Shown piece after piece: positions 1 to 64,000 of a stretch of 64,000 bases of DNA. The translations under genes and the position numbers were made by a program. Within the stretch, counting starts at the first letter, position 1. The number at the start of each line of letters is the position of its first letter. The DNA is from Curtobacterium herbarum. Lineage in GTDB: Bacteria; Actinomycetota; Actinomycetes; Actinomycetales; Microbacteriaceae. The notes under the pieces are model-generated. The model had not been told where the DNA came from. It ran no database searches and saw only the letters and a program-made list of their open reading frames with translations. The stretch spans positions 1,984,001 to 2,048,000 of the forward strand of contig NZ_JAFBBT010000001.1 in assembly GCF_016907335.1 (NCBI RefSeq). The letters are read 5' to 3'.

Positions 1-447
1 GCCGAGGAGCGCGAACTCGACCACGACGCGTTCGACCTCGACGACGCCTGGGCGGTGGGCTCGTGGTTGCGCACCACTGCCCTCGAACGCGGGCTCGGCG
101 TCGGCTTCACGGTGGCCTTCGGGGAGCAGCGGGTCTTCCACGCGGCGACGCCCGGGTCCGCCGCCGTCAACGACGCCTGGCTCGACCGGAAGTTCCGGGT
201 CGTCCGGCACTTCGCGCACAGCACCCTGGCGGTGCGGACGCAGTACGAGCTCGGCGGGTCCTCGTTCGACGAGGCCGCGGCGCTCGACCCTCGGCAGTAC
301 CAGGCGGCCGGCGGCGGGTTCCCGCTGTTCGTCCGCGGCGCCCTCGTCGGAGCGGTCGGCGTCAGCGGCCTCGAGATGCACGACGACCACGCCCTCGTGG
401 TCGAGGCCCTGCGCGCACACCGCGCACGACGGGACGAGCGCGCGTGA
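1..447 (+). CDS. Heme-degrading-domain protein (UPF0303/HbpS-like), 5' end outside window
   Basis: The reading frame is open from base 1 and runs to TGA at 445-447, so the start lies upstream. About 148 codons are visible. The conserved core of this small family is recognisable: a LGVGFTVAF strand, the stretch NDAWLDRKFRVVRHF near the middle, and the glycine-rich GGGFPLFV followed by GAVGVSGL near the end. Family members resemble the HbpS heme-binding domain and are usually single-domain cytoplasmic proteins of about 160 residues, so little is missing. The stop overlaps the GTG start of the HIT gene (GTGA), suggesting translational coupling. The biochemical role is unproven even for the family. 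Confidence 0.75.
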   Translation, partial: AEERELDHDAFDLDDAWAVGSWLRTTALERGLGVGFTVAFGEQRVFHAATPGSAAVNDAWLDRKFRVVRHFAHSTLAVRTQYELGGSSFDEAAALDPRQYQAAGGGFPLFVRGALVGAVGVSGLEMHDDHALVVEALRAHRARRDERA

Positions 448-881
448 CGGGGACGGACCCTGCGGACGACTGCGTCTTCTGCCACCTCATCGAGCACGAC
501 GACCAGGGCACGGCCTGGGTCGAGCGAGAGCCCGACGCGGTGGCGTTCCGGCCGCTGCCCGAGTCGGAACTCGCCCCGGGTCACACGCTGGTGGTCCCGC
601 GGGAGCACGCCACGGGCCTCCTGGACGTCGCACCGGACGCGCTGCGGGCGACGACCCTGCTCGCCCAGCGGGTCGGACGGGCGATGCGTGCCGCGCTCGG
701 GGCGACCGGGGTCGTCGTGCTCAGCGCGACCGGGACCGACGCGGGGCAGAGCGTGCCGCACCTGCACCTCCACGTGGTGCCGTGCTGGTCCGACGACGGG
801 GTGCTGCACTGGCCGGAGGCGCGGTCCGCCCACGTGGTCGAGGGGGACGCGACGGCGATGCTCGCGGAGATGTTCGAGTGA
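444..881 (+). CDS. HIT family nucleotide hydrolase/transferase
   Basis: A 145-residue protein. The histidine triad HLHLHVVP is seen at residues about 106-113, with the N-terminal zinc-type pair C10-x2-C13 typical of bacterial HIT proteins. HIT enzymes cleave nucleotide-phosphoramidates or dinucleotides through the middle histidine. The substrate cannot be told from sequence. I take the GTG at 444 because it overlaps the upstream stop as GTGA and begins just ahead of the first conserved strand; the frame is open further upstream but the residues there are arginine-rich antisense-like sequence. The gene is followed by another 4-base overlap into the RidA-like gene, so the three genes form an operon. 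Confidence 0.88.
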   Translation: MTGTDPADDCVFCHLIEHDDQGTAWVEREPDAVAFRPLPESELAPGHTLVVPREHATGLLDVAPDALRATTLLAQRVGRAMRAALGATGVVVLSATGTDAGQSVPHLHLHVVPCWSDDGVLHWPEARSAHVVEGDATAMLAEMFE

Positions 882-1303
882 CGGACGGCGGACGGCCCAG
901 CGCGGTCGAGCTGATCCGGTCCAGCGTGCTCAGCCGGGCGGAGTACTCGCACGCCGCGACGGTGCCGGCTGACGCCCGTGTCGTCTTCCTCGCCGGATCG
1001 TGCCCGCTCGCCGCGGACGGCACGACCGTGGCACCGGGTGACCACGCCGCGCAGGCCGCGCAGTGCGTTGCGAACCTGCGGCAGGCCCTGGCCGACGCCG
1101 GCGCACGCATGACGGACGTCGTCAGCACCCGCGTCCTCGTCGCGTCGACGCAGCAGGCAGACCTGGTCACCGCATGGCGGGTCGTCCGCGATGCGTTCGG
1201 CGAGCACGACGTGCCGAGCACACTGCTCGGCGTCACGGTCCTCGGCTACGACGACCAGCTGGTCGAGGTGGAGGCGGTGGCCGCGGTCCTCGACGCACCC
1301 TGA
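878..1303 (+). CDS. RidA/YjgF-like protein lacking the usual catalytic arginine
   Basis: A 141-residue protein with the RidA fold signature: an N-terminal strand leading to VVFLAGSCPL, the helix QAAQCVANLRQALADAGARMTDVV region, and a C-terminal VEVEAVAAV strand. RidA proteins hydrolyse reactive enamine/imine intermediates released by PLP enzymes. In active RidA the strand before the end reads P-A-R-[ST]; here the aligned stretch is VPSTLLGV with no arginine, so imine hydrolysis by the standard mechanism is doubtful and it may belong to a non-RidA subgroup of the superfamily. The GTG start at 878 overlaps the HIT stop (GTGA), placing it last in a three-gene operon. Confidence 0.82.
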   Translation: MTDGGRPSAVELIRSSVLSRAEYSHAATVPADARVVFLAGSCPLAADGTTVAPGDHAAQAAQCVANLRQALADAGARMTDVVSTRVLVASTQQADLVTAWRVVRDAFGEHDVPSTLLGVTVLGYDDQLVEVEAVAAVLDAP

Positions 1304-1398
1304 CCCGGCCTGCGAGACTGGTCGCACCGGTCGGTCCGCAGTCGCGTGGCCGACACCGGTGACGGCGCGGAGAGCGCCACGGGCGGAGGCGGGGGCCG

Positions 1399-2055
1399 AT
1401 GGGGACCGAGGGGTGGCGCGATCAGCGACGTGAACGGCGCGTGCGGAAGGGCAACGGGGAGCCGTTGCCGCCGCTGCGCTGGTGGCAGGTGGCGACCCGG
1501 TCGTTGTTCCAGATCCACCTGAGCGACCCCGGCACCACGATGGCGGCGAGCTACACGGTCGACGTGAACCACCTGGGCGACCGTGACGATGGCGCCGTCC
1601 GCGCCCGGCTGTACCGCGACGGCCGACTGCTCGCCCTCTCGTCGCTCCCGACGCGGTTCCCGGTGCCGGGCGGCCACATCGAGGTCGCCGTCGGGACCTT
1701 CGGGGTGCGCCGGTGCCACTTCGTCGCCGTCACGGGTGACGTGCGGCAACTGACGCCACTCCCCGACAGCGCCGAGGGCCGACGAGCCCGCCTGGCGGCC
1801 GAGCGCCCCGGACTGAGCCGGGCGATCGGCACCACCTCGACCCTGGTCGTCCTGGCGGGTGTGGGGCTCGCCGCACCGCAGCTGCTCGAGGGCATCACCG
1901 CCATCCCGCCGATCGGACAGGCCGTCGGGGCGTTCGAACTGGCGATCGAGATCCCGCTCGTGGTCAACATCGCGGCCGGCGTCGCGACGGTCGCGGGGAG
2001 CATCGAGCGAGCGCTCCGGTTGCGGTCGAACTGGTTGGACGACCTGGCGAACTGA
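1399..2055 (+). CDS. Hypothetical protein, probably membrane-associated
   Basis: A 218-residue protein that I do not recognise. The first 20 residues are rich in arginine and lysine, then comes a soluble region with a PLRWWQVATRSLFQIHL segment and a TYTVDVNHL-like strand. From about residue 140 on there are two hydrophobic stretches (TLVVLAGVGLAAPQLLEGI and a second around IPLVVNIAAGVATVAG) that could be two membrane helices. It ends with a short charged tail. No cysteines or catalytic motifs stand out. It is monocistronic, 95 bases after the RidA-like gene, and converges on the CopC-type gene. Confidence 0.6.
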   Translation: MGTEGWRDQRRERRVRKGNGEPLPPLRWWQVATRSLFQIHLSDPGTTMAASYTVDVNHLGDRDDGAVRARLYRDGRLLALSSLPTRFPVPGGHIEVAVGTFGVRRCHFVAVTGDVRQLTPLPDSAEGRRARLAAERPGLSRAIGTTSTLVVLAGVGLAAPQLLEGITAIPPIGQAVGAFELAIEIPLVVNIAAGVATVAGSIERALRLRSNWLDDLAN

Positions 2056-2081
2056 CCGGGCCCGACCGTACCCGGAAGCAG

Positions 2082-2747
2082 TCAGTCCGCCGCGGGGGCA
2101 GAGCGACGACGGCTCGCCAGGACCACGACGACACCGAGGACCACGACGAGGGCGACCCCGCCGATCACCCACGGCAGCGCGCTCGGCGACGCGTCGGCGG
2201 AGGTCCCGTCGGCGCGGTCCGCGGCGGCGGCCGGTGTCGGTGTCGTCGTGACCGACGTGCCGGACGACCCACGGGCCTCCCGGCTGGGCGTGGCGGTGGG
2301 CGTGCCGGTCGGCTCGGCGGCCGCGGAGGGCGCCCCCTGCACCGTGAACGCGACCTGCCCGTCGATCGGGTGGCCGTCCGGCGAGACGTACCGCCAGAGC
2401 ATCGTGTGGGGGCCGGCGGACAGGTCCACCTGCTTCGACATCGTCGTGCCGGCGACGGTGACCTCCCCGGTCGACTCGTCCTGGCCGGCCTGGTCGCGGA
2501 CCTCGATCCGGAGGCCCGCATCGAGTCCGGCGAGGGGCGCCTCGGTGAACGTCAGGTCCACCTGGCGCAGGTCGCTCGACACGACCGCACCCTCGGCGGG
2601 CGTGCTGCCGGTGAGGCCGGAGTGGGCCGACGCCGGCGCCGCGGTCGCGAGGCCGGCGAGGACGGTGGCGACGCCGACCAACGAGCCGAGGGTGCGGCGG
2701 AGGGTCGGCGTGGTCCTGGTGTGGCTGCTGCGGGCGGTCGATGACAC
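2082..2747 (-). CDS. CopC-domain copper-binding protein with C-terminal membrane anchor
   Basis: A 221-residue protein. Residues 1-41 are a Sec signal peptide ending APASA, and cleavage there exposes histidine as the first mature residue (HSGLTGS), which is what CopC-type copper sites use. The CopC core follows (STPAEGAVV, LTFTEAPL, then YVSPDGHPIDGQVAFTV with the second conserved histidine in DGHP). A Thr/Pro/Ala-rich linker of about 50 residues leads to one C-terminal membrane helix (LPWVIGGVALVVVLGVVVVLA) and a basic tail. This is the YobA/CopC architecture of actinobacteria, placing the copper-binding domain outside the membrane. No CopD permease lies beside it, so a delivery or buffering role is an inference. 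Confidence 0.85.
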   Translation of the reverse strand: MSSTARSSHTRTTPTLRRTLGSLVGVATVLAGLATAAPASAHSGLTGSTPAEGAVVSSDLRQVDLTFTEAPLAGLDAGLRIEVRDQAGQDESTGEVTVAGTTMSKQVDLSAGPHTMLWRYVSPDGHPIDGQVAFTVQGAPSAAAEPTGTPTATPSREARGSSGTSVTTTPTPAAAADRADGTSADASPSALPWVIGGVALVVVLGVVVVLASRRRSAPAAD

Positions 2748-2804
2748 GACTCGACCCTACGGGTGGACGGATGACAGACCGGGCGCGCCGGTAGTGTCCG
2801 ACGG

Positions 2805-3812
2805 GTGGGGAACCAGCTGACACTGCTCATCCGTCCGGGCTCGACCGACGAGGCACGGGCGGTGACCGCGGCTGCGACGGAGGACCTGACGGCCGTCACC
2901 GGCACGTGGGACGTGCAGAACCTCCTGCCGTTCCTCTGGGTCGGACTCGTCCCCGCATCCGCGTGGGACGCCCATGTGGCGCGACTCCGGACCGCGGTCG
3001 AGCACGGCGACGAGCCGGACGCGTCGGTGACCGACGTCGTCGTCGACTGGCGGGAGGCCCGGGGCGCGTTCGAACGTCGGCTGCCGGCCGTCACCGCCGC
3101 CTGGCCCGAGGTCGACGAGCCCGCCCGTGCCTTCCTGGCGGACGTGGCCTCGGTCGCCGAGCGGACCGGACACGCCGTCGTGCACCTGGCGCTGGACCAG
3201 CTCGTCGCCATGTCCTGGGGCGGTGCGGAGGACGTCGAGCAGTACGTCGACGAGGTCCGCCGTGAAGCATCGAACTGGGACGAGCCGTCCGCCGTGTCGA
3301 CCGTCTCGCCGCTCACGGACCTGGCGTCGGCACTGGCCCTCGCGGAACCGGACCGGTCGTTCCTGCTCGGCGGCGAGTGGACCTCCGGCGGCACACCCGC
3401 GCCCCGCAGCCGTCCGCCGCTGCTGCCGGCCGCATCCGTCCTGACGGTCGGGTCCGGTCTGTCGCTCGGGTCCGCTCCGACGGTCGCGGAAGCGGCTGCG
3501 GTCGGCACCGGCTCCGGTCCCCGGTACGACGCGCACGGCGACGACCGGTGGGAAGCGGCAGCGCTCCGTCAGGCCCGGCGCGAGCAGCAGCGTCTCGCTC
3601 GTCTCGCAGCCACCCCGCCGTGGTGGTGGATGGTCCCGGCGTCCCTCGTCACCGGTGTCGCCGGGGTCCTGCTCGCCGCAGCCGTGACCCAGGAGACGGC
3701 CGTCGCGCTCGGTGTCGGCGCTGCTGCGGTCGCCGCCGTCTGGGTGCCGTGGGGGCTGCGGCGACGTGCCCTGGAGCGGCTCCTGGACGAGGAAGTCCGG
3801 CGGAACGCCTAG
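2805..3812 (+). CDS. Hypothetical protein with C-terminal membrane helices
   Basis: A 335-residue protein of unknown family. The first 180 residues look soluble and acidic (MGNQLTLLIRPGSTDEARAV start, then a WDVQNLLPFLWVGLVP segment). A low-complexity Gly/Ser/Pro region covers about 185-235. A basic helix (ALRQARREQQRLARLAA) precedes two hydrophobic spans near 275-315 (WWWMVPASLVTGVAGVLLAA and VALGVGAAAVAAVWVPWGL), and the end is charged. So the N-terminal part is probably cytoplasmic and membrane-tethered. It starts GTG at 2805 shortly after the divergent CopC-type gene and its stop overlaps by four bases the end of the convergent DUF1963 gene. Confidence 0.6.
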   Translation: MGNQLTLLIRPGSTDEARAVTAAATEDLTAVTGTWDVQNLLPFLWVGLVPASAWDAHVARLRTAVEHGDEPDASVTDVVVDWREARGAFERRLPAVTAAWPEVDEPARAFLADVASVAERTGHAVVHLALDQLVAMSWGGAEDVEQYVDEVRREASNWDEPSAVSTVSPLTDLASALALAEPDRSFLLGGEWTSGGTPAPRSRPPLLPAASVLTVGSGLSLGSAPTVAEAAAVGTGSGPRYDAHGDDRWEAAALRQARREQQRLARLAATPPWWWMVPASLVTGVAGVLLAAAVTQETAVALGVGAAAVAAVWVPWGLRRRALERLLDEEVRRNA

Positions 3813-4819
3813 GAGCACTGCCAGAGGACCGCGGCCCGCTGCCCGTCCGAGAACACGTAGGCGCATCCGCCGTCACCGAAGTCGAACTCCAGCGGACCGG
3901 ACTCGATCGAGGCGACGAAGCGCAGGCCGTCCGGGGTCTCGTCGTCCTGGATCCAGTCGGGGTCCCCGCCGTACTGCCCGGCGAACCACACGTCGTCGGG
4001 CACACCGAGCTGCTCGTCCTCGTCCGACGGGGTGGTCGCCGCGGCGAGGCCGAGCAGGTACTCGTCGTCGGTGACCGGCGGCCAGGCCGGTTCCGGGTCG
4101 TCGGGGTCCCCGTGCGGCGACGGCGGGTACTCGGCGAGCCGGAGGTCCCGACCGCGGAACACGAAGGCCGCGTTCGCCCCGGAGTCCGCTTCCCACGAGG
4201 CGCAGGTGCCGGGGTCGAACTGGCAGACGAAGACGCTGACGAGGGTGCCCTCGTGTTCGATCTGTGCGGTGAACTGCATCGGTTCGCCGTGGTGCCGGCA
4301 CTCGGGCCACACGAAGTCTTGGGGCACCGCGGGGAGCCCGCCGATCCGCGTCGCTGCGATCGGCGCCGGCACAGAGGAGCGGTAGGCACCGAGGACCGCG
4401 ATCGCGCCGGCCTCGAGGGCTGCCGCCGTCGCGCGAGCGTCCCCGGCGGCAGGTGGGCGGTCAGCGGCGATCGGCGCCGTCGACGACACCGGTGCCGACG
4501 CTGGCCGCGCGGTCGGCGGACCCGGGACGGTCGGGACGGTCGGGGCGGCAGCGTGGACCGCGTCGGTCGGTCGACGTGCAGCCCGCCGCCGGACGGCCCA
4601 GTGCACCAGGTGCAGAACGACCAGTGGCGGCAGCGCGACGAGCGCGGCACGGCCGAACGCGGGACCGACGTCCACGTGCTCGAAGGCGTTCCACCAGATC
4701 GCGAGCGCCAGGAAGCCCAGCCCGAACACCGTCCAGGCGAGGACCAGGACCGCAGTCCATGCCGACCCACCCGGATCGCGCACGGCGACCTCGTCCACCT
4801 GCGCCTCGTGACCGTCCAT
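3809..4819 (-). CDS. Membrane-anchored DUF1963 (YwqG-like) protein
   Basis: A 336-residue protein. Two hydrophobic segments lie near the N-terminus (AWTAVLVLAWTVFGLGFLAL and ALVALPPLVVLHLVHWAV), followed by an Ala/Pro/Thr linker. The C-terminal part from about residue 160 resembles DUF1963: the hallmark GGLPAVPQDFVWPEC, then a QIEHEGTLVSVFVCQFD strand, and a late QYGGDPDWIQDDE. The family's role is unknown; members are often cytoplasmic and small, so the membrane-anchored form here is a variant. I choose ATG at 4819 because a GGAGGG ribosome site sits five bases ahead of it. An in-frame GTG at 4834 would contain that site inside the coding region. Confidence 0.7.
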   Translation of the reverse strand: MDGHEAQVDEVAVRDPGGSAWTAVLVLAWTVFGLGFLALAIWWNAFEHVDVGPAFGRAALVALPPLVVLHLVHWAVRRRAARRPTDAVHAAAPTVPTVPGPPTARPASAPVSSTAPIAADRPPAAGDARATAAALEAGAIAVLGAYRSSVPAPIAATRIGGLPAVPQDFVWPECRHHGEPMQFTAQIEHEGTLVSVFVCQFDPGTCASWEADSGANAAFVFRGRDLRLAEYPPSPHGDPDDPEPAWPPVTDDEYLLGLAAATTPSDEDEQLGVPDDVWFAGQYGGDPDWIQDDETPDGLRFVASIESGPLEFDFGDGGCAYVFSDGQRAAVLWQCS

Positions 4820-4875
4820 CAGTGCCCCTCCCACCCGACCTCAGCACAGTACCGGGATCGGGAGGGGCGACGACG

Positions 4876-5835
4876 TCAGCGGCGACCGCGCCGCACGAGG
4901 AGCGTGACGAGTCCGGCGAGACCGAGCCACACGAGCGGTCGGGTGACCCGGCGGCGCTTCGCGACCCAGCCGCCGTCGGTGGCGTTGCCGGCGTCGTTCG
5001 GCGCGTAGAGGTTGCCGTCCGTCGGTGCCTGGTGTCCGCGCAGTGCGAAGATCTGCACCGCGGGCGTCGTGATGCGGTGGAACAGCCACGGCACGGCGAA
5101 CTCGGCGATGACGAACGAGGCCTGCAGACGACCGACGTAGCGGTTCCGCTTCGGGTGCACGGCCTGCGCGACGACGGCCTTCGCGGCACGCTGCACGGAG
5201 ACGGTGGGCGGCAGCGGGTGCGAGGCCTTGTCGGTGTAGTTCGCGCCGTTCTGGTAGATCGGGGTGTCGATCGTCGACGGCAGCACCGCGCCGAAACGGA
5301 TCCCGGTGCCCTGGTGCTCGTCGGCCAGGACGTCGATCAGCCCGAGGGCGGCGTGCTTGCTCGTGACGTACGCCGACTGGTACGGCGCCGAGAGCAGCGA
5401 CTGGATCGACCCGACGAGGACGTAGGTGCCCTTCCCCCGCTGCTTCCAGTGCGGCAGCAGCGCCTTGACCGCGTGGACGTGGCCGTGCAGGTTCGTGTCG
5501 ACGACGCGCTTGAACGCCTCGGTCGGCGTCTGCTCGAACAGGCCGTACACGAAGAGCGCCGCGTTGCCGACGAACACGTCGATGCGGCCGAAGCGTGCGG
5601 TGACGGTGGCGACGAGGTCGTCGACCTGCCGCTCCACGGCGACGTCGGTGGGGATCGCGACGGCTTCGGCACCGAGCGCGCGGCACTCGGCGGCGGCGGC
5701 CTCCAGGCTCTCCTTCCCGCGTGCGGCGAGGACGAGCGTGGCGCCCTGCTTGGCGAACTCGTGCGCAGCGGCTCGGCCGATGCCGCTCGATGCTCCGGTG
5801 ATGACGACGACCTTGCCGCGGAAACGATGACCCAT
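4876..5835 (-). CDS. SDR-family oxidoreductase with C-terminal hydrophobic tail
   Basis: A 319-residue classical short-chain dehydrogenase. The cofactor motif TGASSGIG is at about 13-20, the NAA (NNAG-position) at about 91-93, and the catalytic pair YVTSK at about 156-160 after a SIQS serine. An arginine after the second strand (AARGKESL) suggests NADP(H). The protein is longer than usual by about 60 residues: the tail contains RPLVWLGLAGLVTLLVRRGRR, a single hydrophobic stretch that may attach the enzyme to the membrane. Similar tailed SDRs occur widely in actinobacteria near lipid genes. The substrate is unknown. ATG at 5835 directly precedes the conserved first strand. Confidence 0.85.
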   Translation of the reverse strand: MGHRFRGKVVVITGASSGIGRAAAHEFAKQGATLVLAARGKESLEAAAAECRALGAEAVAIPTDVAVERQVDDLVATVTARFGRIDVFVGNAALFVYGLFEQTPTEAFKRVVDTNLHGHVHAVKALLPHWKQRGKGTYVLVGSIQSLLSAPYQSAYVTSKHAALGLIDVLADEHQGTGIRFGAVLPSTIDTPIYQNGANYTDKASHPLPPTVSVQRAAKAVVAQAVHPKRNRYVGRLQASFVIAEFAVPWLFHRITTPAVQIFALRGHQAPTDGNLYAPNDAGNATDGGWVAKRRRVTRPLVWLGLAGLVTLLVRRGRR

Positions 5836-5915
5836 GGGTCCTGACTACCCGCGGTGCACTGGTCGCGGGTCCAGCCGCGCCGCCGGGTCGCGGTTCTGGA
5901 ACGTCGGCTGCGCGG

Positions 5916-7988
5916 TCACCCGGCAGCGCGGAGCGCCGCGTCCGTCCGCCGTCCGAGCGCCCCGACGAGCGTGGTCACGTAGGTGCGGGTGAGGTGCTGC
6001 GAGTCCCGGTAGACCAGCACGTTCCCGATCACCGCCGGGCAGCTGCCGGCCGCGCAGAACGACGGCGTCATGTCCGCCACCACCGCCCCCGGAGTCGTTC
6101 GGGCTGCGGCGACGAGCCGGTCCCCCGCCGCGAACGCCCGTCCGGTGCTGATCCGGCAGGCACCGGGGTCGCGCTGGTGGTCGTCGACGCAGCGCTGCAC
6201 GCCGCTGCCGACGGCCGGGGTGTCCGGGATCGCGACGATCTTCGCCCCGCGGTCGATGAGCGGCTGCCAGGAGGCCCGGTACCCGTCGTGCGCGCTCCTC
6301 GCCGGGTCCGTCCCCACGGGGGCACCCCGGAGGTCGGCCCGGGCGGACGTGAACACCAGCGCGAACGGTGCGGCGGCCGCGAGGGACCGGTCGACGGCCC
6401 GGTTCCAGGTACCGCAGCGTCGCTCGTCGGCGGCGGAGACGTCGCTCCAGCGGACGTGGGAGAACTCGCACCCGCCCTTCACCATCAGGTGCAGTTCCCA
6501 CCCGCGCTGCTCGGCGAGGGTGATCAGGGCCGAGGACCACTGGTGGGCGTGCGAGTCCCCGATGAGGGCGACCCGGGTGCCGCCGCGGACGCCGACGACG
6601 CAGCTGCGGGCGTCGGTCGCCTCGGCCTGGCAGTCGTCCCACGTCGGGTCGACGTCGTACGCGGCGGTCATGGTCGACGGGGTGGTGCCGCGTCCGGGCT
6701 CCCCCGCGACCGCACACCCGCTGCCCGGGGCGATGGCGGCGGCTCCCCAGCACGGGTCGCCGTCGGAGCTGAGCTCGGCGGCGAGGGCGCGGTCCTGCCG
6801 GAGCTGTCCGGTGAGGGCGCCCCACCCGACGGCGGGGACGACGAGGACGAGGGCGGTGGCCGCGGCCACGACGGCCAGGGTGACGCGCGGGCGGAGGTGG
6901 GCGAGCCTCCCGGTCGTGACGGGACGTTCGACGAGCACGGTGGTGAGGTGCGCGAGTCCGGCGGCGAGGACCACCGTGACGACGACGCGTGCCGGGGTGG
7001 GCAGGTCGAGGGCCCGTGGGAGCAGGAGGGCGACCGGCCAGTGCCACAGGTAGAGCGGGTACGAGACGCGGCCGAGCCAGCGGACGGGCGGGAGGCGCGT
7101 GGCCAGGCCGAGCACGCCGGTCTCGGTCCGCCCTGCGATGACGAGGGCGGTGGCCGCGATGGGCAGGACCGCGGCGGCCCCGGGGTACGGGACCGTGGGG
7201 GTGAGGAGGAGTCCGCAGGCGACGAGACCGAGCCAGCCGGTGGCGGCCAGCGCCGCACGGACACGCGGGTGGCCCGGGAACGCGCCGACGGCTCCGGCGC
7301 CCACGCGCGGGGCGAGGGTGAGGAGCGCGCCGACGCCGAACTCCCACGCGCGGGTGTGCGGCCAGAAGTAGGCGGGTGCGGGGTCGGTGGCGGTGAGGAC
7401 GACCGAGCAGGTGAGGGACGTAGCGATGACGACCAGGACGGTGACGAGGACGGCGCGGTCCCCGGCTGCCGGGATCGGGCGCCGGCGTCGTCGGGCCGCC
7501 CACCACACGGCCAGCAGCAGGAGGGGCCACAGGAGGTAGAACTGCTCCTCGACCCCGAGGGACCAGAAGTGTTCGAACGGTGTCGACGGGTCCCCGGCGG
7601 CCAGGTAGTCGGTGCTGGCGGCTGCGAGCGCCCAGTTCTCGACGGCGAGTGCGCTGGCGGCGAGCTGGGCGCCGAGGGTGGGCCAGTCCTCCCGCGGGGT
7701 GAGCAGCACGGCGGCGGTCGCGGTGGCGGCGAGGACCAGGAGTGCGGCGGGGGCGAGTCGGCGTGCTCGGCGGGCCCAGAACGCGGGCAGGTCGATGCGT
7801 CCGGTGTCGCGGAGCTGGCGGAGGAGCTGCCCGGTGATGAGGTACCCGGAGACGACGAAGAAGGCGTCGACGCCGACGAAGCCGCCGCGGAGCCAGCCGA
7901 CGTCGAGGTGGTAGACGAGCACGAGCACGACGGCCACGGCGCGGATCGCGTGGACGTCGGCGCGGAAGGGGGTGTGCTGCGACGGCAT
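5916..7988 (-). CDS. OafA/YrhL-type membrane acyltransferase with C-terminal SGNH domain
   Basis: A 690-residue protein. Residues 1-390 form the acyltransferase-3 membrane domain of about ten helices. Its signatures are the opening RADVHAIRAVAVVLVLVYHL, FVGVDAFFVVSGYLI, the RRARRLAPA basic loop, and FWSLGVEEQFYLLWPL. The C-terminal 280 residues are a periplasmic-side SGNH domain with the GDSHAHQW nucleophile block near 480 and a late DSQHLT that would supply Asp/His. Such enzymes transfer acetyl or other acyl groups from cytoplasmic acyl-CoA to cell-surface glycans such as peptidoglycan or polysaccharide. ATG at 7988 starts immediately before the conserved first helix. The frame stays open upstream for over 2 kb antisense to two other genes, which is not coding. 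Confidence 0.9.
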   Translation of the reverse strand: MPSQHTPFRADVHAIRAVAVVLVLVYHLDVGWLRGGFVGVDAFFVVSGYLITGQLLRQLRDTGRIDLPAFWARRARRLAPAALLVLAATATAAVLLTPREDWPTLGAQLAASALAVENWALAAASTDYLAAGDPSTPFEHFWSLGVEEQFYLLWPLLLLAVWWAARRRRRPIPAAGDRAVLVTVLVVIATSLTCSVVLTATDPAPAYFWPHTRAWEFGVGALLTLAPRVGAGAVGAFPGHPRVRAALAATGWLGLVACGLLLTPTVPYPGAAAVLPIAATALVIAGRTETGVLGLATRLPPVRWLGRVSYPLYLWHWPVALLLPRALDLPTPARVVVTVVLAAGLAHLTTVLVERPVTTGRLAHLRPRVTLAVVAAATALVLVVPAVGWGALTGQLRQDRALAAELSSDGDPCWGAAAIAPGSGCAVAGEPGRGTTPSTMTAAYDVDPTWDDCQAEATDARSCVVGVRGGTRVALIGDSHAHQWSSALITLAEQRGWELHLMVKGGCEFSHVRWSDVSAADERRCGTWNRAVDRSLAAAAPFALVFTSARADLRGAPVGTDPARSAHDGYRASWQPLIDRGAKIVAIPDTPAVGSGVQRCVDDHQRDPGACRISTGRAFAAGDRLVAAARTTPGAVVADMTPSFCAAGSCPAVIGNVLVYRDSQHLTRTYVTTLVGALGRRTDAALRAAG

Positions 7989-8144
7989 CAGGGCTGACGG
8001 TAGGCAGGTCGGGTGAACGGCAGGGGACGCGGTCGCGGTGCGGTCCGGGTCCGGGTACGGTCGGGGCGGGTCGTCGCTGCCGTGACCCGTCCACCTGCAG
8101 CGGCACGGCTCCGTCGTCGTGCCGCGCTGATCGTCCGGAGCGCC

Positions 8145-9368
8145 ATGCCCTTCCTCCGCCACGCCTCGTCGTCGACGACCCCGGCCCGGTCGTCGACGAC
8201 CCCGGCCCGGTCGTCGACGCCACACCCCACGACGACACCGGGTGCGGTCCCCGGGCATCCGGGTGCGGTCCCCGGCCGTCGGTCGCCGTGGTCGGACGGC
8301 TTCGGTCGTCTGGCGGTCCGGTGCTTCCAGGTCATCGGGGTGCTGATCGTCCTGGGCGTCCTGGTGACCGCCCTGTCCCAGGTCGGTGTGGTGACGATCC
8401 CGGTGCTGTTGGCGCTGATCATCGCGTCCGCCATGTACCCGGTGGCGGGGTGGTTGCGTCGGCACGGGGTGCCGTCGCTGGTCGCGACCCTGGTGTGCTT
8501 CGTGGCGGTCCTGGCGGTGCTGACCGCGATCGGGTGGTTGCTCGTGGCGGCGGTGTCGCAGCAGATGCCGGCGTTGCGCGAGTCGGCGGTGGACGGGTTG
8601 CAGCAGCTGCACGACCGGGTGCAGCACCTGCCGGTGACGATCACGGACCGGCAGATCGACCAGTTCGTGGACACGGTCGTCGGCTTCGTGACGAGTTCCC
8701 GCTTCGGGGCTGGGGCGTTGGCGGGTCTGTCCGCGCTGACGAGCTTCGTGACCGGCACGGTGTTGACCGCGGTCATCCTGTTCTTCTTCGTCAAGGACGG
8801 TCCGGCGCTGTGGGAGTTCCTGCTCCGCCCGTTCACGGGTACGTCGTACGAGCGGGCGCGGCGCATCGGGGACCGGGTGGTGTCGACCCTGGGCGGCTAC
8901 GTGCGGGGGAAGGCGGCGATCGCCACGTTCGACGGGATCGCGATCGGGACCGCGCTGGTCCTGCTCGGGGTGCCGTTGGCCGTCCCGCTCGCGGTGGTGG
9001 CGTTCGTGACGTCGTTCATCCCGATGATCGGTGCGCCGATCATCGGGCTCCTGGCAGCGCTCGTGACGCTCGTCGCCCTGGGGCCGTGGCAGGCCTTGGC
9101 GGTCGTCGTCATCGTCGTGGTGGTGAACCAGGTCGAGGGCAACTTCCTGCAGCCGGTGCTCATGGGCAGGTCGCTGCAGTTGCACGGACTCGTGGTCCTG
9201 GTCGCGCTGACGGCCGGCACCGTGGTCGCGGGCGTGACCGGGGCGATCGTCGCCGTGCCGCTCGTCGCAGCGGTGTGGGGTGTGGTGCAGGTGTGGAACG
9301 GCGAGGACCGTCCGGCGGAGCCGTGGCGGCAGAAGCGTCGGGAGACGGTCGTGGTCGGCTCGGACTGA
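8145..9368 (+). CDS. AI-2E (TqsA/YhhQ-type) family transporter
   Basis: A 407-residue polytopic membrane protein. After a Ser/Thr/Pro-rich, repeat-encoded N-terminal tail of about 50 residues, there are two helices near the start (FQVIGVLIVLGVLVTAL, VVTIPVLLALIIASAMYPV), a helical soluble insertion, and the family's late block ending with FIPMIGAPIIG, VNQVEGNFLQPVLMG and a final VTGAIVAVPLVAAVW. These are characteristic of the AI-2E transporter family, whose members export signals or act as Na+/H+ or small-molecule exporters; the substrate here is open. The start is placed at ATG 8145 behind GGAG; an in-frame start at 8013 would add 44 arginine-rich residues. Confidence 0.85.
   Translation: MPFLRHASSSTTPARSSTTPARSSTPHPTTTPGAVPGHPGAVPGRRSPWSDGFGRLAVRCFQVIGVLIVLGVLVTALSQVGVVTIPVLLALIIASAMYPVAGWLRRHGVPSLVATLVCFVAVLAVLTAIGWLLVAAVSQQMPALRESAVDGLQQLHDRVQHLPVTITDRQIDQFVDTVVGFVTSSRFGAGALAGLSALTSFVTGTVLTAVILFFFVKDGPALWEFLLRPFTGTSYERARRIGDRVVSTLGGYVRGKAAIATFDGIAIGTALVLLGVPLAVPLAVVAFVTSFIPMIGAPIIGLLAALVTLVALGPWQALAVVVIVVVVNQVEGNFLQPVLMGRSLQLHGLVVLVALTAGTVVAGVTGAIVAVPLVAAVWGVVQVWNGEDRPAEPWRQKRRETVVVGSD
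8169..8275 (+). repeat. Two short tandem repeat blocks in the transporter's 5' coding region
   Basis: Two perfect 21-base copies (8169-8189 and 8190-8210, each TCGTCGACGA followed by CCCCGGCCCGG) are followed by a 9-base partial third copy. Forty bases on, a 17-base unit (CCGGGTGCGGTCCCCGG) occurs twice, at 8238-8254 and 8259-8275. The 21-base unit encodes a seven-residue Ser/Thr/Pro/Ala repeat. Being a multiple of three, copy changes would keep the frame. Confidence 0.85.
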
Positions 9369-9466
9369 CGGACGGGAGGCGCGGGGGCAGTGCCGACCCG
9401 CGCCGCCTGTCCGGCTCCGGGTCCGGACCGCCGGGAGCGGGACCGCGGTGGTCGGGACCGCCGGGG

Positions 9467-10642
9467 TCACAGTGCGGGACGGGCGAACCTCGACCGGTGT
9501 CCGGACGACGAGGCGACCTCGAGCGTCACCACCACCGCGACGACGAGTACCGCCGTCAGCGGCAGCGACACCGCCGGCACCGCGACGGACGCGACGACCG
9601 TCAGGGTGAGGACGACCACGAGCACGTTCACCCGCCGCGGCAGCGACGGGCGGATCGCCAACCACCAGATCGACAGCACGAACAGGGCGACCGGCACGGC
9701 GACCGTCGCCGCGACCGCCGATGCGGTCAGTCCGCTGTGTCCCGCATCGGCCTGCACCGCGACCTCGATCCCCGCCGGCAGCGCACCGGCGGCCGCGAAG
9801 ACGACGTAGTGGCCGTACCCGAACAACAGCGCCGTCGGCAGTGACCGGATGTGGTCGTGCTGCTCCCGTGCGAAGTAGATCCACCACATGCCGACTGTGA
9901 TCACCAGACCGCAGGCGGCGAGGGTCAGCAGCGAGCCGAGGTGCTCGGTGTGGGCCAGGGCGTCGATCACCGCGTTCGCGGACGCGACCAACCCTTCGCC
10001 GAGGACTATCAGCGTGAACAGGGAGTACCGCTCCGCCAGGTGCCGGGTGTGCCACTGGGTCGTCTCGGCGGCGGTCTCCGCCCACACCGGCACCAGGACC
10101 TCGGCCAGGATGAGGAACGGCGTGGCGACCGGTCGCAGTTCCAGCGGCAGCGCGAGCGAGGCCACCCAGAGGATCTGCACGAGGACCACCCCGACGACGT
10201 ACCGCAGCGCGGTCCGTCGGTACCGCGGCGACGAGACCGCGGCACGGATCCACTGTCCGACGAGCGCCAGGCGCATCAGGACGTACCCGATGATGCCGAT
10301 GGTGAAGTCACCGTCGACCATCGCGTCGTGCACCCCGGCGGCGAGCACCAGCACCCCGGCCATCTGCACGACCGTCATCACCCGGTAGAGCCAGTCGTCG
10401 GTGTCGAACGAGGTCGCGAACCAGGTGAAGTTCACCCAGGCCCACCAGATCGAGAAGAACACCAGGCAGTACGAGAACACCGCCGAGGCCAGGTGTCCCT
10501 CGGCCTCGATCTCGTGCAGGTTCGTCGCCGCCAGACCCACCGCGACGACGAACACCAGGTCGAACAGCAGTTCCAGCGGCGTCGCGGCCCGGTGCCGTTG
10601 CCCGGGGTCGCGCGGGCCCATCCGCCGCAGTCCGATCGTCAT
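9467..10642 (-). CDS. Low temperature requirement A (LtrA)-like membrane protein
   Basis: A 391-residue protein with about ten membrane helices and the LtrA family signatures: PLELLFDLVFVVAV at about 22-35, the later FTLIVLGEGLVA around 215-226, and an aromatic-rich MWWIYFAREQHDH. The family was named from a Listeria cold-growth mutant; its biochemical activity is not known. ATG at 10642 overlaps the stop of the upstream SDR gene by four bases, so the two are co-transcribed, with LtrA second. The frame is open upstream only because it runs across the SDR gene in another phase. Confidence 0.88.
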   Translation of the reverse strand: MTIGLRRMGPRDPGQRHRAATPLELLFDLVFVVAVGLAATNLHEIEAEGHLASAVFSYCLVFFSIWWAWVNFTWFATSFDTDDWLYRVMTVVQMAGVLVLAAGVHDAMVDGDFTIGIIGYVLMRLALVGQWIRAAVSSPRYRRTALRYVVGVVLVQILWVASLALPLELRPVATPFLILAEVLVPVWAETAAETTQWHTRHLAERYSLFTLIVLGEGLVASANAVIDALAHTEHLGSLLTLAACGLVITVGMWWIYFAREQHDHIRSLPTALLFGYGHYVVFAAAGALPAGIEVAVQADAGHSGLTASAVAATVAVPVALFVLSIWWLAIRPSLPRRVNVLVVVLTLTVVASVAVPAVSLPLTAVLVVAVVVTLEVASSSGHRSRFARPAL

Positions 10643-11400
10643 CGGGCCGTCCAGCCCCCGTCGATCGGCAGCGCCGTCCCCGTGACGAGCGATGCGCCCG
10701 GGCCTGCCAGGAACGTCACCGCGGCGGCGACCTCCTCGGGCCGACCGATCCGGTGCAGTGCCGCGATCCGCTCCACCGTGTCGGCACGGAACGCCTCGTC
10801 CGAGAGCGCCGGGGCGGTGCCGTCGGTCTCGATGAACGTCGGCGCGACGGCGTTGACGCGGATGCCGTACGGCCCCCACTCCACCGCCAGGCACTTCGTC
10901 AGGTGGATCACCGCAGCCTTGCTCAGGCAGTAGACGGACTCCCCCGGCAGCGCCACGAGCCCGGCCTGTGAGGCGATGTTCACGATCGACCCGCCACCGG
11001 TGGTCCGCATTTGCTCGGCGACGTACTGCGACACGAAGAACGTCGACTTCGTCGTCAGCGCCCACACCGTGTCGAAGTGCTCCTCGGTCACGTCGAGGGC
11101 GTCCTCGACGATGCCGCCGCCGGCGTTGTTCACGAGCACGTCGATCGTGCCGAGCTCCGTGACGACGGTGTCCACGGCGGCCCGGCAGGAGGGCAGGTCG
11201 GTGACGTCCATCGCCACCACCGCCACACGTCGGCCCATCGCGCGGATCTCGTCGGCCAGGCCGGCCGCTGCCTCGGGGTCGCGGACCCCGAGCGCGACGT
11301 CCGCCCCGTGCGCGGCGAGGTCGAGTGCGACGGCGCGGCCGATGCCGCGGGACGCCGCGGTCACCAGGGCGACGGATCCGGTCAGGGTGGTGGGCTGCAT
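10639..11400 (-). CDS. SDR-family oxidoreductase (FabG-like)
   Basis: A 253-residue classical SDR. The Rossmann motif is the slightly altered TAASRGIG at about 14-21, then NNAGGG near 92, the IASQAG serine near 143, and YCLSK (Tyr-x3-Lys) near 156-160. The C-terminal PIDGGWTA is typical of FabG-like enzymes. An arginine after strand two (VRDPEAA) fits NADP(H) use. The substrate is unknown. ATG at 11400 has AAGGA seven bases ahead; an upstream in-frame start at 11442 would add 14 unlikely residues. The stop overlaps the start of the LtrA-like gene. Confidence 0.88.
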   Translation of the reverse strand: MQPTTLTGSVALVTAASRGIGRAVALDLAAHGADVALGVRDPEAAAGLADEIRAMGRRVAVVAMDVTDLPSCRAAVDTVVTELGTIDVLVNNAGGGIVEDALDVTEEHFDTVWALTTKSTFFVSQYVAEQMRTTGGGSIVNIASQAGLVALPGESVYCLSKAAVIHLTKCLAVEWGPYGIRVNAVAPTFIETDGTAPALSDEAFRADTVERIAALHRIGRPEEVAAAVTFLAGPGASLVTGTALPIDGGWTAR

Positions 11401-11516
11401 GTGGTGTCCTTCACGGATCGAGCCGACAGCCGTCGTCGGCACGGACGGGAGGCGCGACCAGCGTCGTCGCCGCTGCCATCCTCCTGCAGACCGCCGGACC
11501 GTGGAAGGATCTGCAG

Positions 11517-12626
11517 GTGCAGCAGACGACGCTCGACGACCTCCTCGACGGTCCCCGGTTCCGGACGCTCTGCCTCGCCGTGGCCGCCGGGCTCGACGCG
11601 GGCGTGGACCGGGCCGTCGGTGCGCTCCTCGATCCGCTCACCACGAGCTACGGGCTGCTCGCCGACCTCCGGCCGGAGCAGGACGCTGCCGACGCTCTCG
11701 CCGCAGTCCTGTCCGGTGTCGACGCGACGGAGCTCGCCTCGTGGACCGATCCGATGCGGTTCCTCCCCGTACTCGATCACACGGTCGAGTCGGCGATGCC
11801 GTGGCAGCCACCGTTCGTCGAGGACGCGATCACGGGCCTCCCGGCCGTGCGGGACGCACTCCGGACCGTGGCTGAGGCGGTCGTCACCTCCCCCGCCGCC
11901 GTGTGGTGGGGCACGGACGTCGACCGGACGGCGCAGTGGGTGACCCAGCCGGTACGGAACGGTGCGCCGGAGGTCGTCGCGTCCGCGGGGTCGGTGGCTG
12001 AGGTGCTCGACCGGTGGCGGCGCAACGTCGTCGCCGGTGAAGGACGATCCCGCGTCGACGGGCCCGTGACGGACGCCGCTGGTGGCACGTGGTGGTCGAC
12101 GCCCCACGAGTTCGGTGACGAGCCCGGCGGAGCAGCGATCCTGCCGTCGTCGACGCGGCGCATCGACGGCCTCGGCTCGTCCGGGTCGACCCTCGTCGAG
12201 GACTCCTTCGGCGACGACGAGGTCCTGCTCCGATCCCTGCAGCCGCCCGCCGGCGCCCGGGTGTTCGAGGTGCACGGTGCCGCGGACTGGGCGCGCCTGG
12301 TCGACGGCTACCCGATGTCGGTGCGGTGGGCACGACGGCGGGTGTGGTGGGAGTCGACCGGGCGCGATGAGCACTGGTTCCTCCCCGACTACGCGGCCGT
12401 CGCGGCGGACCACGACGCCGTGCACGTGTCCGTGCAGGGCTACCTCGCCGCAGCTGGTCGGGCGATCGACGTCGACGGCGGTGCGACGGTGCTCGCCGGA
12501 TGGGCACCGGACGAGACGTTCTGGCTGACCGACGACATCGTGATCGAGCCGGATGCGGAGCGGTGGCAGCTGCGCTCCGGCGAGGACGAGGACGAGGACG
12601 ACGAGCCGAGGTGGGTCCGCACCTGA
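11517..12626 (+). CDS. Hypothetical protein, tryptophan-rich, acidic tail
   Basis: A 369-residue protein of no family I can name. It appears cytoplasmic: no signal peptide and no membrane helix. The first half is helical; the second half is rich in tryptophan and short strands (MSVRWARRRVWWESTGRDEHWFLPDY region near 270-295). The last 15 residues are strongly acidic (GEDEDEDDEP). GTG at 11517 is chosen because AAGGA precedes it by seven bases and because residues encoded upstream are antisense to the divergent SDR gene. It stands alone between divergent and convergent neighbours. Confidence 0.6.
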   Translation: MQQTTLDDLLDGPRFRTLCLAVAAGLDAGVDRAVGALLDPLTTSYGLLADLRPEQDAADALAAVLSGVDATELASWTDPMRFLPVLDHTVESAMPWQPPFVEDAITGLPAVRDALRTVAEAVVTSPAAVWWGTDVDRTAQWVTQPVRNGAPEVVASAGSVAEVLDRWRRNVVAGEGRSRVDGPVTDAAGGTWWSTPHEFGDEPGGAAILPSSTRRIDGLGSSGSTLVEDSFGDDEVLLRSLQPPAGARVFEVHGAADWARLVDGYPMSVRWARRRVWWESTGRDEHWFLPDYAAVAADHDAVHVSVQGYLAAAGRAIDVDGGATVLAGWAPDETFWLTDDIVIEPDAERWQLRSGEDEDEDDEPRWVRT

Positions 12627-12656
12627 CGCGGCGGCGACCGGCTGCTCGCGGCCTGC

Positions 12657-12818
12657 TCAGGAACGGGAACGGGCCCGCTTGCGGTCCGCGCGACGGGCGC
12701 GCCACTCCGCGTCCTGGCGTTCCTGGGTCGGGCTCTTCTGCGCCGACCCGCGCACCGCCAGCGCGAGCAGCACGATCGTCCCCACCACCCCGATCGGGAA
12801 CAACAGCAACACGGCCAC
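12657..12818 (-). CDS. Small single-pass membrane protein
   Basis: About 53 residues: a hydrophobic helix (LLLFPIGVVGTIVLLALAV) followed by a strongly basic tail rich in Arg/Lys and Gln. A GGGGGAGG ribosome site lies just ahead of two GTG codons at 12818 and 12812; an outer GTG at 12845 would place that site inside the coding region. The topology (short N-terminus out, basic tail in) is plausible for a real small protein, but there is no family match I can claim, so this is a moderate call. Confidence 0.45.
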   Translation of the reverse strand: MAVLLLFPIGVVGTIVLLALAVRGSAQKSPTQERQDAEWRARRADRKRARSRS

Positions 12819-12846
12819 GGCGCCTCCCCCACGTCTCGGGATCACG

Positions 12847-13329
12847 CTAGTCCGGCGCCGGTGCGACAGGAAGGCCTCTGCCGAGTGGACGCGTCCACGC
12901 GACCTCCCGGTCCAGCTGGCCCGTCGTCAGGAAGAGGCGCACCTGCTGCGTCTCCGGCAGGGCAGCGACGAGCGCCTGCCGGTCCGCCGGTACGAACCCG
13001 AGCCCCTGCCAGAACGGCCCGGACCGCCGGGAGAACAACCAGGCACGCTCTGCCCCCTCGTCCGCCGCCCGGTCGAGTGCGTACCGGGCCAGCCGTGTCC
13101 CGGCGCCTGCAGACCGCCGATCGGCAGCGACCGCGACACTGCGGACGAGGACGTCTCGGCCGTCACGGCTGCACTCGTACCCGGTGCTGCCGACGACCGT
13201 GCCGTCGGCGTCACGCTCCACCCACAGCCGGACCGTCTCGTCGTCGAGCCCGGAGAGGGTCAGGTCGGCGTCGCGGAGGAACTCCCGCAGCTGCTCGACG
13301 TCGGCACCGGACACCGGGGTGAGGACCAT
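12847..13329 (-). CDS. GNAT-family acetyltransferase (ArsN2-like pattern)
   Basis: A 160-residue GNAT. The acetyl-CoA site appears as VRSVAVAADRRSAGAGTRLARYAL (variant of RxxGxG/A) near 70-92, and the end shows RSGPFWQGLGFVPADRQALVAALPETQQV. That last pattern (GF, then DR.. AL followed by short helix) resembles the ArsN2 group of GNATs, but no arsenic genes lie nearby, so the substrate is open. ATG at 13329. It stands between the small membrane protein and the desaturase on the same strand. Confidence 0.75.
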   Translation of the reverse strand: MVLTPVSGADVEQLREFLRDADLTLSGLDDETVRLWVERDADGTVVGSTGYECSRDGRDVLVRSVAVAADRRSAGAGTRLARYALDRAADEGAERAWLFSRRSGPFWQGLGFVPADRQALVAALPETQQVRLFLTTGQLDREVAWTRPLGRGLPVAPAPD

Positions 13330-13397
13330 GCTCCGATCCTGCCCGGACCAGGCGGATCGCGGAAGTCCGCCGCGACCCGCACCCGATCCGCCTGCGG

Positions 13398-14504
13398 TCA
13401 GTTGATGCGGAGCTGCGACACCATCGGGCAGGTGAACGGGTCGCGGGCCGCGAGACCGACGCGGTTCAGGTAGGCGACGACGATGCCGTACGAGCGGAGC
13501 AGGGTGGTCTCGGTGTAGGGCACGTCGAGGCTGTCGCAGTGGTCGCGGACCAGCAGCCGTGCCTGCTTCAGTGCGGGGCGGGGCATCGAGGGGAACAGGT
13601 GGTGCTCGACCTGGTAGTTCAGGCCGCCCATCAGGAACGACACCCACCAGCCACCCCGGATGTTGCGCGAGGTGCGGACCTGGCGGGAGAAGAAGTCGAC
13701 CTTCGCGTCGTGGGCGATGGTCGGCATGCCCTTGTGGTTCGGAGCGAACGAGGCACCCATCATCACGCCGAACACGGCCAGCTGCACACCGAGGAACGCA
13801 CACGCCATGCCGAACGGCAGGAACCAGAACACGGCGGTCAGGTAGATCGCGAACCGGGCAGCGAGCAGGGTGCCCTCGATGATGCGGTGTCGGCGGTCGG
13901 CCGTGGTGCCGGTGCCGCTGATGACGGCGCGGACGGCGGACCAGTGCAGGTTGATGCCCTCGAGGGTGAGCAGCGGGAAGAACAGCCAGCCCTGGAAGCG
14001 GGTGAAGACACGCTTCAGGCCGGACGCGGGCACGTCCTCGGGGATGAAGGCGATGACGCCGGGCGCGATGTCCGGGTCCTTGCCGACGGTGTTCGGGTTG
14101 CCGTGGTGGCGGGTGTGCTTGTTCATCCACCACGAGTAGCTGAGGCCCACCAGGAACGTGCCGACGTATCGGCCCGCCCGGTCGTTCCAGCGCTGCGACG
14201 CGAACACCTGGCGGTGCGCGGCCTCGTGCGACAGGAACGCGAACTGGGTGAACAGCACGCCGAGGACACCGGCGACGATCAGCTGGAACCAGGAGTCTCC
14301 GAGGAACGAGAACGCCACCCAGGCCAGGGCGAGCGTGCCGACGAGGGAACCGAAGAGGGACCAGTAGAAGCCGGTGCGGCGGCGGAGCAGGTCGTGCTCC
14401 TTCACCTGTGCCAGGACAGCAGAGTACGTCGAGGTGCTCGAGCCCCGTCCGCTCGTGGCGGGACGGGTGCGGGTGTAGCCCGACTGGACAGGAGTGGTGG
14501 TCAA
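13398..14504 (-). CDS. Membrane fatty acid (acyl-CoA/acyl-lipid) desaturase
   Basis: A 368-residue di-iron desaturase. All three histidine boxes are present: HEAAH at 93-97, HTRHH at 130-134, and QVEHH at 298-302. The glutamine-led third box is the mark of the front-end/linoleoyl-CoA-type group rather than of delta-9 enzymes. About four membrane helices are grouped in two hairpins between the boxes. Introducing a double bond would lower membrane viscosity, and the closest functional analogues in actinobacteria are DesA3-like. Redox partners (ferredoxin or a DesB-like reductase) are not next to it. ATG at 14504 precedes a Thr/Ser-rich tail that is typical for these enzymes. It is monocistronic, divergent from the alpha/beta hydrolase gene. 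Confidence 0.92.
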   Translation of the reverse strand: MTTTPVQSGYTRTRPATSGRGSSTSTYSAVLAQVKEHDLLRRRTGFYWSLFGSLVGTLALAWVAFSFLGDSWFQLIVAGVLGVLFTQFAFLSHEAAHRQVFASQRWNDRAGRYVGTFLVGLSYSWWMNKHTRHHGNPNTVGKDPDIAPGVIAFIPEDVPASGLKRVFTRFQGWLFFPLLTLEGINLHWSAVRAVISGTGTTADRRHRIIEGTLLAARFAIYLTAVFWFLPFGMACAFLGVQLAVFGVMMGASFAPNHKGMPTIAHDAKVDFFSRQVRTSRNIRGGWWVSFLMGGLNYQVEHHLFPSMPRPALKQARLLVRDHCDSLDVPYTETTLLRSYGIVVAYLNRVGLAARDPFTCPMVSQLRIN

Positions 14505-14665
14505 GGAGGGACCGACCTTCCGTCATCGCGGTCCTTCGACCAGCGCAGAGGAGTTCACGCAATCGCGCTTGCGTTGACGATATGGGCCGAACATGCGAAA
14601 CCACCTGCACCATGCGGAACTCGCGGTGAAACGCCGCTGAACGCGGTCTGTGCTTCGATGTGGGG

Positions 14666-15382
14666 ATGCTGCTGCACGCCGAGACCGCCGGGGAGGGCTC
14701 CGAGACCGTCGTGCTCCTGCACGGGATGGCGGGCTCGGCGGAGAGCTGGTGGCGTGTCACGGGCCTCCTGGTGGACCGAGGCGTCCGGGTCGTCGCACTC
14801 GACCTGCCGGGGCACGGACACTCACCCCGCGGCTCGACGATGACCGTCCTCGACGCAGCGGCCTCGGTCGCCGAGACCCTCGACACGATGGACATCCGGC
14901 CGACGGTGACCATCGGGCACTCGTTCGGCGGTCTCCTGCTCGCCGCCGCCGTCGCGACGGGACGGCTCGACCCCGGCCTCGCGGTGTCGGTCGACGCCCC
15001 GTTCACCGCCCGCGGCGGGCACGACCGGGCCGAGGTGCAGGCCGAGTACCAGGCGGCGCGGGCGGACCGGACCGAGGAGCGACTCCGGGCGGAGAAGCCG
15101 CACTACGGCGAGCGCGACCGTCAGGTGGAGGCGCGTGCAGCCTCCCGGTTCGACCCGGCGACCGCGGCGGCCATCGCGGCGGGACCGGGTGGGACGTGGA
15201 TGCCGCGGCCGGGCTCGATCGTCGTCCGCGCGGACCCGAGCCACTACGTCGACGACGCGACCGCTGCGGCGCTGACCGCGTCGGGCGTGGACGTCCGGAG
15301 CATCCCCGGGGCGGCCCACTCCGTCTGGTACAGCCACTTCGACGCGTTCGTCGCGGCGCTGCCGGAGGTGTTCGACCGCTGA
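14666..15382 (+). CDS. Alpha/beta hydrolase
   Basis: A 238-residue hydrolase with the fold's landmarks: LLHGMAG (oxyanion region) near 18-24, GHSFGG nucleophile elbow with Ser near 88, and a late GAAHSVW carrying the catalytic histidine. The acidic residue is probably in the VRADPSHY loop. The cap region is short and charged (RADRTEERLRAEKPHYGERDR). The substrate is unknown. Two in-frame starts, GTG 14660 and ATG 14666, lie close together; neither has a clear ribosome site, so the start is uncertain by two residues. Confidence 0.8.
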   Translation: MLLHAETAGEGSETVVLLHGMAGSAESWWRVTGLLVDRGVRVVALDLPGHGHSPRGSTMTVLDAAASVAETLDTMDIRPTVTIGHSFGGLLLAAAVATGRLDPGLAVSVDAPFTARGGHDRAEVQAEYQAARADRTEERLRAEKPHYGERDRQVEARAASRFDPATAAAIAAGPGGTWMPRPGSIVVRADPSHYVDDATAAALTASGVDVRSIPGAAHSVWYSHFDAFVAALPEVFDR

Positions 15383-15431
15383 CGGCCGTTCCGCCGTGGT
15401 CGCGTCCCGCGATGTCTGGCACGATCGGCGC

Positions 15432-16457
15432 ATGCCCCTCGACGGAACTGCCCCCGACCGTGTCGGCTTCCTCACCATCGGTTCGTTCGACCCCGCCGAT
15501 CCGTCTCTCGGGATCGAGGACACCCTCCGGGTGATCGAGCGCGGCGAGGCCCTGGGCCTGGACAGCGCCTGGCTCCGCCACCGGCACCTGCAACACGGCA
15601 TCTCCTCCCCGGTCGCGGTGATGGCCGCCGCGTCGCAGCGGACGTCGCGGATCGAGCTGGGCACGGCCGTCACACCGATCGGCGCGGAGAACCCGTTCCG
15701 GCTCGCCGAGGACCTCGGCACGGTGGACGTGCTGCTCGGCGGCCGGCTGAACCCCGGGTTCTCGGCCGGTCCGCCGATGAACTACGACCTGTACCGCGAC
15801 GCGATCTATCCCGACACCGCTGACCACGAGGACCTGGGGCACGACCGCCTCCTGCGTTTCCGCGACCTGGTCGGCGGAGCTGCGGTCACCGACACCGTCG
15901 AACGACGCGGCATCGAGGAGTTCTCGCGCACGGTGCAGCCCCTCAGCGCCGGTCTGGTGGACCGGCTCTGGTACGGGACCGGCAGCACGCGGTCGGCCGT
16001 CTGGGCAGCCGAGAACGGCTTCCACCTGCTCACGTCGAGCGTCACCCGCAGCGAGGTCGGCACGGACTTCGCCACGAACCAGCGGGCCCAGATCGACGCC
16101 TACCTCGCCGCGCACCCCAGCCCGGAGACCGCCCGCATCTCCCAGGGGCTCGTGGTCATCCCGACGGACAGCGCGACCCGCGACCAGGAGGAGCGCTACC
16201 GCCGCTACGTCGACTCGCGTTCCGGCCGGGTCGGGGTCCCGTTCGGGCCCGGCGGACTGCTCTTCGCCGCGGACCTCGTGGGGACCTCGGCGGAGATCGC
16301 CGACCGACTGCGCGCCGACGTCGGCTACCAGGTGGTCACCGAGGTCGCGTTCGCGCTGCCGTTCGACCTCGAACCGGACGACTACGCCCAGATCATCACG
16401 GACCTCGCCGAGCGGCTCGGCCCGGAACTCGGCTGGACCCCGACGACCGCGGGGTGA
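15432..16457 (+). CDS. LLM-class flavin-dependent oxidoreductase
   Basis: A 341-residue luciferase-like monooxygenase-fold protein. Signs are VGFLTIGSFD at the N-terminus, a GLDSAWLRHRHLQHG segment near 43-57, RIELGTAVTPIGAENPFRLAEDLGTVDVL near 74-104, GRLNPGFSAG (where many members have GRxxxGVGxG), and a C-terminal VGTSAEIADRL. Such enzymes use FMN (or F420 in some actinobacteria) to oxidise small substrates; the sequence does not decide which. ATG at 15432 is preferred over the GTG at 15396. Confidence 0.82.
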   Translation: MPLDGTAPDRVGFLTIGSFDPADPSLGIEDTLRVIERGEALGLDSAWLRHRHLQHGISSPVAVMAAASQRTSRIELGTAVTPIGAENPFRLAEDLGTVDVLLGGRLNPGFSAGPPMNYDLYRDAIYPDTADHEDLGHDRLLRFRDLVGGAAVTDTVERRGIEEFSRTVQPLSAGLVDRLWYGTGSTRSAVWAAENGFHLLTSSVTRSEVGTDFATNQRAQIDAYLAAHPSPETARISQGLVVIPTDSATRDQEERYRRYVDSRSGRVGVPFGPGGLLFAADLVGTSAEIADRLRADVGYQVVTEVAFALPFDLEPDDYAQIITDLAERLGPELGWTPTTAG

Positions 16458-16508
16458 CCTGACCGGGGGTCCGTCTCCCCCGGTGGAACGGCCGGTACGG
16501 TCGGTGCC

Positions 16509-17186
16509 ATGGACACCAGCGCCCGTTCCGACCGCCGCAGTGAGCCCTTCGCCCCGGGCGACCCGGTCGTCATCCGCAGCGTGCACGACTTCGGCACCCG
16601 CGGGGACGCCGTCGCCTTCGCGGTCGCCGGCCGGGTCCTGGTCGACGAGGACGCCCTGGCCGTCGTCGCGAGTCCGGTCGGCTCGGCGGTCCGTCGCCGA
16701 GCCGGTGTCGGCAGCGGTCCGAACGGACGTCTCGTCCTGCCCGAGGACTGGGACGGTTCCTACGTCGAGGACCGGTGGACCGGCGCGGCCGTCGTCCGCG
16801 TGCACCCGACGGCCTCACCCTGGTCCGTGTGGCGCTGGCACGACGGTTCCGACTGGCTGCCCGATTGGTACGTCAACCTCGAGCTGCCCTGGATCCGGAC
16901 CGCGATCGGGTTCGACAGCCAGGACTGGACGCTCGACGTCGTCGCCACCACCACCCCGGACGGCACCTGGTCGGTCCGGTACAAGGACGAGGACGAACTC
17001 GCCTTCTACGCCTCGACCGGTCACTGGCCCGCGAGCATGCGTGCCGTGATCGAGCAGGCAGGCGAGGAGGCCACCGCCGTCGCGCTCGAGCGAGGCTTCC
17101 CGTTCGACGCCGACTGGTCCGGCTGGGTGCCGGATCCCGCGTGGCCGGCGCCCGGACTGCCGACGGACTGGAGCGTGGTGCGGTGA
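16509..17186 (+). CDS. DUF402 domain protein (FomD-like)
   Basis: A 225-residue cytoplasmic protein. The DUF402 core is visible in the second half: WHDGSDWLPDWYVNLELPW near 110-128, DWTLDVVATTTPDGTWSVRYKDEDEL near 137-162, which contains the aspartates that bind divalent metal in FomD. DUF402 proteins hydrolyse nucleoside diphosphates or cytidylylated intermediates; FomD acts in fosfomycin synthesis, but no such pathway is present here. The stop overlaps the GTG of the next GNAT gene (GTGA), forming a two-gene operon. Confidence 0.82.
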   Translation: MDTSARSDRRSEPFAPGDPVVIRSVHDFGTRGDAVAFAVAGRVLVDEDALAVVASPVGSAVRRRAGVGSGPNGRLVLPEDWDGSYVEDRWTGAAVVRVHPTASPWSVWRWHDGSDWLPDWYVNLELPWIRTAIGFDSQDWTLDVVATTTPDGTWSVRYKDEDELAFYASTGHWPASMRAVIEQAGEEATAVALERGFPFDADWSGWVPDPAWPAPGLPTDWSVVR

Positions 17187-17779
17187 GCGGACTGGAGGCG
17201 CGCCCCGCGGAACCGACGCGGCCGACGGTGACGCGCCTCCCGGACGCCGTCATCCCCGTGGACGCGACGACGGCGTTGACCGCGTTCGTCGTGGCGGACG
17301 CGCCGGCGCTCGTCGCGGCGGTCACGGACCCGGAGATCCGCCGGTGGTTGCCGCTGCCGCGCCCGTACCCGGTGGAGCTCGCCGAGCACTGGGTGACCGA
17401 GGGCACCGAGTCGACCCGCGTCAGTGGAACCGGGCTGGTCCGCTGCATCCGGGTCGACGGCGCCCTGGCCGGTTGCATCGACGTGAAGCGCGTCGACTGG
17501 CGAGCCCGCACGGCGGAGGTCGGCTACTGGCTCGCGCCCGGGTTCCGCGGGCGGGGCCTGGCGTCCGCTGCCGTCCGGACGCTGTCGTCGTGGTTGCTGG
17601 ACGTCCACTCCTTCGAACGTGTCGAGCTCCGTGTCGCGACCGGGAACACGGCGTCAGCGCGGGTCGCGTCCCGCGCCGGGTTCGTCCACGAAGGTGTGGC
17701 GCGGAACGCCGGGTTCACGGACGATGGCCGGGTGGACCTGGCGGTGTGGTCGCGCATCGCGGGTCCGGAGCGCACCTGA
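17183..17779 (+). CDS. GNAT acetyltransferase (RimJ/RimL type)
   Basis: A 198-residue GNAT_3-type protein. It shows the substrate-side DPEIRRWLPLPRPYP near 50-64, the GYWLAPGFRGRGLASAAVRTL acetyl-CoA loop near 114-134, and NTASARVASRAGFVHEGVAR near 155-174, in the order seen in ribosomal-protein N-acetyltransferases. The actual acceptor is unknown. GTG at 17183 overlaps the DUF402 stop. It converges on the membrane-protein operon that follows. Confidence 0.85.
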   Translation: MSGLEARPAEPTRPTVTRLPDAVIPVDATTALTAFVVADAPALVAAVTDPEIRRWLPLPRPYPVELAEHWVTEGTESTRVSGTGLVRCIRVDGALAGCIDVKRVDWRARTAEVGYWLAPGFRGRGLASAAVRTLSSWLLDVHSFERVELRVATGNTASARVASRAGFVHEGVARNAGFTDDGRVDLAVWSRIAGPERT

Positions 17780-17818
17780 GCCGACTTCGGGACCCGGGCG
17801 ACTGGACGGACGGGGTCC

Positions 17819-18466
17819 TCACTGACCGCTCCGAGCAGGAACCGTGGTCTGGCGGACGAGAGCGGTGATCGGCGCCGGCGACCGCACGACCATGACGAGC
17901 AGCGCCACGACTCCGAGCACGACCGGAGCACACCAGTACTCGAGTGACGTCGAGTCAGCGACCGGCCAGGCCCACCACGTCGCGCGTTCCGTCGCAGCGG
18001 TGGTGTCGCGCCCGAACACGGCGCTGACGAAGAGCGCGACCGTCGGCACCACGCCGGCGTACCGGAACCCGGTCCAACGGAGCAGGAGCACGCTCAGGGC
18101 GGAGAGCCCGAGCGTGTCACGGACCAGCAACCAGGCCGGGGTCGCGGCGTCCGGATCGACGATCTGCAGGACACCGGCTCCGAACGTCACCGTGAGCAGC
18201 GCGACGGCCGGCAGTGCCGCGGGTGTGGCGACACGTCGGACCGACACGAGCGAGGCCGGACGGGTGCCGAGCGCGGTCGCACTCCACGTGAGGATCGTCA
18301 GCAGGACCGCCAGCAGCGCGAACGAACGCACACCGGCGAAGGGATTCGCTCCGGACAACGACGGGACGGGCAGGGCGAACGTCGGCGACACGGCAGCCAG
18401 ACCGACGCTGACCAGCGCGGAAGCGACGACCCAACGCAGACGGAGGACCGTCACCCACCAGATCAC
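17819..18466 (-). CDS. Polytopic membrane protein of an uncharacterised ABC system
   Basis: A 215-residue protein with about six membrane helices and very short loops. It has no ATPase motifs and no match I recognise. GTG at 18466 overlaps the stop of the larger permease-like gene (GTGA), so it is translated with it and is likely the second membrane subunit of the same transporter. Its first residues (VIWWVTVLRLRWVVASALVSVG) form a start-transfer helix. The operon order on the minus strand is ATPase, 432-residue membrane protein, then this one. Confidence 0.65.
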   Translation of the reverse strand: MIWWVTVLRLRWVVASALVSVGLAAVSPTFALPVPSLSGANPFAGVRSFALLAVLLTILTWSATALGTRPASLVSVRRVATPAALPAVALLTVTFGAGVLQIVDPDAATPAWLLVRDTLGLSALSVLLLRWTGFRYAGVVPTVALFVSAVFGRDTTAATERATWWAWPVADSTSLEYWCAPVVLGVVALLVMVVRSPAPITALVRQTTVPARSGQ

Positions 18467-19761
18467 GGTGTCGGGACCTCCACCGGAGCCCGGTCGCAGG
18501 ACCGCAGCGCCGGCATCGCCGACCGGTACCAGGAACGCTGTTCTGCGGCTGTCAGGTGCGAGAAGCGTTCGATCATGGCCGTGGTGTCGGCGCTGGAGGC
18601 GATCGGTCGGATCGCATCCTCGGAGATCTGGCCGCGGCCGGCGACGCTCGAGAGCCACCAACTCGCGACGACCGCGTCATCGACCCGTTGCGGGTAGTCG
18701 GACCCGTCGCCGCAGTAGGGCGCCAGATCGTCCGGCAGCAGGCTCGCTGCGAGTGACTCGATGACTACCGGAGTGGACGTGTGGGGAGCGACGACCATCC
18801 GCAGCACGGCCGCGGAGGAACGGCCCCGCGAGCCCTCGATCCGTCCCGGGACGTGCACTCCGGCGGCAGCGAGGTTGGTCGTCGCCCGGTGGAGGACGGT
18901 TCGGGGATCACCCTCGGCCGTCTGTTGCGGGTACAGACAGACGACCGGTCCGCTGCCCTCGCATCGTTGCTCGGAGCTCGGCCGGTCTCGGAGCGGTTGC
19001 GGGCCGAGGTCGGCGGCCACGTGCAGACCGCCGACCGCAGCCCCGATGACACCGAGGACCGTCACTGCCCACGATGCGGCGGTCTTCGCCCTGCCGAGGT
19101 CGAGCGGAGGCGCCACCGCCGTGCACAGGAGCGCTGCCGCGCCGATGACGCTGAAGACGATCACTGCCACGATGGCGCGCGTGTCGAGGACCGTGTCCAC
19201 GCTGCAGCAATCAACCATCACCAGTCCAGCGAGGTAGCGGATCGGGTAGTAGTCGACCGACCACGTGAACCCCAACCAGCAATAGGAGAGGAAGATTGCG
19301 ACGGGAATGCTCGCGACCATCGGCAGGAATCTCCCCAGGACGAATCCGAGTGCGCAGTGGAACACCAGGATCGCGACCCAGGCGAAGAACATCTCGAAAG
19401 GGATGCGGCCTGGCGCACCGATCGTCGGAGGAATGAGCACAGCCAAGCCGGAGAACTGCACCACGAGCCCGGCGAGCAATGCCGGCGACAATGCAGTGAA
19501 CGCCAACGTGCTGCGTTTCCGAGCGGCTGGTGTCGCCCAGAGACCGCCGCGGCGTGCACGGCCGGCTGCGAGCGCTGCGCCGGCCGAGCTCACGGCGCAC
19601 GAGAAGATCAGGAAGATCGATGCGTTGCTCACCGTGGAGGTCCAGTACCCGGCGAAGTTGTCGGAGCGGACGAAGGCCAGGTCGTACAGCACGACCCCGA
19701 CGATCCCCACCACGGCGAGGAGCACGACCGGCTGACGACGGACGAGACGAGGGATCACCAC
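18463..19761 (-). CDS. ABC-2-like membrane protein with large C-terminal outer domain
   Basis: A 432-residue protein. About six helices occupy residues 10-255 (for example PVVLLAVVGIVGVVLYDLAF and SNASIFLIFSCAVSSAGAAL). From about 260 to the end lies a soluble domain predicted outside the cell, with paired cysteines (RCEGSGPVVCLYPQ near 275-288) and two more (PYCGDG, RSCDRA). This topology, membrane core plus a cysteine-containing outer domain with a C-x6-C-x-YP pattern, recalls uncharacterised actinobacterial transporter subunits. GTG at 19761 sits one base after the ATPase stop. GC and codon use dip slightly near 19.2-19.5 kb. Transport function is inferred from the adjacent ATPase; the substrate is unknown. 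Confidence 0.65.
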   Translation of the reverse strand: MVIPRLVRRQPVVLLAVVGIVGVVLYDLAFVRSDNFAGYWTSTVSNASIFLIFSCAVSSAGAALAAGRARRGGLWATPAARKRSTLAFTALSPALLAGLVVQFSGLAVLIPPTIGAPGRIPFEMFFAWVAILVFHCALGFVLGRFLPMVASIPVAIFLSYCWLGFTWSVDYYPIRYLAGLVMVDCCSVDTVLDTRAIVAVIVFSVIGAAALLCTAVAPPLDLGRAKTAASWAVTVLGVIGAAVGGLHVAADLGPQPLRDRPSSEQRCEGSGPVVCLYPQQTAEGDPRTVLHRATTNLAAAGVHVPGRIEGSRGRSSAAVLRMVVAPHTSTPVVIESLAASLLPDDLAPYCGDGSDYPQRVDDAVVASWWLSSVAGRGQISEDAIRPIASSADTTAMIERFSHLTAAEQRSWYRSAMPALRSCDRAPVEVPTP

Positions 19762-19762
19762 G

Positions 19763-20515
19763 TCAGCGCTCCCCGCGGACGAGCGTTGAGTAGGCCGCCT
19801 CGCCCCGCCGGTGCGTCGCGGTGCCGGTCGGCGCCACGTCGAGGAACCCGCTCACCGGGCCGTCGAACCGGACCTCGCCGCCGTCGAGGACGACGACGCG
19901 ATCGTACGACCCACTCAGATCGCTGACGTCGTGCGTCGACACGACCACCGCGATGGCGGGGTCGAGCGCCTGCACCGTCTCGTGGAAGCGGGCCTGCTGC
20001 TGCGGGTCGAAGCCGGCCGTAGGCTCGTCCAACAGGATGACCTGGGCGTCGTGGACCAGCGCGCCGGCGAGGTGCATGCGGCGAGTCTGCCCACCGGAGA
20101 GCTGCGTGGCGGGGCTGTCCGCACGGTCGACGAGTCCGACCGGACCGAGCGCATCGACAGCGCGACGGTACGCGTCCTTCCGCCCCAGGCCCTTCAGCCA
20201 GCCGGCGTAGGCGACGTGCTCCCGGACGGTCAGCCCGGGGAACGTCCCCGCATGCTGTGGGAGCCACGCGACCGCTCGTCGGAACGGAGCGAGGGACCGC
20301 CGAGCGAAGGGCGTCCCGACACCACGCAGCTCGACCGATCCGCGCTGGGGCCGGTGGACACTCGCGAGGAGTCCCATGAGCGTGGACTTGCCGGCACCGT
20401 TCGGTCCGAGCAGCACCGTGCGACCCGAACCGAATTCGATGGACATTCTGTCAAGAACCACAGAATGCCGAACATGGCTGAATGAAACTTCATTCAGCGC
20501 GATTTCGTGTGCCAT
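19763..20515 (-). CDS. ABC transporter ATP-binding protein
   Basis: A 250-residue ATPase with Walker A GPNGAGKST near 38-46, the Q-loop WLPQHAG near 85, signature LSGGQ near 139, Walker B VILLDEP near 159-165, and the H-loop STHD near 193. It belongs to the type that pairs with ABC-2-like membrane subunits. The two membrane proteins downstream (next start after one base, then a 4-base overlap) are its partners. ATG at 20515 has GGGGAG behind it. Two inverted repeats lie within its first 24 codons. The gene is divergent from a small secreted protein gene, which is the best candidate substrate or target. Confidence 0.9.
   Translation of the reverse strand: MAHEIALNEVSFSHVRHSVVLDRMSIEFGSGRTVLLGPNGAGKSTLMGLLASVHRPQRGSVELRGVGTPFARRSLAPFRRAVAWLPQHAGTFPGLTVREHVAYAGWLKGLGRKDAYRRAVDALGPVGLVDRADSPATQLSGGQTRRMHLAGALVHDAQVILLDEPTAGFDPQQQARFHETVQALDPAIAVVVSTHDVSDLSGSYDRVVVLDGGEVRFDGPVSGFLDVAPTGTATHRRGEAAYSTLVRGER
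20444..20467. promoter_or_regulatory. Perfect 8-bp inverted repeat inside the ATPase 5' coding region
   Basis: Arms CATTCTGT (20444-20451) and ACAGAATG (20460-20467) match perfectly around an 8-base spacer. It lies 48-71 bases into the ATPase gene. AT-rich dyads of this kind are unexpected in coding DNA of this GC content; either an operator or an mRNA hairpin is possible. Confidence 0.5.
20477..20498. promoter_or_regulatory. Perfect 22-bp palindrome inside the ATPase 5' coding region
   Basis: Arms GCTGAATGAA (20477-20486) and TTCATTCAGC (20489-20498) are perfect complements around a two-base centre. The palindrome begins only 17 bases inside the ATPase gene. It could be an operator governing the divergent pair, or a hairpin that limits ribosome entry on the ATPase transcript. 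No regulator gene is adjacent. Confidence 0.6.
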
Positions 20516-20658
20516 TGCTCCCCGATCCCCACCAGCTCTTCACAACCGTAGCGCGTGTCCCGGAAAATTGCACCTTGCATCAGCGACAGGGGCATGCAAC
20601 GATCTCGCCGGGGGGCCACAGCATCGTGGGTTCCTTCTTTGATGATGTGAGGAACGGG

Positions 20659-21093
20659 GTGTATTCCAGCATGCAGAACAAGGGAAAGCACATTGCGCTG
20701 ATCGCGGGAGCGGCAGCAGTGATGGTCGGGTTCGGGGCGACGCCGGCATTCGCAGAAGGGACGTTCAGTTCGACGATCTCCGGCGCACGGCCCGGGTACG
20801 ACTCGAGTTCTTGGCAGGACTCGCACAACGACAGCAAGAGCACGATCGTCGCGCTGTCGAACTGCAGCCTGCCGAAGTCCGGCGGCCTGGAGTTCGACAT
20901 CGAACTGAAGCTCTACGACGAGTACGGCGGCCTGCCGGACCAGTCGGTGGGGACCAAGGCCCGGTCCAGTTGTGGCAGCTTCAACTGGGGGCAGATGACG
21001 CGCTCTGACCGGTACCACTGGAACCTCTTCGCACTCAGCGGCAGCACCAGCAGGGTGCACACGTTGAACGCCAAGGCCGTCACGAGCTACTGA
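20659..21093 (+). CDS. Small secreted two-cysteine protein, divergent from the ABC genes
   Basis: About 144 residues. A Sec signal (KGKHIALIAGAAAVMVGFG) ends ATPAFA, giving a mature protein of about 110 residues beginning EGTFSS. Two cysteines (LSNCSLPK and RSSCGSFNW) could form one disulfide. The rest is polar, Ser/Gly/Asp-rich and aromatic (SSSWQDSHND, YHWNLFALSG), suggesting a small beta-rich domain. I do not recognise the family; it lacks the lactococcin-972 pattern. GTG at 20659 is preferred because AGGA lies five bases ahead; ATG at 20671 is the alternative and keeps the full signal. The divergent ABC genes suggest export, immunity or sensing linked to this protein, which is inference. 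Confidence 0.65.
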   Translation: MYSSMQNKGKHIALIAGAAAVMVGFGATPAFAEGTFSSTISGARPGYDSSSWQDSHNDSKSTIVALSNCSLPKSGGLEFDIELKLYDEYGGLPDQSVGTKARSSCGSFNWGQMTRSDRYHWNLFALSGSTSRVHTLNAKAVTSY

Positions 21094-21150
21094 GTCATCG
21101 ACTGCTGCGCGGCACGCGCTGGTGCAGCAGTGGGGACCACAGGATCGGCC

Positions 21151-21182
21151 GGAGGCGCGGTGCCAGCAGGTGCCGCGCCTCC
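21151..21182 (+). terminator. Candidate terminator hairpin between convergent genes
   Basis: A perfect 10-bp stem, GGAGGCGCGG (21151-21160) with CCGCGCCTCC (21173-21182), around a 12-base loop. It lies 58 bases after the secreted-protein stop and before the end of the convergent NUDIX gene. No T-run follows, which is common in high-GC actinobacteria. The rest of 21094-21296 shows nothing else. Confidence 0.55.
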
Positions 21183-21296
21183 CGTCCTGTCCCGGTCCGG
21201 GCCTGCAGGGCGCGACCTGCGCTGTCGCGACCGCCCCGGAGCCCGACAGACCGGACTCCGGTCACCCCGTCGCCGGGGGCGGGAGACCGGGGATGG

Positions 21297-21965
21297 TCAG
21301 CCGTCGGTGCGCAGGACGCCGTGCAGTGCGGCCCACTGCAGCAGCAGGATGGTCTTGCCGTCGACGATCCGGCCGTCCTCGAGCATCGCCATCGCCTGGT
21401 CGACGGACACCTCGAGCACCTCGATCTCCTCGCCTTCGTCGGCGACGCCGCCGCCCGCGTCGACCAGGTCCTCCGGTCCGTAGGGAGCGGCGTAGCAGTG
21501 CACCCGCTCGGTGACGGAGCCGGGACTCATGTACGCGTCGACCACGTGTGTGAGCGGGCCGAGCCGGACGCCGAGCTCCTCGTGCGCCTCCCGCCGGACC
21601 GCGGTCTCCGGGTCGTCGGCGTCGAGCAGGCCGGCAGCCACCTCGACGAGCATCCCGTCCGGGTGGTCGTTGACGTACGCCGGCCAGCGGAACTGTCGGG
21701 TGAGCAGGACCGTGCCACGCACCGGGTCGTACGGCAGGACCGCGGCACCGTTGCCCCGGTCGTAGGTCTCACGCTGCTGGGTCGTCCAGGAGCCGTCCCG
21801 ACCTCGGACGTCGAACGTGGTCCGACGCAGCACGTGCCAGCCGTCGGACGTGACCTCGACGTCCCGGACGACCACGTCGGGGTTGCGGTCGAGATCGCGG
21901 CCGACCCGGTCGAGGCCGGTCCGTCCCCTGCTGTCGGGCTCAGTGGCCCCTCGCGTCGTCGTCAC
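21297..21965 (-). CDS. NUDIX hydrolase (ADP-ribose pyrophosphatase / NudK-like)
   Basis: A 222-residue NUDIX protein. The nudix box region reads GLLDADDPETAVRREAHEELGV near 132-153, holding the REAHEELG catalytic glutamates. Before it, a VLLTRQFRWPAY strand and a VEVAAG segment match the ADP-ribose/GDP-mannose pyrophosphatase group (NudF/NudK), where the residues ahead of the box bind the sugar nucleotide. The N-terminal 35 residues are polar and possibly disordered. These enzymes clear toxic nucleotide sugars. ATG at 21965. It stands alone between two hairpins. Confidence 0.85.
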   Translation of the reverse strand: MTTTRGATEPDSRGRTGLDRVGRDLDRNPDVVVRDVEVTSDGWHVLRRTTFDVRGRDGSWTTQQRETYDRGNGAAVLPYDPVRGTVLLTRQFRWPAYVNDHPDGMLVEVAAGLLDADDPETAVRREAHEELGVRLGPLTHVVDAYMSPGSVTERVHCYAAPYGPEDLVDAGGGVADEGEEIEVLEVSVDQAMAMLEDGRIVDGKTILLLQWAALHGVLRTDG

Positions 21966-22010
21966 ACCTCGACGCTAGCGGACCGGACGGGACCTGCCGG
22001 AGCACAGGCA

Positions 22011-22053
22011 GAGGGCGCCTGCTTCGAGTTCGGGTCTCGAAGCAGACGCCCTC
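22011..22053 (-). terminator. Long inverted repeat, terminator candidate for the SGNH gene
   Basis: Two 18-base arms (22011-22028 and 22036-22053) match with one mismatch around a 7-base loop. A second, smaller hairpin (CCGGC, loop ACGAA, GCCGG) lies at 22077-22091. Both are downstream of the minus-strand SGNH hydrolase stop at 22165 and upstream of the NUDIX start, so they probably end the levan-locus transcript. Confidence 0.65.
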
Positions 22054-22164
22054 ACGATCCGCCCTGCGGGGATCTTCCGGCACGAAGCCGGTCACCCCGT
22101 CGAGGGAGGCCCGCACGTCACGTGACTCCGCCGCCTCGCTCGCAGCCGAGTCGTTCGACGGGTG

Positions 22165-23439
22165 TCAGGCCGGCGTCGACGTGAAGTACGCGTACAGGAT
22201 CGCCGCGATCACGTCGTAGCCGGTGTCGTTCGGGTGGATGCCGTCGGACATGTACGGGTTGTCCTTCGCCCCGGTCTGGCCGAAGTACGGCGGCACGTAC
22301 GCACCGAGGTCGAAGAACCCGATCGCGACTCCCGGGTTCGCGGAACGGAACGTGTTCACGGCCTGCTGCTGCGCGGCCCGGTACTTCGCCCACTCCGTCG
22401 CCGAGGCCGCGCCCAACTGGTAGGGCATGACCACGAGCAACGCGGAGGCCGGGCTCCGGTCGTGCACCAGGTCGAGGTAGTTGCGCGTCTGCTGCGTCAG
22501 GACCGCCGGGGTGACCTTGCCGTAGTCGTTCGTCCCCCACATCGACGTGATCAGGTCCGGGGAGAACCGACGGAGCGCGTCGGCCCAGCTGTCGTTGCCG
22601 TTGGCGGCCGACGACGCGAGCGCGAACCCCTCGGTCCGCGACTCCGACTGCGACGCTTCGAGGACGTGGAACCCGCCGCCCTCGTCGCCGTCGAAGAGCT
22701 GCCACCCCTCGACGAAGGGTTCGCCGCTGGCCCAGGTGACCGTCACGGTGTGCGTCGCGGAGGCCCGGGGCGGGCTGGTCCAGGTCTGCTCACCACTGGA
22801 CACGGCCGGCAGCGGAACCGTGGTGCCGTCGATGGTGATCGACACGGCGTCACGCGTGCTCGAGGTCGCGCGCCAGGCGAGCACGAGCGACGTGAAGCGC
22901 TGCGTGAACGAGAGCGACCGGACCCGGCTGCTCGTCAGGGCGACGGCACGCCGGCCGAGTCCGGACCGCGTGCTCCGGTCCCCCGCGTAGGTCGCGGAGC
23001 GCAGGTCGATCGCGGCACCGTCCGGCCCCGCGTACGTGACGTACGTCGCCGTCGCCGGCGGTGTCCGGACGGTGCTGTACTGCGAGCGAGCGGGGATGTA
23101 GTCCAGCCCGCCGGGCGCCTGTCCCGCACCGTTGCGGAGTCGTGCCCGCACCCGTGCCGGGTACCCCTTCTGCGGGTTCGCCGCGCCGAAGGCCTCGGTG
23201 ATCGAGTCACCCGCCGTGACGATGGTCGCGGTGCCGGCGGCGACCTTGCGGAAGAAGCCCGCCAGCGGATCGTTCGCCTGGTACGTCAGCCCGGACGGGA
23301 TGAACGGCTTGGTACCCGCCGCCGATGCCGGCGACGATGCCGCCCCGGTCAGGGCTGCTCCGCCGAGCGTGACGGCGGCTCCCTGCAGCAGACCTCGGCG
23401 CGAGATCCCTCGGCCGCTCTTCGAACTGTGATCCGTCAT
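22165..23439 (-). CDS. Secreted SGNH/GDSL hydrolase with Tat signal
   Basis: A 424-residue protein. The N-terminus carries a twin-arginine signal (GISRRGLLQGAAVTLGGAALTG) ending near ASAAG. The SGNH blocks are block I TIVTAGDSITEAFG with the nucleophile serine near residue 79, MWGTNDYG (block III, Asn) near 300, and SDGIHPNDTGYD with the Asp/His pair near the end. A beta-rich insertion sits between blocks I and III. It is probably an extracellular esterase or deacetylase acting on a polysaccharide or acylated sugar. It lies last in the fructan locus, 191 bases after the GH32 gene. ATG at 23439 has GGGGGAA just ahead and gives a proper Tat n-region. Confidence 0.82.
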   Translation of the reverse strand: MTDHSSKSGRGISRRGLLQGAAVTLGGAALTGAASSPASAAGTKPFIPSGLTYQANDPLAGFFRKVAAGTATIVTAGDSITEAFGAANPQKGYPARVRARLRNGAGQAPGGLDYIPARSQYSTVRTPPATATYVTYAGPDGAAIDLRSATYAGDRSTRSGLGRRAVALTSSRVRSLSFTQRFTSLVLAWRATSSTRDAVSITIDGTTVPLPAVSSGEQTWTSPPRASATHTVTVTWASGEPFVEGWQLFDGDEGGGFHVLEASQSESRTEGFALASSAANGNDSWADALRRFSPDLITSMWGTNDYGKVTPAVLTQQTRNYLDLVHDRSPASALLVVMPYQLGAASATEWAKYRAAQQQAVNTFRSANPGVAIGFFDLGAYVPPYFGQTGAKDNPYMSDGIHPNDTGYDVIAAILYAYFTSTPA

Positions 23440-23630
23440 GGTTCCCCCCAGGAACGTCGATGCGATGGTCACGGCACGGGCACGCTCCCTGCGCCCGACT
23501 CGACGTCGGTCGACAGCGGAGCCCCCCGTCCCACGCCGAGCCTAGGCGAGTCCGTGCCCGAGCGACAGACCGGTCCACTCCCCCGCGTGGCGGTCGGACC
23601 GCAGCGGCCACCTGCCCACCGCCCCGGGCG

Positions 23631-25226
23631 TCAGCGTCCGTACTCGCGGATGGTGATGCCGGTGAAGGTCGCGGACCCGCCGACGGCGTACAGCGAGACG
23701 CCGGTGTCCCCGACGTCGAAGTTCACCTGGTTCGACGACACGATGTGACCGGCATCGACGAACACCTCGACGCTCTGCGTGTCGACCAGGATCCGGAGGT
23801 GGACGGATCGGGCCGCCGTGTCGATGGGAGCGACTGCACGCGTGTACGGCGTGAGTGCGAACCCGGCACGGTCGGAGGGAGCACGGTCGACGTATAGATC
23901 CGCGCCGGACTTGCCGATGTCGGTGTGACGGGTCCCGTCGGCGGAGCGGCCGACCGAGACGCCGACGTCGGTGGCGTCGGTCCACGTGACGTCGAGCTCG
24001 ATCTCGTAGGCACGCCCGGTGTACGGCAGGACGGTGGACCCGTCGACGGTCTGGTCAGCGATCGGGATCGTGCGGGTCGCGGTGCCCCGGAGTGCTGCGA
24101 CGGGTGCGCTGAGGAGGGCGTACCGGCCGTCCGGCTGCTTCTCCAGCGTGATCTCACGGACGATGGAGTTCTGACCGTTGTAGCCGTCCGAGGTGTCGGT
24201 CGGGACCTGCCGGTTGGCGTACTTCCAGTTGTTCATCCAGCCGAGCCCGTACCGCTTCGTGGTCGGCGCCTCGTTCGACGGCCACGTGACCGCGGCGTAC
24301 CAGTCCCATCCCCAGTCGAGCCACTGGGGTGTGAGGTCGTCGGCGGTGAAGAACGAGCCGTCCCACGAGCCGGTCCAGTACGCGTAGGTGCAGGGCAGTC
24401 CCTCGTCGTACGCGTCCATGCTGCCGCTGAGGACCCAGTGCGTGGTGCCGTCGTCCGCGGTGATCTGGAACAGGTCCGGGCACTCGATGCCGCCCAGGTC
24501 GTGGTCGGGGTAGTCGAAGTTGCGCTGCAGGGTCCAGTCGATGAGGTTCTTCGACGTGTAGAGGGCGGCGTACCGCTGCCTGCCGATGACGCAGACCCAC
24601 TCGCCGCGGGCATCGTCCCAGGCGACCTTCGGGTCGCGGAACCACTCGGCGTTGGCGATCTCCGCATCGGTGGTCGCTGCGCGCCCGTCGGTGTTGACGA
24701 TGACGGGCTCCGGTCGGACGGTGAACGTGAAGCCGCCGTCGGTGGACCAGAAGAGGTACTGCTCCTGGTACTTCCGGACGCCTCCGGTCGGTCGGGTGGC
24801 GAGGGCGATGACCGCGCCAGCGCCGTAGCCGGCCGTGTCGTCGGTGTCGACCAGGGTGCAGCCGGTCCAGGTGGGGAGGCCGGTCTGGAGCGGGATGACG
24901 GTGCCCTGGAAGGCGAAGTCGACGCCATCGGTGGTGGACACGTGATCCCATCCGCCGTCGCCGTTGTCGACGTCGGAGTGCAGGTAGTAGAGCTGGTACG
25001 CACCGCGGGTGAACACCGGGCGCTGCGGGTCGGACAGCCATCCGGCGGGCGGGGTCATGTGGTATATCGCCCGGAACGAGGCCGCGGTCGCTCCCGCTGC
25101 CGCGGACGCCGGGAGGGACGCGGCAGCCGCGCGCGCTGCCTCACCGGGGGCGGTCGTCGCGAACAGCGCCAGCGCCCCGATCCCGGCGCCCTGGAAGAGC
25201 GCACGTCGTCGGAATTCAGAGGTCAT
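23631..25226 (-). CDS. Secreted GH32 enzyme, levan fructotransferase-like
   Basis: A 531-residue protein with a Tat-type signal (EFRRRALFQGAGIGALALFA). The GH32 five-blade propeller follows: the nucleophile block IYHMTPPAGWLSDPQRP near 54-70 (Asp in SDPQ), AEWFRDPKVAW near 195-205 (stabiliser Asp), and GIECPDLFQI near 246-255 (acid/base Glu). The C-terminal 130 residues form the usual beta-sandwich. The specific wording YHMTPP-GWL-DPQRP, GGWDHVSTTDGV and WLDWGWDWYAAVTWPS fits levan fructotransferases of the Arthrobacter type, which split levan to difructose anhydride IV by internal transfer rather than hydrolysis. I recall this resemblance; I cannot run an alignment. A plain levanase is the alternative. 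A 69-base gap separates it from the upstream sugar kinase gene. Confidence 0.82.
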   Translation of the reverse strand: MTSEFRRRALFQGAGIGALALFATTAPGEAARAAAASLPASAAAGATAASFRAIYHMTPPAGWLSDPQRPVFTRGAYQLYYLHSDVDNGDGGWDHVSTTDGVDFAFQGTVIPLQTGLPTWTGCTLVDTDDTAGYGAGAVIALATRPTGGVRKYQEQYLFWSTDGGFTFTVRPEPVIVNTDGRAATTDAEIANAEWFRDPKVAWDDARGEWVCVIGRQRYAALYTSKNLIDWTLQRNFDYPDHDLGGIECPDLFQITADDGTTHWVLSGSMDAYDEGLPCTYAYWTGSWDGSFFTADDLTPQWLDWGWDWYAAVTWPSNEAPTTKRYGLGWMNNWKYANRQVPTDTSDGYNGQNSIVREITLEKQPDGRYALLSAPVAALRGTATRTIPIADQTVDGSTVLPYTGRAYEIELDVTWTDATDVGVSVGRSADGTRHTDIGKSGADLYVDRAPSDRAGFALTPYTRAVAPIDTAARSVHLRILVDTQSVEVFVDAGHIVSSNQVNFDVGDTGVSLYAVGGSATFTGITIREYGR

Positions 25227-25235
25227 GGTCGGCTC

Positions 25236-25299
25236 CGGTTCGTGGTCGGGTGGTCATCGGTTCGTCTCGAGTGGTCGTCGGTTCGTCGCGGGTGGTCAT
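25236..25299. repeat. Three degenerate 21-22-bp tandem repeats between GH32 and kinase genes
   Basis: Copies begin CGGTTCGT and end GGTCAT or GGTCGT, at 25236-25257, 25258-25278 and 25279-25299. They fill most of the gap between the kinase stop and the GH32 start, and the last copy overlaps the end of the kinase gene. They may be replication slippage products or an mRNA processing spacer. Confidence 0.7.
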
Positions 25300-26216
25300 C
25301 GGCTGGTCACGGTCTCGGGCTCGGTCCCCGCGGGGACCAGGTCGTCGACGCTCGGCAGGTCCGCACCAGGCCGGGTGACGGTGATCGCCGCGGCACGGGT
25401 ACTGACCCGGCCGAGCTCGGTGAGCATCGACCGGCTGATCGGGCCGAACGTGCCGCCGTGGTGCTGCAGCTGCCAGATGAGCGTCGCCATGTAGCTGTCG
25501 CCGGCGCCGACGGTGTCGATCACGTCGACACGTTCGCCGGGGACCGACACCCGGTGGGTCGAGGTCGCCAGGAGGGACCCCGCCGCACCCGTGGTCAGGG
25601 CAGCGATCTGCACGCCGATCGCCAGGAGACGATCGAGGACGGTGTCCTCGGGCAGTCCCGGGTAGAGCCAGGCGGCGTCCTCGTCGGAGAGCTTCACGAC
25701 GTCGGCGATCGCTGCGAGTCGCTCGAACACGACGCGTTCGTCAGCGGCGCTGCCGAGGAGCGCGGGACGGATGTTCGGGTCGAACGAGACCGTCCCGCCG
25801 GCAGCCGCAGTGCGCCGGGCCAGTTCCGCCACCTGGCGCGCTCCGGGTTCGAGGAACGCGCCGATCGATCCGACGTGCAGCCATCGTGGCGTCTGCGGCA
25901 GCGCCGGCAGGTCCCACTCGATGTCGAACTCGTACCTCGGCTGGCCGTCCGGTGCGAGCCGGACGACCGCGGACGACGTGCGCGTCGCGCGGAACACGTC
26001 GTCGACGAGCCGGACGCCGGACGCCCGGAGGTGGTCGGCGATGCGGTGTCCCCGCGCGTCGTCCCCGAGCCACGTGGCGAACTCGACCGGCGCGCCGAGC
26101 CGGGCCAACCCGAGTGCGACGTTCGCAGGGCTCCCACCGGGGACTTCGCGTGCCTGCTGGTCCTGCACGACGTCGACCAGCGCCTCCCCCGCGACGGTGA
26201 TCGGGCGGCCGGTCAT
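25296..26216 (-). CDS. PfkB-family sugar kinase, probably fructokinase
   Basis: A 306-residue ribokinase-fold kinase. The first signature, VPGGSPANVALGLARLG, is at about 24-40 and the second, DTVGAGDSYMATLIWQL, at about 231-247, with the catalytic Asp in GAGD. A short lid and SFDPNIRP near 143 complete the fold. In this setting it would phosphorylate fructose released by the two cytoplasmic GH32 enzymes. ATG at 26216 overlaps the stop of the GH32 gene ahead by four bases, so its expression follows the importer operon. Confidence 0.88.
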   Translation of the reverse strand: MTGRPITVAGEALVDVVQDQQAREVPGGSPANVALGLARLGAPVEFATWLGDDARGHRIADHLRASGVRLVDDVFRATRTSSAVVRLAPDGQPRYEFDIEWDLPALPQTPRWLHVGSIGAFLEPGARQVAELARRTAAAGGTVSFDPNIRPALLGSAADERVVFERLAAIADVVKLSDEDAAWLYPGLPEDTVLDRLLAIGVQIAALTTGAAGSLLATSTHRVSVPGERVDVIDTVGAGDSYMATLIWQLQHHGGTFGPISRSMLTELGRVSTRAAAITVTRPGADLPSVDDLVPAGTEPETVTSR

Positions 26217-27631
26217 CGCTGCCCAGCCACGGTCACGGCGGTGCCGGTCAGCTCCCAGACCAGTGCCTCCGCGGGGGCCTCCACCGTCCAGGGCGGTGCC
26301 TGCTCGGGGTAGACGCGCGTGGTGACGGAGCGACCGGCGCTGGTGAACACCTCGACGACGGAGCCGTCCACCAGCACCCGCACCGCGGGCCGCTCCGCGG
26401 ACCGGTCGAACGGCGCTCGGACGACTGCCGGACGTCGATCGGCGCGACTGTCGCGGCTGGAACGGGACCGGTCGACGGTGAGGGTGTCAGCCTCCAGATC
26501 GATGCGGATGTCGAGGTACTCGGCCTCCGAGAACCGGACCAGGATGCTGCCGGTGACGGCGACCGGCAGCACGATCTCCACCTGCGCGCCGACCGTGGCC
26601 CCGTCGGCCGGCTCCGGCCGACCGGCGCGGAGGGCCTCGAGCGCGGGGTGCGGCTCGCTGCCGAGCCGCCCGTCCGCGAGCCACGTCCTGCGGGGCACGG
26701 AGATCGCGCCGGACCAGCCGACCTGCTCGGTCCACTCCTCGGTGCGGCCTTCGGTGACCCAACCGAAGAGCACCGGCCCCCACGAGCTCGTCCGCATCAC
26801 GGATGCCGCGTAGAAGTGCTGCCCGTCGTCGACCCTGGCGGGGTGCGGTACGCCGGTCAGCGGGATCGCGACGACGTCGCCCGGGCCGTGCGCGTGCGAC
26901 CAGGACGCCACGATGGCGACGTCGGTCCCGTCGATCCGGAGGACCTGGGGACACTCCCACCCTTCGCCCGTGTCGATGCCGTCGACCGTGGTGCGGGGCA
27001 TCGCCACCAGGTCACCGACGGAGGTCCAGGTGACGCCGTCGGCGGACCGGTAGTGACGGACGGACGCGGTCTGGTCGGCTGATGCCGCTCCGACGGCCAT
27101 CGACCAGCCGCCCTCGTCCTGCCAGACGAACGGGTCACGGAACATGGTGATCGCTTCGTCGGCGGACGGGTCGGCCACGACCTGCACGCCGGGGCCGTAG
27201 GTGTTGCCGCCGTCCGTGGACTCGGCGAGGAGCACGGACTGGAACGGACTGTGGTCGACCTTGCCCGAGTAGTAGGCGCGGACGGTGCCGTCGTGGAGCA
27301 CGGTGTTGCCGGACCACGCGCCTCCCGAATCAGCGCCACCCGGGACCGGGACGATGGCCGGTCGGTGCAGGGTCCAGTGCACGAGGTCCTCGCTGGTGGC
27401 GTGCCCCCACTCCACCGGGACCTCCAGGTCGACGCGGGGCCGGGACTGGAAGTACAGGTGGACCTGCCCACCGATGTCGACGGGGCCGTTCGGGTCGTTG
27501 ACGTACCCGCGGGGAAGCCTGACGTGGAACTGCGGGAGGTGGTGGTCGGTGGCGGCAGCGGGCAGCGCCGTGCGGACGGTGGTGGTGCCGGTGCCGGTGC
27601 CGGTGCCGGTGTCGGTGTCGGTGTCGGTCAT
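26213..27631 (-). CDS. Cytoplasmic GH32 beta-fructosidase
   Basis: A 472-residue enzyme without signal peptide. GH32 motifs are HLPQFHVRLPRGYVNDPNGP (nucleophile Asp in NDPNG near 44), TMFRDPFVW (stabiliser near 170), and GEGWECPQVL (acid/base Glu near 224). The beta-sandwich domain ends the protein with VLVDGSVVEVFTSAGRSVTTRVYP, a typical GH32C sequence. It should release terminal fructose from imported sucrose, levan oligosaccharides or anhydride products. Its first 20 residues are a Thr/Asp/Gly hexanucleotide repeat product, unlike its relatives. ATG at 27631 overlaps the permease stop by four bases, and the stop overlaps the kinase start. Confidence 0.9.
   Translation of the reverse strand: MTDTDTDTGTGTGTGTTTVRTALPAAATDHHLPQFHVRLPRGYVNDPNGPVDIGGQVHLYFQSRPRVDLEVPVEWGHATSEDLVHWTLHRPAIVPVPGGADSGGAWSGNTVLHDGTVRAYYSGKVDHSPFQSVLLAESTDGGNTYGPGVQVVADPSADEAITMFRDPFVWQDEGGWSMAVGAASADQTASVRHYRSADGVTWTSVGDLVAMPRTTVDGIDTGEGWECPQVLRIDGTDVAIVASWSHAHGPGDVVAIPLTGVPHPARVDDGQHFYAASVMRTSSWGPVLFGWVTEGRTEEWTEQVGWSGAISVPRRTWLADGRLGSEPHPALEALRAGRPEPADGATVGAQVEIVLPVAVTGSILVRFSEAEYLDIRIDLEADTLTVDRSRSSRDSRADRRPAVVRAPFDRSAERPAVRVLVDGSVVEVFTSAGRSVTTRVYPEQAPPWTVEAPAEALVWELTGTAVTVAGQR
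27584..27625 (-). repeat. Seven-copy hexanucleotide repeat at the GH32 N-terminus
   Basis: On the plus strand the unit GGTGCC occurs four times, then GGTGTC three times, without interruption over 42 bases. On the coding strand it gives alternating Thr with Gly or Asp just after the start codon. The six-base unit keeps the reading frame when copies are gained or lost, so it changes the length of the tail, not the frame. Confidence 0.9.
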
Positions 27632-28536
27632 CGTGACGACCCCGCCGTGACGCCTTCGATGAAGTACCGCTGGGCGAAGATGAAGAGCAGGACACTCGGG
27701 ATCATCGTCAGCACCACCCCGGCGAGGACGACCGAGATCGACCCGGTCCCGAGGTTGCCCTGCAGGCCGACCAGTCCGAGCGGCAGGGTGAAGGTGTCCT
27801 GCTGGTTGAGGAAGATCAACGGCCGGTAGTACTCGGCCCAGAAGCCCGAGAAGTTCAGGATCGCGAGTGTGGCGATCGCCGGGCTCGCCATCCGGGAGTA
27901 GACGTGCCAGAAGACGCCGAACTGGCTGGCGCCGTCGATGCGCGCCGCTTCGCCGAGCTCCTTGGGCATCTGCATGAAGTACTGCCGCATCAGGAAGGTG
28001 CCGAACGCACTGCCGAGGGCGGGGACGATCAGGGCGGCGATCGACCCGGTCAGACCGATGTCCTTGAGGATGACGAAGACCGGGATGATGATCGTCTGGA
28101 TCGGCACCATCATCGTGGCGAGGAAGATCCCGAAGATGGTGTTCTTGCCGGGGAAGCTGATCATCGCGAACGCGTAGCCCGACAGGGTGCAGGTGATGGT
28201 CTGGCCGACGACGATGAGCAGGGTGACGACGACGCTGTTGACGAAGAACTGTCCGATCGGGATCTGGTTGAACACCGCGGCGTAGTTGCTGAAGTCCCAG
28301 GACAGCGGGAGCCACTGCGGCGGGTTGTTGAACGACTCCGCCGGTGTCCGGAGCGACGTCGTCAGGGTCCAGAGCAGCGGCCCGAGGGCGAACACCGCGG
28401 CGAGCACCAGGATGATGAGCCCGATGACGCTGCCGACGGTGGCGGCGGGTCGCCGCCGGCGCACGATGTGGTCGATGCTCGGCTGCGCCACCGTCTCCGG
28501 ACTGTGCAGGGGGTTGATCGTGTCGGTGGTCGTCAT
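27628..28536 (-). CDS. Sugar ABC transporter permease (MalG type)
   Basis: A 302-residue permease with six membrane helices. The EAA loop is EAARIDGASQFGVFWHVYSRMASPAI near 196-221, matching carbohydrate-uptake type 1 permeases. The N-terminus has a short cytoplasmic arm, then LIILVLAAVFALGPLLWTL. The protein pairs with the MalF-type permease encoded just ahead (4-base overlap) and the lipoprotein. No ATPase is encoded in this locus; such transporters commonly share a housekeeping MsiK-like ATPase encoded elsewhere. Confidence 0.93.
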   Translation of the reverse strand: MTTTDTINPLHSPETVAQPSIDHIVRRRRPAATVGSVIGLIILVLAAVFALGPLLWTLTTSLRTPAESFNNPPQWLPLSWDFSNYAAVFNQIPIGQFFVNSVVVTLLIVVGQTITCTLSGYAFAMISFPGKNTIFGIFLATMMVPIQTIIIPVFVILKDIGLTGSIAALIVPALGSAFGTFLMRQYFMQMPKELGEAARIDGASQFGVFWHVYSRMASPAIATLAILNFSGFWAEYYRPLIFLNQQDTFTLPLGLVGLQGNLGTGSISVVLAGVVLTMIPSVLLFIFAQRYFIEGVTAGSSR

Positions 28537-29480
28537 TGGTAGAACACCAGCTTTCGTGCGGCGATGAACTGGACGGCGGTGATGATGCCGATGATGACCA
28601 GCAGGAGGATGGCGATGGCGGAGGCGAACCCGAACTGCAGGTTCTGGAACCCGGCCTGGTACATCGAGATGGTGGCCGTCGTCGTCGCGGTACCGGGGCC
28701 GCCCTTGGTCATGATGAACGGTTGGTCGAACAGCTGCATCGCGTTGATCATCGCGATGACGGTCGCGAACAGGATCGTTGGGCTGATCAGCGGGATCTTG
28801 ATCTGGAAGAGCGCGCGCCACGGGCCGGCGCCGTCGATGGAGGCGGCTTCCTGCACGTCCACCGGCACCGCCAGCAGCGCGGCGACGAACAGCACGAAGG
28901 TGAACCCGACCTGCTGCCAGACCACGACCATCACGATCGTGACCTTCGCCCAGAACGGGTCGTTCAGCCAGTGCGCCCCGGGCAGGCCGATCTCGTTGAG
29001 GTAGTAGTTGATGAGGCCGAACTTCGTGTCGAAGATGTAGCCCATGAAGATCGACACCGCGGCGGTCGACGCCAGGAGCGGCAGGTAGAACGAGGTGCGG
29101 AAGAACACCCGGGTGGCGTTGCGCTTCCGGTTGTTCGCCAGCACGGCCAGCAGCAACCCCAGGGAGATCTGCAGGACGACGATGGCGAGGGCCAGTCCGA
29201 TGGTGACGCCGAAGGACGCCAGGACAGGACCGTCGGTGAACAGCCGGACGTAGTTGTCGAACCCGACCCACCTGGGGCTGCTGATCACGTCCCACGAGGT
29301 GAAGGACAGTCCGAGCGACGCCAGGATGGGGACCAGGGTGAAGACGGCGACGAAGACCACCGCCAGCCCGATCATGAGGAAGCCGAAGGTGGACTCTCGT
29401 CGGCGGGCACGCTTGGCTGCTGGCCGGCGGGCCGCGACCTCGGCGGCCCGCCGGGTGGGTGTCCCGGTCGTCGCGGTCAC
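28533..29480 (-). CDS. Sugar ABC transporter permease (MalF type)
   Basis: A 315-residue permease with six helices. Its EAA loop, QEAASIDGAGPWRALFQIKIPLISPTI, is near 210-236. The N-terminal 30 residues are basic (RRPAAKRARRRES). It forms the heterodimeric channel with the next gene's product. GTG at 29480 overlaps the stop of the binding-protein gene (GTGA) and its own stop overlaps the next ATG. The order lipoprotein, MalF-type, MalG-type is the usual one for CUT1 systems. Confidence 0.93.
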   Translation of the reverse strand: MTATTGTPTRRAAEVAARRPAAKRARRRESTFGFLMIGLAVVFVAVFTLVPILASLGLSFTSWDVISSPRWVGFDNYVRLFTDGPVLASFGVTIGLALAIVVLQISLGLLLAVLANNRKRNATRVFFRTSFYLPLLASTAAVSIFMGYIFDTKFGLINYYLNEIGLPGAHWLNDPFWAKVTIVMVVVWQQVGFTFVLFVAALLAVPVDVQEAASIDGAGPWRALFQIKIPLISPTILFATVIAMINAMQLFDQPFIMTKGGPGTATTTATISMYQAGFQNLQFGFASAIAILLLVIIGIITAVQFIAARKLVFYQ

Positions 29481-30886
29481 GACGACGCCTGTGATGCGGC
29501 CTGCTCGATGTCGGCCTGCAGGCCGTCGAGTGCCTTCTTCGCGTTCCCGGAGGAGATCGCCTGTGTGGTGCGCTGGTTGAGCGCCGTCGCGAGGGCGTTG
29601 TAGTACGGCGGTGCCGAGATCGGCACGGAGTTGTCGAGCTGGTCGTAGAACACCGACCAGTGCTCCGGCCCCGTCGTGGCGTACCGGTCCGCGGTCATCA
29701 GGGACTTCTGCGCCGGCGTCGTCACGTTGCCCGGCCACAGCGCGTCGAAGCTCTCCGGCTGCACCATCAGCTTGATGACCTCGAACGCGAGGTCCTTCTG
29801 CTTCGACGAGTTGAAGATGCCGTACCCGCCCGCGCCGAAGAGCGACTTGTTGCTCTTCCACGTGGGGAACTCGACGACGTCGAAGCTGCCGTCCTGCATC
29901 CCCGCGTTGTGGAGTCCACCGGCCCAGAAGCCGCCGCCGATGGTCATGCCGATCCGACCGGAGGCCATCAGCCCCTGCAGGGTGGCGCCACCGCCGACGT
30001 CGGGCGAGGGGGACGCGCCGGACTTCTGCAGGTCGATGACGTACTGGAGCGCCTCGACGGCCGCGTCGGAGTTCGCCGTCGGGTCACCCCACTTCCAGCC
30101 GCCCTTGCGGCCGGTGACCCCGATCGGGTTGTCCGAGAACGCCTTGCTCTTCCACAGCCAGTCGCCGCCCGAGTACTTGCCCTCCTCGAGCAGGTTCCCG
30201 TCGTTGGCGTAGAGGAACGAGGTCCAGCTGCCCCAGAGGCGCACCACCCAGTCGAACGCGTAGGTGCCGCCACCGACCTTCGCCAGGCTCTCGGCCGAGG
30301 AGTGGAAGTCGTCCATCGACCACTTGCTCGTCGGACGGGACAGGCCGGCCTTGTCGAACAGGTCGGTCGAGTAGAACATGCTGCCCGCGTTGAAGCTGTC
30401 CGGCAGCGTGTAGAGGTGCCCCTGGTACATCGTCGACTCGAGCAGGACCGGGTGCGCGCCGGTGAAGTACTCGTGCAGATCCGACAGGTTCTTCGTGACG
30501 TAGTCGTCGAGCGGGGTGAGCAGGTTCTTCGACGCCAGGAGCTGTTGCCCCTCGGTCGCGACGCTGACGATGTCGGGGACGTCGCCCGAGGCGATCTGGG
30601 TGAGCACCTTGGCGAGGAAGTCGTTCCAGTCGGTGCCGTTGATCGCGGTGACCTCGAGGCTGGCCTTCTTGTCCAGTCGCTTGATCTTCGGCTCGATCGC
30701 CTTCTGCAGGGCAGTGGCAGCGCTCTGTTCGCCGAAGTAGAGCATCTTCACGGTGCCCGATCCGCTGCCCCCTCCGCCGCTGGTCGAGCAGGCGGCCAGC
30801 GAGCCGATGCCGGCCAGCGCGAGCCCGGCCCCGCCGAACTTGAACAGCGTGCGCCGGTCGATCGGTGTACTGAATCCGTTCGTCAC
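29477..30886 (-). CDS. Sugar ABC transporter substrate-binding lipoprotein
   Basis: A 469-residue family-1 extracellular solute-binding protein. The leader holds RRTLFKFGGAGLALAGIGSLAACS, with lipobox LAAC (Cys near 33) and an RR pair that may allow Tat export. A Gly/Ser linker follows. The fold's DVPDIVSVATEG near 112-123 and FPTWKSNKSLFGAGGYGIF near 340-358 match CUT1 binding proteins. Because the operon has fructan enzymes, the ligand is likely difructose anhydride IV, levanbiose or another short fructan. GTG at 30886 has GAGGAG six bases ahead. It is the first gene of the five-gene coupled operon and lies under the two LacI-type operators. Confidence 0.92.
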   Translation of the reverse strand: MTNGFSTPIDRRTLFKFGGAGLALAGIGSLAACSTSGGGGSGSGTVKMLYFGEQSAATALQKAIEPKIKRLDKKASLEVTAINGTDWNDFLAKVLTQIASGDVPDIVSVATEGQQLLASKNLLTPLDDYVTKNLSDLHEYFTGAHPVLLESTMYQGHLYTLPDSFNAGSMFYSTDLFDKAGLSRPTSKWSMDDFHSSAESLAKVGGGTYAFDWVVRLWGSWTSFLYANDGNLLEEGKYSGGDWLWKSKAFSDNPIGVTGRKGGWKWGDPTANSDAAVEALQYVIDLQKSGASPSPDVGGGATLQGLMASGRIGMTIGGGFWAGGLHNAGMQDGSFDVVEFPTWKSNKSLFGAGGYGIFNSSKQKDLAFEVIKLMVQPESFDALWPGNVTTPAQKSLMTADRYATTGPEHWSVFYDQLDNSVPISAPPYYNALATALNQRTTQAISSGNAKKALDGLQADIEQAASQASS

Positions 30887-30927
30887 GGTCGCTCCTCTCT
30901 GAGCGATGGTGGCCCCGACGAGCGGGA

Positions 30928-30942
30928 CCAATACGTATTTGT
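30928..30942. promoter_or_regulatory. LacI-type operator, copy 1
   Basis: The sequence CCAATACGTATTTG contains the perfect 10-bp palindrome AATACGTATT at 30930-30939. It lies 44 bases upstream of the binding-protein start codon. It is nearly identical to copy 2. The even-length palindrome with central CG is the expected form of a LacI/GalR-family operator. Confidence 0.85.
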
Positions 30943-30971
30943 GGCGAGCGTACACACGGCGGTCAGGGGAC

Positions 30972-30986
30972 GCAATACGTATTTGC
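30972..30986. promoter_or_regulatory. LacI-type operator, copy 2
   Basis: The sequence GCAATACGTATTTGC repeats the palindrome AATACGTATT at 30974-30983, 44 bp centre to centre from copy 1 (about four helical turns). It lies 36 bases ahead of the lacI-type gene start, so the regulator likely controls both its own transcript and the divergent importer operon, perhaps with looping or cooperative binding. Confidence 0.85.
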
Positions 30987-31019
30987 TTCTGGCATGATGA
31001 GCGCAACGAAGGAGGGTCG

Positions 31020-32063
31020 ATGGCGAGCCGTGAACGCACCACGCAGTCACACCGCGTCACGATGAAGGACGTCGCACGCCACGCAGGCGTGTCGCAGCCG
31101 ACCGTGTCGTTCGTGCTGAACGACCGCAGGGACGTCTCCATCGCGGAGGACACCCGAGCTCGGGTCCTCGAGGCGGCCAGGGAACTGAACTTCCAACCGA
31201 ACCGAGCGGCACAGTCGCTCCGGTCGAACCGGTCGTACACGGTCGGGGTCATCGCCGACCGACTCGTCGCCCAGCCGTACGCCGGCCACATCGTGCTCGG
31301 TGTGCAGCAGGCGGTGCAGGAGGCGGGCTACGTCTGCTTCGTCATCGAGACGGCGCAGACCACGGACGGCGGCAAGGCAGCGGTCGAGAACCTCGTCCAG
31401 CAAGGCGTCGCCGGGCTCATCTACGCGGCACCCGGTCCGGAGTACGTGACACCGATCGACGGCCTCGAGCGCGTCCGGACCGTGTACGTCAACTGCTTCC
31501 CGTCCGGCGACGCCCCCGCCGTCACCGTCCTGGCCGACGAGTTCCAGGGCGGCCACGACGTGGCCGCCGCCGTCTTCGCCGCCGGACACACCGACATCGC
31601 GTTCCTCGGTGGCCCGGAGGACGACTACGCCTGCCGGGAACGCCGACGTGGACTCGAGCAGGCCGCGGCGGACGCGGACGTCTCGACCGACACCATCCAC
31701 GTCGCGTTCGGCACGTTCCAGGTGGGCTCCGGCTACGACCTCGCGATGGAGGTCCTGACGACACTCCGTCCGACGGCGATCATCTGCGGGAACGACCGCA
31801 TGGCCGTCGGCGCACTAATGGCCGCGCAGTCACTCGGCATGCGGTGCCCCGAGGACATCAGCATCGTCGGGTTCGACGACCAACCCGACCTCGCCGACCA
31901 GATGCACCCGCCGTTGACGACCGTCGCCCTGCCGCACCAGCAGATGGGCTACGACGCCGGAACGCTGCTGCTCGCAGCGACCGAGCAGCCCGGCCGGCAC
32001 CTCGTGCCCTGCGACTACGTGCCACGCAGCTCGCTCGCATCCCCACGACCCGAAGGAACCTAG
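31020..32063 (+). CDS. LacI-family transcriptional regulator of the fructan locus
   Basis: A 347-residue LacI/GalR repressor. The DNA-binding head is VTMKDVARHAGVSQPTVSFVLNDRRDVSI near 13-41, followed by the hinge helix NRAAQSLRSNRS near 62-73. The rest is the periplasmic-binding-protein-like sugar domain, with TVGVIADRL and, late, TAIICGNDRMAVGAL and DISIVGFDDQPDLA. The effector is probably the imported sugar or its product. ATG at 31020 has AAGGAGG four bases ahead; the start at 30906 would cross both operators. The downstream GH32-like gene begins one codon after its stop. Confidence 0.92.
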   Translation: MASRERTTQSHRVTMKDVARHAGVSQPTVSFVLNDRRDVSIAEDTRARVLEAARELNFQPNRAAQSLRSNRSYTVGVIADRLVAQPYAGHIVLGVQQAVQEAGYVCFVIETAQTTDGGKAAVENLVQQGVAGLIYAAPGPEYVTPIDGLERVRTVYVNCFPSGDAPAVTVLADEFQGGHDVAAAVFAAGHTDIAFLGGPEDDYACRERRRGLEQAAADADVSTDTIHVAFGTFQVGSGYDLAMEVLTTLRPTAIICGNDRMAVGALMAAQSLGMRCPEDISIVGFDDQPDLADQMHPPLTTVALPHQQMGYDAGTLLLAATEQPGRHLVPCDYVPRSSLASPRPEGT

Positions 32064-33536
32064 GTGGCCCTCCAGCGCAGCACCCACTTCCAGCCAGTGA
32101 ACGGCTTCGTCGGGGACGTGATCCCCTTCGAGCACGACGGCACAGCCTGGCTGTTCTACCTGCTCGACGAGCGCCCCGACGCCCCACCGCTCGAACGGAG
32201 CACGGGGATGCCGTGGGCTGCCGTGACCACGACCGACTTCGTGGACTTCGAGGACCGTGGCGTGGTGCTGCCGTCCGGCGGACCGGACGCCAGCGACTTC
32301 GACTGCTACACCGGCAGCGTCGTCCAGGACGACGCCGGGACCCTGCACCTCTTCTCCACCGGCCACAACCCGCGCATCAGGACCGACACCGACGCCGGAC
32401 CGAAGGACGCTCAGGTCGTCTGTCACGCGACCTCCACCGGCGACCTCACCGACTGGACCAAGCACCCCGACTGGGACCTCCCCGCTCTCGCCGGCTACTC
32501 CCCCGAGGACTGGCGGGACCCGTTCGTGTTCCGCCCGGCCGCCGACCGCCCGTGGCAGATGCTGCTCGCGACGCGGCGGCCTGCCGAGCCCCACCGGCGC
32601 TCCGGACTCGTCGCCCGGCTCGAGTCCGACGACCTGGTCACGTGGCGCGATGCCGAGCCGCTCTGGGAACCCCACCGCTTCATCACCCAGGAGTGCCCCG
32701 ACGTCTTCCAGTGGGGCGACTGGTGGTACCTCGTGTACTCGGAGTTCTCCGACGCGTTCTGCACCCGGTACCGCGTCGCGACGTCACCGGACGGGCCGTG
32801 GCTCGCTCCGACGGACGACACCGTCGACGGACGGGCCTTCTACGCAGCGAAGACGGTCGCGCTCGGCGACGCGCGCTACTTCGTCGGCTGGATCGCGACG
32901 AAGGACGGCCGCCGCGACGGAAGCGCCTGGCAGTGGGCCGGCACCATGGCGACGCTGCAGGCGCACCAGCGCCCGGACGGGTCGCTGCGGTTCGACCTCC
33001 CGGAGACGGTGAAGGCCGCCTACACGCACGAGTCGGACGTCACGGCACAGCTCGAACCGCTGAACGGCGCCGATCGGACCGTCGGGAACGGCGCGGCGTC
33101 CCGGTACGCGTCGTGGCTCGGCCCCGAGCTCCCCGACGAGGCGCTCGTCGTCGCCGACATCGAGCTCCACGCCGGCACGGCGTCGTTCGGGCTGCTCCTG
33201 CGCTCGAGCGACGACGGCGAAGCGGGGTACGCGCTCCGCCTCGAGCCCGGACGCAGCCGAGTCGTCGTCGATCGCTGGCCGCGCGGCAGCACCGGGACCG
33301 AGCAGTGGCAGATCCTCGGCGACGTCCCGCACGCCGTGGAACTGGAACGTCCGGTGGAGCTCGCTCCGGGGCCGCACCGGATCGAAGTCCACCTCGACGG
33401 TGACGTCTGTGTCGCGGTCGTCGACGGCGCCGTCGCGTTGAGCACCCGTCTCTACGACCGACCGGCCGGTCGCGTGGGCCTCTTCACGCAGGACGGCGCG
33501 ATCACACTGGAGCGCCTGTCGATCCGCACCCGCTGA
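32064..33536 (+). CDS. Cytoplasmic GH32-like enzyme with altered nucleophile motif
   Basis: A 490-residue protein without signal peptide. Where standard GH32 has W-M-N-D-P-N-G, this one reads HFQPVNGFVGDVIPFEHDG (residues about 8-26), so the nucleophile would be the Asp of GDVIPF. The other GH32 landmarks are present: EDWRDPFVF near 149-157 (stabiliser) and QECPDVFQWG near 210-219 (acid/base). The C-terminal beta-sandwich is complete (IEVHLDGDVCVAVVDG). This variant group includes enzymes on unusual fructose sugars; hydrolysis of difructose anhydride IV is a reasonable guess from context. GTG at 32064 directly follows the regulator's stop codon, with AAGGA ahead, so it is translated with the regulator. 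Confidence 0.78.
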   Translation: MALQRSTHFQPVNGFVGDVIPFEHDGTAWLFYLLDERPDAPPLERSTGMPWAAVTTTDFVDFEDRGVVLPSGGPDASDFDCYTGSVVQDDAGTLHLFSTGHNPRIRTDTDAGPKDAQVVCHATSTGDLTDWTKHPDWDLPALAGYSPEDWRDPFVFRPAADRPWQMLLATRRPAEPHRRSGLVARLESDDLVTWRDAEPLWEPHRFITQECPDVFQWGDWWYLVYSEFSDAFCTRYRVATSPDGPWLAPTDDTVDGRAFYAAKTVALGDARYFVGWIATKDGRRDGSAWQWAGTMATLQAHQRPDGSLRFDLPETVKAAYTHESDVTAQLEPLNGADRTVGNGAASRYASWLGPELPDEALVVADIELHAGTASFGLLLRSSDDGEAGYALRLEPGRSRVVVDRWPRGSTGTEQWQILGDVPHAVELERPVELAPGPHRIEVHLDGDVCVAVVDGAVALSTRLYDRPAGRVGLFTQDGAITLERLSIRTR

Positions 33537-33553
33537 ACACGGGCGGACCGTGT
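33537..33553. terminator. Short hairpin between convergent genes
   Basis: ACACGG and CCGTGT pair perfectly around GCGGA, one base after the GH32-like gene's TGA. A six-base stem is short, but it is exactly placed between two convergent genes and may end both transcripts. Low certainty. Confidence 0.35.
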
Positions 33554-33578
33554 CGGTGGCCGTTCGTCGGGACTGCCC

Positions 33579-34532
33579 TCACCGGGCGTGGACGATGCGG
33601 ACGCGCGTGACGGTGAAGCCCGCTCGTTCGAACGCCGCGCGCATCGGTGTGTTGACGGCGTCGGTGGTCCCGACGATCCGGGCCTGCCCGTCGTCGTGGT
33701 GGACGTGGGTCATCTCGGCGAGCAGGTCGTGGACGTACCCGTGTCCCCGGTGTTCGGGAAGGACGCCGAGGTAGCTGATGCTCGCGTCGTAGGCGGTCCT
33801 GGTGGGGATGATGAACCCCACCGTCGTGCCGTCCGGGAGATGCGCGGTGCGCCATGCCCGCCGGTCACCAGGGAGCGACCGGTAGAAGTCGAGATCGTCG
33901 TCGGCGAGGGCGTCGACGCCCTCACGGGCGACCATGTCGTTGGTGTGGTCGTCGAGGGAGCCGGATGCGACGGCGGCGAACAGCGCCCGGAAGGTCGCGT
34001 CCTCGGCGGGGACGAAGCGCAGTCGGGTCGGCCGTGGGGGCTCCGGGTCCGACGCGGTGCGTGCGAAGCTGATCCGCTCGGTGGTGCGGGAGAACCCGCC
34101 CAGGTGGGCGGCTTCGTGCCGCCACCGAGCAGCCTCGACCGCTGCCGGATCACTCGTCCAGTTCGGGGAGACGTCGACGTTGAACTCCACGGGTGCGTCG
34201 CCGAAGGCGTCCAGCCCGGCGCGCACCAACGCAGAACCGATCGCGACCGCCTCCGGGCCGTGTGCACCGGTGGTCAGGCAGTCCAGGGTCGCGGGGCGGT
34301 CAGCGTCGGACCGGCCCCACCAGAGCGCACGACCGACGAGCCGTCCGGCCCGCTCGGCGACCCAGCACCACTCCGGACGGTAGTTCCCAGTGGCGAGTTC
34401 AGCGGTCAGGCGATCCGCACCGATCCAGGCCACGGGGTCGTCGCTCGTCCAGTCGGTCAGCGCCGGCACGTCGTCGCGGCCCGCGCGTCGGACGTGGAGG
34501 GTCGAGGTGGCGTTCACCGGCTGGGTCTCCAT
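33579..34532 (-). CDS. Double GNAT-domain acetyltransferase
   Basis: A 317-residue protein with an N-terminal GNAT-like half (TLHVRRAGRDDVPALTDW) and a clearer C-terminal GNAT: YDASISYLGVLPEHRGHGYVHDLLAEMTHVHHDDG near 245-279 with the acetyl-CoA loop PEHRGHG, then VNTPMRAAFERAGFTVTRVRIVHAR. Paired GNAT domains are seen in MshD-type and aminoglycoside enzymes, where only one half is active; here the C-terminal half keeps the motif. The substrate is unknown. It is the last of three adjacent minus-strand genes (with the GNAT and the TetR-ASCH fusion), 9 bases after the next GNAT. Confidence 0.78.
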   Translation of the reverse strand: METQPVNATSTLHVRRAGRDDVPALTDWTSDDPVAWIGADRLTAELATGNYRPEWCWVAERAGRLVGRALWWGRSDADRPATLDCLTTGAHGPEAVAIGSALVRAGLDAFGDAPVEFNVDVSPNWTSDPAAVEAARWRHEAAHLGGFSRTTERISFARTASDPEPPRPTRLRFVPAEDATFRALFAAVASGSLDDHTNDMVAREGVDALADDDLDFYRSLPGDRRAWRTAHLPDGTTVGFIIPTRTAYDASISYLGVLPEHRGHGYVHDLLAEMTHVHHDDGQARIVGTTDAVNTPMRAAFERAGFTVTRVRIVHAR

Positions 34533-34541
34533 CCGACGACC

Positions 34542-35132
34542 CTAGACGACCCGCACCTCACTGCGGAGCACCGCGAAGACCAGGGTGTCCGTCCACTCTC
34601 CCTTGCTCCAGAAGTCGCTCCGGAAGTGCGCCTCCTGGCGCATGCCGAGGCGGCCCGCGAGGCGTGCAGACGAGTCGTTGCGTGCGTCCATCTGCGCGAC
34701 CACACGGTGGACGTCGTGCCGTTCGAAGACGGCCAGCAGGACGGCGGCCACCGCCTCGGTCGCGTACCCGTGGCCTCCGTGGGCGGGATCGAGCGTCCAC
34801 CCCACCTCGACGGTGCGTCGCTCCTGCTCCGTGCGCCAGACCGAGACCGCCCCGATCAGCGTCCCGCCGCGTTCGATCGCCAGCGCGAGCGCGCCGCCCG
34901 GTTCGTCCAGGCCGGTCCGGGCGAGTCGACGCTGGAGGTGCGCCGCACCGGATTCGAGTGTCCACGGTTCCTCGAGGAGGTGGCGCGCGACCTCCGGTCG
35001 GGAGTAGATGGACACGAGTCGCTCGAGATCGCTCTCGCGGTGGAGCCGGAGGGTCAATCGTGCCGTGGTCACCAGCGCTCCGGTGGTCACGCCCGTGGTG
35101 CTCGCGGCCCCCGGTGGCAGATCGGCCGTCAC
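34542..35132 (-). CDS. GNAT acetyltransferase (RimJ/RimL type)
   Basis: A 196-residue GNAT_3-type protein. It has TARLTLRLHRESDLERLVSIYSRPEV at the start, GWTLDPAHGGHGYATEAVAAVLLAVF (acetyl-CoA loop) near 109-134, and NDSSARLAGRLGMRQEAHFRSDFWSKGEW toward the end, the canonical pattern of protein N-terminal or alkyl-amine acetyltransferases in this group. GTG at 35132 overlaps the fusion gene's stop (GTGA); a second in-frame GTG at 35072 would remove a 20-residue low-complexity extension and could be the real start. Confidence 0.83.
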   Translation of the reverse strand: MTADLPPGAASTTGVTTGALVTTARLTLRLHRESDLERLVSIYSRPEVARHLLEEPWTLESGAAHLQRRLARTGLDEPGGALALAIERGGTLIGAVSVWRTEQERRTVEVGWTLDPAHGGHGYATEAVAAVLLAVFERHDVHRVVAQMDARNDSSARLAGRLGMRQEAHFRSDFWSKGEWTDTLVFAVLRSEVRVV

Positions 35133-36082
35133 GACGACCCGAGGACGAGTTCGGCGACCTCGACGACGGCGTCATCCGGCATGTCGGGGTAGTAGTTCTC
35201 GCGGAGCTGTTGCCCGAAGCGGCGCATGTCGGTCCCCGGGGGCTGATGGGCCTGCTCCGCGGTGAGGGTGTCGAGCCGGTACCGGTGCACGGCGGTGACC
35301 GCGCCGACCAGCGGCTCGGCCGTGGGGTGACCGTCGAAGACGAAGGTCGCGGCGCCGACCGCCACGGACTCGTTCCAGCGGACGGTGGTGACCTTCTCGC
35401 CGCTGACGATCGCTTCGTGGTGCTTCTGGTGGAAGTGGATGGTGTCCGGAGTCGGGGCGTCCATGTCCCCACCCTGCCCGAGGTCGTCTTCGGGCGCGCT
35501 CCCCGTCGTCACCGCCAGGATCACCGTGCGCACCGCTGCGACCTGTCGCGCCTCGGTCCACCCGTCGGGATCTCCCGCCGCCAGGCTCGACACGCCCTCG
35601 ACCGCAGCGACGAGGGCCGCTGCCCGTTCGGCCGAGTCGGCGTGGAGCTCCGGGTACGCGGACTCGATGAGCCGCGTCACCCGCTCCGCGAAGGCCCGGC
35701 TGTTCGCGGCGTGCCGCTCGGCGAGGACCGGATCAGCCAGCGCTGCCGCGAGGAACCCCACCCACACCCGTGCTTCGGCGAGTCGTTCGCGGTCCACGGG
35801 CAGCGCGCCCAGCAGGACGGCACGCAGCGCCGATCCGGCGTCGGGGGCATCGGCCTCGAGCGCGTCGGAGCGGACGCGCGTGCGCTCGTGCATGAGGTCG
35901 CGGGCGTGGAGCAGGAGCGCCCGTTTGTCGCGGAACGTGTGCAGGACCAGGCCCGTCGTGCACCCGGCACGCTCCGCGACGGCCCGGAGCGTGAGCCCCG
36001 TCGGGCCGCGGTCGGCGAGCGTCCCGAACACCGCCTCCGACAGGCGCAGCCGGCTCGCTTCCGCATCTCTCGTCCTGCTCAC
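35129..36082 (-). CDS. TetR-family regulator fused to a C-terminal ASCH domain
   Basis: A 317-residue protein. Residues 1-195 are a TetR regulator: the helix-turn-helix region runs LTLRAVAERAGCTTGLVLHTFRDKRALLLHARDLM near 29-63, with a helical ligand domain after it. Residues 205-317 form an ASCH domain: TIHFHQKHHEAIVSGEKVTTVRW, then AATFVFDGHPTAEPLVGAVTAV. ASCH domains bind RNA or nucleosides. The frame is continuous with no stop between. ATG at the domain join (MDAPTP), behind GGTGGGG, could also give a free ASCH protein. GTG at 36082 is chosen as it precedes the first TetR helix. Twin dyads lie just upstream, in front of the divergent GNAT gene. Confidence 0.75.
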   Translation of the reverse strand: MSRTRDAEASRLRLSEAVFGTLADRGPTGLTLRAVAERAGCTTGLVLHTFRDKRALLLHARDLMHERTRVRSDALEADAPDAGSALRAVLLGALPVDRERLAEARVWVGFLAAALADPVLAERHAANSRAFAERVTRLIESAYPELHADSAERAAALVAAVEGVSSLAAGDPDGWTEARQVAAVRTVILAVTTGSAPEDDLGQGGDMDAPTPDTIHFHQKHHEAIVSGEKVTTVRWNESVAVGAATFVFDGHPTAEPLVGAVTAVHRYRLDTLTAEQAHQPPGTDMRRFGQQLRENYYPDMPDDAVVEVAELVLGSS

Positions 36083-36091
36083 GCGACGACG

Positions 36092-36120
36092 GTAACAGAT
36101 GTTACGGTAACGATCGTCAC
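36092..36120. promoter_or_regulatory. Twin TetR-type dyads
   Basis: GTAAC-AGAT-GTTAC (36092-36105) is a perfect 5-bp-arm dyad; GTAAC-GATC-GTCAC (36107-36120) repeats it with one mismatch, 15 bp further. Between them GTTAC and GTAAC form a third dyad. They fill the 49 bases between the TetR-ASCH start and the divergent GNAT ATG, so the regulator very likely binds here. Confidence 0.75.
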
Positions 36121-36131
36121 GAGAGGAACCC

Positions 36132-36602
36132 ATGACCTGGACGATCAGCCGCACGGAGTTCGACCACCCCGATGCCGACCAGCTGCGGCGAGCGCAGCGC
36201 GCCGAGCTGGACGCGCGCTACGGCAGCGACGACCACGAGCCGGGCACACCGCCGTCGGCAGCCGACGTCCCGGTGTTCCTCGTCGCGAGGACGAGCGACG
36301 GCCACCCCGTCGCCTGCGGGGGCCTGCGCCCCCTGGCCGACGACGTCGCCGGACCCGGGAGCGTCGAGATCAAGCGCATGTACGTGGCGCCGCCAGCGCG
36401 GGGGTCAGGGGTGGCGGTCACCGTCCTCCGCGCCCTGGAGGCTGCTGCTCGCGATCTCGGGTCGAAGCGCGTGGTCCTCGAGACGGGCACCCTCCAGCCC
36501 GACGCGATCCGCTTCTACGAACGGGAGGGCTACACGAGCATCCCGCTGTACGGCCCCTACGTCGGGTGCGCCGAATCCGTCTGCTTCGCTCGGGATCTGT
36601 GA
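36132..36602 (+). CDS. GNAT acetyltransferase, probable target of the TetR-ASCH regulator
   Basis: A 156-residue GNAT. It has PVFLVARTSDGHPVACGGLRPL near 48-69, VEIKRMYVAPPARGSGVAVTVLRALEAAA near 80-108 (loop ARGSGVA in the acetyl-CoA position), and LETGTLQPDAIRFYEREGYTSIPLYGPY toward the end. The same pattern occurs in antibiotic- and stress-type small-molecule acetyltransferases. ATG at 36132 has AGAGGA five bases ahead. The twin dyads sit immediately upstream of that ribosome site, so expression is likely repressed by the divergently encoded regulator. Confidence 0.83.
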   Translation: MTWTISRTEFDHPDADQLRRAQRAELDARYGSDDHEPGTPPSAADVPVFLVARTSDGHPVACGGLRPLADDVAGPGSVEIKRMYVAPPARGSGVAVTVLRALEAAARDLGSKRVVLETGTLQPDAIRFYEREGYTSIPLYGPYVGCAESVCFARDL

Positions 36603-36627
36603 TCCGTCGCCTCGGCGCGCACTGCCG

Positions 36628-37002
36628 TCACCGGTCGCAGTCGGTGCACCGGCCGTGGACGGTGAGTGTCTCGGTCTGCGCGAAGAAGTCGGCGTCCTGG
36701 ATCACCGCGACGCGTCGGAGCGGTACCTCCTCGATCCGTCCGCACTCGTCGCAGACGAACAGGTCGTCACCCGGCAGCAGGTAGACCGCTCCGCCCGGCA
36801 GGACGACCTCACGGACCCGGCCGACCGCGACGAGGCGGTGCACCTCCCGGTAGACGGTGGACAGGCTGATCGGGTCGCCGGCGCTCCGCAGTGTCCGGTA
36901 CAGCTCCTGCACGGTGGCGCGGCGAACCGTCCGGAGCGCCACGAGGACGCACTCGGTGTGTCGACGTCGCGCGCGGTGCGCGACCGTGACGGCGGGAGCC
37001 AT
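36628..37002 (-). CDS. Fur-family metalloregulator, probably Zur
   Basis: A 124-residue Fur-family repressor. The winged helix is in the first 70 residues (LRTVRRATVQELYRTLRSAGDPISLSTVYREVHRLVAVGRV). Two CxxC pairs follow: VCDEC near 88 and CTDC near 120, the structural zinc site. The H/E sensory residues are partly replaced, and the protein is short, so the metal is not certain. Zinc is favoured because the divergent operon encodes a zinc/manganese-type importer and the boxes between look Zur-like. ATG at 37002. Confidence 0.82.
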   Translation of the reverse strand: MAPAVTVAHRARRRHTECVLVALRTVRRATVQELYRTLRSAGDPISLSTVYREVHRLVAVGRVREVVLPGGAVYLLPGDDLFVCDECGRIEEVPLRRVAVIQDADFFAQTETLTVHGRCTDCDR

Positions 37003-37021
37003 GCCTCCATCCTCTCCCGAG

Positions 37022-37040
37022 AATGAGTATCGCGATCATT
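37022..37040. promoter_or_regulatory. Zur-like box 1
   Basis: AATGA (37022-37026) and TCATT (37036-37040) are inverted around an inner ATCGCGAT palindrome (37029-37036). It lies 20 bases ahead of the fur-type gene start and may autoregulate it. Confidence 0.55.
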
Positions 37041-37082
37041 TGGGTTCGCAAAGGGGGCCGCCGGTGCCCTACGGTTCCGATC

Positions 37083-37095
37083 GAGAATGGTTCTC
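37083..37095. promoter_or_regulatory. Zur-like box 2
   Basis: GAGAA-TGG-TTCTC is a perfect dyad, 40 bases upstream of the importer lipoprotein GTG. It resembles the actinobacterial Zur pattern TGAAAA-n3-TTTTCA, with an added CA after the right arm. Binding by the adjacent Fur-family protein under zinc-replete conditions is the likely role. Confidence 0.7.
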
Positions 37096-37134
37096 ATCAC
37101 AATCGGGCCCAGTGCCCTGGACAGGACGGATGCC

Positions 37135-38052
37135 GTGCGCATCAACAGATTCATCGCCTCGGGCGTCGTCGCCGCAGTGACTGCCGCAGCCCTCACCGGG
37201 TGCTCCTCCGCCGGGGCCGGTGACAGCGGGAAGATCACCGTGGTCGGCGCCGAGAACGAGTACTCCGACGTCGCCGCACAGATCGGCGGGAAGTACGTCA
37301 CGGCATCGGCCGTCATGAGCAACCCGAACACCGACCCGCACACGTTCGAGGCCAGTGCCAGCGTGGCGAGGGAGCTCTCCGCCGCGCAGTTGGTGATCCA
37401 GAACGGCGTCGGGTACGACGACTTCATGGCCAAGCTCGAGAAGGCCTCGCCGAACTCCGCCAGGAGGGTCATCACCGCGCAGACCGTGCTCGGGCTCCCC
37501 GACAGCACCAGGAACCCTCACCTCTGGTACGACCCGAAGACGATGCCGGCCGTCGCCGCGGAGATCGCCGCCGACCTGGAGAAGCTCGACCCGGCCCACA
37601 AGACGACGTTCGAGCAGAACCTCACGACGTTCGACGACTCGCTGCACGCGTGGACCTCCGCGCTCGCCGCCTTCAAGAGCGCACACGGCGGGACCCCCGT
37701 CGCCGTGACCGAACCGGTCGCGGACTACGCCCTCGAAGCAGCGGGCGTCGACGTCGAGACACCGTGGTCCCTGCAGGCAGCGATCATGAACGACACCGAC
37801 CCGTCGCCCCAGCAGTCCGCTGCGCAGGACTCCCTGTTCACGGCCAAGCAGGTCAAGGTCTTCCTCTACAACCAGCAGGTGACCGACTCGATCACGGCGC
37901 ACTACCTGTCGCTGGCACACGCGAACGATGTCCCGGTGGTCGGCGTGTACGAGACGATGCCGACCGGCTACACCTACCAGCGGTGGATGGAGGCTGAAGT
38001 CGCGGCGCTCTCGAAGGCCGTCACCGACGGCACCTCGACGGAGAAGCTGTGA
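37135..38052 (+). CDS. Metal ABC transporter substrate-binding lipoprotein (ZnuA/TroA type)
   Basis: A 305-residue cluster-9 binding protein. The lipobox is LTGC with Cys near 23. Metal ligands are visible in SNPNTDPHTFE near 64-74 (first His), NPHLWYDP near 127-134 (second His), and the late acidic VYETMPTG. TroA-type proteins bind zinc or manganese. No histidine-rich loop is present, which is less typical of high-affinity zinc binders, so manganese cannot be excluded. GTG at 37135 is in frame behind GGACGGA; the nearby ATG at 37130 is out of frame. Its stop overlaps the ATPase start. Confidence 0.88.
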   Translation: MRINRFIASGVVAAVTAAALTGCSSAGAGDSGKITVVGAENEYSDVAAQIGGKYVTASAVMSNPNTDPHTFEASASVARELSAAQLVIQNGVGYDDFMAKLEKASPNSARRVITAQTVLGLPDSTRNPHLWYDPKTMPAVAAEIAADLEKLDPAHKTTFEQNLTTFDDSLHAWTSALAAFKSAHGGTPVAVTEPVADYALEAAGVDVETPWSLQAAIMNDTDPSPQQSAAQDSLFTAKQVKVFLYNQQVTDSITAHYLSLAHANDVPVVGVYETMPTGYTYQRWMEAEVAALSKAVTDGTSTEKL

Positions 38053-38861
38053 CCACCGCTGCAGCGGTCGCCGCCGGTGGCGTCGTCACCGTGCGCGACC
38101 TGCGTGTCGTCCTCTCCGGGCGGGCCGTCCTCGACGGCGTCGACCTCGACGTCGCGGCAGGCGACTTCGTCGGCCTCATCGGCGCGAACGGCGCCGGCAA
38201 GACCACGCTCCTCCGCGCGTTGCTCGGCGTGGTCACGGTGACCAGCGGCACCGTCCGTCGACCGCAGCGTGCTGCCGACGTCGGCGGCATCGGCTACCTC
38301 CCGCAGAAGACCGTGCTCGATCCGGATGCGCCGCTGCGAGCCCGGGACGTCGTGGCGCTCGGACTCGACGGCGGTCGCCTCGGCCTCCCGCTCCGGCGGC
38401 GGCGGACACTCGCGCTCGTGGACGAGACGCTGGAGCGTGTCGGCGCGACGGCGTTCGCGGACCAGCGGATCGGCGAGCTGTCCGGCGGCCAACAGCAGCG
38501 CGTCCTGCTCGCGCACGCGCTGATCAGTCAGCCGGCGCTGCTGCTCCTCGACGAGCCCCTGGCGAACCTCGACCCGGCGAGCGCCGCCGACATCGTCGCG
38601 CTCCTGCACACCATCCGGCGCGACCACGGCGTCGGGATCGTCCTCACCGCGCACGACATCAACCTGCTCCTGCCGGTGCTCGACCGCGTCGTCTACCTCG
38701 CAGACGGTCGAGCGGTCACCGGCTCCCCGGCCGACGTCATCCGCGAAGACGTCCTCTCCCGCCTCTACGGGCGACCGATCCGGGTCATCGACGCCGACGG
38801 ACGCCTCGTCGTCCTCGCCGACGACCGCTCCGCCGTCCCCGCGGGAGCGGTCCGCCGATGA
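38049..38861 (+). CDS. Metal ABC transporter ATPase
   Basis: A 270-residue ATPase: Walker A GANGAGKTT near 44-52, Q-loop YLPQKT near 85, signature LSGGQQQR near 146-153, Walker B LLLLDEP near 166-172, H-loop LTAHD near 198. The insertion after Walker A is short as in ZnuC/MntB-type proteins. GTG at 38049 overlaps the lipoprotein stop and the stop overlaps the permease ATG, so all four importer genes are translationally linked. Confidence 0.93.
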   Translation: MTTAAAVAAGGVVTVRDLRVVLSGRAVLDGVDLDVAAGDFVGLIGANGAGKTTLLRALLGVVTVTSGTVRRPQRAADVGGIGYLPQKTVLDPDAPLRARDVVALGLDGGRLGLPLRRRRTLALVDETLERVGATAFADQRIGELSGGQQQRVLLAHALISQPALLLLDEPLANLDPASAADIVALLHTIRRDHGVGIVLTAHDINLLLPVLDRVVYLADGRAVTGSPADVIREDVLSRLYGRPIRVIDADGRLVVLADDRSAVPAGAVRR

Positions 38862-39784
38862 GCGTGTCCGTCGCCGTCGCGCTGTCGGGTTTCGTCACCA
38901 GTCCGACGGTCCACTCCGCGCTCGTGGTGGGTGGGTTCGTCGCCGCGGTCACCGGTGTCGTCGGGGTCTTCACGGTGGTCCGTGGGCAGTCGTTCGCCGG
39001 ACACGCCCTCGCCGACCTGGGTGCCGTCGGCGGCGCCGGCGCGTTCCTCGTCGGCATCAGCCAGCTCTGGGGGTTCGTCGGTGCGGGCGTCGTCGCCGCA
39101 CTCCTGATGGAGGCCATCGGGACGCACCGGCTGAAGGGCCGGGACGTCGCCACCGGGGTCGTGTTCGCGTTCGGGCTCGGCCTGACGGCGCTGTTCCTGT
39201 ACTGGGACACCACGATCGGAGGCTCGAGCAACGCGGCCGTGTCCGTCCTGTTCGGCTCGTTGTTCGTCATCGATGCCTCCGTCGTCCCCCCGGTGGTGCT
39301 CCTCAGTGTGGTCGTGCTCCTGCTCGTCGGCACCACCTACCGCTGGCTGCTGCTGGCGTCCGTCGACGAGGACCTGGCCGTCGCCCGCGGGGTGCCGGTC
39401 CGGCTCGCCGGGCTGGTGTTCCTCGTGGCACTCGCCCTCGCGGTGGAGCTCTCGTCCCTGACCATCGGCGCGATCCTCTCGACCGCGCTGCTGATCGGTC
39501 CGGCGGCCACCGCCCTGCTCCTGACCCGTCGGTTCGGTGTCGCCGTGCTCCTCGCTGCCGGCATCGGCGTCCTCGAGACGTGGGTCGGCTGCCTCATCGC
39601 GTACGAGAGCTACTACTGGGCCGGGAAGGACGGGAACTGGCCGGTCAGCTTCTGCGTCGTGGCCCTGGTCCTGGTCGTGTACGTCGGAGCCCGGTTCGCC
39701 TCCCGCATCGCCCGGAGGAGAACGGCGTCCCGACCGGTCATGCACGCCCCGCGGATCCTCGCCGACGCCGGAAGGGTCGGCTGA
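38858..39784 (+). CDS. Metal ABC transporter permease 1 (ABC-3 family)
   Basis: A 308-residue permease of the ABC-3 (ZnuB/TroC) family with about eight helices. Landmarks are VVRGQSFAGHALADLGAVGGAG near 42-63 (the conserved DGLGHAxxxG-like region) and LTIGAILSTALLIGPAATALLLTRR near 210-234. It is followed by a second permease of the same family, so the importer has two non-identical channel subunits, or one is a homodimer alternative. ATG 38858 overlaps the ATPase stop. Confidence 0.9.
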   Translation: MSVSVAVALSGFVTSPTVHSALVVGGFVAAVTGVVGVFTVVRGQSFAGHALADLGAVGGAGAFLVGISQLWGFVGAGVVAALLMEAIGTHRLKGRDVATGVVFAFGLGLTALFLYWDTTIGGSSNAAVSVLFGSLFVIDASVVPPVVLLSVVVLLLVGTTYRWLLLASVDEDLAVARGVPVRLAGLVFLVALALAVELSSLTIGAILSTALLIGPAATALLLTRRFGVAVLLAAGIGVLETWVGCLIAYESYYWAGKDGNWPVSFCVVALVLVVYVGARFASRIARRRTASRPVMHAPRILADAGRVG

Positions 39785-40602
39785 TGTTCTCCGACTTCAT
39801 GGTGAACACCTGGATCGCCGGCACGATCGTCGGCGTCGTGGCCGGCGTCGTCGGGGTGTTCGTCGTCATCCGCGGCGACGCCTTCCTGGCGCACGCGCTC
39901 CCGCACGGGGCGTTCGCCGGTGCCGCGGGCGCCGTGCTCGTCGGGATCGACTCGTTGCTCGGCATCGGGGTGTTCGCCGCCGTCGGCTCCCTGCTCGTGT
40001 CGGTCCTCGGACGCCGCGGGCGGGGTGACGTCGCCACCGCCCTGACGCTGGCGACGATGCTCGGTCTCGGCGCGTTCTTCCTCAGCCGCTCGAGCGAGTA
40101 CTCAGCCGAGGTGTTCTCGTTGCTCTTCGGCCAGGTCCTCGGCGTCTCGACCGTGGAGATCGTCCCGATGCTGGTCCTGGGCATCGCGTGCCTCGCCGCC
40201 GTCGCCACGCTCTACCGGCCGTTGCTCCTCGCCTCGTTGCTGCCGGCCACCGCGCCCGCACGTGGCGTGCGGCCGCAGGTCGTGACGGTCCTGTTCGGGT
40301 TGATCGTCGCCTGCGCCACGACGACGAGCGTCCCCGTCGTCGGCGCGCTGCTCATGTTCGCTCTCCTGGTCGGCCCGCCCGCGGCCGCACGGACCCTCGC
40401 TCGCCGACCATCGCGGGCGATCGCACTCTCGACGGTGTTCACGCTCGTCGTGGTCTGGGCCTCGATCGCTCTCGCCGACGCCACGGACTGGCCGGTCGGT
40501 TTCTTCGTCACCGCGCTCAGCGCGGTGCTCTTCCTCGGTGCGCACGCACCGCGGCTCCGTCGGTCGGTGCCGATCGGGAGGCCCGTGGTGACCGTCCGCT
40601 GA
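39784..40602 (+). CDS. Metal ABC transporter permease 2 (ABC-3 family)
   Basis: A 272-residue ABC-3 permease. It shows VIRGDAFLAHALPHGAFAGAAGAVLVG near 27-53 and TTTSVPVVGALLMFALLVGPPAAARTLARR near 179-208, which mirror permease 1. Its ATG at 39784 shares one base with the preceding TGA. A channel formed from both permeases, as in some manganese/zinc systems with two B subunits, is likely. The operon ends at 40602, followed by the large dyad at 40654. Confidence 0.9.
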   Translation: MFSDFMVNTWIAGTIVGVVAGVVGVFVVIRGDAFLAHALPHGAFAGAAGAVLVGIDSLLGIGVFAAVGSLLVSVLGRRGRGDVATALTLATMLGLGAFFLSRSSEYSAEVFSLLFGQVLGVSTVEIVPMLVLGIACLAAVATLYRPLLLASLLPATAPARGVRPQVVTVLFGLIVACATTTSVPVVGALLMFALLVGPPAAARTLARRPSRAIALSTVFTLVVVWASIALADATDWPVGFFVTALSAVLFLGAHAPRLRRSVPIGRPVVTVR

Positions 40603-40653
40603 CGGCGTCGGTACCGCGCGGGGTGCCGTCCGGATCGGTCCGGTCGACACACC

Positions 40654-40706
40654 AACCCTTCCGTAGCGTTAGAGTTGGCACGTCAACCCTCTCGTTACGG
40701 AAGGGT
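40654..40706. promoter_or_regulatory. 53-bp imperfect nested dyad upstream of the SulP gene
   Basis: Outer arms ACCCTTCCGTAGCG (40655-40668) and CGTTACGGAAGGGT (40693-40706) match with one mismatch. Inside, AGAGTTG and CAACCCTCT, and the central GTTG-n6-CAAC, continue the symmetry. It lies between the importer operon and the SulP gene (about 100 bases ahead of it). It may terminate the first or be an operator for the second. Confidence 0.65.
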
Positions 40707-40804
40707 CGGTCTGCCCTGGTCCTCCCGCGACCGGCGTGCGTGTCGCACCGCCCTCGCCTGCCCAGCCGGCACCGAGCCTCCGGACCAGACACCGAAGGAG
40801 ACCC

Positions 40805-42322
40805 GTGACCACCGTCACGCCCGCACCGGCTCCGGTGCACACCAGCCCCACTGTCCTGTCCGCACTGAAGAGCCCGCGCCTGCTGACCCGCGAGGCCCTC
40901 GCCGGCCTCGTCGTCGCCCTCGCGCTCATCCCCGAAGCGATCTCGTTCTCGATCATCGCCGGCGTCGACCCCCGCGTCGGGTTGTTCTCGGCGTTCGTGA
41001 TGGCCGTCGTCATCTCGATCGTCGGCGGCCGTGCCGCGATGATCTCCGGCGCGACCGGCGCCATCGCCCTCGTCGTCGCCCCGGTCATGAAGGACCACGG
41101 CCTGGACTACCTGATCGCCACCGTCCTGCTCGGCGGGGTGTTCCAGCTCATCCTCGGCGCCCTGGGAGCAGCGAAGCTGATGCGCTTCGTACCCAGGTCG
41201 GTGATGGTGGGGTTCGTCAACGCGCTCGCGATCCTGATCTTCACCGCCCAGCTGCCCAACATCATCGGCGTCGACTGGCTCGTCTGGCCGATCACCATCG
41301 TCGGCATCGCGATCATCGTGCTCCTGCCCCGCCTCACCAAGGCGATCCCCGCACCGCTGGTCGCGATCGTCGTGCTCACCCTGGTGACCGTGTTCGCGTC
41401 GATCGCGATCCCCACCGTCGGCGACGAGGGCACACTGCCCGACAGCCTGCCGACCCTGTTCATCCCGAACGTCCCGTTGAACCTCGAGACGCTGACGATC
41501 ATCGCCCCCTCCGCCCTCGCGATGGCCCTCGTGGGACTCCTCGAGTCACTGATGACGGCGAAGCTGGTCGACGAGGTCACCGACACCGGGTCCCGCAAGA
41601 CCCGCGAAGCGATCGGACAGGGCGTCGCGAACATCTGCTCGGGCTTCCTGGGCGGGATGGGCGGTTGCGCGATGATCGGCCAGACGATGATCAACGTCAA
41701 GGCCTCGGGCGCCCGCACCCGCATCTCCACGTTCCTCTCCGGCGTGTTCCTGCTCGTCCTCGTCGTCGGGCTCGGCGACGTGGTCGCGATCATCCCGATG
41801 GCCGCCCTCGTCGCCGTCATGGTGATGGTCTCCGTCGGCACCTTCGACTGGCACAGCATCACGCCCTCGACGCTCAGGCGGATGCCCGTCGGGGAGACCG
41901 TCGTCATGGTCCTCACCGTCGTGATCGTGGTCGCGACCGACAACCTCGCCATCGGGGTCATCGTCGGCGTCGTCGCAGCGATGGTCGTCTTCGCCCGCCG
42001 GGTCTCGCACTTCACCTCGGTCACCCGCAGCCTCGAGACACCGGACGGTGGCGAGCAGCACGCGCTGTACACCGTCGAGGGTGAGCTCTTCTTCGCCTCG
42101 AGCAACGACCTCACCACGCAGTTCGACTACGTCGACGACCCGGAGCTCGTCGTGATCGACATGACGAAGTCGCACGTGTGGGACGCCTCCACCGTCGCCG
42201 CCCTCGACGCGATCGAGACGAAGTACCACGCACGCGGCAAGCGCGTCGACATCCGCGGCATGAACGACGCCAGCCGGGCGTTCCACGGCCGCCTCGCCGG
42301 GAACCTCGGCGCCGGCCACTGA
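40805..42322 (+). CDS. SulP-family anion transporter with STAS domain
   Basis: A 505-residue protein. The membrane part has about twelve helices with the SulP hallmarks: LTREALAGLVVALALIPEAISFSIIAGVDPRVGLFSAF near 28-65, GGRAAMISGATGAIALVVAPV near 74-94, and VNALAILIFTAQLPNIIG near 139-156. The cytoplasmic STAS domain occupies about residues 415-495 (YTVEGELFFASSNDL, VVIDMTKSHVWDASTVAALDAI). SulP carriers move sulfate or bicarbonate; nothing nearby decides which. GTG at 40805 has AAGGAG five bases ahead. Confidence 0.9.
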   Translation: MTTVTPAPAPVHTSPTVLSALKSPRLLTREALAGLVVALALIPEAISFSIIAGVDPRVGLFSAFVMAVVISIVGGRAAMISGATGAIALVVAPVMKDHGLDYLIATVLLGGVFQLILGALGAAKLMRFVPRSVMVGFVNALAILIFTAQLPNIIGVDWLVWPITIVGIAIIVLLPRLTKAIPAPLVAIVVLTLVTVFASIAIPTVGDEGTLPDSLPTLFIPNVPLNLETLTIIAPSALAMALVGLLESLMTAKLVDEVTDTGSRKTREAIGQGVANICSGFLGGMGGCAMIGQTMINVKASGARTRISTFLSGVFLLVLVVGLGDVVAIIPMAALVAVMVMVSVGTFDWHSITPSTLRRMPVGETVVMVLTVVIVVATDNLAIGVIVGVVAAMVVFARRVSHFTSVTRSLETPDGGEQHALYTVEGELFFASSNDLTTQFDYVDDPELVVIDMTKSHVWDASTVAALDAIETKYHARGKRVDIRGMNDASRAFHGRLAGNLGAGH

Positions 42323-42476
42323 CCTCCGGCCCCGCTCCGGCCCCGCTCCGGCTGCACGATGAGCACGAACTTCTCTGCCGTCATCCCCGGGGTGTGCAGT
42401 TGAGCGCTCGCGTCCCGCCTACGCTGGACCGACGGTCCCGTCCGCTCAAGTCCCTGACGAAAGGCGATCTTCCACG

Positions 42477-44171
42477 ATGCCAGCCCTCCAGCACGCGCTC
42501 GACCTCAAGAAGCCCGCACCCCTGAAGCGTGGCGCGCTGCGCGTCACGCCGCTCGGCGGGCTCGGCGACGTCGGCCGGAACATGACCCTGTTCGAGCACC
42601 GCGGCAAGCTGCTCGTCGTCGACTGCGGCGTGCTGTTCCCCGAGGAGACCCAGCCCGGCATCGACGTCATCCTGCCGGACTTCACCGCAGTCCGGGACCG
42701 CCTCGACCAGGTCGACGGCATCGTCCTCACCCACGGCCACGAGGACCACATCGGCGGTGTCCCCTACCTGCTCAAGGAACGCCCGGACATCCCCGTCATC
42801 GGCTCCAAGCTGACGTTGGCGTTCATCACCGCGAAGCTGCAGGAACACGGCATCACCCCGGTGACCCACGAGGTCAAGGCCGGCGACCGACACGACGCCG
42901 GGCCGTTCGACCTCGAGTTCATCGCGGTCAACCACTCCATCCCGGACGGCCTCGCCGTCGCCATCCGCACCAGCGCCGGCACCGTGCTGCACACCGGTGA
43001 CTTCAAGATGGACCAGTTCCCGCTCGACCACCGCCTGACGGACCTCAACGGGTTCGCCCGACTCGGCGACGAGGGCGTGGACCTGTTCCTCGTCGACTCC
43101 ACCAACGCCGAGGTCCCCGGGTTCACCACGGCCGAGCAGGACATCGGACCCGCGATCGACCGGGTGTTCCGTGAAGCACCGAAGCGCATCGTCGTCTCCA
43201 GCTTCGCCAGCCACGTGCACCGCATCCAGCAGGTGCTCGACGCCGCCCAACGGCACGGTCGGAAGGTCGCCTTCGTCGGCCGGTCGATGGTCCGCAACAT
43301 GGGGATCGCGGCCGACCTCGGCTACCTGCACGTGCCGGACGGCCTGGTCGTTGACCTCAAGCAGCTCGGCAAGCTCCCCGGGCACAAGAGCGTCCTGATC
43401 TGCACCGGCTCGCAGGGTGAGCCGATGGCCGCGCTGTCCCGGATGGCGCGGCGCGAGCACATCATCAAGGTCGGTGAAGGCGACACGATCCTGCTGGCGA
43501 GCTCGCTGATCCCGGGCAACGAGAACGCGATCTACGGCGTCATCAACGGGCTCATCCGCTGGGGTGCCACCGTCGTGCACAAGGGCAACGCGAAGGTGCA
43601 CGTCTCCGGGCACGCCAGCGCCGGCGAGCTCGTCTACTGCTACAACCTCGTCAAGCCGAAGAACGTCCTGCCCGTGCACGGCGAGTGGCGTCACCTCGTC
43701 GCCAACGCCGAACTCGCCACCCGGACGGGCGTCCCCGAGGACCGCGTCCTCGTGGTCGAGGACGGCGTGGTCGTCGACCTGGACCGTGGGAAGGCCCGGA
43801 TCGTCGGTCGCATCCCGGCGCCGTACGTGTTCGTCGACGGGACCACCATCGGTGTCGCCACCGAGTCGGCCCTGAAGGACCGTCTCGCCCTGGCGGAAGA
43901 GGGGCACATCACCGTCCTCGGCATCTTCGACGAGCCCGCCCAGAAGCTCGTCGACCCGGTGGAGTTCCTGCCCAAGGGATTCGTCGAGGAAGCGGGCTGG
44001 ATGCAGCACGCCGAACAGGTCGCGACCAAGGCGATCACCGAGGCCACCGCCCGTGGGCACGTCGACGGTGCGGCGGCCGAACGCGCGATCACCGAGGGGC
44101 TGGAACGCTGGTTCCTCCGCCGGCACCGTCGCACGCCGGTCATCACGGCAGTCGTCGTCGACGCGGACTGA
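42477..44171 (+). CDS. rnj: Ribonuclease J
   Basis: A 564-residue metallo-beta-lactamase/beta-CASP nuclease. The opening VTPLGGLGDVGRNMTLFE near 26-43 and the zinc motif LTHGHEDHIGG near 83-93 are typical; further ligands include the NHSIPDGLAV His near 154 and the HTGDFKMD Asp near 177. The beta-CASP domain follows, with GSQGEPMAALSRMA near 313 and the PVHGEWRHL histidine near 403, then the C-terminal dimer domain. RNase J acts in mRNA decay and 5' end maturation, with both exo- and endonuclease activity, in the cytoplasm. It stands alone here, downstream of the SulP gene; in many actinobacteria rnj lies next to dapA, which is absent from this window. ATG 42477. Confidence 0.95.
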   Translation: MPALQHALDLKKPAPLKRGALRVTPLGGLGDVGRNMTLFEHRGKLLVVDCGVLFPEETQPGIDVILPDFTAVRDRLDQVDGIVLTHGHEDHIGGVPYLLKERPDIPVIGSKLTLAFITAKLQEHGITPVTHEVKAGDRHDAGPFDLEFIAVNHSIPDGLAVAIRTSAGTVLHTGDFKMDQFPLDHRLTDLNGFARLGDEGVDLFLVDSTNAEVPGFTTAEQDIGPAIDRVFREAPKRIVVSSFASHVHRIQQVLDAAQRHGRKVAFVGRSMVRNMGIAADLGYLHVPDGLVVDLKQLGKLPGHKSVLICTGSQGEPMAALSRMARREHIIKVGEGDTILLASSLIPGNENAIYGVINGLIRWGATVVHKGNAKVHVSGHASAGELVYCYNLVKPKNVLPVHGEWRHLVANAELATRTGVPEDRVLVVEDGVVVDLDRGKARIVGRIPAPYVFVDGTTIGVATESALKDRLALAEEGHITVLGIFDEPAQKLVDPVEFLPKGFVEEAGWMQHAEQVATKAITEATARGHVDGAAAERAITEGLERWFLRRHRRTPVITAVVVDAD

Positions 44172-44203
44172 GCGGACCAGCGCACGCATCTCCTCCGGAG
44201 GCG

Positions 44204-44259
44204 CCGGGGGTCTCCGCAGGGTGGCCCCCGGTGGTCTCGGGCCTCGGGAGATCGAGACC
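44204..44259 (+). terminator. Two hairpins after the RNase J gene
   Basis: CCGGGGG (44204-44210) pairs with CCCCCGG (44225-44231), and GGTCTCG (44233-44239) with CGAGACC (44253-44259). Both are perfect seven-base stems. They lie in the 114 bases between rnj and the convergent hydrolase gene and could end both transcripts. Confidence 0.5.
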
Positions 44260-44285
44260 GCACGGCGTGCTCGTCGCCGAGCGTC

Positions 44286-45296
44286 TCAGCGGGGTACGGC
44301 CGCGAGGAACACGTCGGTGTCGGCGGCGATCTCCGGCGATCGGGTGTGGTGGAGGTAGTGGTCGCCCCGGAGCGTGACGACCCGGCCGTGTTCCACGCTC
44401 GCCGCTTGCCGCTCGTGCAGCGTGCGCCAGCCGTCCTCCTCGCCGTCGCCCTGCGCGACGAAGAGCAGGACGGGCAGGTCGGCCGGGAAGGTCTCCCCGC
44501 GGACGGACGCGAAGTTCTCCGGCGCACGGTCCATCTCGTCGAGCAGGGTCGGCGCAGTCGAGTTCTTCGTTGTGAGCAGGCGCATCTGCTGCTTCGTGGC
44601 GTCGTCGTACGGCAGTCCCGCGAAGGTGTCGCCACGGACGGCGGTCAGCACGCGGAGGATCCCGAGGTCCCGCAGGGCGACGAGCCCCTCGGTCGCCGGC
44701 GGCTCGTCCCACCCGGGCTGGTCCGGCACGCTGCTGTCGATCCCCACGAAGGCGGTGACCTCGTCCGCGTAGCGATGGCTGTACTCCAGGGCGTAGATGC
44801 CGGCGATCGAGTGGCCCATGAGGACGTACCGGTCGACGCCCAGGTGGTGCAGCGCCTCGTGGACCTCTCCGGCGATGTTCGCCGCGGTCCGCGGGGAGTC
44901 CGTCTGGTCGCTCAGTCCGGTGCCGAACGGCTCGACGGCGACCACCCGGTGCGTGTCGTCGAGTTCGGAGATGAGCGGCTGGAAGTCGAGGCCGGGAGCC
45001 GCAGTGCCGAGGCCGGGCAGGAGCACGATCGTCTCCGCGCCGGCGCCGCTGACGACCACGTTCATCCGTCCGCCGTCGACGGGCACGCGCTCGCCGTACG
45101 GCCTGATGGCGGCGAGCTCCGAGTGCGTCGCGACGGCGTTCACGATCGAGGTGGTCGCCACGGCCAAGATCGGGAGTGCCACGAGTGTGGCGACGGTCCA
45201 GAGGGTGATCCGCAGGGGCCGGCGCAGGCGCGTCCTCGGCTGCCGTCCGGCGGCGCTGATGTCGTGGTGCGGTGCCGGGGTTCCGGTGTCAGGCAC
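44286..45296 (-). CDS. Membrane-anchored alpha/beta hydrolase
   Basis: A 336-residue protein. One N-terminal helix (ITLWTVATLVALPILAVATTSIV) after a basic stretch makes it a probable type II anchored protein with the enzyme outside. The hydrolase shows LLPGLGTAAPG near 92-102 (oxyanion region), GHSIAG near 161-166 (nucleophile Ser) and GDHYLHH near 315 (catalytic His). The substrate is unknown. GTG at 45296 overlaps the end of the gene ahead by eight bases, suggesting an operon with the deoxyribosyltransferase-like gene. Confidence 0.82.
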   Translation of the reverse strand: MPDTGTPAPHHDISAAGRQPRTRLRRPLRITLWTVATLVALPILAVATTSIVNAVATHSELAAIRPYGERVPVDGGRMNVVVSGAGAETIVLLPGLGTAAPGLDFQPLISELDDTHRVVAVEPFGTGLSDQTDSPRTAANIAGEVHEALHHLGVDRYVLMGHSIAGIYALEYSHRYADEVTAFVGIDSSVPDQPGWDEPPATEGLVALRDLGILRVLTAVRGDTFAGLPYDDATKQQMRLLTTKNSTAPTLLDEMDRAPENFASVRGETFPADLPVLLFVAQGDGEEDGWRTLHERQAASVEHGRVVTLRGDHYLHHTRSPEIAADTDVFLAAVPR

Positions 45297-45657
45297 GCGC
45301 GGGGACCTCGGCGATGTCGAAGTAGACCGGGAGACCGCGGCGGCGTGCGATGGCGACGTCCGCGTCGGCGCCGGCGGACTCGCCGGGGAGCCGGAGCACG
45401 GCGTCGCAGTGCCCGAGGAGCCGCGATGCGGTCTCGTACATGACGTCCGGGCCCGTCTCGACGTCCACGCCGGACTCGGCGGCGACCCGCAGGATCGGCA
45501 GGGCTGCCCACTCGCCGATGAGGGGCACGTGACCGAGCTGGAAGACGGGCCAGGCGGCCTGCTCGAGCCGGGCCAGGTTGTGGGCGATCCGATCGGGGTC
45601 GCCGTCCGTGCCGGAGCGGTAGGGGCCGGCGATGAGGATCAATTGCGCGTCGGTCAT
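45289..45657 (-). CDS. Nucleoside 2-deoxyribosyltransferase-like (DUF4406) protein
   Basis: A 122-residue protein of the DUF4406/deoxyribosyltransferase-like fold: LILIAGPYRSGT near 6-17 and the late SAGADADVAIARRRGLPVYFDI, where this fold binds the nucleoside. The family's real activity here is not established. ATG at 45657 lies 54 bases from the divergent DeoR start, so the pair shares a promoter region, and regulation by the DeoR protein is likely. Confidence 0.7.
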   Translation of the reverse strand: MTDAQLILIAGPYRSGTDGDPDRIAHNLARLEQAAWPVFQLGHVPLIGEWAALPILRVAAESGVDVETGPDVMYETASRLLGHCDAVLRLPGESAGADADVAIARRRGLPVYFDIAEVPARA

Positions 45658-45711
45658 GGTGGTACCGTAGGGCAAACACGGATGAACACGCAAAAACAAG
45701 GAGAAACGGCC

Positions 45712-46503
45712 ATGCTCGCTGCGGAGCGTCACGAGTGGTTGCTCGCCGAGCTCGAGCGGAACGGTCGACTCGTCGCGAAGGACGCTGCCGTGCGCCTCGG
45801 CGTGACCGAGGACAGCGTTCGCCGTGACCTGCGCACCCTCGCCGACGCGGGTCGACTCCAGCGCGTGTACGGCGGCGCACTCCCCGTGTCCCCCGCGATC
45901 CGCGGTCATGCCGACCGCACGGCGATCGCGCCGGACAGCAAGCAGCGGGTCGCCCAGGCGGCGGTGCGGCTCCTGCCGGACGGGGCCACGCTGCTCCTCG
46001 ACGCCGGCACGACCGCGCTCGAGGTCGCCCGTGCACTCCCCGCCGACGCACGACTCACCGTGATGACGCCCGGGCCACTCGTGGCGGTCGCCCTGGCCGA
46101 GCACCCCCACGTCGAGATCGTCCTCATCGGCGGATCACTGTCCCGCCACTCCATGGTGACGACCGGGCCCCTGGCGGCGGAGGCCCTCCGTCGCGTCCGG
46201 GCCGACTTCTGCTTCCTCGGTGTGACCGGGGTGCACCCGGAGGCCGGACTCACCACCGGCTCGATGGACGACGCCGCGATGAAGCGCGCGATGGCAGCGC
46301 AAGCCAGTGACACGTACGTGCTGGCGAGCTCGGAGAAGATCGGTGCCGCGTCGGCGTTCCCCGTGCTCGACTTCGCCGAGGTGACCGGCCTCGTGCTCGA
46401 TCCCGACCTGCCGCTCGATGAGACCGTCGCGGCAGCACTCACCCGTGCGGGTGCCCGATTTCCCGGAGGAACGGTCGAGGTCCAAGCGGCACGGCCGGTG
46501 TGA
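45712..46503 (+). CDS. DeoR/GlpR-family transcriptional regulator
   Basis: A 263-residue DeoR regulator. The helix-turn-helix is in AERHEWLLAELERNGRLVAKDAAVRLGVTEDSVRRDLRTLADAGRLQRVYGGAL (4-57). The sensor domain shows LLLDAGTTALEVARAL near 102-117 and DFCFLGVTGVHPEAGLTTGSMDDAAMKRAM, which binds phosphorylated sugars in this family. ATG at 45712 lies behind AAGGAG. The intergenic 54 bases hold repeats of the type AAACACnGATGAACAC, which could be its operator. The divergent two-gene set is the obvious target. Confidence 0.87.
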   Translation: MLAAERHEWLLAELERNGRLVAKDAAVRLGVTEDSVRRDLRTLADAGRLQRVYGGALPVSPAIRGHADRTAIAPDSKQRVAQAAVRLLPDGATLLLDAGTTALEVARALPADARLTVMTPGPLVAVALAEHPHVEIVLIGGSLSRHSMVTTGPLAAEALRRVRADFCFLGVTGVHPEAGLTTGSMDDAAMKRAMAAQASDTYVLASSEKIGAASAFPVLDFAEVTGLVLDPDLPLDETVAAALTRAGARFPGGTVEVQAARPV

Positions 46504-46539
46504 ACCAGCATGCCTACGCCGAGTGCTGGGGTGCACGGC

Positions 46540-47187
46540 TCAGTCGAGCGATGTGGCGCGGGGGTTCTCGGGCGTTGGTCCGATGCACTCCGCGAGTGTG
46601 CGCAGACTGTCTCCGTACTGCCAGCGGTGCGCATCGATCCCCAGGCTCCGAGCTGCCGAGACGTTGGCATCGCTGTCATCGATGAAGACCGCTTCCCCCG
46701 GTTGGGCCTGGAGCTCACTGAGCACCCGATCGAAGAATCGCACCGACGGCTTCGCCACTCCGAGGTCGCACGAGTAGAAGCTGCGGTCGAACCGCTCGTC
46801 GAGGCGGAGCCGGGTCCGCATGAAGCGAGCCCGGCCTGGATCCTGGTTCGTGGTCAGCGCGACGCGACGACCTGCGCCTCGCCAGTTCGCAACGAGTTCG
46901 AGGACGTCCTGGTGCAGGTGAATGCCCTCCCACAGCCGGGTGTAGACCTCGCGAGGGTCAGCTTCGGCCCCGACGGCCTGGAGGAACTCGGCCAGCACCG
47001 GAAGCACTTCCTGCTTCCCCGTGATGACCGGACCGTCGACGCGGAACGTGTCCGCGAGCCATGCGTCCGCGGCACCTCCGGCAACTCGTCTGAGCGCGGC
47101 GACGAAGGGCTGTTCTGCTGACTGGAGAACGCCGTCGGCGTCGAGCAGGATCCACTTGTACCCGACGTCTCGCGCGGTCACGTTCAT
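46540..47187 (-). CDS. HAD-family hydrolase
   Basis: A 215-residue HAD phosphatase-type protein. Motif I is LLDADGVL near 13-20 (D-x-D), motif II ALTTNQD near 111, motif III KPSVRFF near 147, motif IV FIDDSDANVSAARSLG near 173-188. The cap is a small helical one. Substrates in this class are sugar phosphates or nucleotides; nothing decides here. ATG at 47187 has no ribosome site, so a leaderless transcript or a start at 47241 is possible. Divergent from the APH-like kinase. Confidence 0.83.
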   Translation of the reverse strand: MNVTARDVGYKWILLDADGVLQSAEQPFVAALRRVAGGAADAWLADTFRVDGPVITGKQEVLPVLAEFLQAVGAEADPREVYTRLWEGIHLHQDVLELVANWRGAGRRVALTTNQDPGRARFMRTRLRLDERFDRSFYSCDLGVAKPSVRFFDRVLSELQAQPGEAVFIDDSDANVSAARSLGIDAHRWQYGDSLRTLAECIGPTPENPRATSLD

Positions 47188-47330
47188 GGGCCGAGGGTAT
47201 CGACCGTGGAACGACGTCGACGAGGGATCGGCTTCTGGCACGCTGACAGGATCGGCGACCGCACCGTGCGGCGCGGCAAGATCGGGTGGGGTGCCGGGTT
47301 CGGTGCTCGTCTCGTGGGACAGGGGGATCG

Positions 47331-48338
47331 ATGGCGATCGAGATGTTGTGGGAGCAGGACGACCCGACCGAGGTGCTCCGGAACCGGTTCGGGTTCGCGG
47401 ACGCCGAGGCAGTGGGTGCTTGGGTCAGCGCAACGGTCGAACGTCACTGGGGTGTTCGTGTCGGGACGCCGGAGCGGGTGGTGATGAGCGACAGCAACGC
47501 CCTCGCCTGGGTCCGCAACGGCGACGAACGCCTGCTGCTGAAGTGGTCGGTCGCATCGGACCGTTTCGAACGGCTCACGTTCGCTGCCGAGCTCACTTCC
47601 TGGCTCGGAACGGTCGGATTGCCGGTGTCGGCCCCGGTACCGACACGTGCGGGTGCGGTTCAGGTGACGAACGACGGCGTCTCGATGAGTGTGCAACGCG
47701 TCATCGACGGAACACACCTCGATGTCGGGAACGACGATCAGGTACGTGCAGCGGGGGCGACCCTCGCTCGGCTGCACGACGCGCTGCGCTCGTCCCCCTG
47801 GCACGACTCGCGGCCGGGGGTCCTGTCCGCGCCGACACCGCTCACCGAGCAGATCGCGGGCTGGATCGCTTCCGAACCGCCAGCGCTGTCCCCCGAGGCC
47901 CGCGACGTCCTCGGGCGGATGCTCGATCGCGCTCCGGCAGCTCTCCCTCCCGTCCAGATCGTGCACGGCGACTACCGTGCCGCGAACATCTTGTGCGCGG
48001 GCACCGCGATCGTCGGCGTCCTCGACTTCGAGGAGCTCCGGCTGGACCATCGGATCGTCGAGATCGCTCGCTCTGCGGTCATGCTCGGCACGCTCTTCCG
48101 CGACTGGGGGCCCGTTCCGGCGGCAGTTCGGGAGCAGTTCCTGGACGGGTACCAGACGGTTCACGCCCTCACGGACGAGGAACTCCACTGGTGGCCGGTC
48201 CTGCTGCTCTGGTACTCGTGGGCACTCGTGCCGACCGCCGACGACCTCGGTGGGTGGGGCCAGGCAGCTGTCGAGCTCCTCGCGGACACAGCGAACTCGG
48301 GGAACGCCGTCCGGATCGCCCGGCGTCCCCGGAGCTGA
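47331..48338 (+). CDS. Aminoglycoside phosphotransferase (APH/choline-kinase-like) family protein
   Basis: A 335-residue protein-kinase-like phosphotransferase. The N-lobe has ERLLLKWSVASDRFERLTFAAEL near 66-88 (Lys for ATP). Catalytic HGDYRAANILC near 214-224 (H-x-D-x4-N) and VLDFEELRLDHRIVEI near 231-246 (metal-binding Asp) are clear. Such enzymes phosphorylate sugars, choline or aminoglycosides; the APH fold alone does not show resistance. ATG 47331 lies behind GGGG. Confidence 0.82.
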   Translation: MAIEMLWEQDDPTEVLRNRFGFADAEAVGAWVSATVERHWGVRVGTPERVVMSDSNALAWVRNGDERLLLKWSVASDRFERLTFAAELTSWLGTVGLPVSAPVPTRAGAVQVTNDGVSMSVQRVIDGTHLDVGNDDQVRAAGATLARLHDALRSSPWHDSRPGVLSAPTPLTEQIAGWIASEPPALSPEARDVLGRMLDRAPAALPPVQIVHGDYRAANILCAGTAIVGVLDFEELRLDHRIVEIARSAVMLGTLFRDWGPVPAAVREQFLDGYQTVHALTDEELHWWPVLLLWYSWALVPTADDLGGWGQAAVELLADTANSGNAVRIARRPRS

Positions 48339-48423
48339 CAGCAGGGGCGGACGCCGACCGTGCGCGGTGAAGGTGCTCCTTCTGACCGATGTGCTCCGTG
48401 GCCCAACGAGACATGATCGTCTC

Positions 48424-48915
48424 GTGCGTGACGAGTCCGTGAGCGGCGACTGGCCCCTCGAGCCGGTGTGGGTGTCGCTGCGCCGACTCGGAGTGGTCCT
48501 GTTGGTGATCATCACGATGACGACCACGCTGGTCCTCACCGCGTGGGCGGGAATCGAGCGCATCACTGCAGTACCCGGGTGGGGACACTGCGTCGTCCTG
48601 TGCCACGATGTCCCGATCCCGACGGTCGAGCGCGTGACCGGAGTCGACTTCCCGCGGGGTTCCACGGTGGTGCGATCGACTGGTGTCAGGACGGACTCAG
48701 AGGTTCACGAGTGGGTCAGAGCGACGGTGAGGGTCCCGAAGGCGCATCCGGTCGCCGTCGGAACTGCCCCTCCCGGCTCGCACTGCTCGCGTGCTGCAGA
48801 GATCGACGAGCTTGAACGGTCTGGCGTTCGTGCCGTCCACGGCGGGTGGATCGCAACGATGTGCGTGGTCGCAGGTGTCGACGCGGACGGCAACCAGGTC
48901 ATCGTCATCGTCTGA
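48424..48915 (+). CDS. Small membrane protein with cysteine-bearing outer region
   Basis: About 163 residues. One membrane helix near 20-45 (LGVVLLVIITMTTTLVLTAWAG) is followed by a region predicted outside the cell with several cysteines (HCVVLCHDVPIP, SHCSRAAE, MCVV). No known family. The start is uncertain: GTG 48424 and GTG 48439 are both plausible and no strong ribosome site is seen. It lies after the APH-like gene on the same strand, with an 85-base gap. Confidence 0.5.
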   Translation: MRDESVSGDWPLEPVWVSLRRLGVVLLVIITMTTTLVLTAWAGIERITAVPGWGHCVVLCHDVPIPTVERVTGVDFPRGSTVVRSTGVRTDSEVHEWVRATVRVPKAHPVAVGTAPPGSHCSRAAEIDELERSGVRAVHGGWIATMCVVAGVDADGNQVIVIV

Positions 48916-48997
48916 TCGAAGCCAGAGCCGCCCCGTCCCATCAGCCGATTCGATGCTGGTCGGGTGTCAGGTGAGTTTCCCTGACGGCCGATCCCCC

Positions 48998-49441
48998 TCA
49001 GGACAAGATCGTGAGGAGTCGGTTCCCGAAGAGCGCTGCGTAGCGTCCCTGCCTCCGCAGGATGTCCTGCACGTGGTCGGCCGTCCGTGGGAGTCGTTGA
49101 GCGAAACGGTCGAAGCCGGAGAGGATCAGGACGAGGCCGGTCTCGGACGCGTCCCACCCGTGGTCCGCCTCGGCCACGTTCGACATGCAGTCGTCCAGCG
49201 CGTCCAGGTTGTTCCCGAAGTGGCCGGGGAACTGGAGGCCCGTCGCGAAGGCCGCGTGCATCTGCTTGTCGTCATTCCATGCCCCGGCGTTCAGTTCCGT
49301 GACTCGGTAGCCCTCCCGGCGAAACCACGTCTCGGCGTCCCGCAACACAGCATCGTCTCGCAGCCTGCGGACGAACCCGTCGCGGGCGATCTCGAAGTCC
49401 AACCTGTTGCCGAGGACATCGTCGGTGGTGAATGCGGGCAC
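48998..49441 (-). CDS. Barstar-family ribonuclease inhibitor homologue
   Basis: About 147 residues with the barstar signature: a leading helix, HAAFATGLQFPGHFGNNLDALDDCMSNVAE near 69-98, LVLILSGFDRFAQ near 107-119, and the final helix-strand RRQGRYAALFGNRLLTILS. Barstar proteins block barnase-type RNases. Here a helical segment of about 60 residues precedes the core, longer than Bacillus barstar. No barnase-like or RNase toxin gene is visible within several kilobases, so the protein may protect against a rival's toxin. GTG at 49441 is chosen; the frame is open up to 49654, where it is antisense to a putative membrane fragment. Confidence 0.78.
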   Translation of the reverse strand: MPAFTTDDVLGNRLDFEIARDGFVRRLRDDAVLRDAETWFRREGYRVTELNAGAWNDDKQMHAAFATGLQFPGHFGNNLDALDDCMSNVAEADHGWDASETGLVLILSGFDRFAQRLPRTADHVQDILRRQGRYAALFGNRLLTILS

Positions 49442-49791
49442 GCTCGAACCGTAGTGCGAGACGAGGTCGGGAGTCTTTCCGCGCCCGATCTCGCCAACGA
49501 GCAGGCGGCTGATCGATCGGAAGCGACAGGCACGTTCGTCCCGTCCCGCCTCCTGCCGCTTGGCGGAGCGCTCTGGGCGACGGCGCAAGCAACCATCGCC
49601 CTCCTCATCGTGCTCGACGTCGTCTGTGTCGCGCTCTTCGTGCGCGGTCGGCACCGGCGAGGTGCTGCTGTCCGGTAGCTGATCTCCGGTTCAGACGACG
49701 GACGAGCCTCCGACCCGACGACCCCCGCCTGGACGGAGGAGCCACCGAGATCCTCTGTCGGCTCCCGTCAACAGGTCCGGCAGCACCGTCC
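49442..49791. other. Stretch without a convincing gene
   Basis: Between the barstar start and the PHO box I find no gene I trust. On the plus strand 49497-49678 there is a hydrophobic tail-like frame ending at a TAG near 49678, with a helix-like ALLIVLDVVCVALFVRG, but it has no start codon of its own and overlaps the open N-terminal extension of the barstar frame. It may be a gene remnant. The remainder is plain spacer with an inverted GGAGGAGCC-like run near 49736. Confidence 0.4.
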
Positions 49792-49824
49792 GGTCACCCC
49801 CAGGTCAAGCGCTGTTCACTCGCT
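49792..49824 (+). promoter_or_regulatory. PHO box of three contiguous 11-bp repeats
   Basis: Three units stand head to tail without gaps: GGTCACCCCCA (49792-49802), GGTCAAGCGCT (49803-49813) and GTTCACTCGCT (49814-49824). The G-K-T-C-A start of each 11-mer is the actinobacterial PhoP direct-repeat pattern. A -10-like TAACTC follows at 49830. It is 55 bases ahead of a secreted phosphatase gene, a typical member of the phosphate-starvation regulon. Confidence 0.85.
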
Positions 49825-49879
49825 GCCGCTAACTCTGCATGTCGGACCACCACCCGAGGGTCCCGACATCGGAGAACAC

Positions 49880-51679
49880 ATGAACACCCGCACCGCGCTG
49901 TCCTGCGTTGCCGTCGCTGCCGTCGCCTCGCTGATGCTCGCGGCACCAGCGCACGCCGAGGACGCCAGCTTCTACAGCAGCAAGCAGCCCTACATCGCCC
50001 CCAGCCAGTCGGACATCGACGCGTACACGCCGGCACCGACGGGCTACGCACCCGTCGCGACGGAATCGGTCGCCCGACACGGGTCTCGAGGGCTCTCCGC
50101 GTACAAGTACGACGCGCTGCTGCACCGTCTCGCCGCGACCGCGCAGGCCGAGAACGGGTTCCTGACGCCCGAGATCGGGAAGCGCTTCTCCGCAAACCTG
50201 GATGCGATCACGGCCGCGAACGTCGCGAACGGCTACGGCATGCTCACCGGTCAGGGTGCCGCCCAGCACCGGGGCATCGGAGCGCGAGCCGCGCAGCGGA
50301 ACGCACCGCTGTTCGCCGCAGCGGCACGCTCGGGCGGACGTGTCGTCGCCGAGACATCGGGTGAAGCTCGCGCAACGGAGTCAGGCGAGAACTTCTTGCA
50401 GGGCTTCGGGATGACGGGTGTCACGCTCGAGCCGCGCCCGGACCTGCTCTACTTCCACGAGGTCGAGAACCCGGACGGCACCGAGAAGGCCGAGGGGTCG
50501 CCCGAACGCGAGCGCGCCCAGGCGTACGAGGACTACATCGCCGCTCAGACCGGTGACGGCGGCACGATCGCGGCGGCCCTGCAGTACATCGAGTCGAAGC
50601 CGCGATCGGTCCAGGCGGCGGACGACCTGCTCTCCGGCATCTTCACACCCGAGTTCATCGCCGCGATCGGCACGGACAAGGCACACATCTGGTACAACAC
50701 CGCGGACGGGTCCAAGGGCGGCGCGGTGGCGTGCGCGCCCGGCGCCGACACGAAGGCCGATCCCGATGCCTGCGGCGATCCGAAGAAGTCGATCAAGACC
50801 ACCGTCGATGCGGCGATGGCGCTCTACAACCTCTACATCATCGCGGCCGACATGCAGGAGGAGAACGTCGCTCCGCACCAGTTCGACTTCGCGCAGTACT
50901 TCGCTGGCCGGTCCGCGGATGCCGAGTGGTTCGCGTACTTGCTCGACGCCGAGGACTTCTACGAGAAGGGCCCGAGCCTCGCCGGCCACGACGAGACCTA
51001 CTCGATCGCCGCGCCCCTGCTCGACGACTTCTTCGCCACGATCGACGCACGCGTCGCCGGCGGCGACGTGGTCGCGACCTTCCGCTTCGCGCACGCCGAG
51101 ACGATCATCCCGTTCGCTGCGCTGCTGCGTCTGCCGGGATCCACCGTGGCCGCACCCGACAACGCTGCTCCGACATCGGACGCCGACGTCTACGACGACG
51201 CCACCAACCCGTGGCGAGGCTCCGAGGTGACACCGATGGCTGCGAACGTGCAGTGGGACGTCGTGTCGCGACCGGGCATCGACCCCGCGACCGGAGCGGC
51301 CTACACGCCGCTCGTGCGCATGCTCTACGACGAGCGGGAGATCGTGTTCGCCCCCGGATGCCGTGCGGTCGCCCCCGGGTCGCACTGGGTCAAGGAGACC
51401 GAGCTCAAGCGCTGCCTCATCGGCACGGCGATGGCCGAGAGCCCGCTGATCGCTGCAGCCGCGCCAGCACCGACCGCGACGCCCACTGCCGCTTCGACGC
51501 TTCCCCCGACCGTGACACCATCGGCTCAGGGCGCCGGCGCACCGACGCCCCCGACGAAGGGCAGGCTGGCCGCGACCGGAGCGCGGTCGCCGCTTGAACC
51601 GGCGTTGCTCGCGACACTGCTCCTCCTGGCCGGTGCCGGAACGCTGGTGCTGCGTCGTCCGCGTCGTCGCAGGGAGTGA
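49880..51679 (+). CDS. Wall-anchored histidine acid phosphatase / phytase-like
   Basis: A 599-residue histidine phosphatase of the branch-2 (MINPP/phytase) type. The signal peptide ends APAHA near 26. The nucleophile motif ARHGSRG is near 65-71, and the distal FRFAHAETI (His/Ala/Glu, proton donor) near 408. The C-terminus has a Thr/Pro/Ala linker, then LAATG near 570, a helix (LLATLLLLAGAGTLVL) and a basic tail RRPRRRRE, the class-E type sortase signal (LAxTG). So the enzyme should be linked to the cell wall and release phosphate from phytate or phosphomonoesters outside. The PHO box upstream matches that job. ATG 49880 has GGAG six bases ahead. Confidence 0.9.
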   Translation: MNTRTALSCVAVAAVASLMLAAPAHAEDASFYSSKQPYIAPSQSDIDAYTPAPTGYAPVATESVARHGSRGLSAYKYDALLHRLAATAQAENGFLTPEIGKRFSANLDAITAANVANGYGMLTGQGAAQHRGIGARAAQRNAPLFAAAARSGGRVVAETSGEARATESGENFLQGFGMTGVTLEPRPDLLYFHEVENPDGTEKAEGSPERERAQAYEDYIAAQTGDGGTIAAALQYIESKPRSVQAADDLLSGIFTPEFIAAIGTDKAHIWYNTADGSKGGAVACAPGADTKADPDACGDPKKSIKTTVDAAMALYNLYIIAADMQEENVAPHQFDFAQYFAGRSADAEWFAYLLDAEDFYEKGPSLAGHDETYSIAAPLLDDFFATIDARVAGGDVVATFRFAHAETIIPFAALLRLPGSTVAAPDNAAPTSDADVYDDATNPWRGSEVTPMAANVQWDVVSRPGIDPATGAAYTPLVRMLYDEREIVFAPGCRAVAPGSHWVKETELKRCLIGTAMAESPLIAAAAPAPTATPTAASTLPPTVTPSAQGAGAPTPPTKGRLAATGARSPLEPALLATLLLLAGAGTLVLRRPRRRRE

Positions 51680-51919
51680 CACCGATGCGGAGTGGTGGCT
51701 TCTCGAGGCCGTCGATCTGCCGTCTCACACCCGCCCGGAACAAGCCATCCGACAGCTGAAGAACCACGTTGAACACAATTCCGGTCGACAGCGAAGGACA
51801 TACGCAGGTACGCATCAGGCTTCGGCCCGAAGACCGGACCCGATCGTCATGTGGTGTGTGCACCTGCGACAGTCCCGATCGTCGAACGGACGCGGCGTGA
51901 GGGGCAGCGATGGTCGCCA
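51680..51919. other. Spacer after the phosphatase gene, no gene seen
   Basis: These 240 bases are somewhat lower in GC than neighbours and contain only short frames with poor codon use. No hairpin of note beyond short stems was found. It merges into the weak frame at 51920-52246. Confidence 0.4.
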
Positions 51920-52246
51920 TTACTCGGCGTCGTGAGACGCGTGGAACGCCTCTCCTGGCCGTTTCTGCGTGGTGAGGTGCTGAGCGTTGGCGGGGACACG
52001 TGCGTGCCTGACGAGGCGACGAGCCACTGGTGCAGTCACGCCACCCCACCGCGCGGCGGCCAGGGCGCACCCGTGGAGCGAGGCACCGACGCGCATCGTC
52101 TCGTGTTCGTACCAGTCCGGGTCACCCTGCTCGAACGCGGATCTGTGATCTCCGAAGAACGAGATGTAATTCGCGGTGTTGCCGCGATGAAGCCCCACGA
52201 GTTCATTGCGCAACGGATCGTCTTGAGAGGCGATCACAGTCGTCAC
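51920..52246 (-). CDS. Possible small hypothetical protein
   Basis: A 108-residue frame from GTG 52246 to TAA 51922-51920. Composition is plausible for a real protein (ELVGLHRGNTANYISFFGDHRSAFEQGDPDWYEHETMRVG), but GC at the third codon position is lower than in neighbours and the ribosome site is weak. I recognise no family. It could be a gene remnant. The 177 bases from 52247 to 52423 after it show nothing convincing. Confidence 0.3.
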   Translation of the reverse strand: MTTVIASQDDPLRNELVGLHRGNTANYISFFGDHRSAFEQGDPDWYEHETMRVGASLHGCALAAARWGGVTAPVARRLVRHARVPANAQHLTTQKRPGEAFHASHDAE

Positions 52247-52423
52247 CGGCTGCTGTCCCGTCTCGCCCAGAAGCCGCTCTCCCTCTCTGGCATGCGCTCC
52301 GGTCGAACGGCGTCGGAATTCTCGAGGCGACCACGAGCGGTGCGCCTTGACCAGACAGCCTTGCCCCAGGTCCCCGCTGGGGGCGCACCGTACACGAACG
52401 TGAGGACGTCCCGCAGTCGTCGT

Positions 52424-53011
52424 TTACTCGGACTCCAGCGTGTCCTTCGGACCGCGTGCTGCAGTCGTGCTCGCCGGGACGGAACGGCCGACGCGGTGAC
52501 GCATCAGACCGCCCCGCACCTGCTGCCACCTCGACGTCGCCGACGGAACGCTCAACGGGAATCGGACGTCCAGCCGCGGGTCCAACACGAGCCGCACCAG
52601 CAACTCGAAGAGGGCTTTCCCGGCAACCCAGTACGCAGCGATGATCAAGATCCCGACCCCGGGCGCACGGTGCACACTGATCAGCGCGATCACCGCGATG
52701 CTGACGAGTACACCGCAGCCGGTGTAGACGCGTTTCCATGCTCCGGTCAACGCATCACGTCGAGCTTGCTGCTCCTCGCGGTCCTGCAACCCCTGGACCG
52801 CGTCCCCGAAGTCGGCCCCCTCGACTTCGTCGAAGAGCTCGCCGACCGACACGCTCAGCGCTGCGGCGATGAGCGACAGTGAGTCGAGGCTGGCGTCCCT
52901 GCCGGACTCCAACCGCTGAACTGTCCGCACCGCCACTGTGCTCTCGGACGCGAGGCGTTCCTGCGTCCAGCCGCGCCGGCGACGCAGTTCGGGAATCCGT
53001 GATTCGTTCAT
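52424..53011 (-). CDS. XRE-family regulator with C-terminal membrane helices
   Basis: A 195-residue protein. The helix-turn-helix lies in RIPELRRRRGWTQERLASESTVAVRTVQRLESGRDASLDSLSLIAAALSVSVGELF (5-60). After a charged linker, two hydrophobic spans (GCGVLVSIAVIALISV and VGILIIAAYWVAGKALFELLV) near 98-143 would tether it to the membrane, followed by a basic tail. XRE regulators with membrane parts can sense envelope stress. Its target is unknown. ATG 53011. Confidence 0.8.
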   Translation of the reverse strand: MNESRIPELRRRRGWTQERLASESTVAVRTVQRLESGRDASLDSLSLIAAALSVSVGELFDEVEGADFGDAVQGLQDREEQQARRDALTGAWKRVYTGCGVLVSIAVIALISVHRAPGVGILIIAAYWVAGKALFELLVRLVLDPRLDVRFPLSVPSATSRWQQVRGGLMRHRVGRSVPASTTAARGPKDTLESE

Positions 53012-53430
53012 GGGGCGAGCCTATGAAGCCGCAACCCGCGATCACCACGCCACGATCCCGACAGTCACCCGCCAGTCACCCGCCAGTCAGCACAGCTTCC
53101 ATCCTTCCGGAGGTCCTCGTCGAGAGAGCTGGAGTCCGTCGGAGGAAGGGACGGCGCTCCGGACCTTCTCCTCGATCACGACCCCGTACAGCGGGTCGGA
53201 CAGTCGCTGTCCCAGGTGGGCGGTCCACTGCTCGTCACGCTGACAGGACGACAGACGGACGTCTGCGAGCACGTGTTCGGGCCGCACGGACCGTCGTTCG
53301 CGAGCGCCGTGGCCAGGAGGTCGACGGACGAGACCCGTTCGCGCCGCTCAGAGCACGAATCCGGCACGCCTGTGGAGGCTCGGGATCCCCACCGGACGGA
53401 CTGACGAGCCGATCGAGTGCTGCTGGTCGG
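53012..53430. other. Intergenic stretch between XRE gene and tRNA-Val
   Basis: 419 bases with no gene I trust; frames here are short and arginine-rich. It contains a small direct repeat of CAGTCACCCGC (two copies plus part of a third at about 53061-53088). The tRNA 3' flank (53400-53430) shows no att-like duplicate nearby. Confidence 0.4.
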
Positions 53431-53503
53431 TGGGCCCTGCCGGGATCGAACCGACGACATCCACGGTGTAAACGTGGCGCTCTACCAGCTGAGCTAAAGG
53501 CCC
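53431..53503 (-). tRNA. tRNA-Val (TAC)
   Basis: Read on the minus strand, the cloverleaf is complete: acceptor GGGCCTT with AGGGCCC (one G-T pair), D arm with GCTCAGCTGGTAGAGC, anticodon stem CCACG/CGTGG with loop TTTACAC giving anticodon TAC, and a T arm carrying GGTTCGATCC. Length is 73 to the discriminator A. CCA is not encoded (the next bases are CCG), so it is added after transcription. Confidence 0.96.
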
Positions 53504-53580
53504 CAGCACCGGATCCGGTGCGCCCCACATCCTACCGGTGCGCCGAGAGCCATGCCGAGTCCGTGACTACGATCGGCCGC

Positions 53581-54135
53581 ATGCGCCGCTCCCCCGCCGT
53601 CGTCGTCGCCGCTGTCCTCGTCGCCCTGCTCACCGGCTGTTCGGCCCCCGGTGCCGACACGACTTCTGTCGCGCCCCCGTGGCCACGTCCGACGGACCTG
53701 GCGCACCGGGCCCAGGAGGCGGGGCTCGAGAACGTCTGGGGCGAACGCCTGGCCGAGCACGTCCACACGCACCTGACCATCACGGACGGCGACACCCCGG
53801 TCGTGGTGCCGGCGAACGTCGGACACTCCAAGTCGCAGCGGTTCGCCGCCCAGCTGCACACGCACGACACGTCGGGGATCCTGCACGTCGAGTCCCCGAC
53901 CCGCCGGACGTTCACGCTCGGGCAGTTCTTCGACGAGTGGGGTGTCTCCCTCGGGCCGGCACACGTCGGCGGACTGCGTGGTGAGCTGACGGTCTGGGTC
54001 GACGGCAAGCGGTACTTCGGCAACCCACGGTCCATCGAGTTGACGAACCTGCGGCAGATCGGGCTCGACGTCACGACGATCGGCGAGGTCCCGCACCGGC
54101 CGGCACCGTTCGACTGGCCGCCGCAGTACCACTGA
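53581..54135 (+). CDS. Small secreted lipoprotein
   Basis: A 184-residue lipoprotein with lipobox LTGC (Cys near 20) after a short signal. The mature part has clustered histidines (LAEHVHTHLTI near 58-68, QLHTHDTSGILHVES near 92-106) and FDEWGVSLGPAHVGGL, which suggests metal binding. Similar conserved lipoproteins of unknown role occur widely in actinobacteria. ATG 53581 directly precedes the signal; it starts 78 bases from the tRNA on the opposite strand. Confidence 0.75.
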   Translation: MRRSPAVVVAAVLVALLTGCSAPGADTTSVAPPWPRPTDLAHRAQEAGLENVWGERLAEHVHTHLTITDGDTPVVVPANVGHSKSQRFAAQLHTHDTSGILHVESPTRRTFTLGQFFDEWGVSLGPAHVGGLRGELTVWVDGKRYFGNPRSIELTNLRQIGLDVTTIGEVPHRPAPFDWPPQYH

Positions 54136-54194
54136 CGCACAGCGGCGCCAGCCCGGACCGACCTCCCCGGACCGACCTCCCCGTACCGACCTCC

Positions 54195-55769
54195 TCAGGC
54201 GTCCTTCGGTGCCACCCACCCGAGGTCCAGGTCCCACTCGTCCACCGCGCCGGGTCCGAGCTGCCACACGTACTCGTTCTTGAGCTTCCGACCGTCCTCA
54301 CGGAACGGCCCCGTCCGGTACGGGTAGAACGCCACGGTCGGCAGGGTGCCGTCCGGCGCGGTGCGAATCGCGTTCGAGAAGTCGCGGTTGAGTCGGCGCA
54401 GCTCGTCCACGACCGCGGGCCGGGCTCGATCGGCGTCGAAGGACTCGGCGGATGCGGCCAGCTGGAAGGCGATGTGCAGCTGACGGTTGCCGTGGTCGTC
54501 CTCGTAGCTGATCAGCCGGTGGTTCTCGACGGCCTCGAGCAGGACCGGGTCGCCGTAGACGACGTCCCGCACGGCATCGGGCGCGACGACAGCACCGTTG
54601 AAGTCGACGGACAGGTCCGAGCGACCGTAGTGGAACAGCAGCGGCAGGTCGAGTTCGGCCTCGGCGAGCAGGTCCTCGTGCCCGGTCGCCCGCAGCACGG
54701 GCTTCAGGTCGCGCATCCGCACCACGTGTCCGCGGTCGTGGATGTTGTACCGGATCCGGGGGCTGATGTTCTCGGAGCGGGCGATGGTGACGACGAGCTC
54801 GCCGCGGTCGTTCGTCTCGATGAGGTACCCGAACGGGTTGAACTGGAAGACCATCGGCAGGACGCCGTACTCGGACTGCTTCGTCAGGGCGCTCGACAGT
54901 GCCGGGTCGGCGGCGACCGCCTTCCGCAACGCCACCGAGAAGCCGGTCTCGATGCCCAGGTTGATCTCGAGGTCGCTCGCCCCGTAGGACCCGAGCACGG
55001 TGTGCGCGTACTGCTCGATGTGGGTGCGCATGTTCTCGCTGATGCCCTCGCCGCCGAACGCCGCGACGATCGTGTACTCGCGCCAGTCGATCCGGTCGTC
55101 CTCGAACAGCGCCTTGAGGAACGGCGGGTAGCTGAGGATGACGTAGGTGAAGCCCGTGCCGAACTCCTGCATCGTCTGCACGATCTTGTCGCGGTCCGGC
55201 CCGATCGACTTGATCATCGTCGACTCGGTGAGTGACGCGGTGACGTTCATACCGGTCGCCCACGCACCGAGCGAGAACGCGTTCAGCACGAACGGCTGCT
55301 TCGCCAGTTCCTTCGAGGTCCGCGCGAACCCGAGCTGCAGCAGCTGCCGCGTCGCCTGGCGCTCGTCCGGACCACGCACCCAGCTCGTCGGCACACCCGA
55401 CGACCCGGACGACTCGTCCACGACGACACCGCGTCGCGGCAGCCGCCCGTCGAGACAGCGCTCCGGGATGCTCCACCGCTTGACGTAGGACTCCTTGTCC
55501 ATCTCCGGCAGCCCCGAGAACGCCGCGGCGATCCCGCTGCGCGTGTCCAGACGGGAGGAACGCCCCGCGCCCGCCAGGAACGCCCGGTACGCGGGCACCC
55601 GCTTCGCCGCGAGCTCCGCCGTCCGCCACGCACGCCACCGCCCGAGGGTCCAGCGGAGCGGCTCGATGCCCGGCGCGAGCAGGAACTTGTGCGTCCCGAC
55701 CCGCGGCATGAACAGTCCGACGACCGCCTCGACGACCCACACCACCGTGAACACCGCCGCGCGCTTCAC
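54195..55769 (-). CDS. PaaK-like adenylate-forming enzyme (phenylacetate-CoA ligase family)
   Basis: A 524-residue adenylate-forming enzyme. The N-terminal helix-like VFTVVWVVEAVVGLFM may contact the membrane. The ATP-binding loop is VDESSGSSGVPTSWVRGP near 117-134; the middle shows AFGGEGISENMRTH near 227-240 and LGSYGASDLEINLG near 252-265; the adenine loop region is RIRYNIHDRGHVVRM near 338-352. This is the PaaK/F390-synthetase-like group, which activates aromatic or unusual acids, or adenylates coenzymes. GTG at 55769 overlaps the stop of the nitroreductase gene (GTGA), so the two enzymes are translated together and probably work in one pathway, unknown here. Confidence 0.82.
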   Translation of the reverse strand: MKRAAVFTVVWVVEAVVGLFMPRVGTHKFLLAPGIEPLRWTLGRWRAWRTAELAAKRVPAYRAFLAGAGRSSRLDTRSGIAAAFSGLPEMDKESYVKRWSIPERCLDGRLPRRGVVVDESSGSSGVPTSWVRGPDERQATRQLLQLGFARTSKELAKQPFVLNAFSLGAWATGMNVTASLTESTMIKSIGPDRDKIVQTMQEFGTGFTYVILSYPPFLKALFEDDRIDWREYTIVAAFGGEGISENMRTHIEQYAHTVLGSYGASDLEINLGIETGFSVALRKAVAADPALSSALTKQSEYGVLPMVFQFNPFGYLIETNDRGELVVTIARSENISPRIRYNIHDRGHVVRMRDLKPVLRATGHEDLLAEAELDLPLLFHYGRSDLSVDFNGAVVAPDAVRDVVYGDPVLLEAVENHRLISYEDDHGNRQLHIAFQLAASAESFDADRARPAVVDELRRLNRDFSNAIRTAPDGTLPTVAFYPYRTGPFREDGRKLKNEYVWQLGPGAVDEWDLDLGWVAPKDA

Positions 55770-56818
55770 GAGGCGCCGCCGTCCGCAGTCGCGGTGAGCG
55801 TCATCGCCGACGCGGGTCGTCGGTGCGCCAGGGGCGGCGGCGCACTCCGACCGAAGCGGAACAGCATCCACGCCATCCGCCCGTCGGACTCGTCCACCCC
55901 GGCACGCTCGACGAACGCCGCGTGCGACCGCGGGTTCGTGATGACGGTGCCGAACGGGTGCAGGGCGATCCCCCGCGCATCGAGGTCGAGCCAGATCCGC
56001 ATGAACGTCCGACCCGCCTCGACGTACTCCGCCGGCGACCCGAACGGCCCTTCGAGCCACCCGAGCTGCCGCACGCCCCGCATCGTCGACAGGTAGACCT
56101 TCTTGAACGTGGCACCGATGCCGGGTGCTTCCCACAGCCCACGGTGCTCCATCGCGAACTTGAGCACCGGCCCGGGCATGAGCATCGTCTCGGCGGACAG
56201 CCCGTCACCGGTGTCGGCCGCCTGGCGCTTCGAGAACCGCAGCCAGTGCAGGATCTCGGTGTGCACCGCGTCGTTCCGCAGGTCGTCGAACAGCGTCGCC
56301 TGGTTCACCCGCACGATCTCGTCCACCGTCGCCCGGTCCGCCGTCGTCCGGAACCGGTGTCCTGCCTGCGCGGCGATCGCCTCGGAGGCCCGGATCGCGT
56401 CGTCATCGACGAGGGTCGCGTCGTAGGGCCTGCGCGAGGTGCGCCGCGCGAGGAAGCCGTGCAGGGCCTCCCGGTCGGCAGCCGTCGCCGGGTGCGGCGT
56501 GAGCGCGACGCTGCCCAGCCGGTGCAGGTGGTCCGCCGGGTCACGGTCGACCCGGCTGAAGTCCATCTCGGCGTGGTCGAGCGACTCGGTCACGGCGAAG
56601 CCGTGCGCCCGGGCGACCAGATCGAGCCCGGCGAGGAAGACGCCCGCGCAGACGTGCCCGAACGGGATGCCGAAGGACTCCGCCGGCAGTCCCCGCCGCA
56701 GGTCGTAGAACACGGTCGCCGTCTGGTCGTCGTCCACCCGCAGCACGATGGGCTGCGAGTTGTGCGGCGACGGGTAGTGCCGTGCGTCCTCGATGATGCC
56801 GGTCCACGGTGTGGCCAT
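55766..56818 (-). CDS. Nitroreductase-family (Acg-like) protein
   Basis: A 350-residue nitroreductase-fold protein of the long Acg type. It begins with DARHYPSPHNSQPIVLRVDD near 10-29, has RRTSRRPYDATLVDDDAI near 134-151 (phosphate-binding arginines), and ends with GIALHPFGTVITNPRS near 298-313. FMN binding is likely; Acg-type proteins may sequester flavin rather than reduce. The gene starts the two-gene operon with the PaaK-like ligase (4-base overlap). ATG at 56818 has GGGGGAA six bases ahead; the upstream in-frame start at 56968 adds residues without sense. Confidence 0.8.
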   Translation of the reverse strand: MATPWTGIIEDARHYPSPHNSQPIVLRVDDDQTATVFYDLRRGLPAESFGIPFGHVCAGVFLAGLDLVARAHGFAVTESLDHAEMDFSRVDRDPADHLHRLGSVALTPHPATAADREALHGFLARRTSRRPYDATLVDDDAIRASEAIAAQAGHRFRTTADRATVDEIVRVNQATLFDDLRNDAVHTEILHWLRFSKRQAADTGDGLSAETMLMPGPVLKFAMEHRGLWEAPGIGATFKKVYLSTMRGVRQLGWLEGPFGSPAEYVEAGRTFMRIWLDLDARGIALHPFGTVITNPRSHAAFVERAGVDESDGRMAWMLFRFGRSAPPPLAHRRPASAMTLTATADGGAS

Positions 56819-56992
56819 CGGTTCCCCCTCGGTGGTCGTTGCCGCGAGCATACGCACCGCCCTTCCGCACCCATGCTCGACGTGGCATGCCTGTGGACGA
56901 CGCAGGGACGTCTGGGATGCTGTGGAGGAACGACCGCGGACCAGGCCGCCGTCGGAGATCAGCACCACGGGGACAGGGGAACGGGGACTTCG

Positions 56993-57943
56993 ATGACGGA
57001 ACCGTCAGCACCACCGCCAGGGAACGCCCGACGCTGGTGGATCGTCGGGGCCGGTGCGCTCGCCGTCGTGGTCGCCGCCGGCACGGTCGCGTGGTCGCTC
57101 GCCGACTCCGGCCGGGAGGCCCGCCCCACCACCACCGCGGCCGTCGCCTCCGCCACGCCCACTCCCACCCCGACCCCCTCGCGGACGCCCCTGCCCGCGG
57201 TCCCCGACCGCCCGTCGGCCGAGGCCCTCGCCGCACTGCCCCTGGCGTTCCACGACGCCGTGATCGGCCAGCTCCTGGACGGCTCCCAGGTCGACGCCCG
57301 GAACCGGTGGACGACCGCGACCCCGAAGGTGCCCCTCGTCCCGCTCTACGCCGCGCCCGACGCCGACGCTGCCCCGGTCGCGACGCTGTCCTCGTCGGTG
57401 TCGACGATCAACACGCCGGCCGCGACCGCCGTGTGGGGTCGATCAGCCGGTCGGGACGGCGGCATGGTCCTCGTGTCGACGCCGTCGCGGAACCGGACGC
57501 CCGGCGACGGTGGGGTCGCCGAGGCCCCGAGCTCGACGTTCGCCTGGGCCCGCGCCGCCGACTTCACGTTCGCGCGCATCGACCGCGAGGTCCGGATCGA
57601 CAACGCCACCTCCACCATCGCGATCGTGCACCGCGACGGCACCGTCGAGACGAGCGAGACCGCACGGCTCGGCACCCCCGACGACCCGACCCCCGCGGAC
57701 ACGAAGACCTACATGGAGGCGAACTACGTCGACCCGCAGGTGCCGTACACGCAGGGGCACCCGATCTCGCTGACCGGTGCGCACTCGTCGAAGCTGTCCG
57801 GGTACGGCGGCAACGCGGCCCTCACCGCGCTGCACTTCTACCCGGACCCGAACGGCTCGTCCCACGGCTGCGTCCGCATCACGGCTGCGATGACGGAGGC
57901 GCTCGCGACGCTGCCGATCGGCACGCCGATCGAGTTCAGCTGA
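56993..57943 (+). CDS. L,D-transpeptidase (YkuD domain)
   Basis: A 316-residue cell-wall enzyme. An N-terminal membrane anchor (WWIVGAGALAVVVAAGTVAWSLA near 15-37) is followed by a Thr/Pro linker. The YkuD-type catalytic motif is SSHGCVRI near 294-301 with the nucleophile Cys, preceded by a GAHSSKLSGYGGNAALTALHFY strand. It forms 3-3 crosslinks or links lipoproteins to peptidoglycan in actinobacteria. ATG at 56993 has GGGGAC four bases ahead. Its end overlaps the convergent hydrolase gene by eight bases. Confidence 0.88.
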   Translation: MTEPSAPPPGNARRWWIVGAGALAVVVAAGTVAWSLADSGREARPTTTAAVASATPTPTPTPSRTPLPAVPDRPSAEALAALPLAFHDAVIGQLLDGSQVDARNRWTTATPKVPLVPLYAAPDADAAPVATLSSSVSTINTPAATAVWGRSAGRDGGMVLVSTPSRNRTPGDGGVAEAPSSTFAWARAADFTFARIDREVRIDNATSTIAIVHRDGTVETSETARLGTPDDPTPADTKTYMEANYVDPQVPYTQGHPISLTGAHSSKLSGYGGNAALTALHFYPDPNGSSHGCVRITAAMTEALATLPIGTPIEFS

Positions 57944-58865
57944 ACAGTTCGCGGACCACCGCGTCGGGGCGCTCGACGTGCGCGAAGTGCCCGCAGTCCT
58001 CCACCAGGACCGTGCGGACGTCCGGCAGGACGGCGCGGAGACGCGCGAGGTCGTCCACCCGCGCGAACACGTCCTGCCGCCCGGCGATCGCCACGACCGG
58101 GCAGCGGACCGCCGACCAGCGTCCGGTGTCGTAGTGCGCGGCTGAGCGGGCCGCACCGAGGAACCCGGCCGGCCGGAACTCGTCGACGAACGCCTGCAGC
58201 ACGCTCGCCGGCAGCTGCCGGACGGCGGCGAACACCGGTCCGGCGAGCAGCGGGAGCAGCCCGATCCGGGCGAGTCCGCGGAGGAGGCCCCGAGCGGCTC
58301 CCCGGGTCACGCCCAGCCCGGCACGCAGGAGCGTGAAGGCCGGCAGCGTCCGCAGGGCGCGGACCGGCCGCCGCGCGGCCGCCGCGGTGGCGAAGGTGGT
58401 GCCGGAGACGAGGCCGAGGGAGCGCACCCGCTCCGGCCTGGTGACCGCCAGGTGGAGGCCGACGAAGGCCCCCATGGAGTGGCCGACGACGTCCACCCGG
58501 TCGAGTCCCAGCGCGTCGAGCACGTCGACGAGCACCTGCGACGACTCGTCGACGTCGAGCGGGACGGCCGGTGCGGGCGAGGAGCCCCAGCCCGGTAGGT
58601 CGACGAGTACCAGGCCCCGCCCGGCGACGCCGTCGGCTGCGGACAGGAGCGGCGTCCACGTGGTCCACGACCCGGCGACACCGTGCAGGAACAGCAGCGG
58701 GCGGGGACCGGGTCGGTGGTGGACCACCGTCGGGCCGGCGCTCGACGGCACGGTCGTCGTCGTGAGGCCCCAGCGATCGGGGTCGTCGACGACGGGGTAC
58801 GGCGCGTACGCGTCCGGGTGCACGGTCCGCACCTGTGGGACCGCGCCGGTGTCGGTGACGCTCAC
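57936..58865 (-). CDS. Alpha/beta hydrolase
   Basis: A 309-residue hydrolase: LLFLHGVAGSWTTW near 58-71 (oxyanion region), DLPGWGSSPAP near 88, VGHSMGAFVGLHLA near 127-140 (nucleophile Ser), AGRQDVFARVDD near 260 (Asp) and EDCGHFAHVERP near 289 (His). It is cytoplasmic and without a signal. The substrate is unknown. GTG at 58865 has GGAGG five bases ahead. It converges on the L,D-transpeptidase gene. Confidence 0.87.
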   Translation of the reverse strand: MSVTDTGAVPQVRTVHPDAYAPYPVVDDPDRWGLTTTTVPSSAGPTVVHHRPGPRPLLFLHGVAGSWTTWTPLLSAADGVAGRGLVLVDLPGWGSSPAPAVPLDVDESSQVLVDVLDALGLDRVDVVGHSMGAFVGLHLAVTRPERVRSLGLVSGTTFATAAAARRPVRALRTLPAFTLLRAGLGVTRGAARGLLRGLARIGLLPLLAGPVFAAVRQLPASVLQAFVDEFRPAGFLGAARSAAHYDTGRWSAVRCPVVAIAGRQDVFARVDDLARLRAVLPDVRTVLVEDCGHFAHVERPDAVVRELFS

Positions 58866-58953
58866 CGTGCCTCCAGTCCGACGTCTCGTGACGTCACCCG
58901 GAGTTCGGAACCGACCCCGTCGTGGAGGGGTCGGCGGTCCAGCCGACGGGATG

Positions 58954-59442
58954 TCAGGCGACGGGGACCGGTGCGGCACAGGCCGCGAGCCGGTCGAGGG
59001 CTGCCCGGTACTCGGTCACGTCACGGGCGACGCCCGGCTCGGAGATGATCGAGGCCTTGATGCGACCGTCCACGTCGATGACGAAGGTCGCGCGGGTCGC
59101 GAAGCCCTTCTTCTCGAGGAACACGCCGTACTCCTTCGAGACGGCACCGTGCGGCCAGAAGTCCGCGAGCAGCTCGAAGTCGTACCCGTTGACCTGCGCG
59201 AAGGACCGCAGCGTCGCCTTCGAGTCGACCGATATGCCGATCAGCTCGATGCGCTGGTCCTGGAACATCGCGATGTTGTCCTGCAGGGTGCAGAGCTCGT
59301 CCGTGCAGGTGGACGAGAACGCGAGGGGGAAGAAGACGAGGGCGACCGGGCGGTGGCCGCGGTGGTCGCTGAGTCGGACGTGCTCACCGAACTGGTTCGG
59401 GAGCTCGAAGTCCGGCGCGAGTGAGCCGATCTCCAGAGCCAT
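58954..59442 (-). CDS. AhpE-like peroxiredoxin
   Basis: A 162-residue peroxiredoxin. The active loop is [19 protein letters not shown] near 37-55: the peroxidatic cysteine stands in S-S-T-C, and a second cysteine five residues on (CTDELC) could resolve the sulfenic acid, a feature that classical one-cysteine AhpE lacks. It reduces peroxides in the cytoplasm with mycoredoxin or thioredoxin. ATG at 59442 with a weak ribosome site. It is divergent from aceE, an arrangement common in this family of bacteria. Confidence 0.88.
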
Positions 59443-59685
59443 CGTTGGGGTGCTTCTCTCCCAGGGCGTTGGGTGTGCCCTACGGTTCCACACGTCCACC
59501 GGTCGCGGACGCACGGTCGGCCATGCTACGCCGACGCCGTCCGAACGCAAGTGGCGTCCGGTGCGCGCCGCCGTCAGCGGGAGCGTCGGTGCAGGGGCCT
59601 AGAGTGGACGCGGCCCGTCCCCGGTCGTGATCCGACCACCGACGGCCCGACATGTCCACCACCACGAGAACGAACGAGGTCAACG

Positions 59686-62430
59686 GTGACGGTGAACGAC
59701 CAGGACCCGCGCAGCACCGCAGGAACGGACCAGGACCCGGAGGAGACCGCCGAGTGGCGTGAGTCCCTCGACGGCCTCGTCCAGACCCACGGACACCAGC
59801 GGGCTCGCGAGATCATGCAGAGCCTGCTGAAGCGCTCGAACGAGCTGCACCTCGGTGTGCCGATGGTCCCGACGACCGACTACGTCAACACGATCGCGCC
59901 GGAGGACGAGCCCGAGTTCCCCGGCGACGAAGAGCTCGAGCGTCGCTACCGTCGGTGGATCCGCTGGAACGCGGCCATCACGGTGCACCGCGCGCAGCGA
60001 CCCGGCATCTCGGTCGGTGGCCACATCTCGACCTACGCGTCGAGCGCCGCCATGTACGAGGTCGGCTACAACCACTTCTTCCGCGCGCAGGACCACCCGT
60101 CCGGCGGCGACCAGGTCTTCTTCCAGGGCCACGCCTCCCCCGGCATGTACGCCCGCGCCTACATGGAAGGTCGCCTGAGCGAGGACCAGCTCGACGGCTT
60201 CCGTCAGGAGAAGTCGCACAGCGGCGGCGGGCTGTCGTCCTACCCGCACCCGCGCCTGATGCCGCACTTCTGGCAGTTCCCGACCGTGTCGATGGGCATC
60301 GGTCCGATCAACGCGATCTACCAGGCGCAGCAGGCCAAGTACCTGTCCAACCGCGGCATCAAGGACGCCATGGACCAGCAGGTCTGGGCGTTCCTCGGTG
60401 ACGGCGAGATGGACGAGGTCGAGTCCCGCGGGCAGCTCCAGGTCGCCGCGAACGACGGTCTCGACAACCTGAACTTCGTCATCAACTGCAACCTCCAGCG
60501 CCTCGACGGACCCGTCCGTGGCAACGGCAAGATCATCCAGGAGCTCGAGGCGTTCTTCCGCGGTGCGGGCTGGAACGTCATCAAGGTCGTCTGGGGCCGC
60601 GAGTGGGACGACCTGCTCGCCCGCGACACCGACGGCGCGCTGCTCAACCTGATGAACGTGACGCCGGACGGCGACTACCAGACGTACAAGGCCGAGAACG
60701 GTGCCTACGTCCGCGAGAACTTCTTCGGGCGCGACCCGAAGGCGCTCGAGCTGGTCGAGGGCTACTCGGACGACCAGATCTGGAACCTCAAGCGCGGTGG
60801 CCACGACTACCGCAAGGTCTACGCCGCCTTCAAGGCCGCCAGCGAGCACAAGGGCCAGCCGACCGTCATCCTGGCGAAGACGGTCAAGGGCTACGGCCTC
60901 GGCCCGAGCTTCGAGGGCCGCAACGCGACCCACCAGATGAAGAAGCTCACGCTCGACAACCTCAAGCAGTTCCGCGACGAGATGCGCATCCCGATCACGG
61001 ACGCCCAGCTCGAGGAGAACCCCTACACGCCGCCGTACTACCACCCGGGCAACGACGACGAGGCGATCCAGTACATGCACGAGCGTCGCCGTGAACTCGG
61101 TGGCTACGTGCCGGAGCGTCGCACGAAGTACACGCAGGTCAACCTGCCGGACGAGTCGAAGTACCAGGTCGTCAAGAAGGGCTCCGGCAAGCAGGAGGTC
61201 GCCACCACGATGGCGTTCGCCCGTCTGCTGAAGGACCTGCTCCGCTCGCCGGACTTCGGCAACCGCGTCGTCCCGATCATCCCGGACGAAGCGCGCACGT
61301 TCGGGATGGACGCGTACTTCCCGACCGCGAAGATCTACAACCCGAACGGCCAGCACTACACGTCGGTCGACCGTGAGCTCCTGCTGGCCTACAAGGAGAG
61401 CCCGCAGGGCCAGATCATCCACGTCGGCATCAACGAGGCCGGCGCGATGGCGGCCTTCACCGCCGTCGGCACGTCGTACTCGACGCAGGGCGAGCCGCTC
61501 ATCCCGGTCTACGTCTTCTACTCGATGTTCGGCTTCCAGCGCACCGGCGATGCCATCTGGGCCGCCGGTGACCAGATGACCCGCGGGTTCATGATCGGCG
61601 CCACCGCCGGCCGTACCACCCTGACGGGTGAGGGTCTGCAGCACGCCGACGGCCACTCGCCGCTCCTCGCGGCGTCGAACCCGGCCGTGGTGTCGTACGA
61701 CCCCGCGTACGGGTATGAGATCGGCCACATCGTCCGGACCGGCCTCGACCGCATGTACGGCACGAACGAGGACGGCACCCCGTCGCACGACGACCCGAAC
61801 GTCATGTACTACCTGACGGTCTACAACGAGCCGCTCGTGCAGCCGGCCGAGCCCGAGGGCGTCGACGTCGAGGGCATCGTCAAGGGCATGTACCTGCTCA
61901 AGGCCAGCGAGCACGACGGCCCGAAGGCCCAGCTGCTCGCGTCCGGTGTCGCCGTGCCGTGGATCCTCGAGGCGCAGCAGCTCCTCGCCGAGGACTGGGG
62001 CGTGTCCGCCGACGTCTGGAGCGTCACCAGCTGGGGCGAGCTCTACCGTGACGGTGTGGACGCCGAGCAGCACGCGTTCCTCAACCCGAACGAGCAGCCG
62101 CGCACCCCGTACGTGACCGAGCGCCTGCTCGACACCGAGGGCCCGGTCGTGGCGGTCAGCGACTTCATGCACGCCGTGCAGGAGCAGATCCGCCCGTTCG
62201 TCCCGACCGACTACGCCACGCTCGGCGCCGACGGCTTCGGCTTCTCGGACACCCGTCCGGCCGCACGCCGCTTCTTCCACATCGACGGCCCCTCGGTCGT
62301 CGTGCGGACGCTGCAGCAGCTGGTCCGCCAGGGCAAGCTCGACGCCTCGGTCCTGCAGCAGGCGATCGACAAGTACCGCCTGCACGACGTGACCGCCGGA
62401 ACGACCGGCAGCGCGGGCGGCGAGAGCTGA
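59686..62430 (+). CDS. aceE: Pyruvate dehydrogenase E1 component, homodimeric type
   Basis: A 914-residue AceE-type E1. It decarboxylates pyruvate on thiamine diphosphate for the pyruvate dehydrogenase complex. The ThDP fold is visible at [48 protein letters not shown] (GDG-x-N-type metal motif, centred near 240-290). The [24 protein letters not shown] block near 140-163 is typical of AceE, and the second domain shows FGMDAYF and a long [23 protein letters not shown] region near 650-680. The length fits the usual 900 or so. GTG at 59686 has GAGG six bases ahead; a second in-frame GTG at 59692 is less well placed. The FasR-like gene follows after only ten bases. Confidence 0.97.
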
Positions 62431-62440
62431 ACCGCTGGTG

Positions 62441-63664
62441 ATGACACCCCGCACCGACGCTGCCGGAGCGCAGGAGGACGACCGGGCACGGGCGCTCTCC
62501 TGGCTCCGGCAGGTGTCGGGCGAACTCTCGACCGCGACCATCAAGCGGCTGGAGGACACACTCCCCTGGTACAGCGAGATGCCGCCGGGCCGACGCTCGG
62601 CGGTCGGCATGGTGGCCCAGGCCGGCATCACGTCGTTCATCTCCTGGCTCGAGGGCAGTGCGTCGACCCCGTGGATCGCCGCGGCCGACGTGTTCGGCTC
62701 GGCGCCACGGGAGCTCCTGCGCTCGGTGAGCCTGCAGCAGACCCTGCAGCTCATCCGCGTCGTGGTGACCGTCGTCGAGGAACGCGCCGCCGACGACGAG
62801 ATGCTGCAGGAGGCGATCCTCAAGTACTCGCGCGACATCGCGTTCGCCGCGGCCGACGTCTACGCCCGTGCGGCCGAGGCCCGTGGGCTCTGGGACGCCC
62901 GGCTCGAGGCCCTCGTGGTCGACTCGATCCTGTCGGGCGAGTACGACGACGAACTGCCGTCCCGCATCGCCGCCCTCGGCTGGCACGGGCACGGTGAGGT
63001 CGCGGTGCTCGTCGGGACCGCCCCGAAGCAGCTCGAGGTGGACCAGGTCCGTCGGACGGCGCGGCACCAGGACGCGGACGTGCTCATCGGCGTGCAGGGC
63101 TCCCGCCTCGTCGTCGTCATCGGGCGGTCCACCCCGCGGGACGACGTGCCCGAGGGCGAAGAGCCGGTCTCCTTCATGTCGATCGCGCAGGAGCTGGAAC
63201 CGCTGTTCGGCGAGGGCCACCTGGTGCTCGGCAACGAGGTCCCCGGTGTGGTCGACGCCTCGACCAGCGCCAAGGCCGCACTCGCCGGCTTCGCGGTCGC
63301 CCGGGCCTGGCGCGGGGCACCCCGACCGGCCCTCGCGGACGACCTGCTGCCCGAGCGGGCACTGGCCGGCGACCCGCTTGCCCGGTCGGCACTCGTGCAA
63401 CGGATCTACATCCCGCTGAAGGACCAGTCGACCGAGCTGCTGCAGACGCTCTGGTGCTACCTGGACACCGGGCGCTCGCTCGAGGCCACGGCACGCGAGC
63501 TCTTCGTGCACCCGAACACCGTGCGCTACCGGCTCCGCCGCGTCGCCGACGTCATCGGCTGGGACGCCACACACGCCCGGGACGCCCTGATCGTGCAGTC
63601 GGCGCTCATCCTCGGCGCGATGTCCGAGTCGGCGTCCACCCGCCGTCGTCCGACCCGCCGCTAG
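62441..63664 (+). CDS. PucR-type regulator, FasR-like activator of fatty acid synthesis genes
   Basis: A 407-residue protein. The C-terminal PucR helix-turn-helix is LLQTLWCYLDTGRSLEATARELFVHPNTVRYRLRRVADVIGWD near 330-373. The middle is a GGDEF-like/degenerate regulatory region, and the N-terminal part is helical. Its position directly before fabD, after aceE, is the same as that of Streptomyces FasR, which activates fabD-fabH-acpP-fabF; I infer the same role. GTG 62438 and ATG 62441 are adjacent possible starts, both ten or fewer bases after aceE, so aceE and this gene may share a transcript. Confidence 0.85.
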   Translation: MTPRTDAAGAQEDDRARALSWLRQVSGELSTATIKRLEDTLPWYSEMPPGRRSAVGMVAQAGITSFISWLEGSASTPWIAAADVFGSAPRELLRSVSLQQTLQLIRVVVTVVEERAADDEMLQEAILKYSRDIAFAAADVYARAAEARGLWDARLEALVVDSILSGEYDDELPSRIAALGWHGHGEVAVLVGTAPKQLEVDQVRRTARHQDADVLIGVQGSRLVVVIGRSTPRDDVPEGEEPVSFMSIAQELEPLFGEGHLVLGNEVPGVVDASTSAKAALAGFAVARAWRGAPRPALADDLLPERALAGDPLARSALVQRIYIPLKDQSTELLQTLWCYLDTGRSLEATARELFVHPNTVRYRLRRVADVIGWDATHARDALIVQSALILGAMSESASTRRRPTRR

Positions 63665-63690
63665 GGGTTCCTACAACGCATCCGTCGAAT

Positions 63691-63711
63691 CCGTGTGGGG
63701 AGTCCACACGG
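63691..63711. promoter_or_regulatory. Perfect 8-bp dyad ahead of fabD
   Basis: CCGTGTGG (63691-63698) and CCACACGG (63704-63711) are inverted around a 5-base spacer, 33 bases before the fabD start. It is either a short terminator for the preceding gene or the binding site of the FasR-like protein. Confidence 0.45.
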
Positions 63712-63743
63712 GTCCTGCGGGGACGGGCAGACAGGATTGACCG

Positions 63744-64000
63744 GTGATCGTCGTCGTCGCGCCCGGACAGGGCTCCCAGACCCCCGGCTTCCTCGCCCCC
63801 TGGCTCGAGGACTCCGCCGTCCGTGACCGAGTCGGGCAGTGGTCCGAGGCGATCGGCGTCGACCTGGCCGAGCACGGCACGAACTCCGACGCGGACACCA
63901 TCAAGGACACCGCCCTGGCGCAGCCGCTCATCGTGGCCGCCGGACTCGTGACCGCGGACGCCCTGCTCGCCGACGGTCGCCGCGACCTCGTCGGCGGGGT
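63744..64000 (+). CDS. fabD: Malonyl-CoA:ACP transacylase, 3' end outside window
   Basis: The frame begins GTG at 63744 and is open to the last base. The first 85 residues are visible and start VVVAPGQGSQTPGFLAPWLE, with the GQGSQ motif of the FabD family. The active-site GHS serine lies beyond the window. FabD loads malonate onto acyl carrier protein to start fatty acid elongation. A fabH-acpP-fabF continuation is expected outside but cannot be seen. It follows the FasR-like gene by 79 bases. Confidence 0.93.
   Translation, partial: MIVVVAPGQGSQTPGFLAPWLEDSAVRDRVGQWSEAIGVDLAEHGTNSDADTIKDTALAQPLIVAAGLVTADALLADGRRDLVGG

Follow-up and report, generated by a model that had tools for sequence, protein, structure and literature searches.

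A candidate ring-opening hydrolase beside levan fructotransferase in a divergent Curtobacterium locus

Levan fructotransferase (LFT) has been studied chiefly as a tool to make difructose anhydride IV (DFA IV), a cyclic beta-2,6 difructose. Among the accessible papers on DFA IV that we searched, no named gene for opening this ring was found. Routes for DFA III have been described in Blautia and Arthrobacter and comprise import, ring opening inside the cell by a GH91 DFA-IIIase, and a fructosidase (PMC11538131, PMC8605356). The Blautia clusters hold a ring opener, a GH32 fructosidase and ABC transporters, with a sugar kinase in two strains (PMC11538131), and the Arthrobacter route also has a cyclising enzyme outside the cell (PMC8605356).

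Here we analysed a divergent locus of nine genes at positions 22165-33536 of the window, that is, of the whole 64,000-nucleotide stretch of Curtobacterium herbarum DNA under study. We find that LFT is accompanied, in all close relatives with a readable neighbourhood, by GH32C, one of the two cytoplasmic GH32 enzymes of the locus, although transporter and regulator vary. The locus is very probably a compact, self-regulated gene set by which levan is turned into a ring sugar outside the cell, and the ring is imported and opened inside; GH32C, so far unassigned, is the strongest contender for the role of DFA IV hydrolase. New here are the paired operators, the pairing of GH32C with LFT, and a GH32C that lacks a signal peptide and has catalytic residues and kinship of the endo-levanase type.

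Gene order and control region

All nine genes are present with open reading frames, the coordinates given in an earlier note were borne out, and both transcripts diverge, as it had proposed, from one control region (30887-31019). On the minus strand lie, in order of transcription, the genes for the lipoprotein SBP (29477..30886; SBP_bac_1, 97.5 bits), two CUT1 permeases of the MalF/UgpA type (28533..29480; BPD_transp_1, 64.1 bits) and the MalG/UgpE type (27628..28536; BPD_transp_1, 67.9 bits), GH32B, a cytoplasmic beta-fructosidase that belongs to the common invertase type and has the motif GYVNDPNG (26213..27631; Pfam GH32N, 166.5 bits), a fructokinase-like kinase of the PfkB family (25296..26216; Pfam PfkB, 122.7 bits), LFT (23631..25226) and a secreted SGNH/GDSL hydrolase (22165..23439). 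On the plus strand, a LacI-family regulator (31020..32063; Pfam LacI, 61.2 bits; Peripla_BP_3, 120.4 bits) is followed by GH32C (32064..33536), whose GTG start codon stands directly 3' of the LacI stop codon. Four 4-bp overlaps join the SBP, the two permeases, GH32B and PfkB, in agreement with the five joined genes described earlier, and such an overlap sets the start of GH32B.

The best PDB match of GH32B is the Thermotoga maritima beta-fructosidase 1uyp (108 bits), and the best NCBIfam match of the kinase is the fructokinase PRK09434, whose 138.4 bits fall under its cut-off of 450. Across the whole genome there are only three GH32 matches, all at the locus, and no GH68 match, which led us to reject the idea that the levan is made by the same cell. 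Among the nine proteins, Pfam finds GH32 as the sole carbohydrate hydrolase family, save for a weak GH43 overlap on GH32C. Judged by homology, an extracellular cyclising enzyme, an importer, an intracellular fructosidase and a kinase are thus all encoded at the locus. The importer lacks an ATPase gene within the locus, as noted before, and here the earlier term 'self-contained' has to be qualified: the single gene of the genome with a MalK-type OB domain lies elsewhere (G000, C1:473556), and the term otherwise stands.

Within the control region we found two identical 13-bp operators, CAATACGTATTTG, at 30929..30941 and 30973..30985 (plus strand), 44 bp apart, the first of which has the same place in seven related loci. 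When up to one mismatch is allowed, these two are the only such sites genome-wide, and LacI presumably binds both. The operator core A.TACGTA.T was absent from 906,138 bases of loci of the other type; Arthrobacter-type loci carry other repeated LacI-like sites, of the type TAAAGCGTTT (five loci, by eye).

The secreted proteins

The claim that the secreted Tat-type GH32 enzyme is a levan fructotransferase is strongly supported by its sequence. It matches the solved LFT 4fff over residues 53-530 with 833.8 bits, a full-length similarity that spans both GH32 domains, and the alignment shows that the acidic residues of the GWLSDPQRP, FRDPK and GIECPD motifs are kept; the solved chain recurs in 4ffh with Asn in place of the Asp at GWLCDP. 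Specificity shifts easily among GH32 enzymes, and the secreted enzyme might for that reason have turned levanase, the locus then being a plain operon for the hydrolysis of levan or other fructans with no cyclic intermediate. Relatives of 28-33% identity occur in Bacillota, and the next best PDB match is indeed a solved endo-levanase, LevB1, but at 354 bits it scores far below the match across the whole of the solved LFT, from whose catalytic motifs the protein departs solely by a C to S change in GWLCDPQRP; we regard such a switch as very improbable.

By eye, the secretion signal of LFT is a twin-arginine motif (RRRALFQG). Two further twin-arginine signals, on the SBP (RRTLFKFGG...LAAC) and on the SGNH hydrolase (SRRGLLQG), were also seen by eye and are absent from the earlier description. 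The twin arginine and lipobox of the SBP are retained in seven Curtobacterium-type loci.

Unexpectedly, sister Curtobacterium loci carry Tat translocase genes of their own between PfkB and LFT, with a second TatC beside the cargo gene in L005, L006, L035 and G105. The window genome has one TatC, far from the locus, and in other genera the fetched loci that we searched showed no TatC next to LFT. We do not take a dedicated Tat system as a rarity, since 36 of 299 family genomes have a second TatC.

The SGNH hydrolase (Pfam Lipase_GDSL_2, 61.7 bits) had been suggested to deacylate the polymer, and one can picture it stripping acyl groups from levan ahead of LFT. It does adjoin LFT on the same strand with a Tat-type signal, and its homologues adjoin a LacI-like gene of 24-26% identity in two genomes (G043, G115) and lie near CUT1 permeases in another (G007). 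Against this, 191 bp separate the two genes, the fetched stretches of 73 other loci hold no match, and homologues occur in just 11 of 299 family genomes and in none of the six other Curtobacterium in the sample; one protein of C. flaccumfaciens, P0127, is nevertheless 85% identical. The structures matched in sequence and profile searches were confined to short, generic ones of the GDSL type and similar designs. This sparse distribution does not support the deacylase proposal, membership of a conserved module was rejected on the same grounds, and we treat the protein as the product of a neighbour gene, a role in the route being improbable.

GH32C and its pairing with LFT

Of 36 public LFT loci (at least 57% identity), 33 contain GH32C, among them L013, where it is broken into pieces. 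In the three others (L006, L026, L028) the contig breaks off on that side; L028 seems to come from genome G056, where GH32C sits on another contig. Among distant loci (28-33%), only 3 of 37 (L053, L055, L067) have a GH32C-like match, at 29-38%. GH32C is present in 11 of the 11 LFT genomes among 299 family genomes, compared with 32 of 299 overall (Fisher p 3.6e-12, uncorrected for relatedness). In 11 Arthrobacter-type loci, LFT and GH32C diverge, with 218-417 bp between the matches. Outside the Curtobacterium type, transporter and regulator differ: permeases show 25-37% identity and, of two SBPs read, one shows 28% over 151 amino acids and the other no match. In 14 of the 33 loci, LFT and GH32C are the sole GH32 matches of the fetched sequence, which reaches at most 10 kb to either side (L017 and L023 have shorter flanks); the script counted 13 of them, and L013 was added since its third piece belongs to GH32C. 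Since these 14 loci have no second linked fructosidase, GH32C would there carry out both steps, or an unlinked enzyme would help.

The nearest solved relative of GH32C in a sequence search is the endo-levanase BT1760 (6r3r, 152 bits), and with a family profile BT1760 scores 223.5 bits, the next molecule 87. Equivalents of BT1760 Asp41, Thr104, Asp169, Glu221 and Cys222, that is, the catalytic triad and the pocket floor (Thr104/Cys222), are present in 63 of 63 GH32C rows. In these same rows, mapped by hand, Gln239 of loop 3 is replaced by Phe228, and Ile72 at the end of loop 1 by Trp51, two differences that weigh against the proposed role. No signal peptide was seen by eye in 78 rows, 17 of which repeat others.

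Such kinship strengthens, as does the partnership with LFT, the earlier proposal that the second, motif-variant GH32 opens the anhydride; the proposal is still inferential, and genomes with GH32C and no LFT weigh against it. An LFT of at least 45% is missing from 15 of the 29 family genomes that have GH32C (same identity threshold), and a further three (G036, G042, G113) possess only an LFT-like protein of 49-53%; LFT-like proteins of 45-48% occur without GH32C in G023, G115 and G164. On the GH32C tree the LFT label changes at least 10 times (shuffled mean 16.6), 6 changes being forced by supported branches, and no alignment column separates LFT-plus from LFT-less proteins (best 0.41 of 0.84 bits in 60 rows, 3 LFT-like rows being left out of the 63). 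GH32C is therefore not tied to LFT, and its presence in so many LFT-less genomes makes action on other short beta-2,6 fructosides possible: a broader substrate range that includes levanbiose and short levan oligomers fits as well.

Taken to its end, this line would make GH32C no DFA IV hydrolase but a general enzyme for breaking down short beta-2,6 fructo-oligosaccharides imported into the cytoplasm, with LFT as one of several suppliers and DFA IV opened by GH32B or leaking away. The LFT-less genomes and the lack of a distinguishing column speak for it, as do the cleavage of linear levan by BT1760 and genome G178, where LFT is absent and a different secreted GH32 with the same operators adjoins GH32C. 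Yet every one of the 33 LFT loci with sufficient flanking sequence has GH32C, the 14 loci above show no other GH32 to open the ring, and GH32B resembles exo-type enzymes, which on chemical grounds are unlikely to accept a substituted O6. We thus consider this alternative unlikely, though much less so than a levanase switch. The chemistry would favour GH32C over GH32B as the ring opener: O6 of both fructoses is bound in DFA IV, so that subsite -1 would have to accommodate, like that of an endo-levanase, a fructose whose O6 is substituted, and the pocket of an exo-fructosidase would close round an unsubstituted fructose.

A proposed levan route and known systems

We infer every reaction of the route, its transported sugar and its inducer. 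Tat-exported LFT would act on levan from other organisms and free DFA IV, which the Tat-exported SBP and two CUT1 permeases, with an ATPase encoded elsewhere, would bring in. Of the two beta-2,6 bonds in the ring, GH32C would then hydrolyse a single one, yielding levanbiose, GH32B would split levanbiose into two fructoses, PfkB would phosphorylate fructose, and LacI at the paired operators would control both transcripts. We hold this whole three-stage route, with GH32C as ring opener, to be somewhat probable. If true, it closes the path from levan to fructose phosphate and explains the use of two cytoplasmic GH32 enzymes, and GH32C is one enzyme to clone, with a clear assay.

Five LFT-less genomes (G214, G225, G029, G002, G085) have GH32C and just two GH32 genes, both signal-free, and look like scavengers. 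G214 belongs to the same genus as the window genome. A wider picture, which we offer tentatively and rate a little short of an even chance, is that GH32C founds an intracellular, endo-levanase-like GH32 subfamily, the missing DFA IV hydrolase; that DFA IV is a private food stolen by these five, which have GH32C, an importer and a fructosidase but lack any secreted GH32; and that the producer operon of other Curtobacterium took in a Tat translocase for LFT and SBP. If GH32C does open the ring, the interplay of producers and scavengers over a cyclic sugar can be tested directly in sequenced strains.

Compared with known systems, LFT here resembles that of Paenarthrobacter ureafaciens (PDB 4fff-4ffi, EC 4.2.2.16) in its full length, catalytic motifs and GH32 family; it is known from sequence, and is read together with an importer, a regulator and intracellular enzymes. 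BT1760 of Bacteroides thetaiotaomicron (6r3r, 6r3u) is the closest structure to GH32C and has its catalytic residues in common, but its Gln239 and Ile72 are replaced in GH32C, and it is attached to the cell surface (PMC5245892) and works on the polymer, unlike the signal-free GH32C. BT1760 does not cleave levanbiose (PMC6560043), a reason why GH32B would be needed. As in tatAdCd-phoD of Bacillus subtilis (PMC6708511, PMC3068169), the Tat translocase of sister Curtobacterium is encoded beside, and would be expressed with, its cargo, but its genes lie inside an operon for sugar use, and one of them is TatB-like; no Tat genes occur in the window itself. The DFA III routes share with the proposed one import, ring opening inside and a fructosidase, and that of Arthrobacter the outside cyclising enzyme too; there a GH91 enzyme opens an alpha/beta inulin-type ring, whereas here a GH32 enzyme is proposed to open an all-beta, levan-type ring.

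Layout of the locus and its host genome

At 22165-33536, nine genes run outwards from a single control region, in a genome of 3.5 Mb held in one contig. On the minus strand, the substrate-binding lipoprotein of the CUT1 importer, two CUT1 permeases, the ordinary cytoplasmic beta-fructosidase GH32B (26213-27631) and the sugar kinase PfkB form a chain with four 4-bp overlaps, in agreement with the five linked genes of the earlier note. The secreted levan fructotransferase (LFT, 23631-25226) follows PfkB after 69 bp, and an SGNH hydrolase (22165-23439) lies 191 bp beyond LFT. On the opposite (plus) strand, the start of the endo-levanase-like cytoplasmic enzyme GH32C (32064-33536) directly abuts the stop codon of LacI (31020-32063). 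The named loci that share this gene set, with 71-98% protein identity, come from Curtobacterium (L004, L005 and L035), which very probably places the host in that genus. The SGNH hydrolase is a local neighbour of the locus. The N-terminus of GH32B, MTDTDTDTGTGTG, is encoded by 6-bp units that recur at the beginning of the gene (window 27600-27631).

The genome contains three GH32 matches, all within the locus, and a single gene whose product has an OB domain of the MalK type; no match to a GH68 levansucrase was found in it. The organism therefore probably feeds on levan that other organisms make, and the importer probably borrows an ATPase encoded elsewhere in the genome; ATPases encoded away from their importer genes are common in actinobacteria. 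Further along the window (36628-39784), a Fur-like regulator adjoins genes for a metal-binding lipoprotein and a permease, a set that would probably serve zinc or manganese uptake.

The GH32 enzymes and their distribution

LFT scores 833.8 bits over residues 53-530 against a solved levan fructotransferase, versus 354 bits against the solved endo-levanase LevB1, so that the identity proposed in the earlier note can safely be predicted from sequence. LFT-like proteins of 45-48% identity are present in G023, G115 and G164, three genomes without GH32C, and as a second copy in locus L029. The two cytoplasmic enzymes are indeed different, as had been claimed: GH32B carries the ordinary motif GYVNDPNG, whereas GH32C has GFVGD at the corresponding place. 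The nearest solved relative of GH32C is the endo-levanase BT1760 of Bacteroides thetaiotaomicron (152 bits), to which a GH32C profile of 37 sequences gives 223.5 bits, the next molecule scoring 87. Nucleophile, stabiliser and acid/base are invariant in 63 of 63 GH32C rows, as are the equivalents of BT1760 Thr104 and Cys222; the two differ in that GH32C has an invariant Phe228 and an invariant Trp51 where BT1760 has Gln239 and Ile72, respectively. No signal peptide was seen on GH32C in 78 rows, of which 17 are repeats. In most rows VGD is about 13-20 residues into the protein; a few, L081 among them, have a longer, non-hydrophobic N-terminal lead. One protein, P0029, combines LacI and GH32 domains in a single 842-aa chain, as if LacI and GH32C had fused, and the GH32C match of Arthrobacter nitrophenolicus SJCon (L013:8180-9584) lies in three pieces, reflecting frameshifts or sequencing errors.

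A scan of GTDB contigs for LFT returned 73 loci: 36 actinobacterial LFT loci at 57% identity or more, and 37 loci at 28-33% that form a different branch, mostly Bacillota. GH32C is present in 33 of the 36, the other three ending at contig edges, and a GH32C-like match occurs in only 3 of the 37. In 14 of the 33, a third GH32 is absent from the fetched stretch. Among 299 family genomes, GH32C (E ≤1e-20) is found in 32, and LFT at 65% identity or more in 11, every one of which has GH32C. Outside the Curtobacterium type, importer and regulator are of a different lineage; LFT and GH32C are therefore the parts kept together.

GH32C also occurs without LFT. At 45% or more it is present in 29 family genomes, of which 15 lack LFT and 3 carry an LFT-like protein at 49-53%. 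When 394 genomes were drawn from the whole class, six had GH32C at E ≤1e-60: the window's own (G000), G518 with an LFT of 63%, G659, whose LFT-like protein has 53% identity, and G079, G142 and G409, which are without LFT. Mapped on the GH32C tree, LFT presence implies many gains or losses, and no columns of the GH32C alignment were found to track it. Of the 15 LFT-less genomes, five have exactly two GH32 matches, with no signal on either in the parts that were read: G214, G225 (86% complete), G029, G002 (whose fructosidase frame has about 20 residues ahead of the match) and G085. The other ten have at least three GH32 match rows, among them weak ones and fragments of a single gene; signal reading covered part of these. 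In the five genomes a GH32 could hardly attack the polymer, and a small molecule must be imported; DFA IV (difructose anhydride IV) released by neighbours fits this role, and levan oligomers fit too.

Operators and Tat genes

The 13-mer CAATACGTATTTG occurs in two identical copies, 44 bp apart, between the lipoprotein gene and LacI; at one mismatch or fewer it has no further place in the window's genome, a third hit being the opposite strand of the first. A similar operator pair also occupies the interval between the lipoprotein gene and LacI in L004, L005, L035 and L107 to L110. G031 has one extra site, where the gene for a secreted GH32 begins (856 aa; its two best solved relatives are exo-inulinases), and G178 has two, ahead of a secreted GH32 (846 aa; covered by a Pfam scan). 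Across loci the sites look like a conserved fructan regulon, and we infer that LacI binds them. On the GH32C side of two loci (L183:4333-6903 and L109:5354-7894), the same operator precedes a secreted protein of roughly 850 aa whose two GH32 domains are separated by an insert.

Twin-arginine signals are present on LFT, the lipoprotein and the SGNH hydrolase of the window, and absent from the two substrate-binding proteins of the other type that were read (a Microbacterium and G029). In L005, L006 and L035, TatC lies between PfkB and LFT; in L005 (8583-10011) it is accompanied by TatA (53.2 bits) and by a gene of 108 aa, which overlaps the LFT start, has no Pfam match and resembles by eye the TatB-like gene of L109, where TatC, TatA and that TatB-like gene lie inside the locus (7961-9232). 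The LFT-less G178 has three Tat genes beside GH32C: TatC (55.6% identity), TatA and one resembling TatB (20.5 bits against a cut-off of 21). Its substrate-binding protein has a twin arginine and its secreted GH32 has none. The window lacks such a set, and its PfkB-LFT gap (25227-25295), the place of the Tat genes in sister loci, contains imperfect direct repeats, each roughly 21 bp long. Two TatC genes are found in G031 (which has the same sequence as L005) and G105, and one in the window's genome, G214, G163, G257 and G295. The TatC of the Curtobacterium loci shares 72-82% identity with the genus's other TatC and so has the look of a duplicated copy; additional TatC copies are not unusual in the family (36 of 299 genomes). 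In B. subtilis, an additional TatC serves PhoD (PMC6708511, PMC3068169).

A candidate route through DFA IV

In the three-stage route that we propose, GH32C, as a candidate DFA IV hydrolase, would open the ring. The order of steps is modelled on the DFA I and DFA III routes, which have been described as three-stage monopolising pathways (PMC8605356, PMC11538131). The three-stage plan is already known, and LFT is a further example of a known enzyme kind; what is new is the assembled route with GH32C as its candidate hydrolase. The ring opener here would be a GH32, the new element, and such an enzyme suits the all-beta 2,6':6,2' ring.
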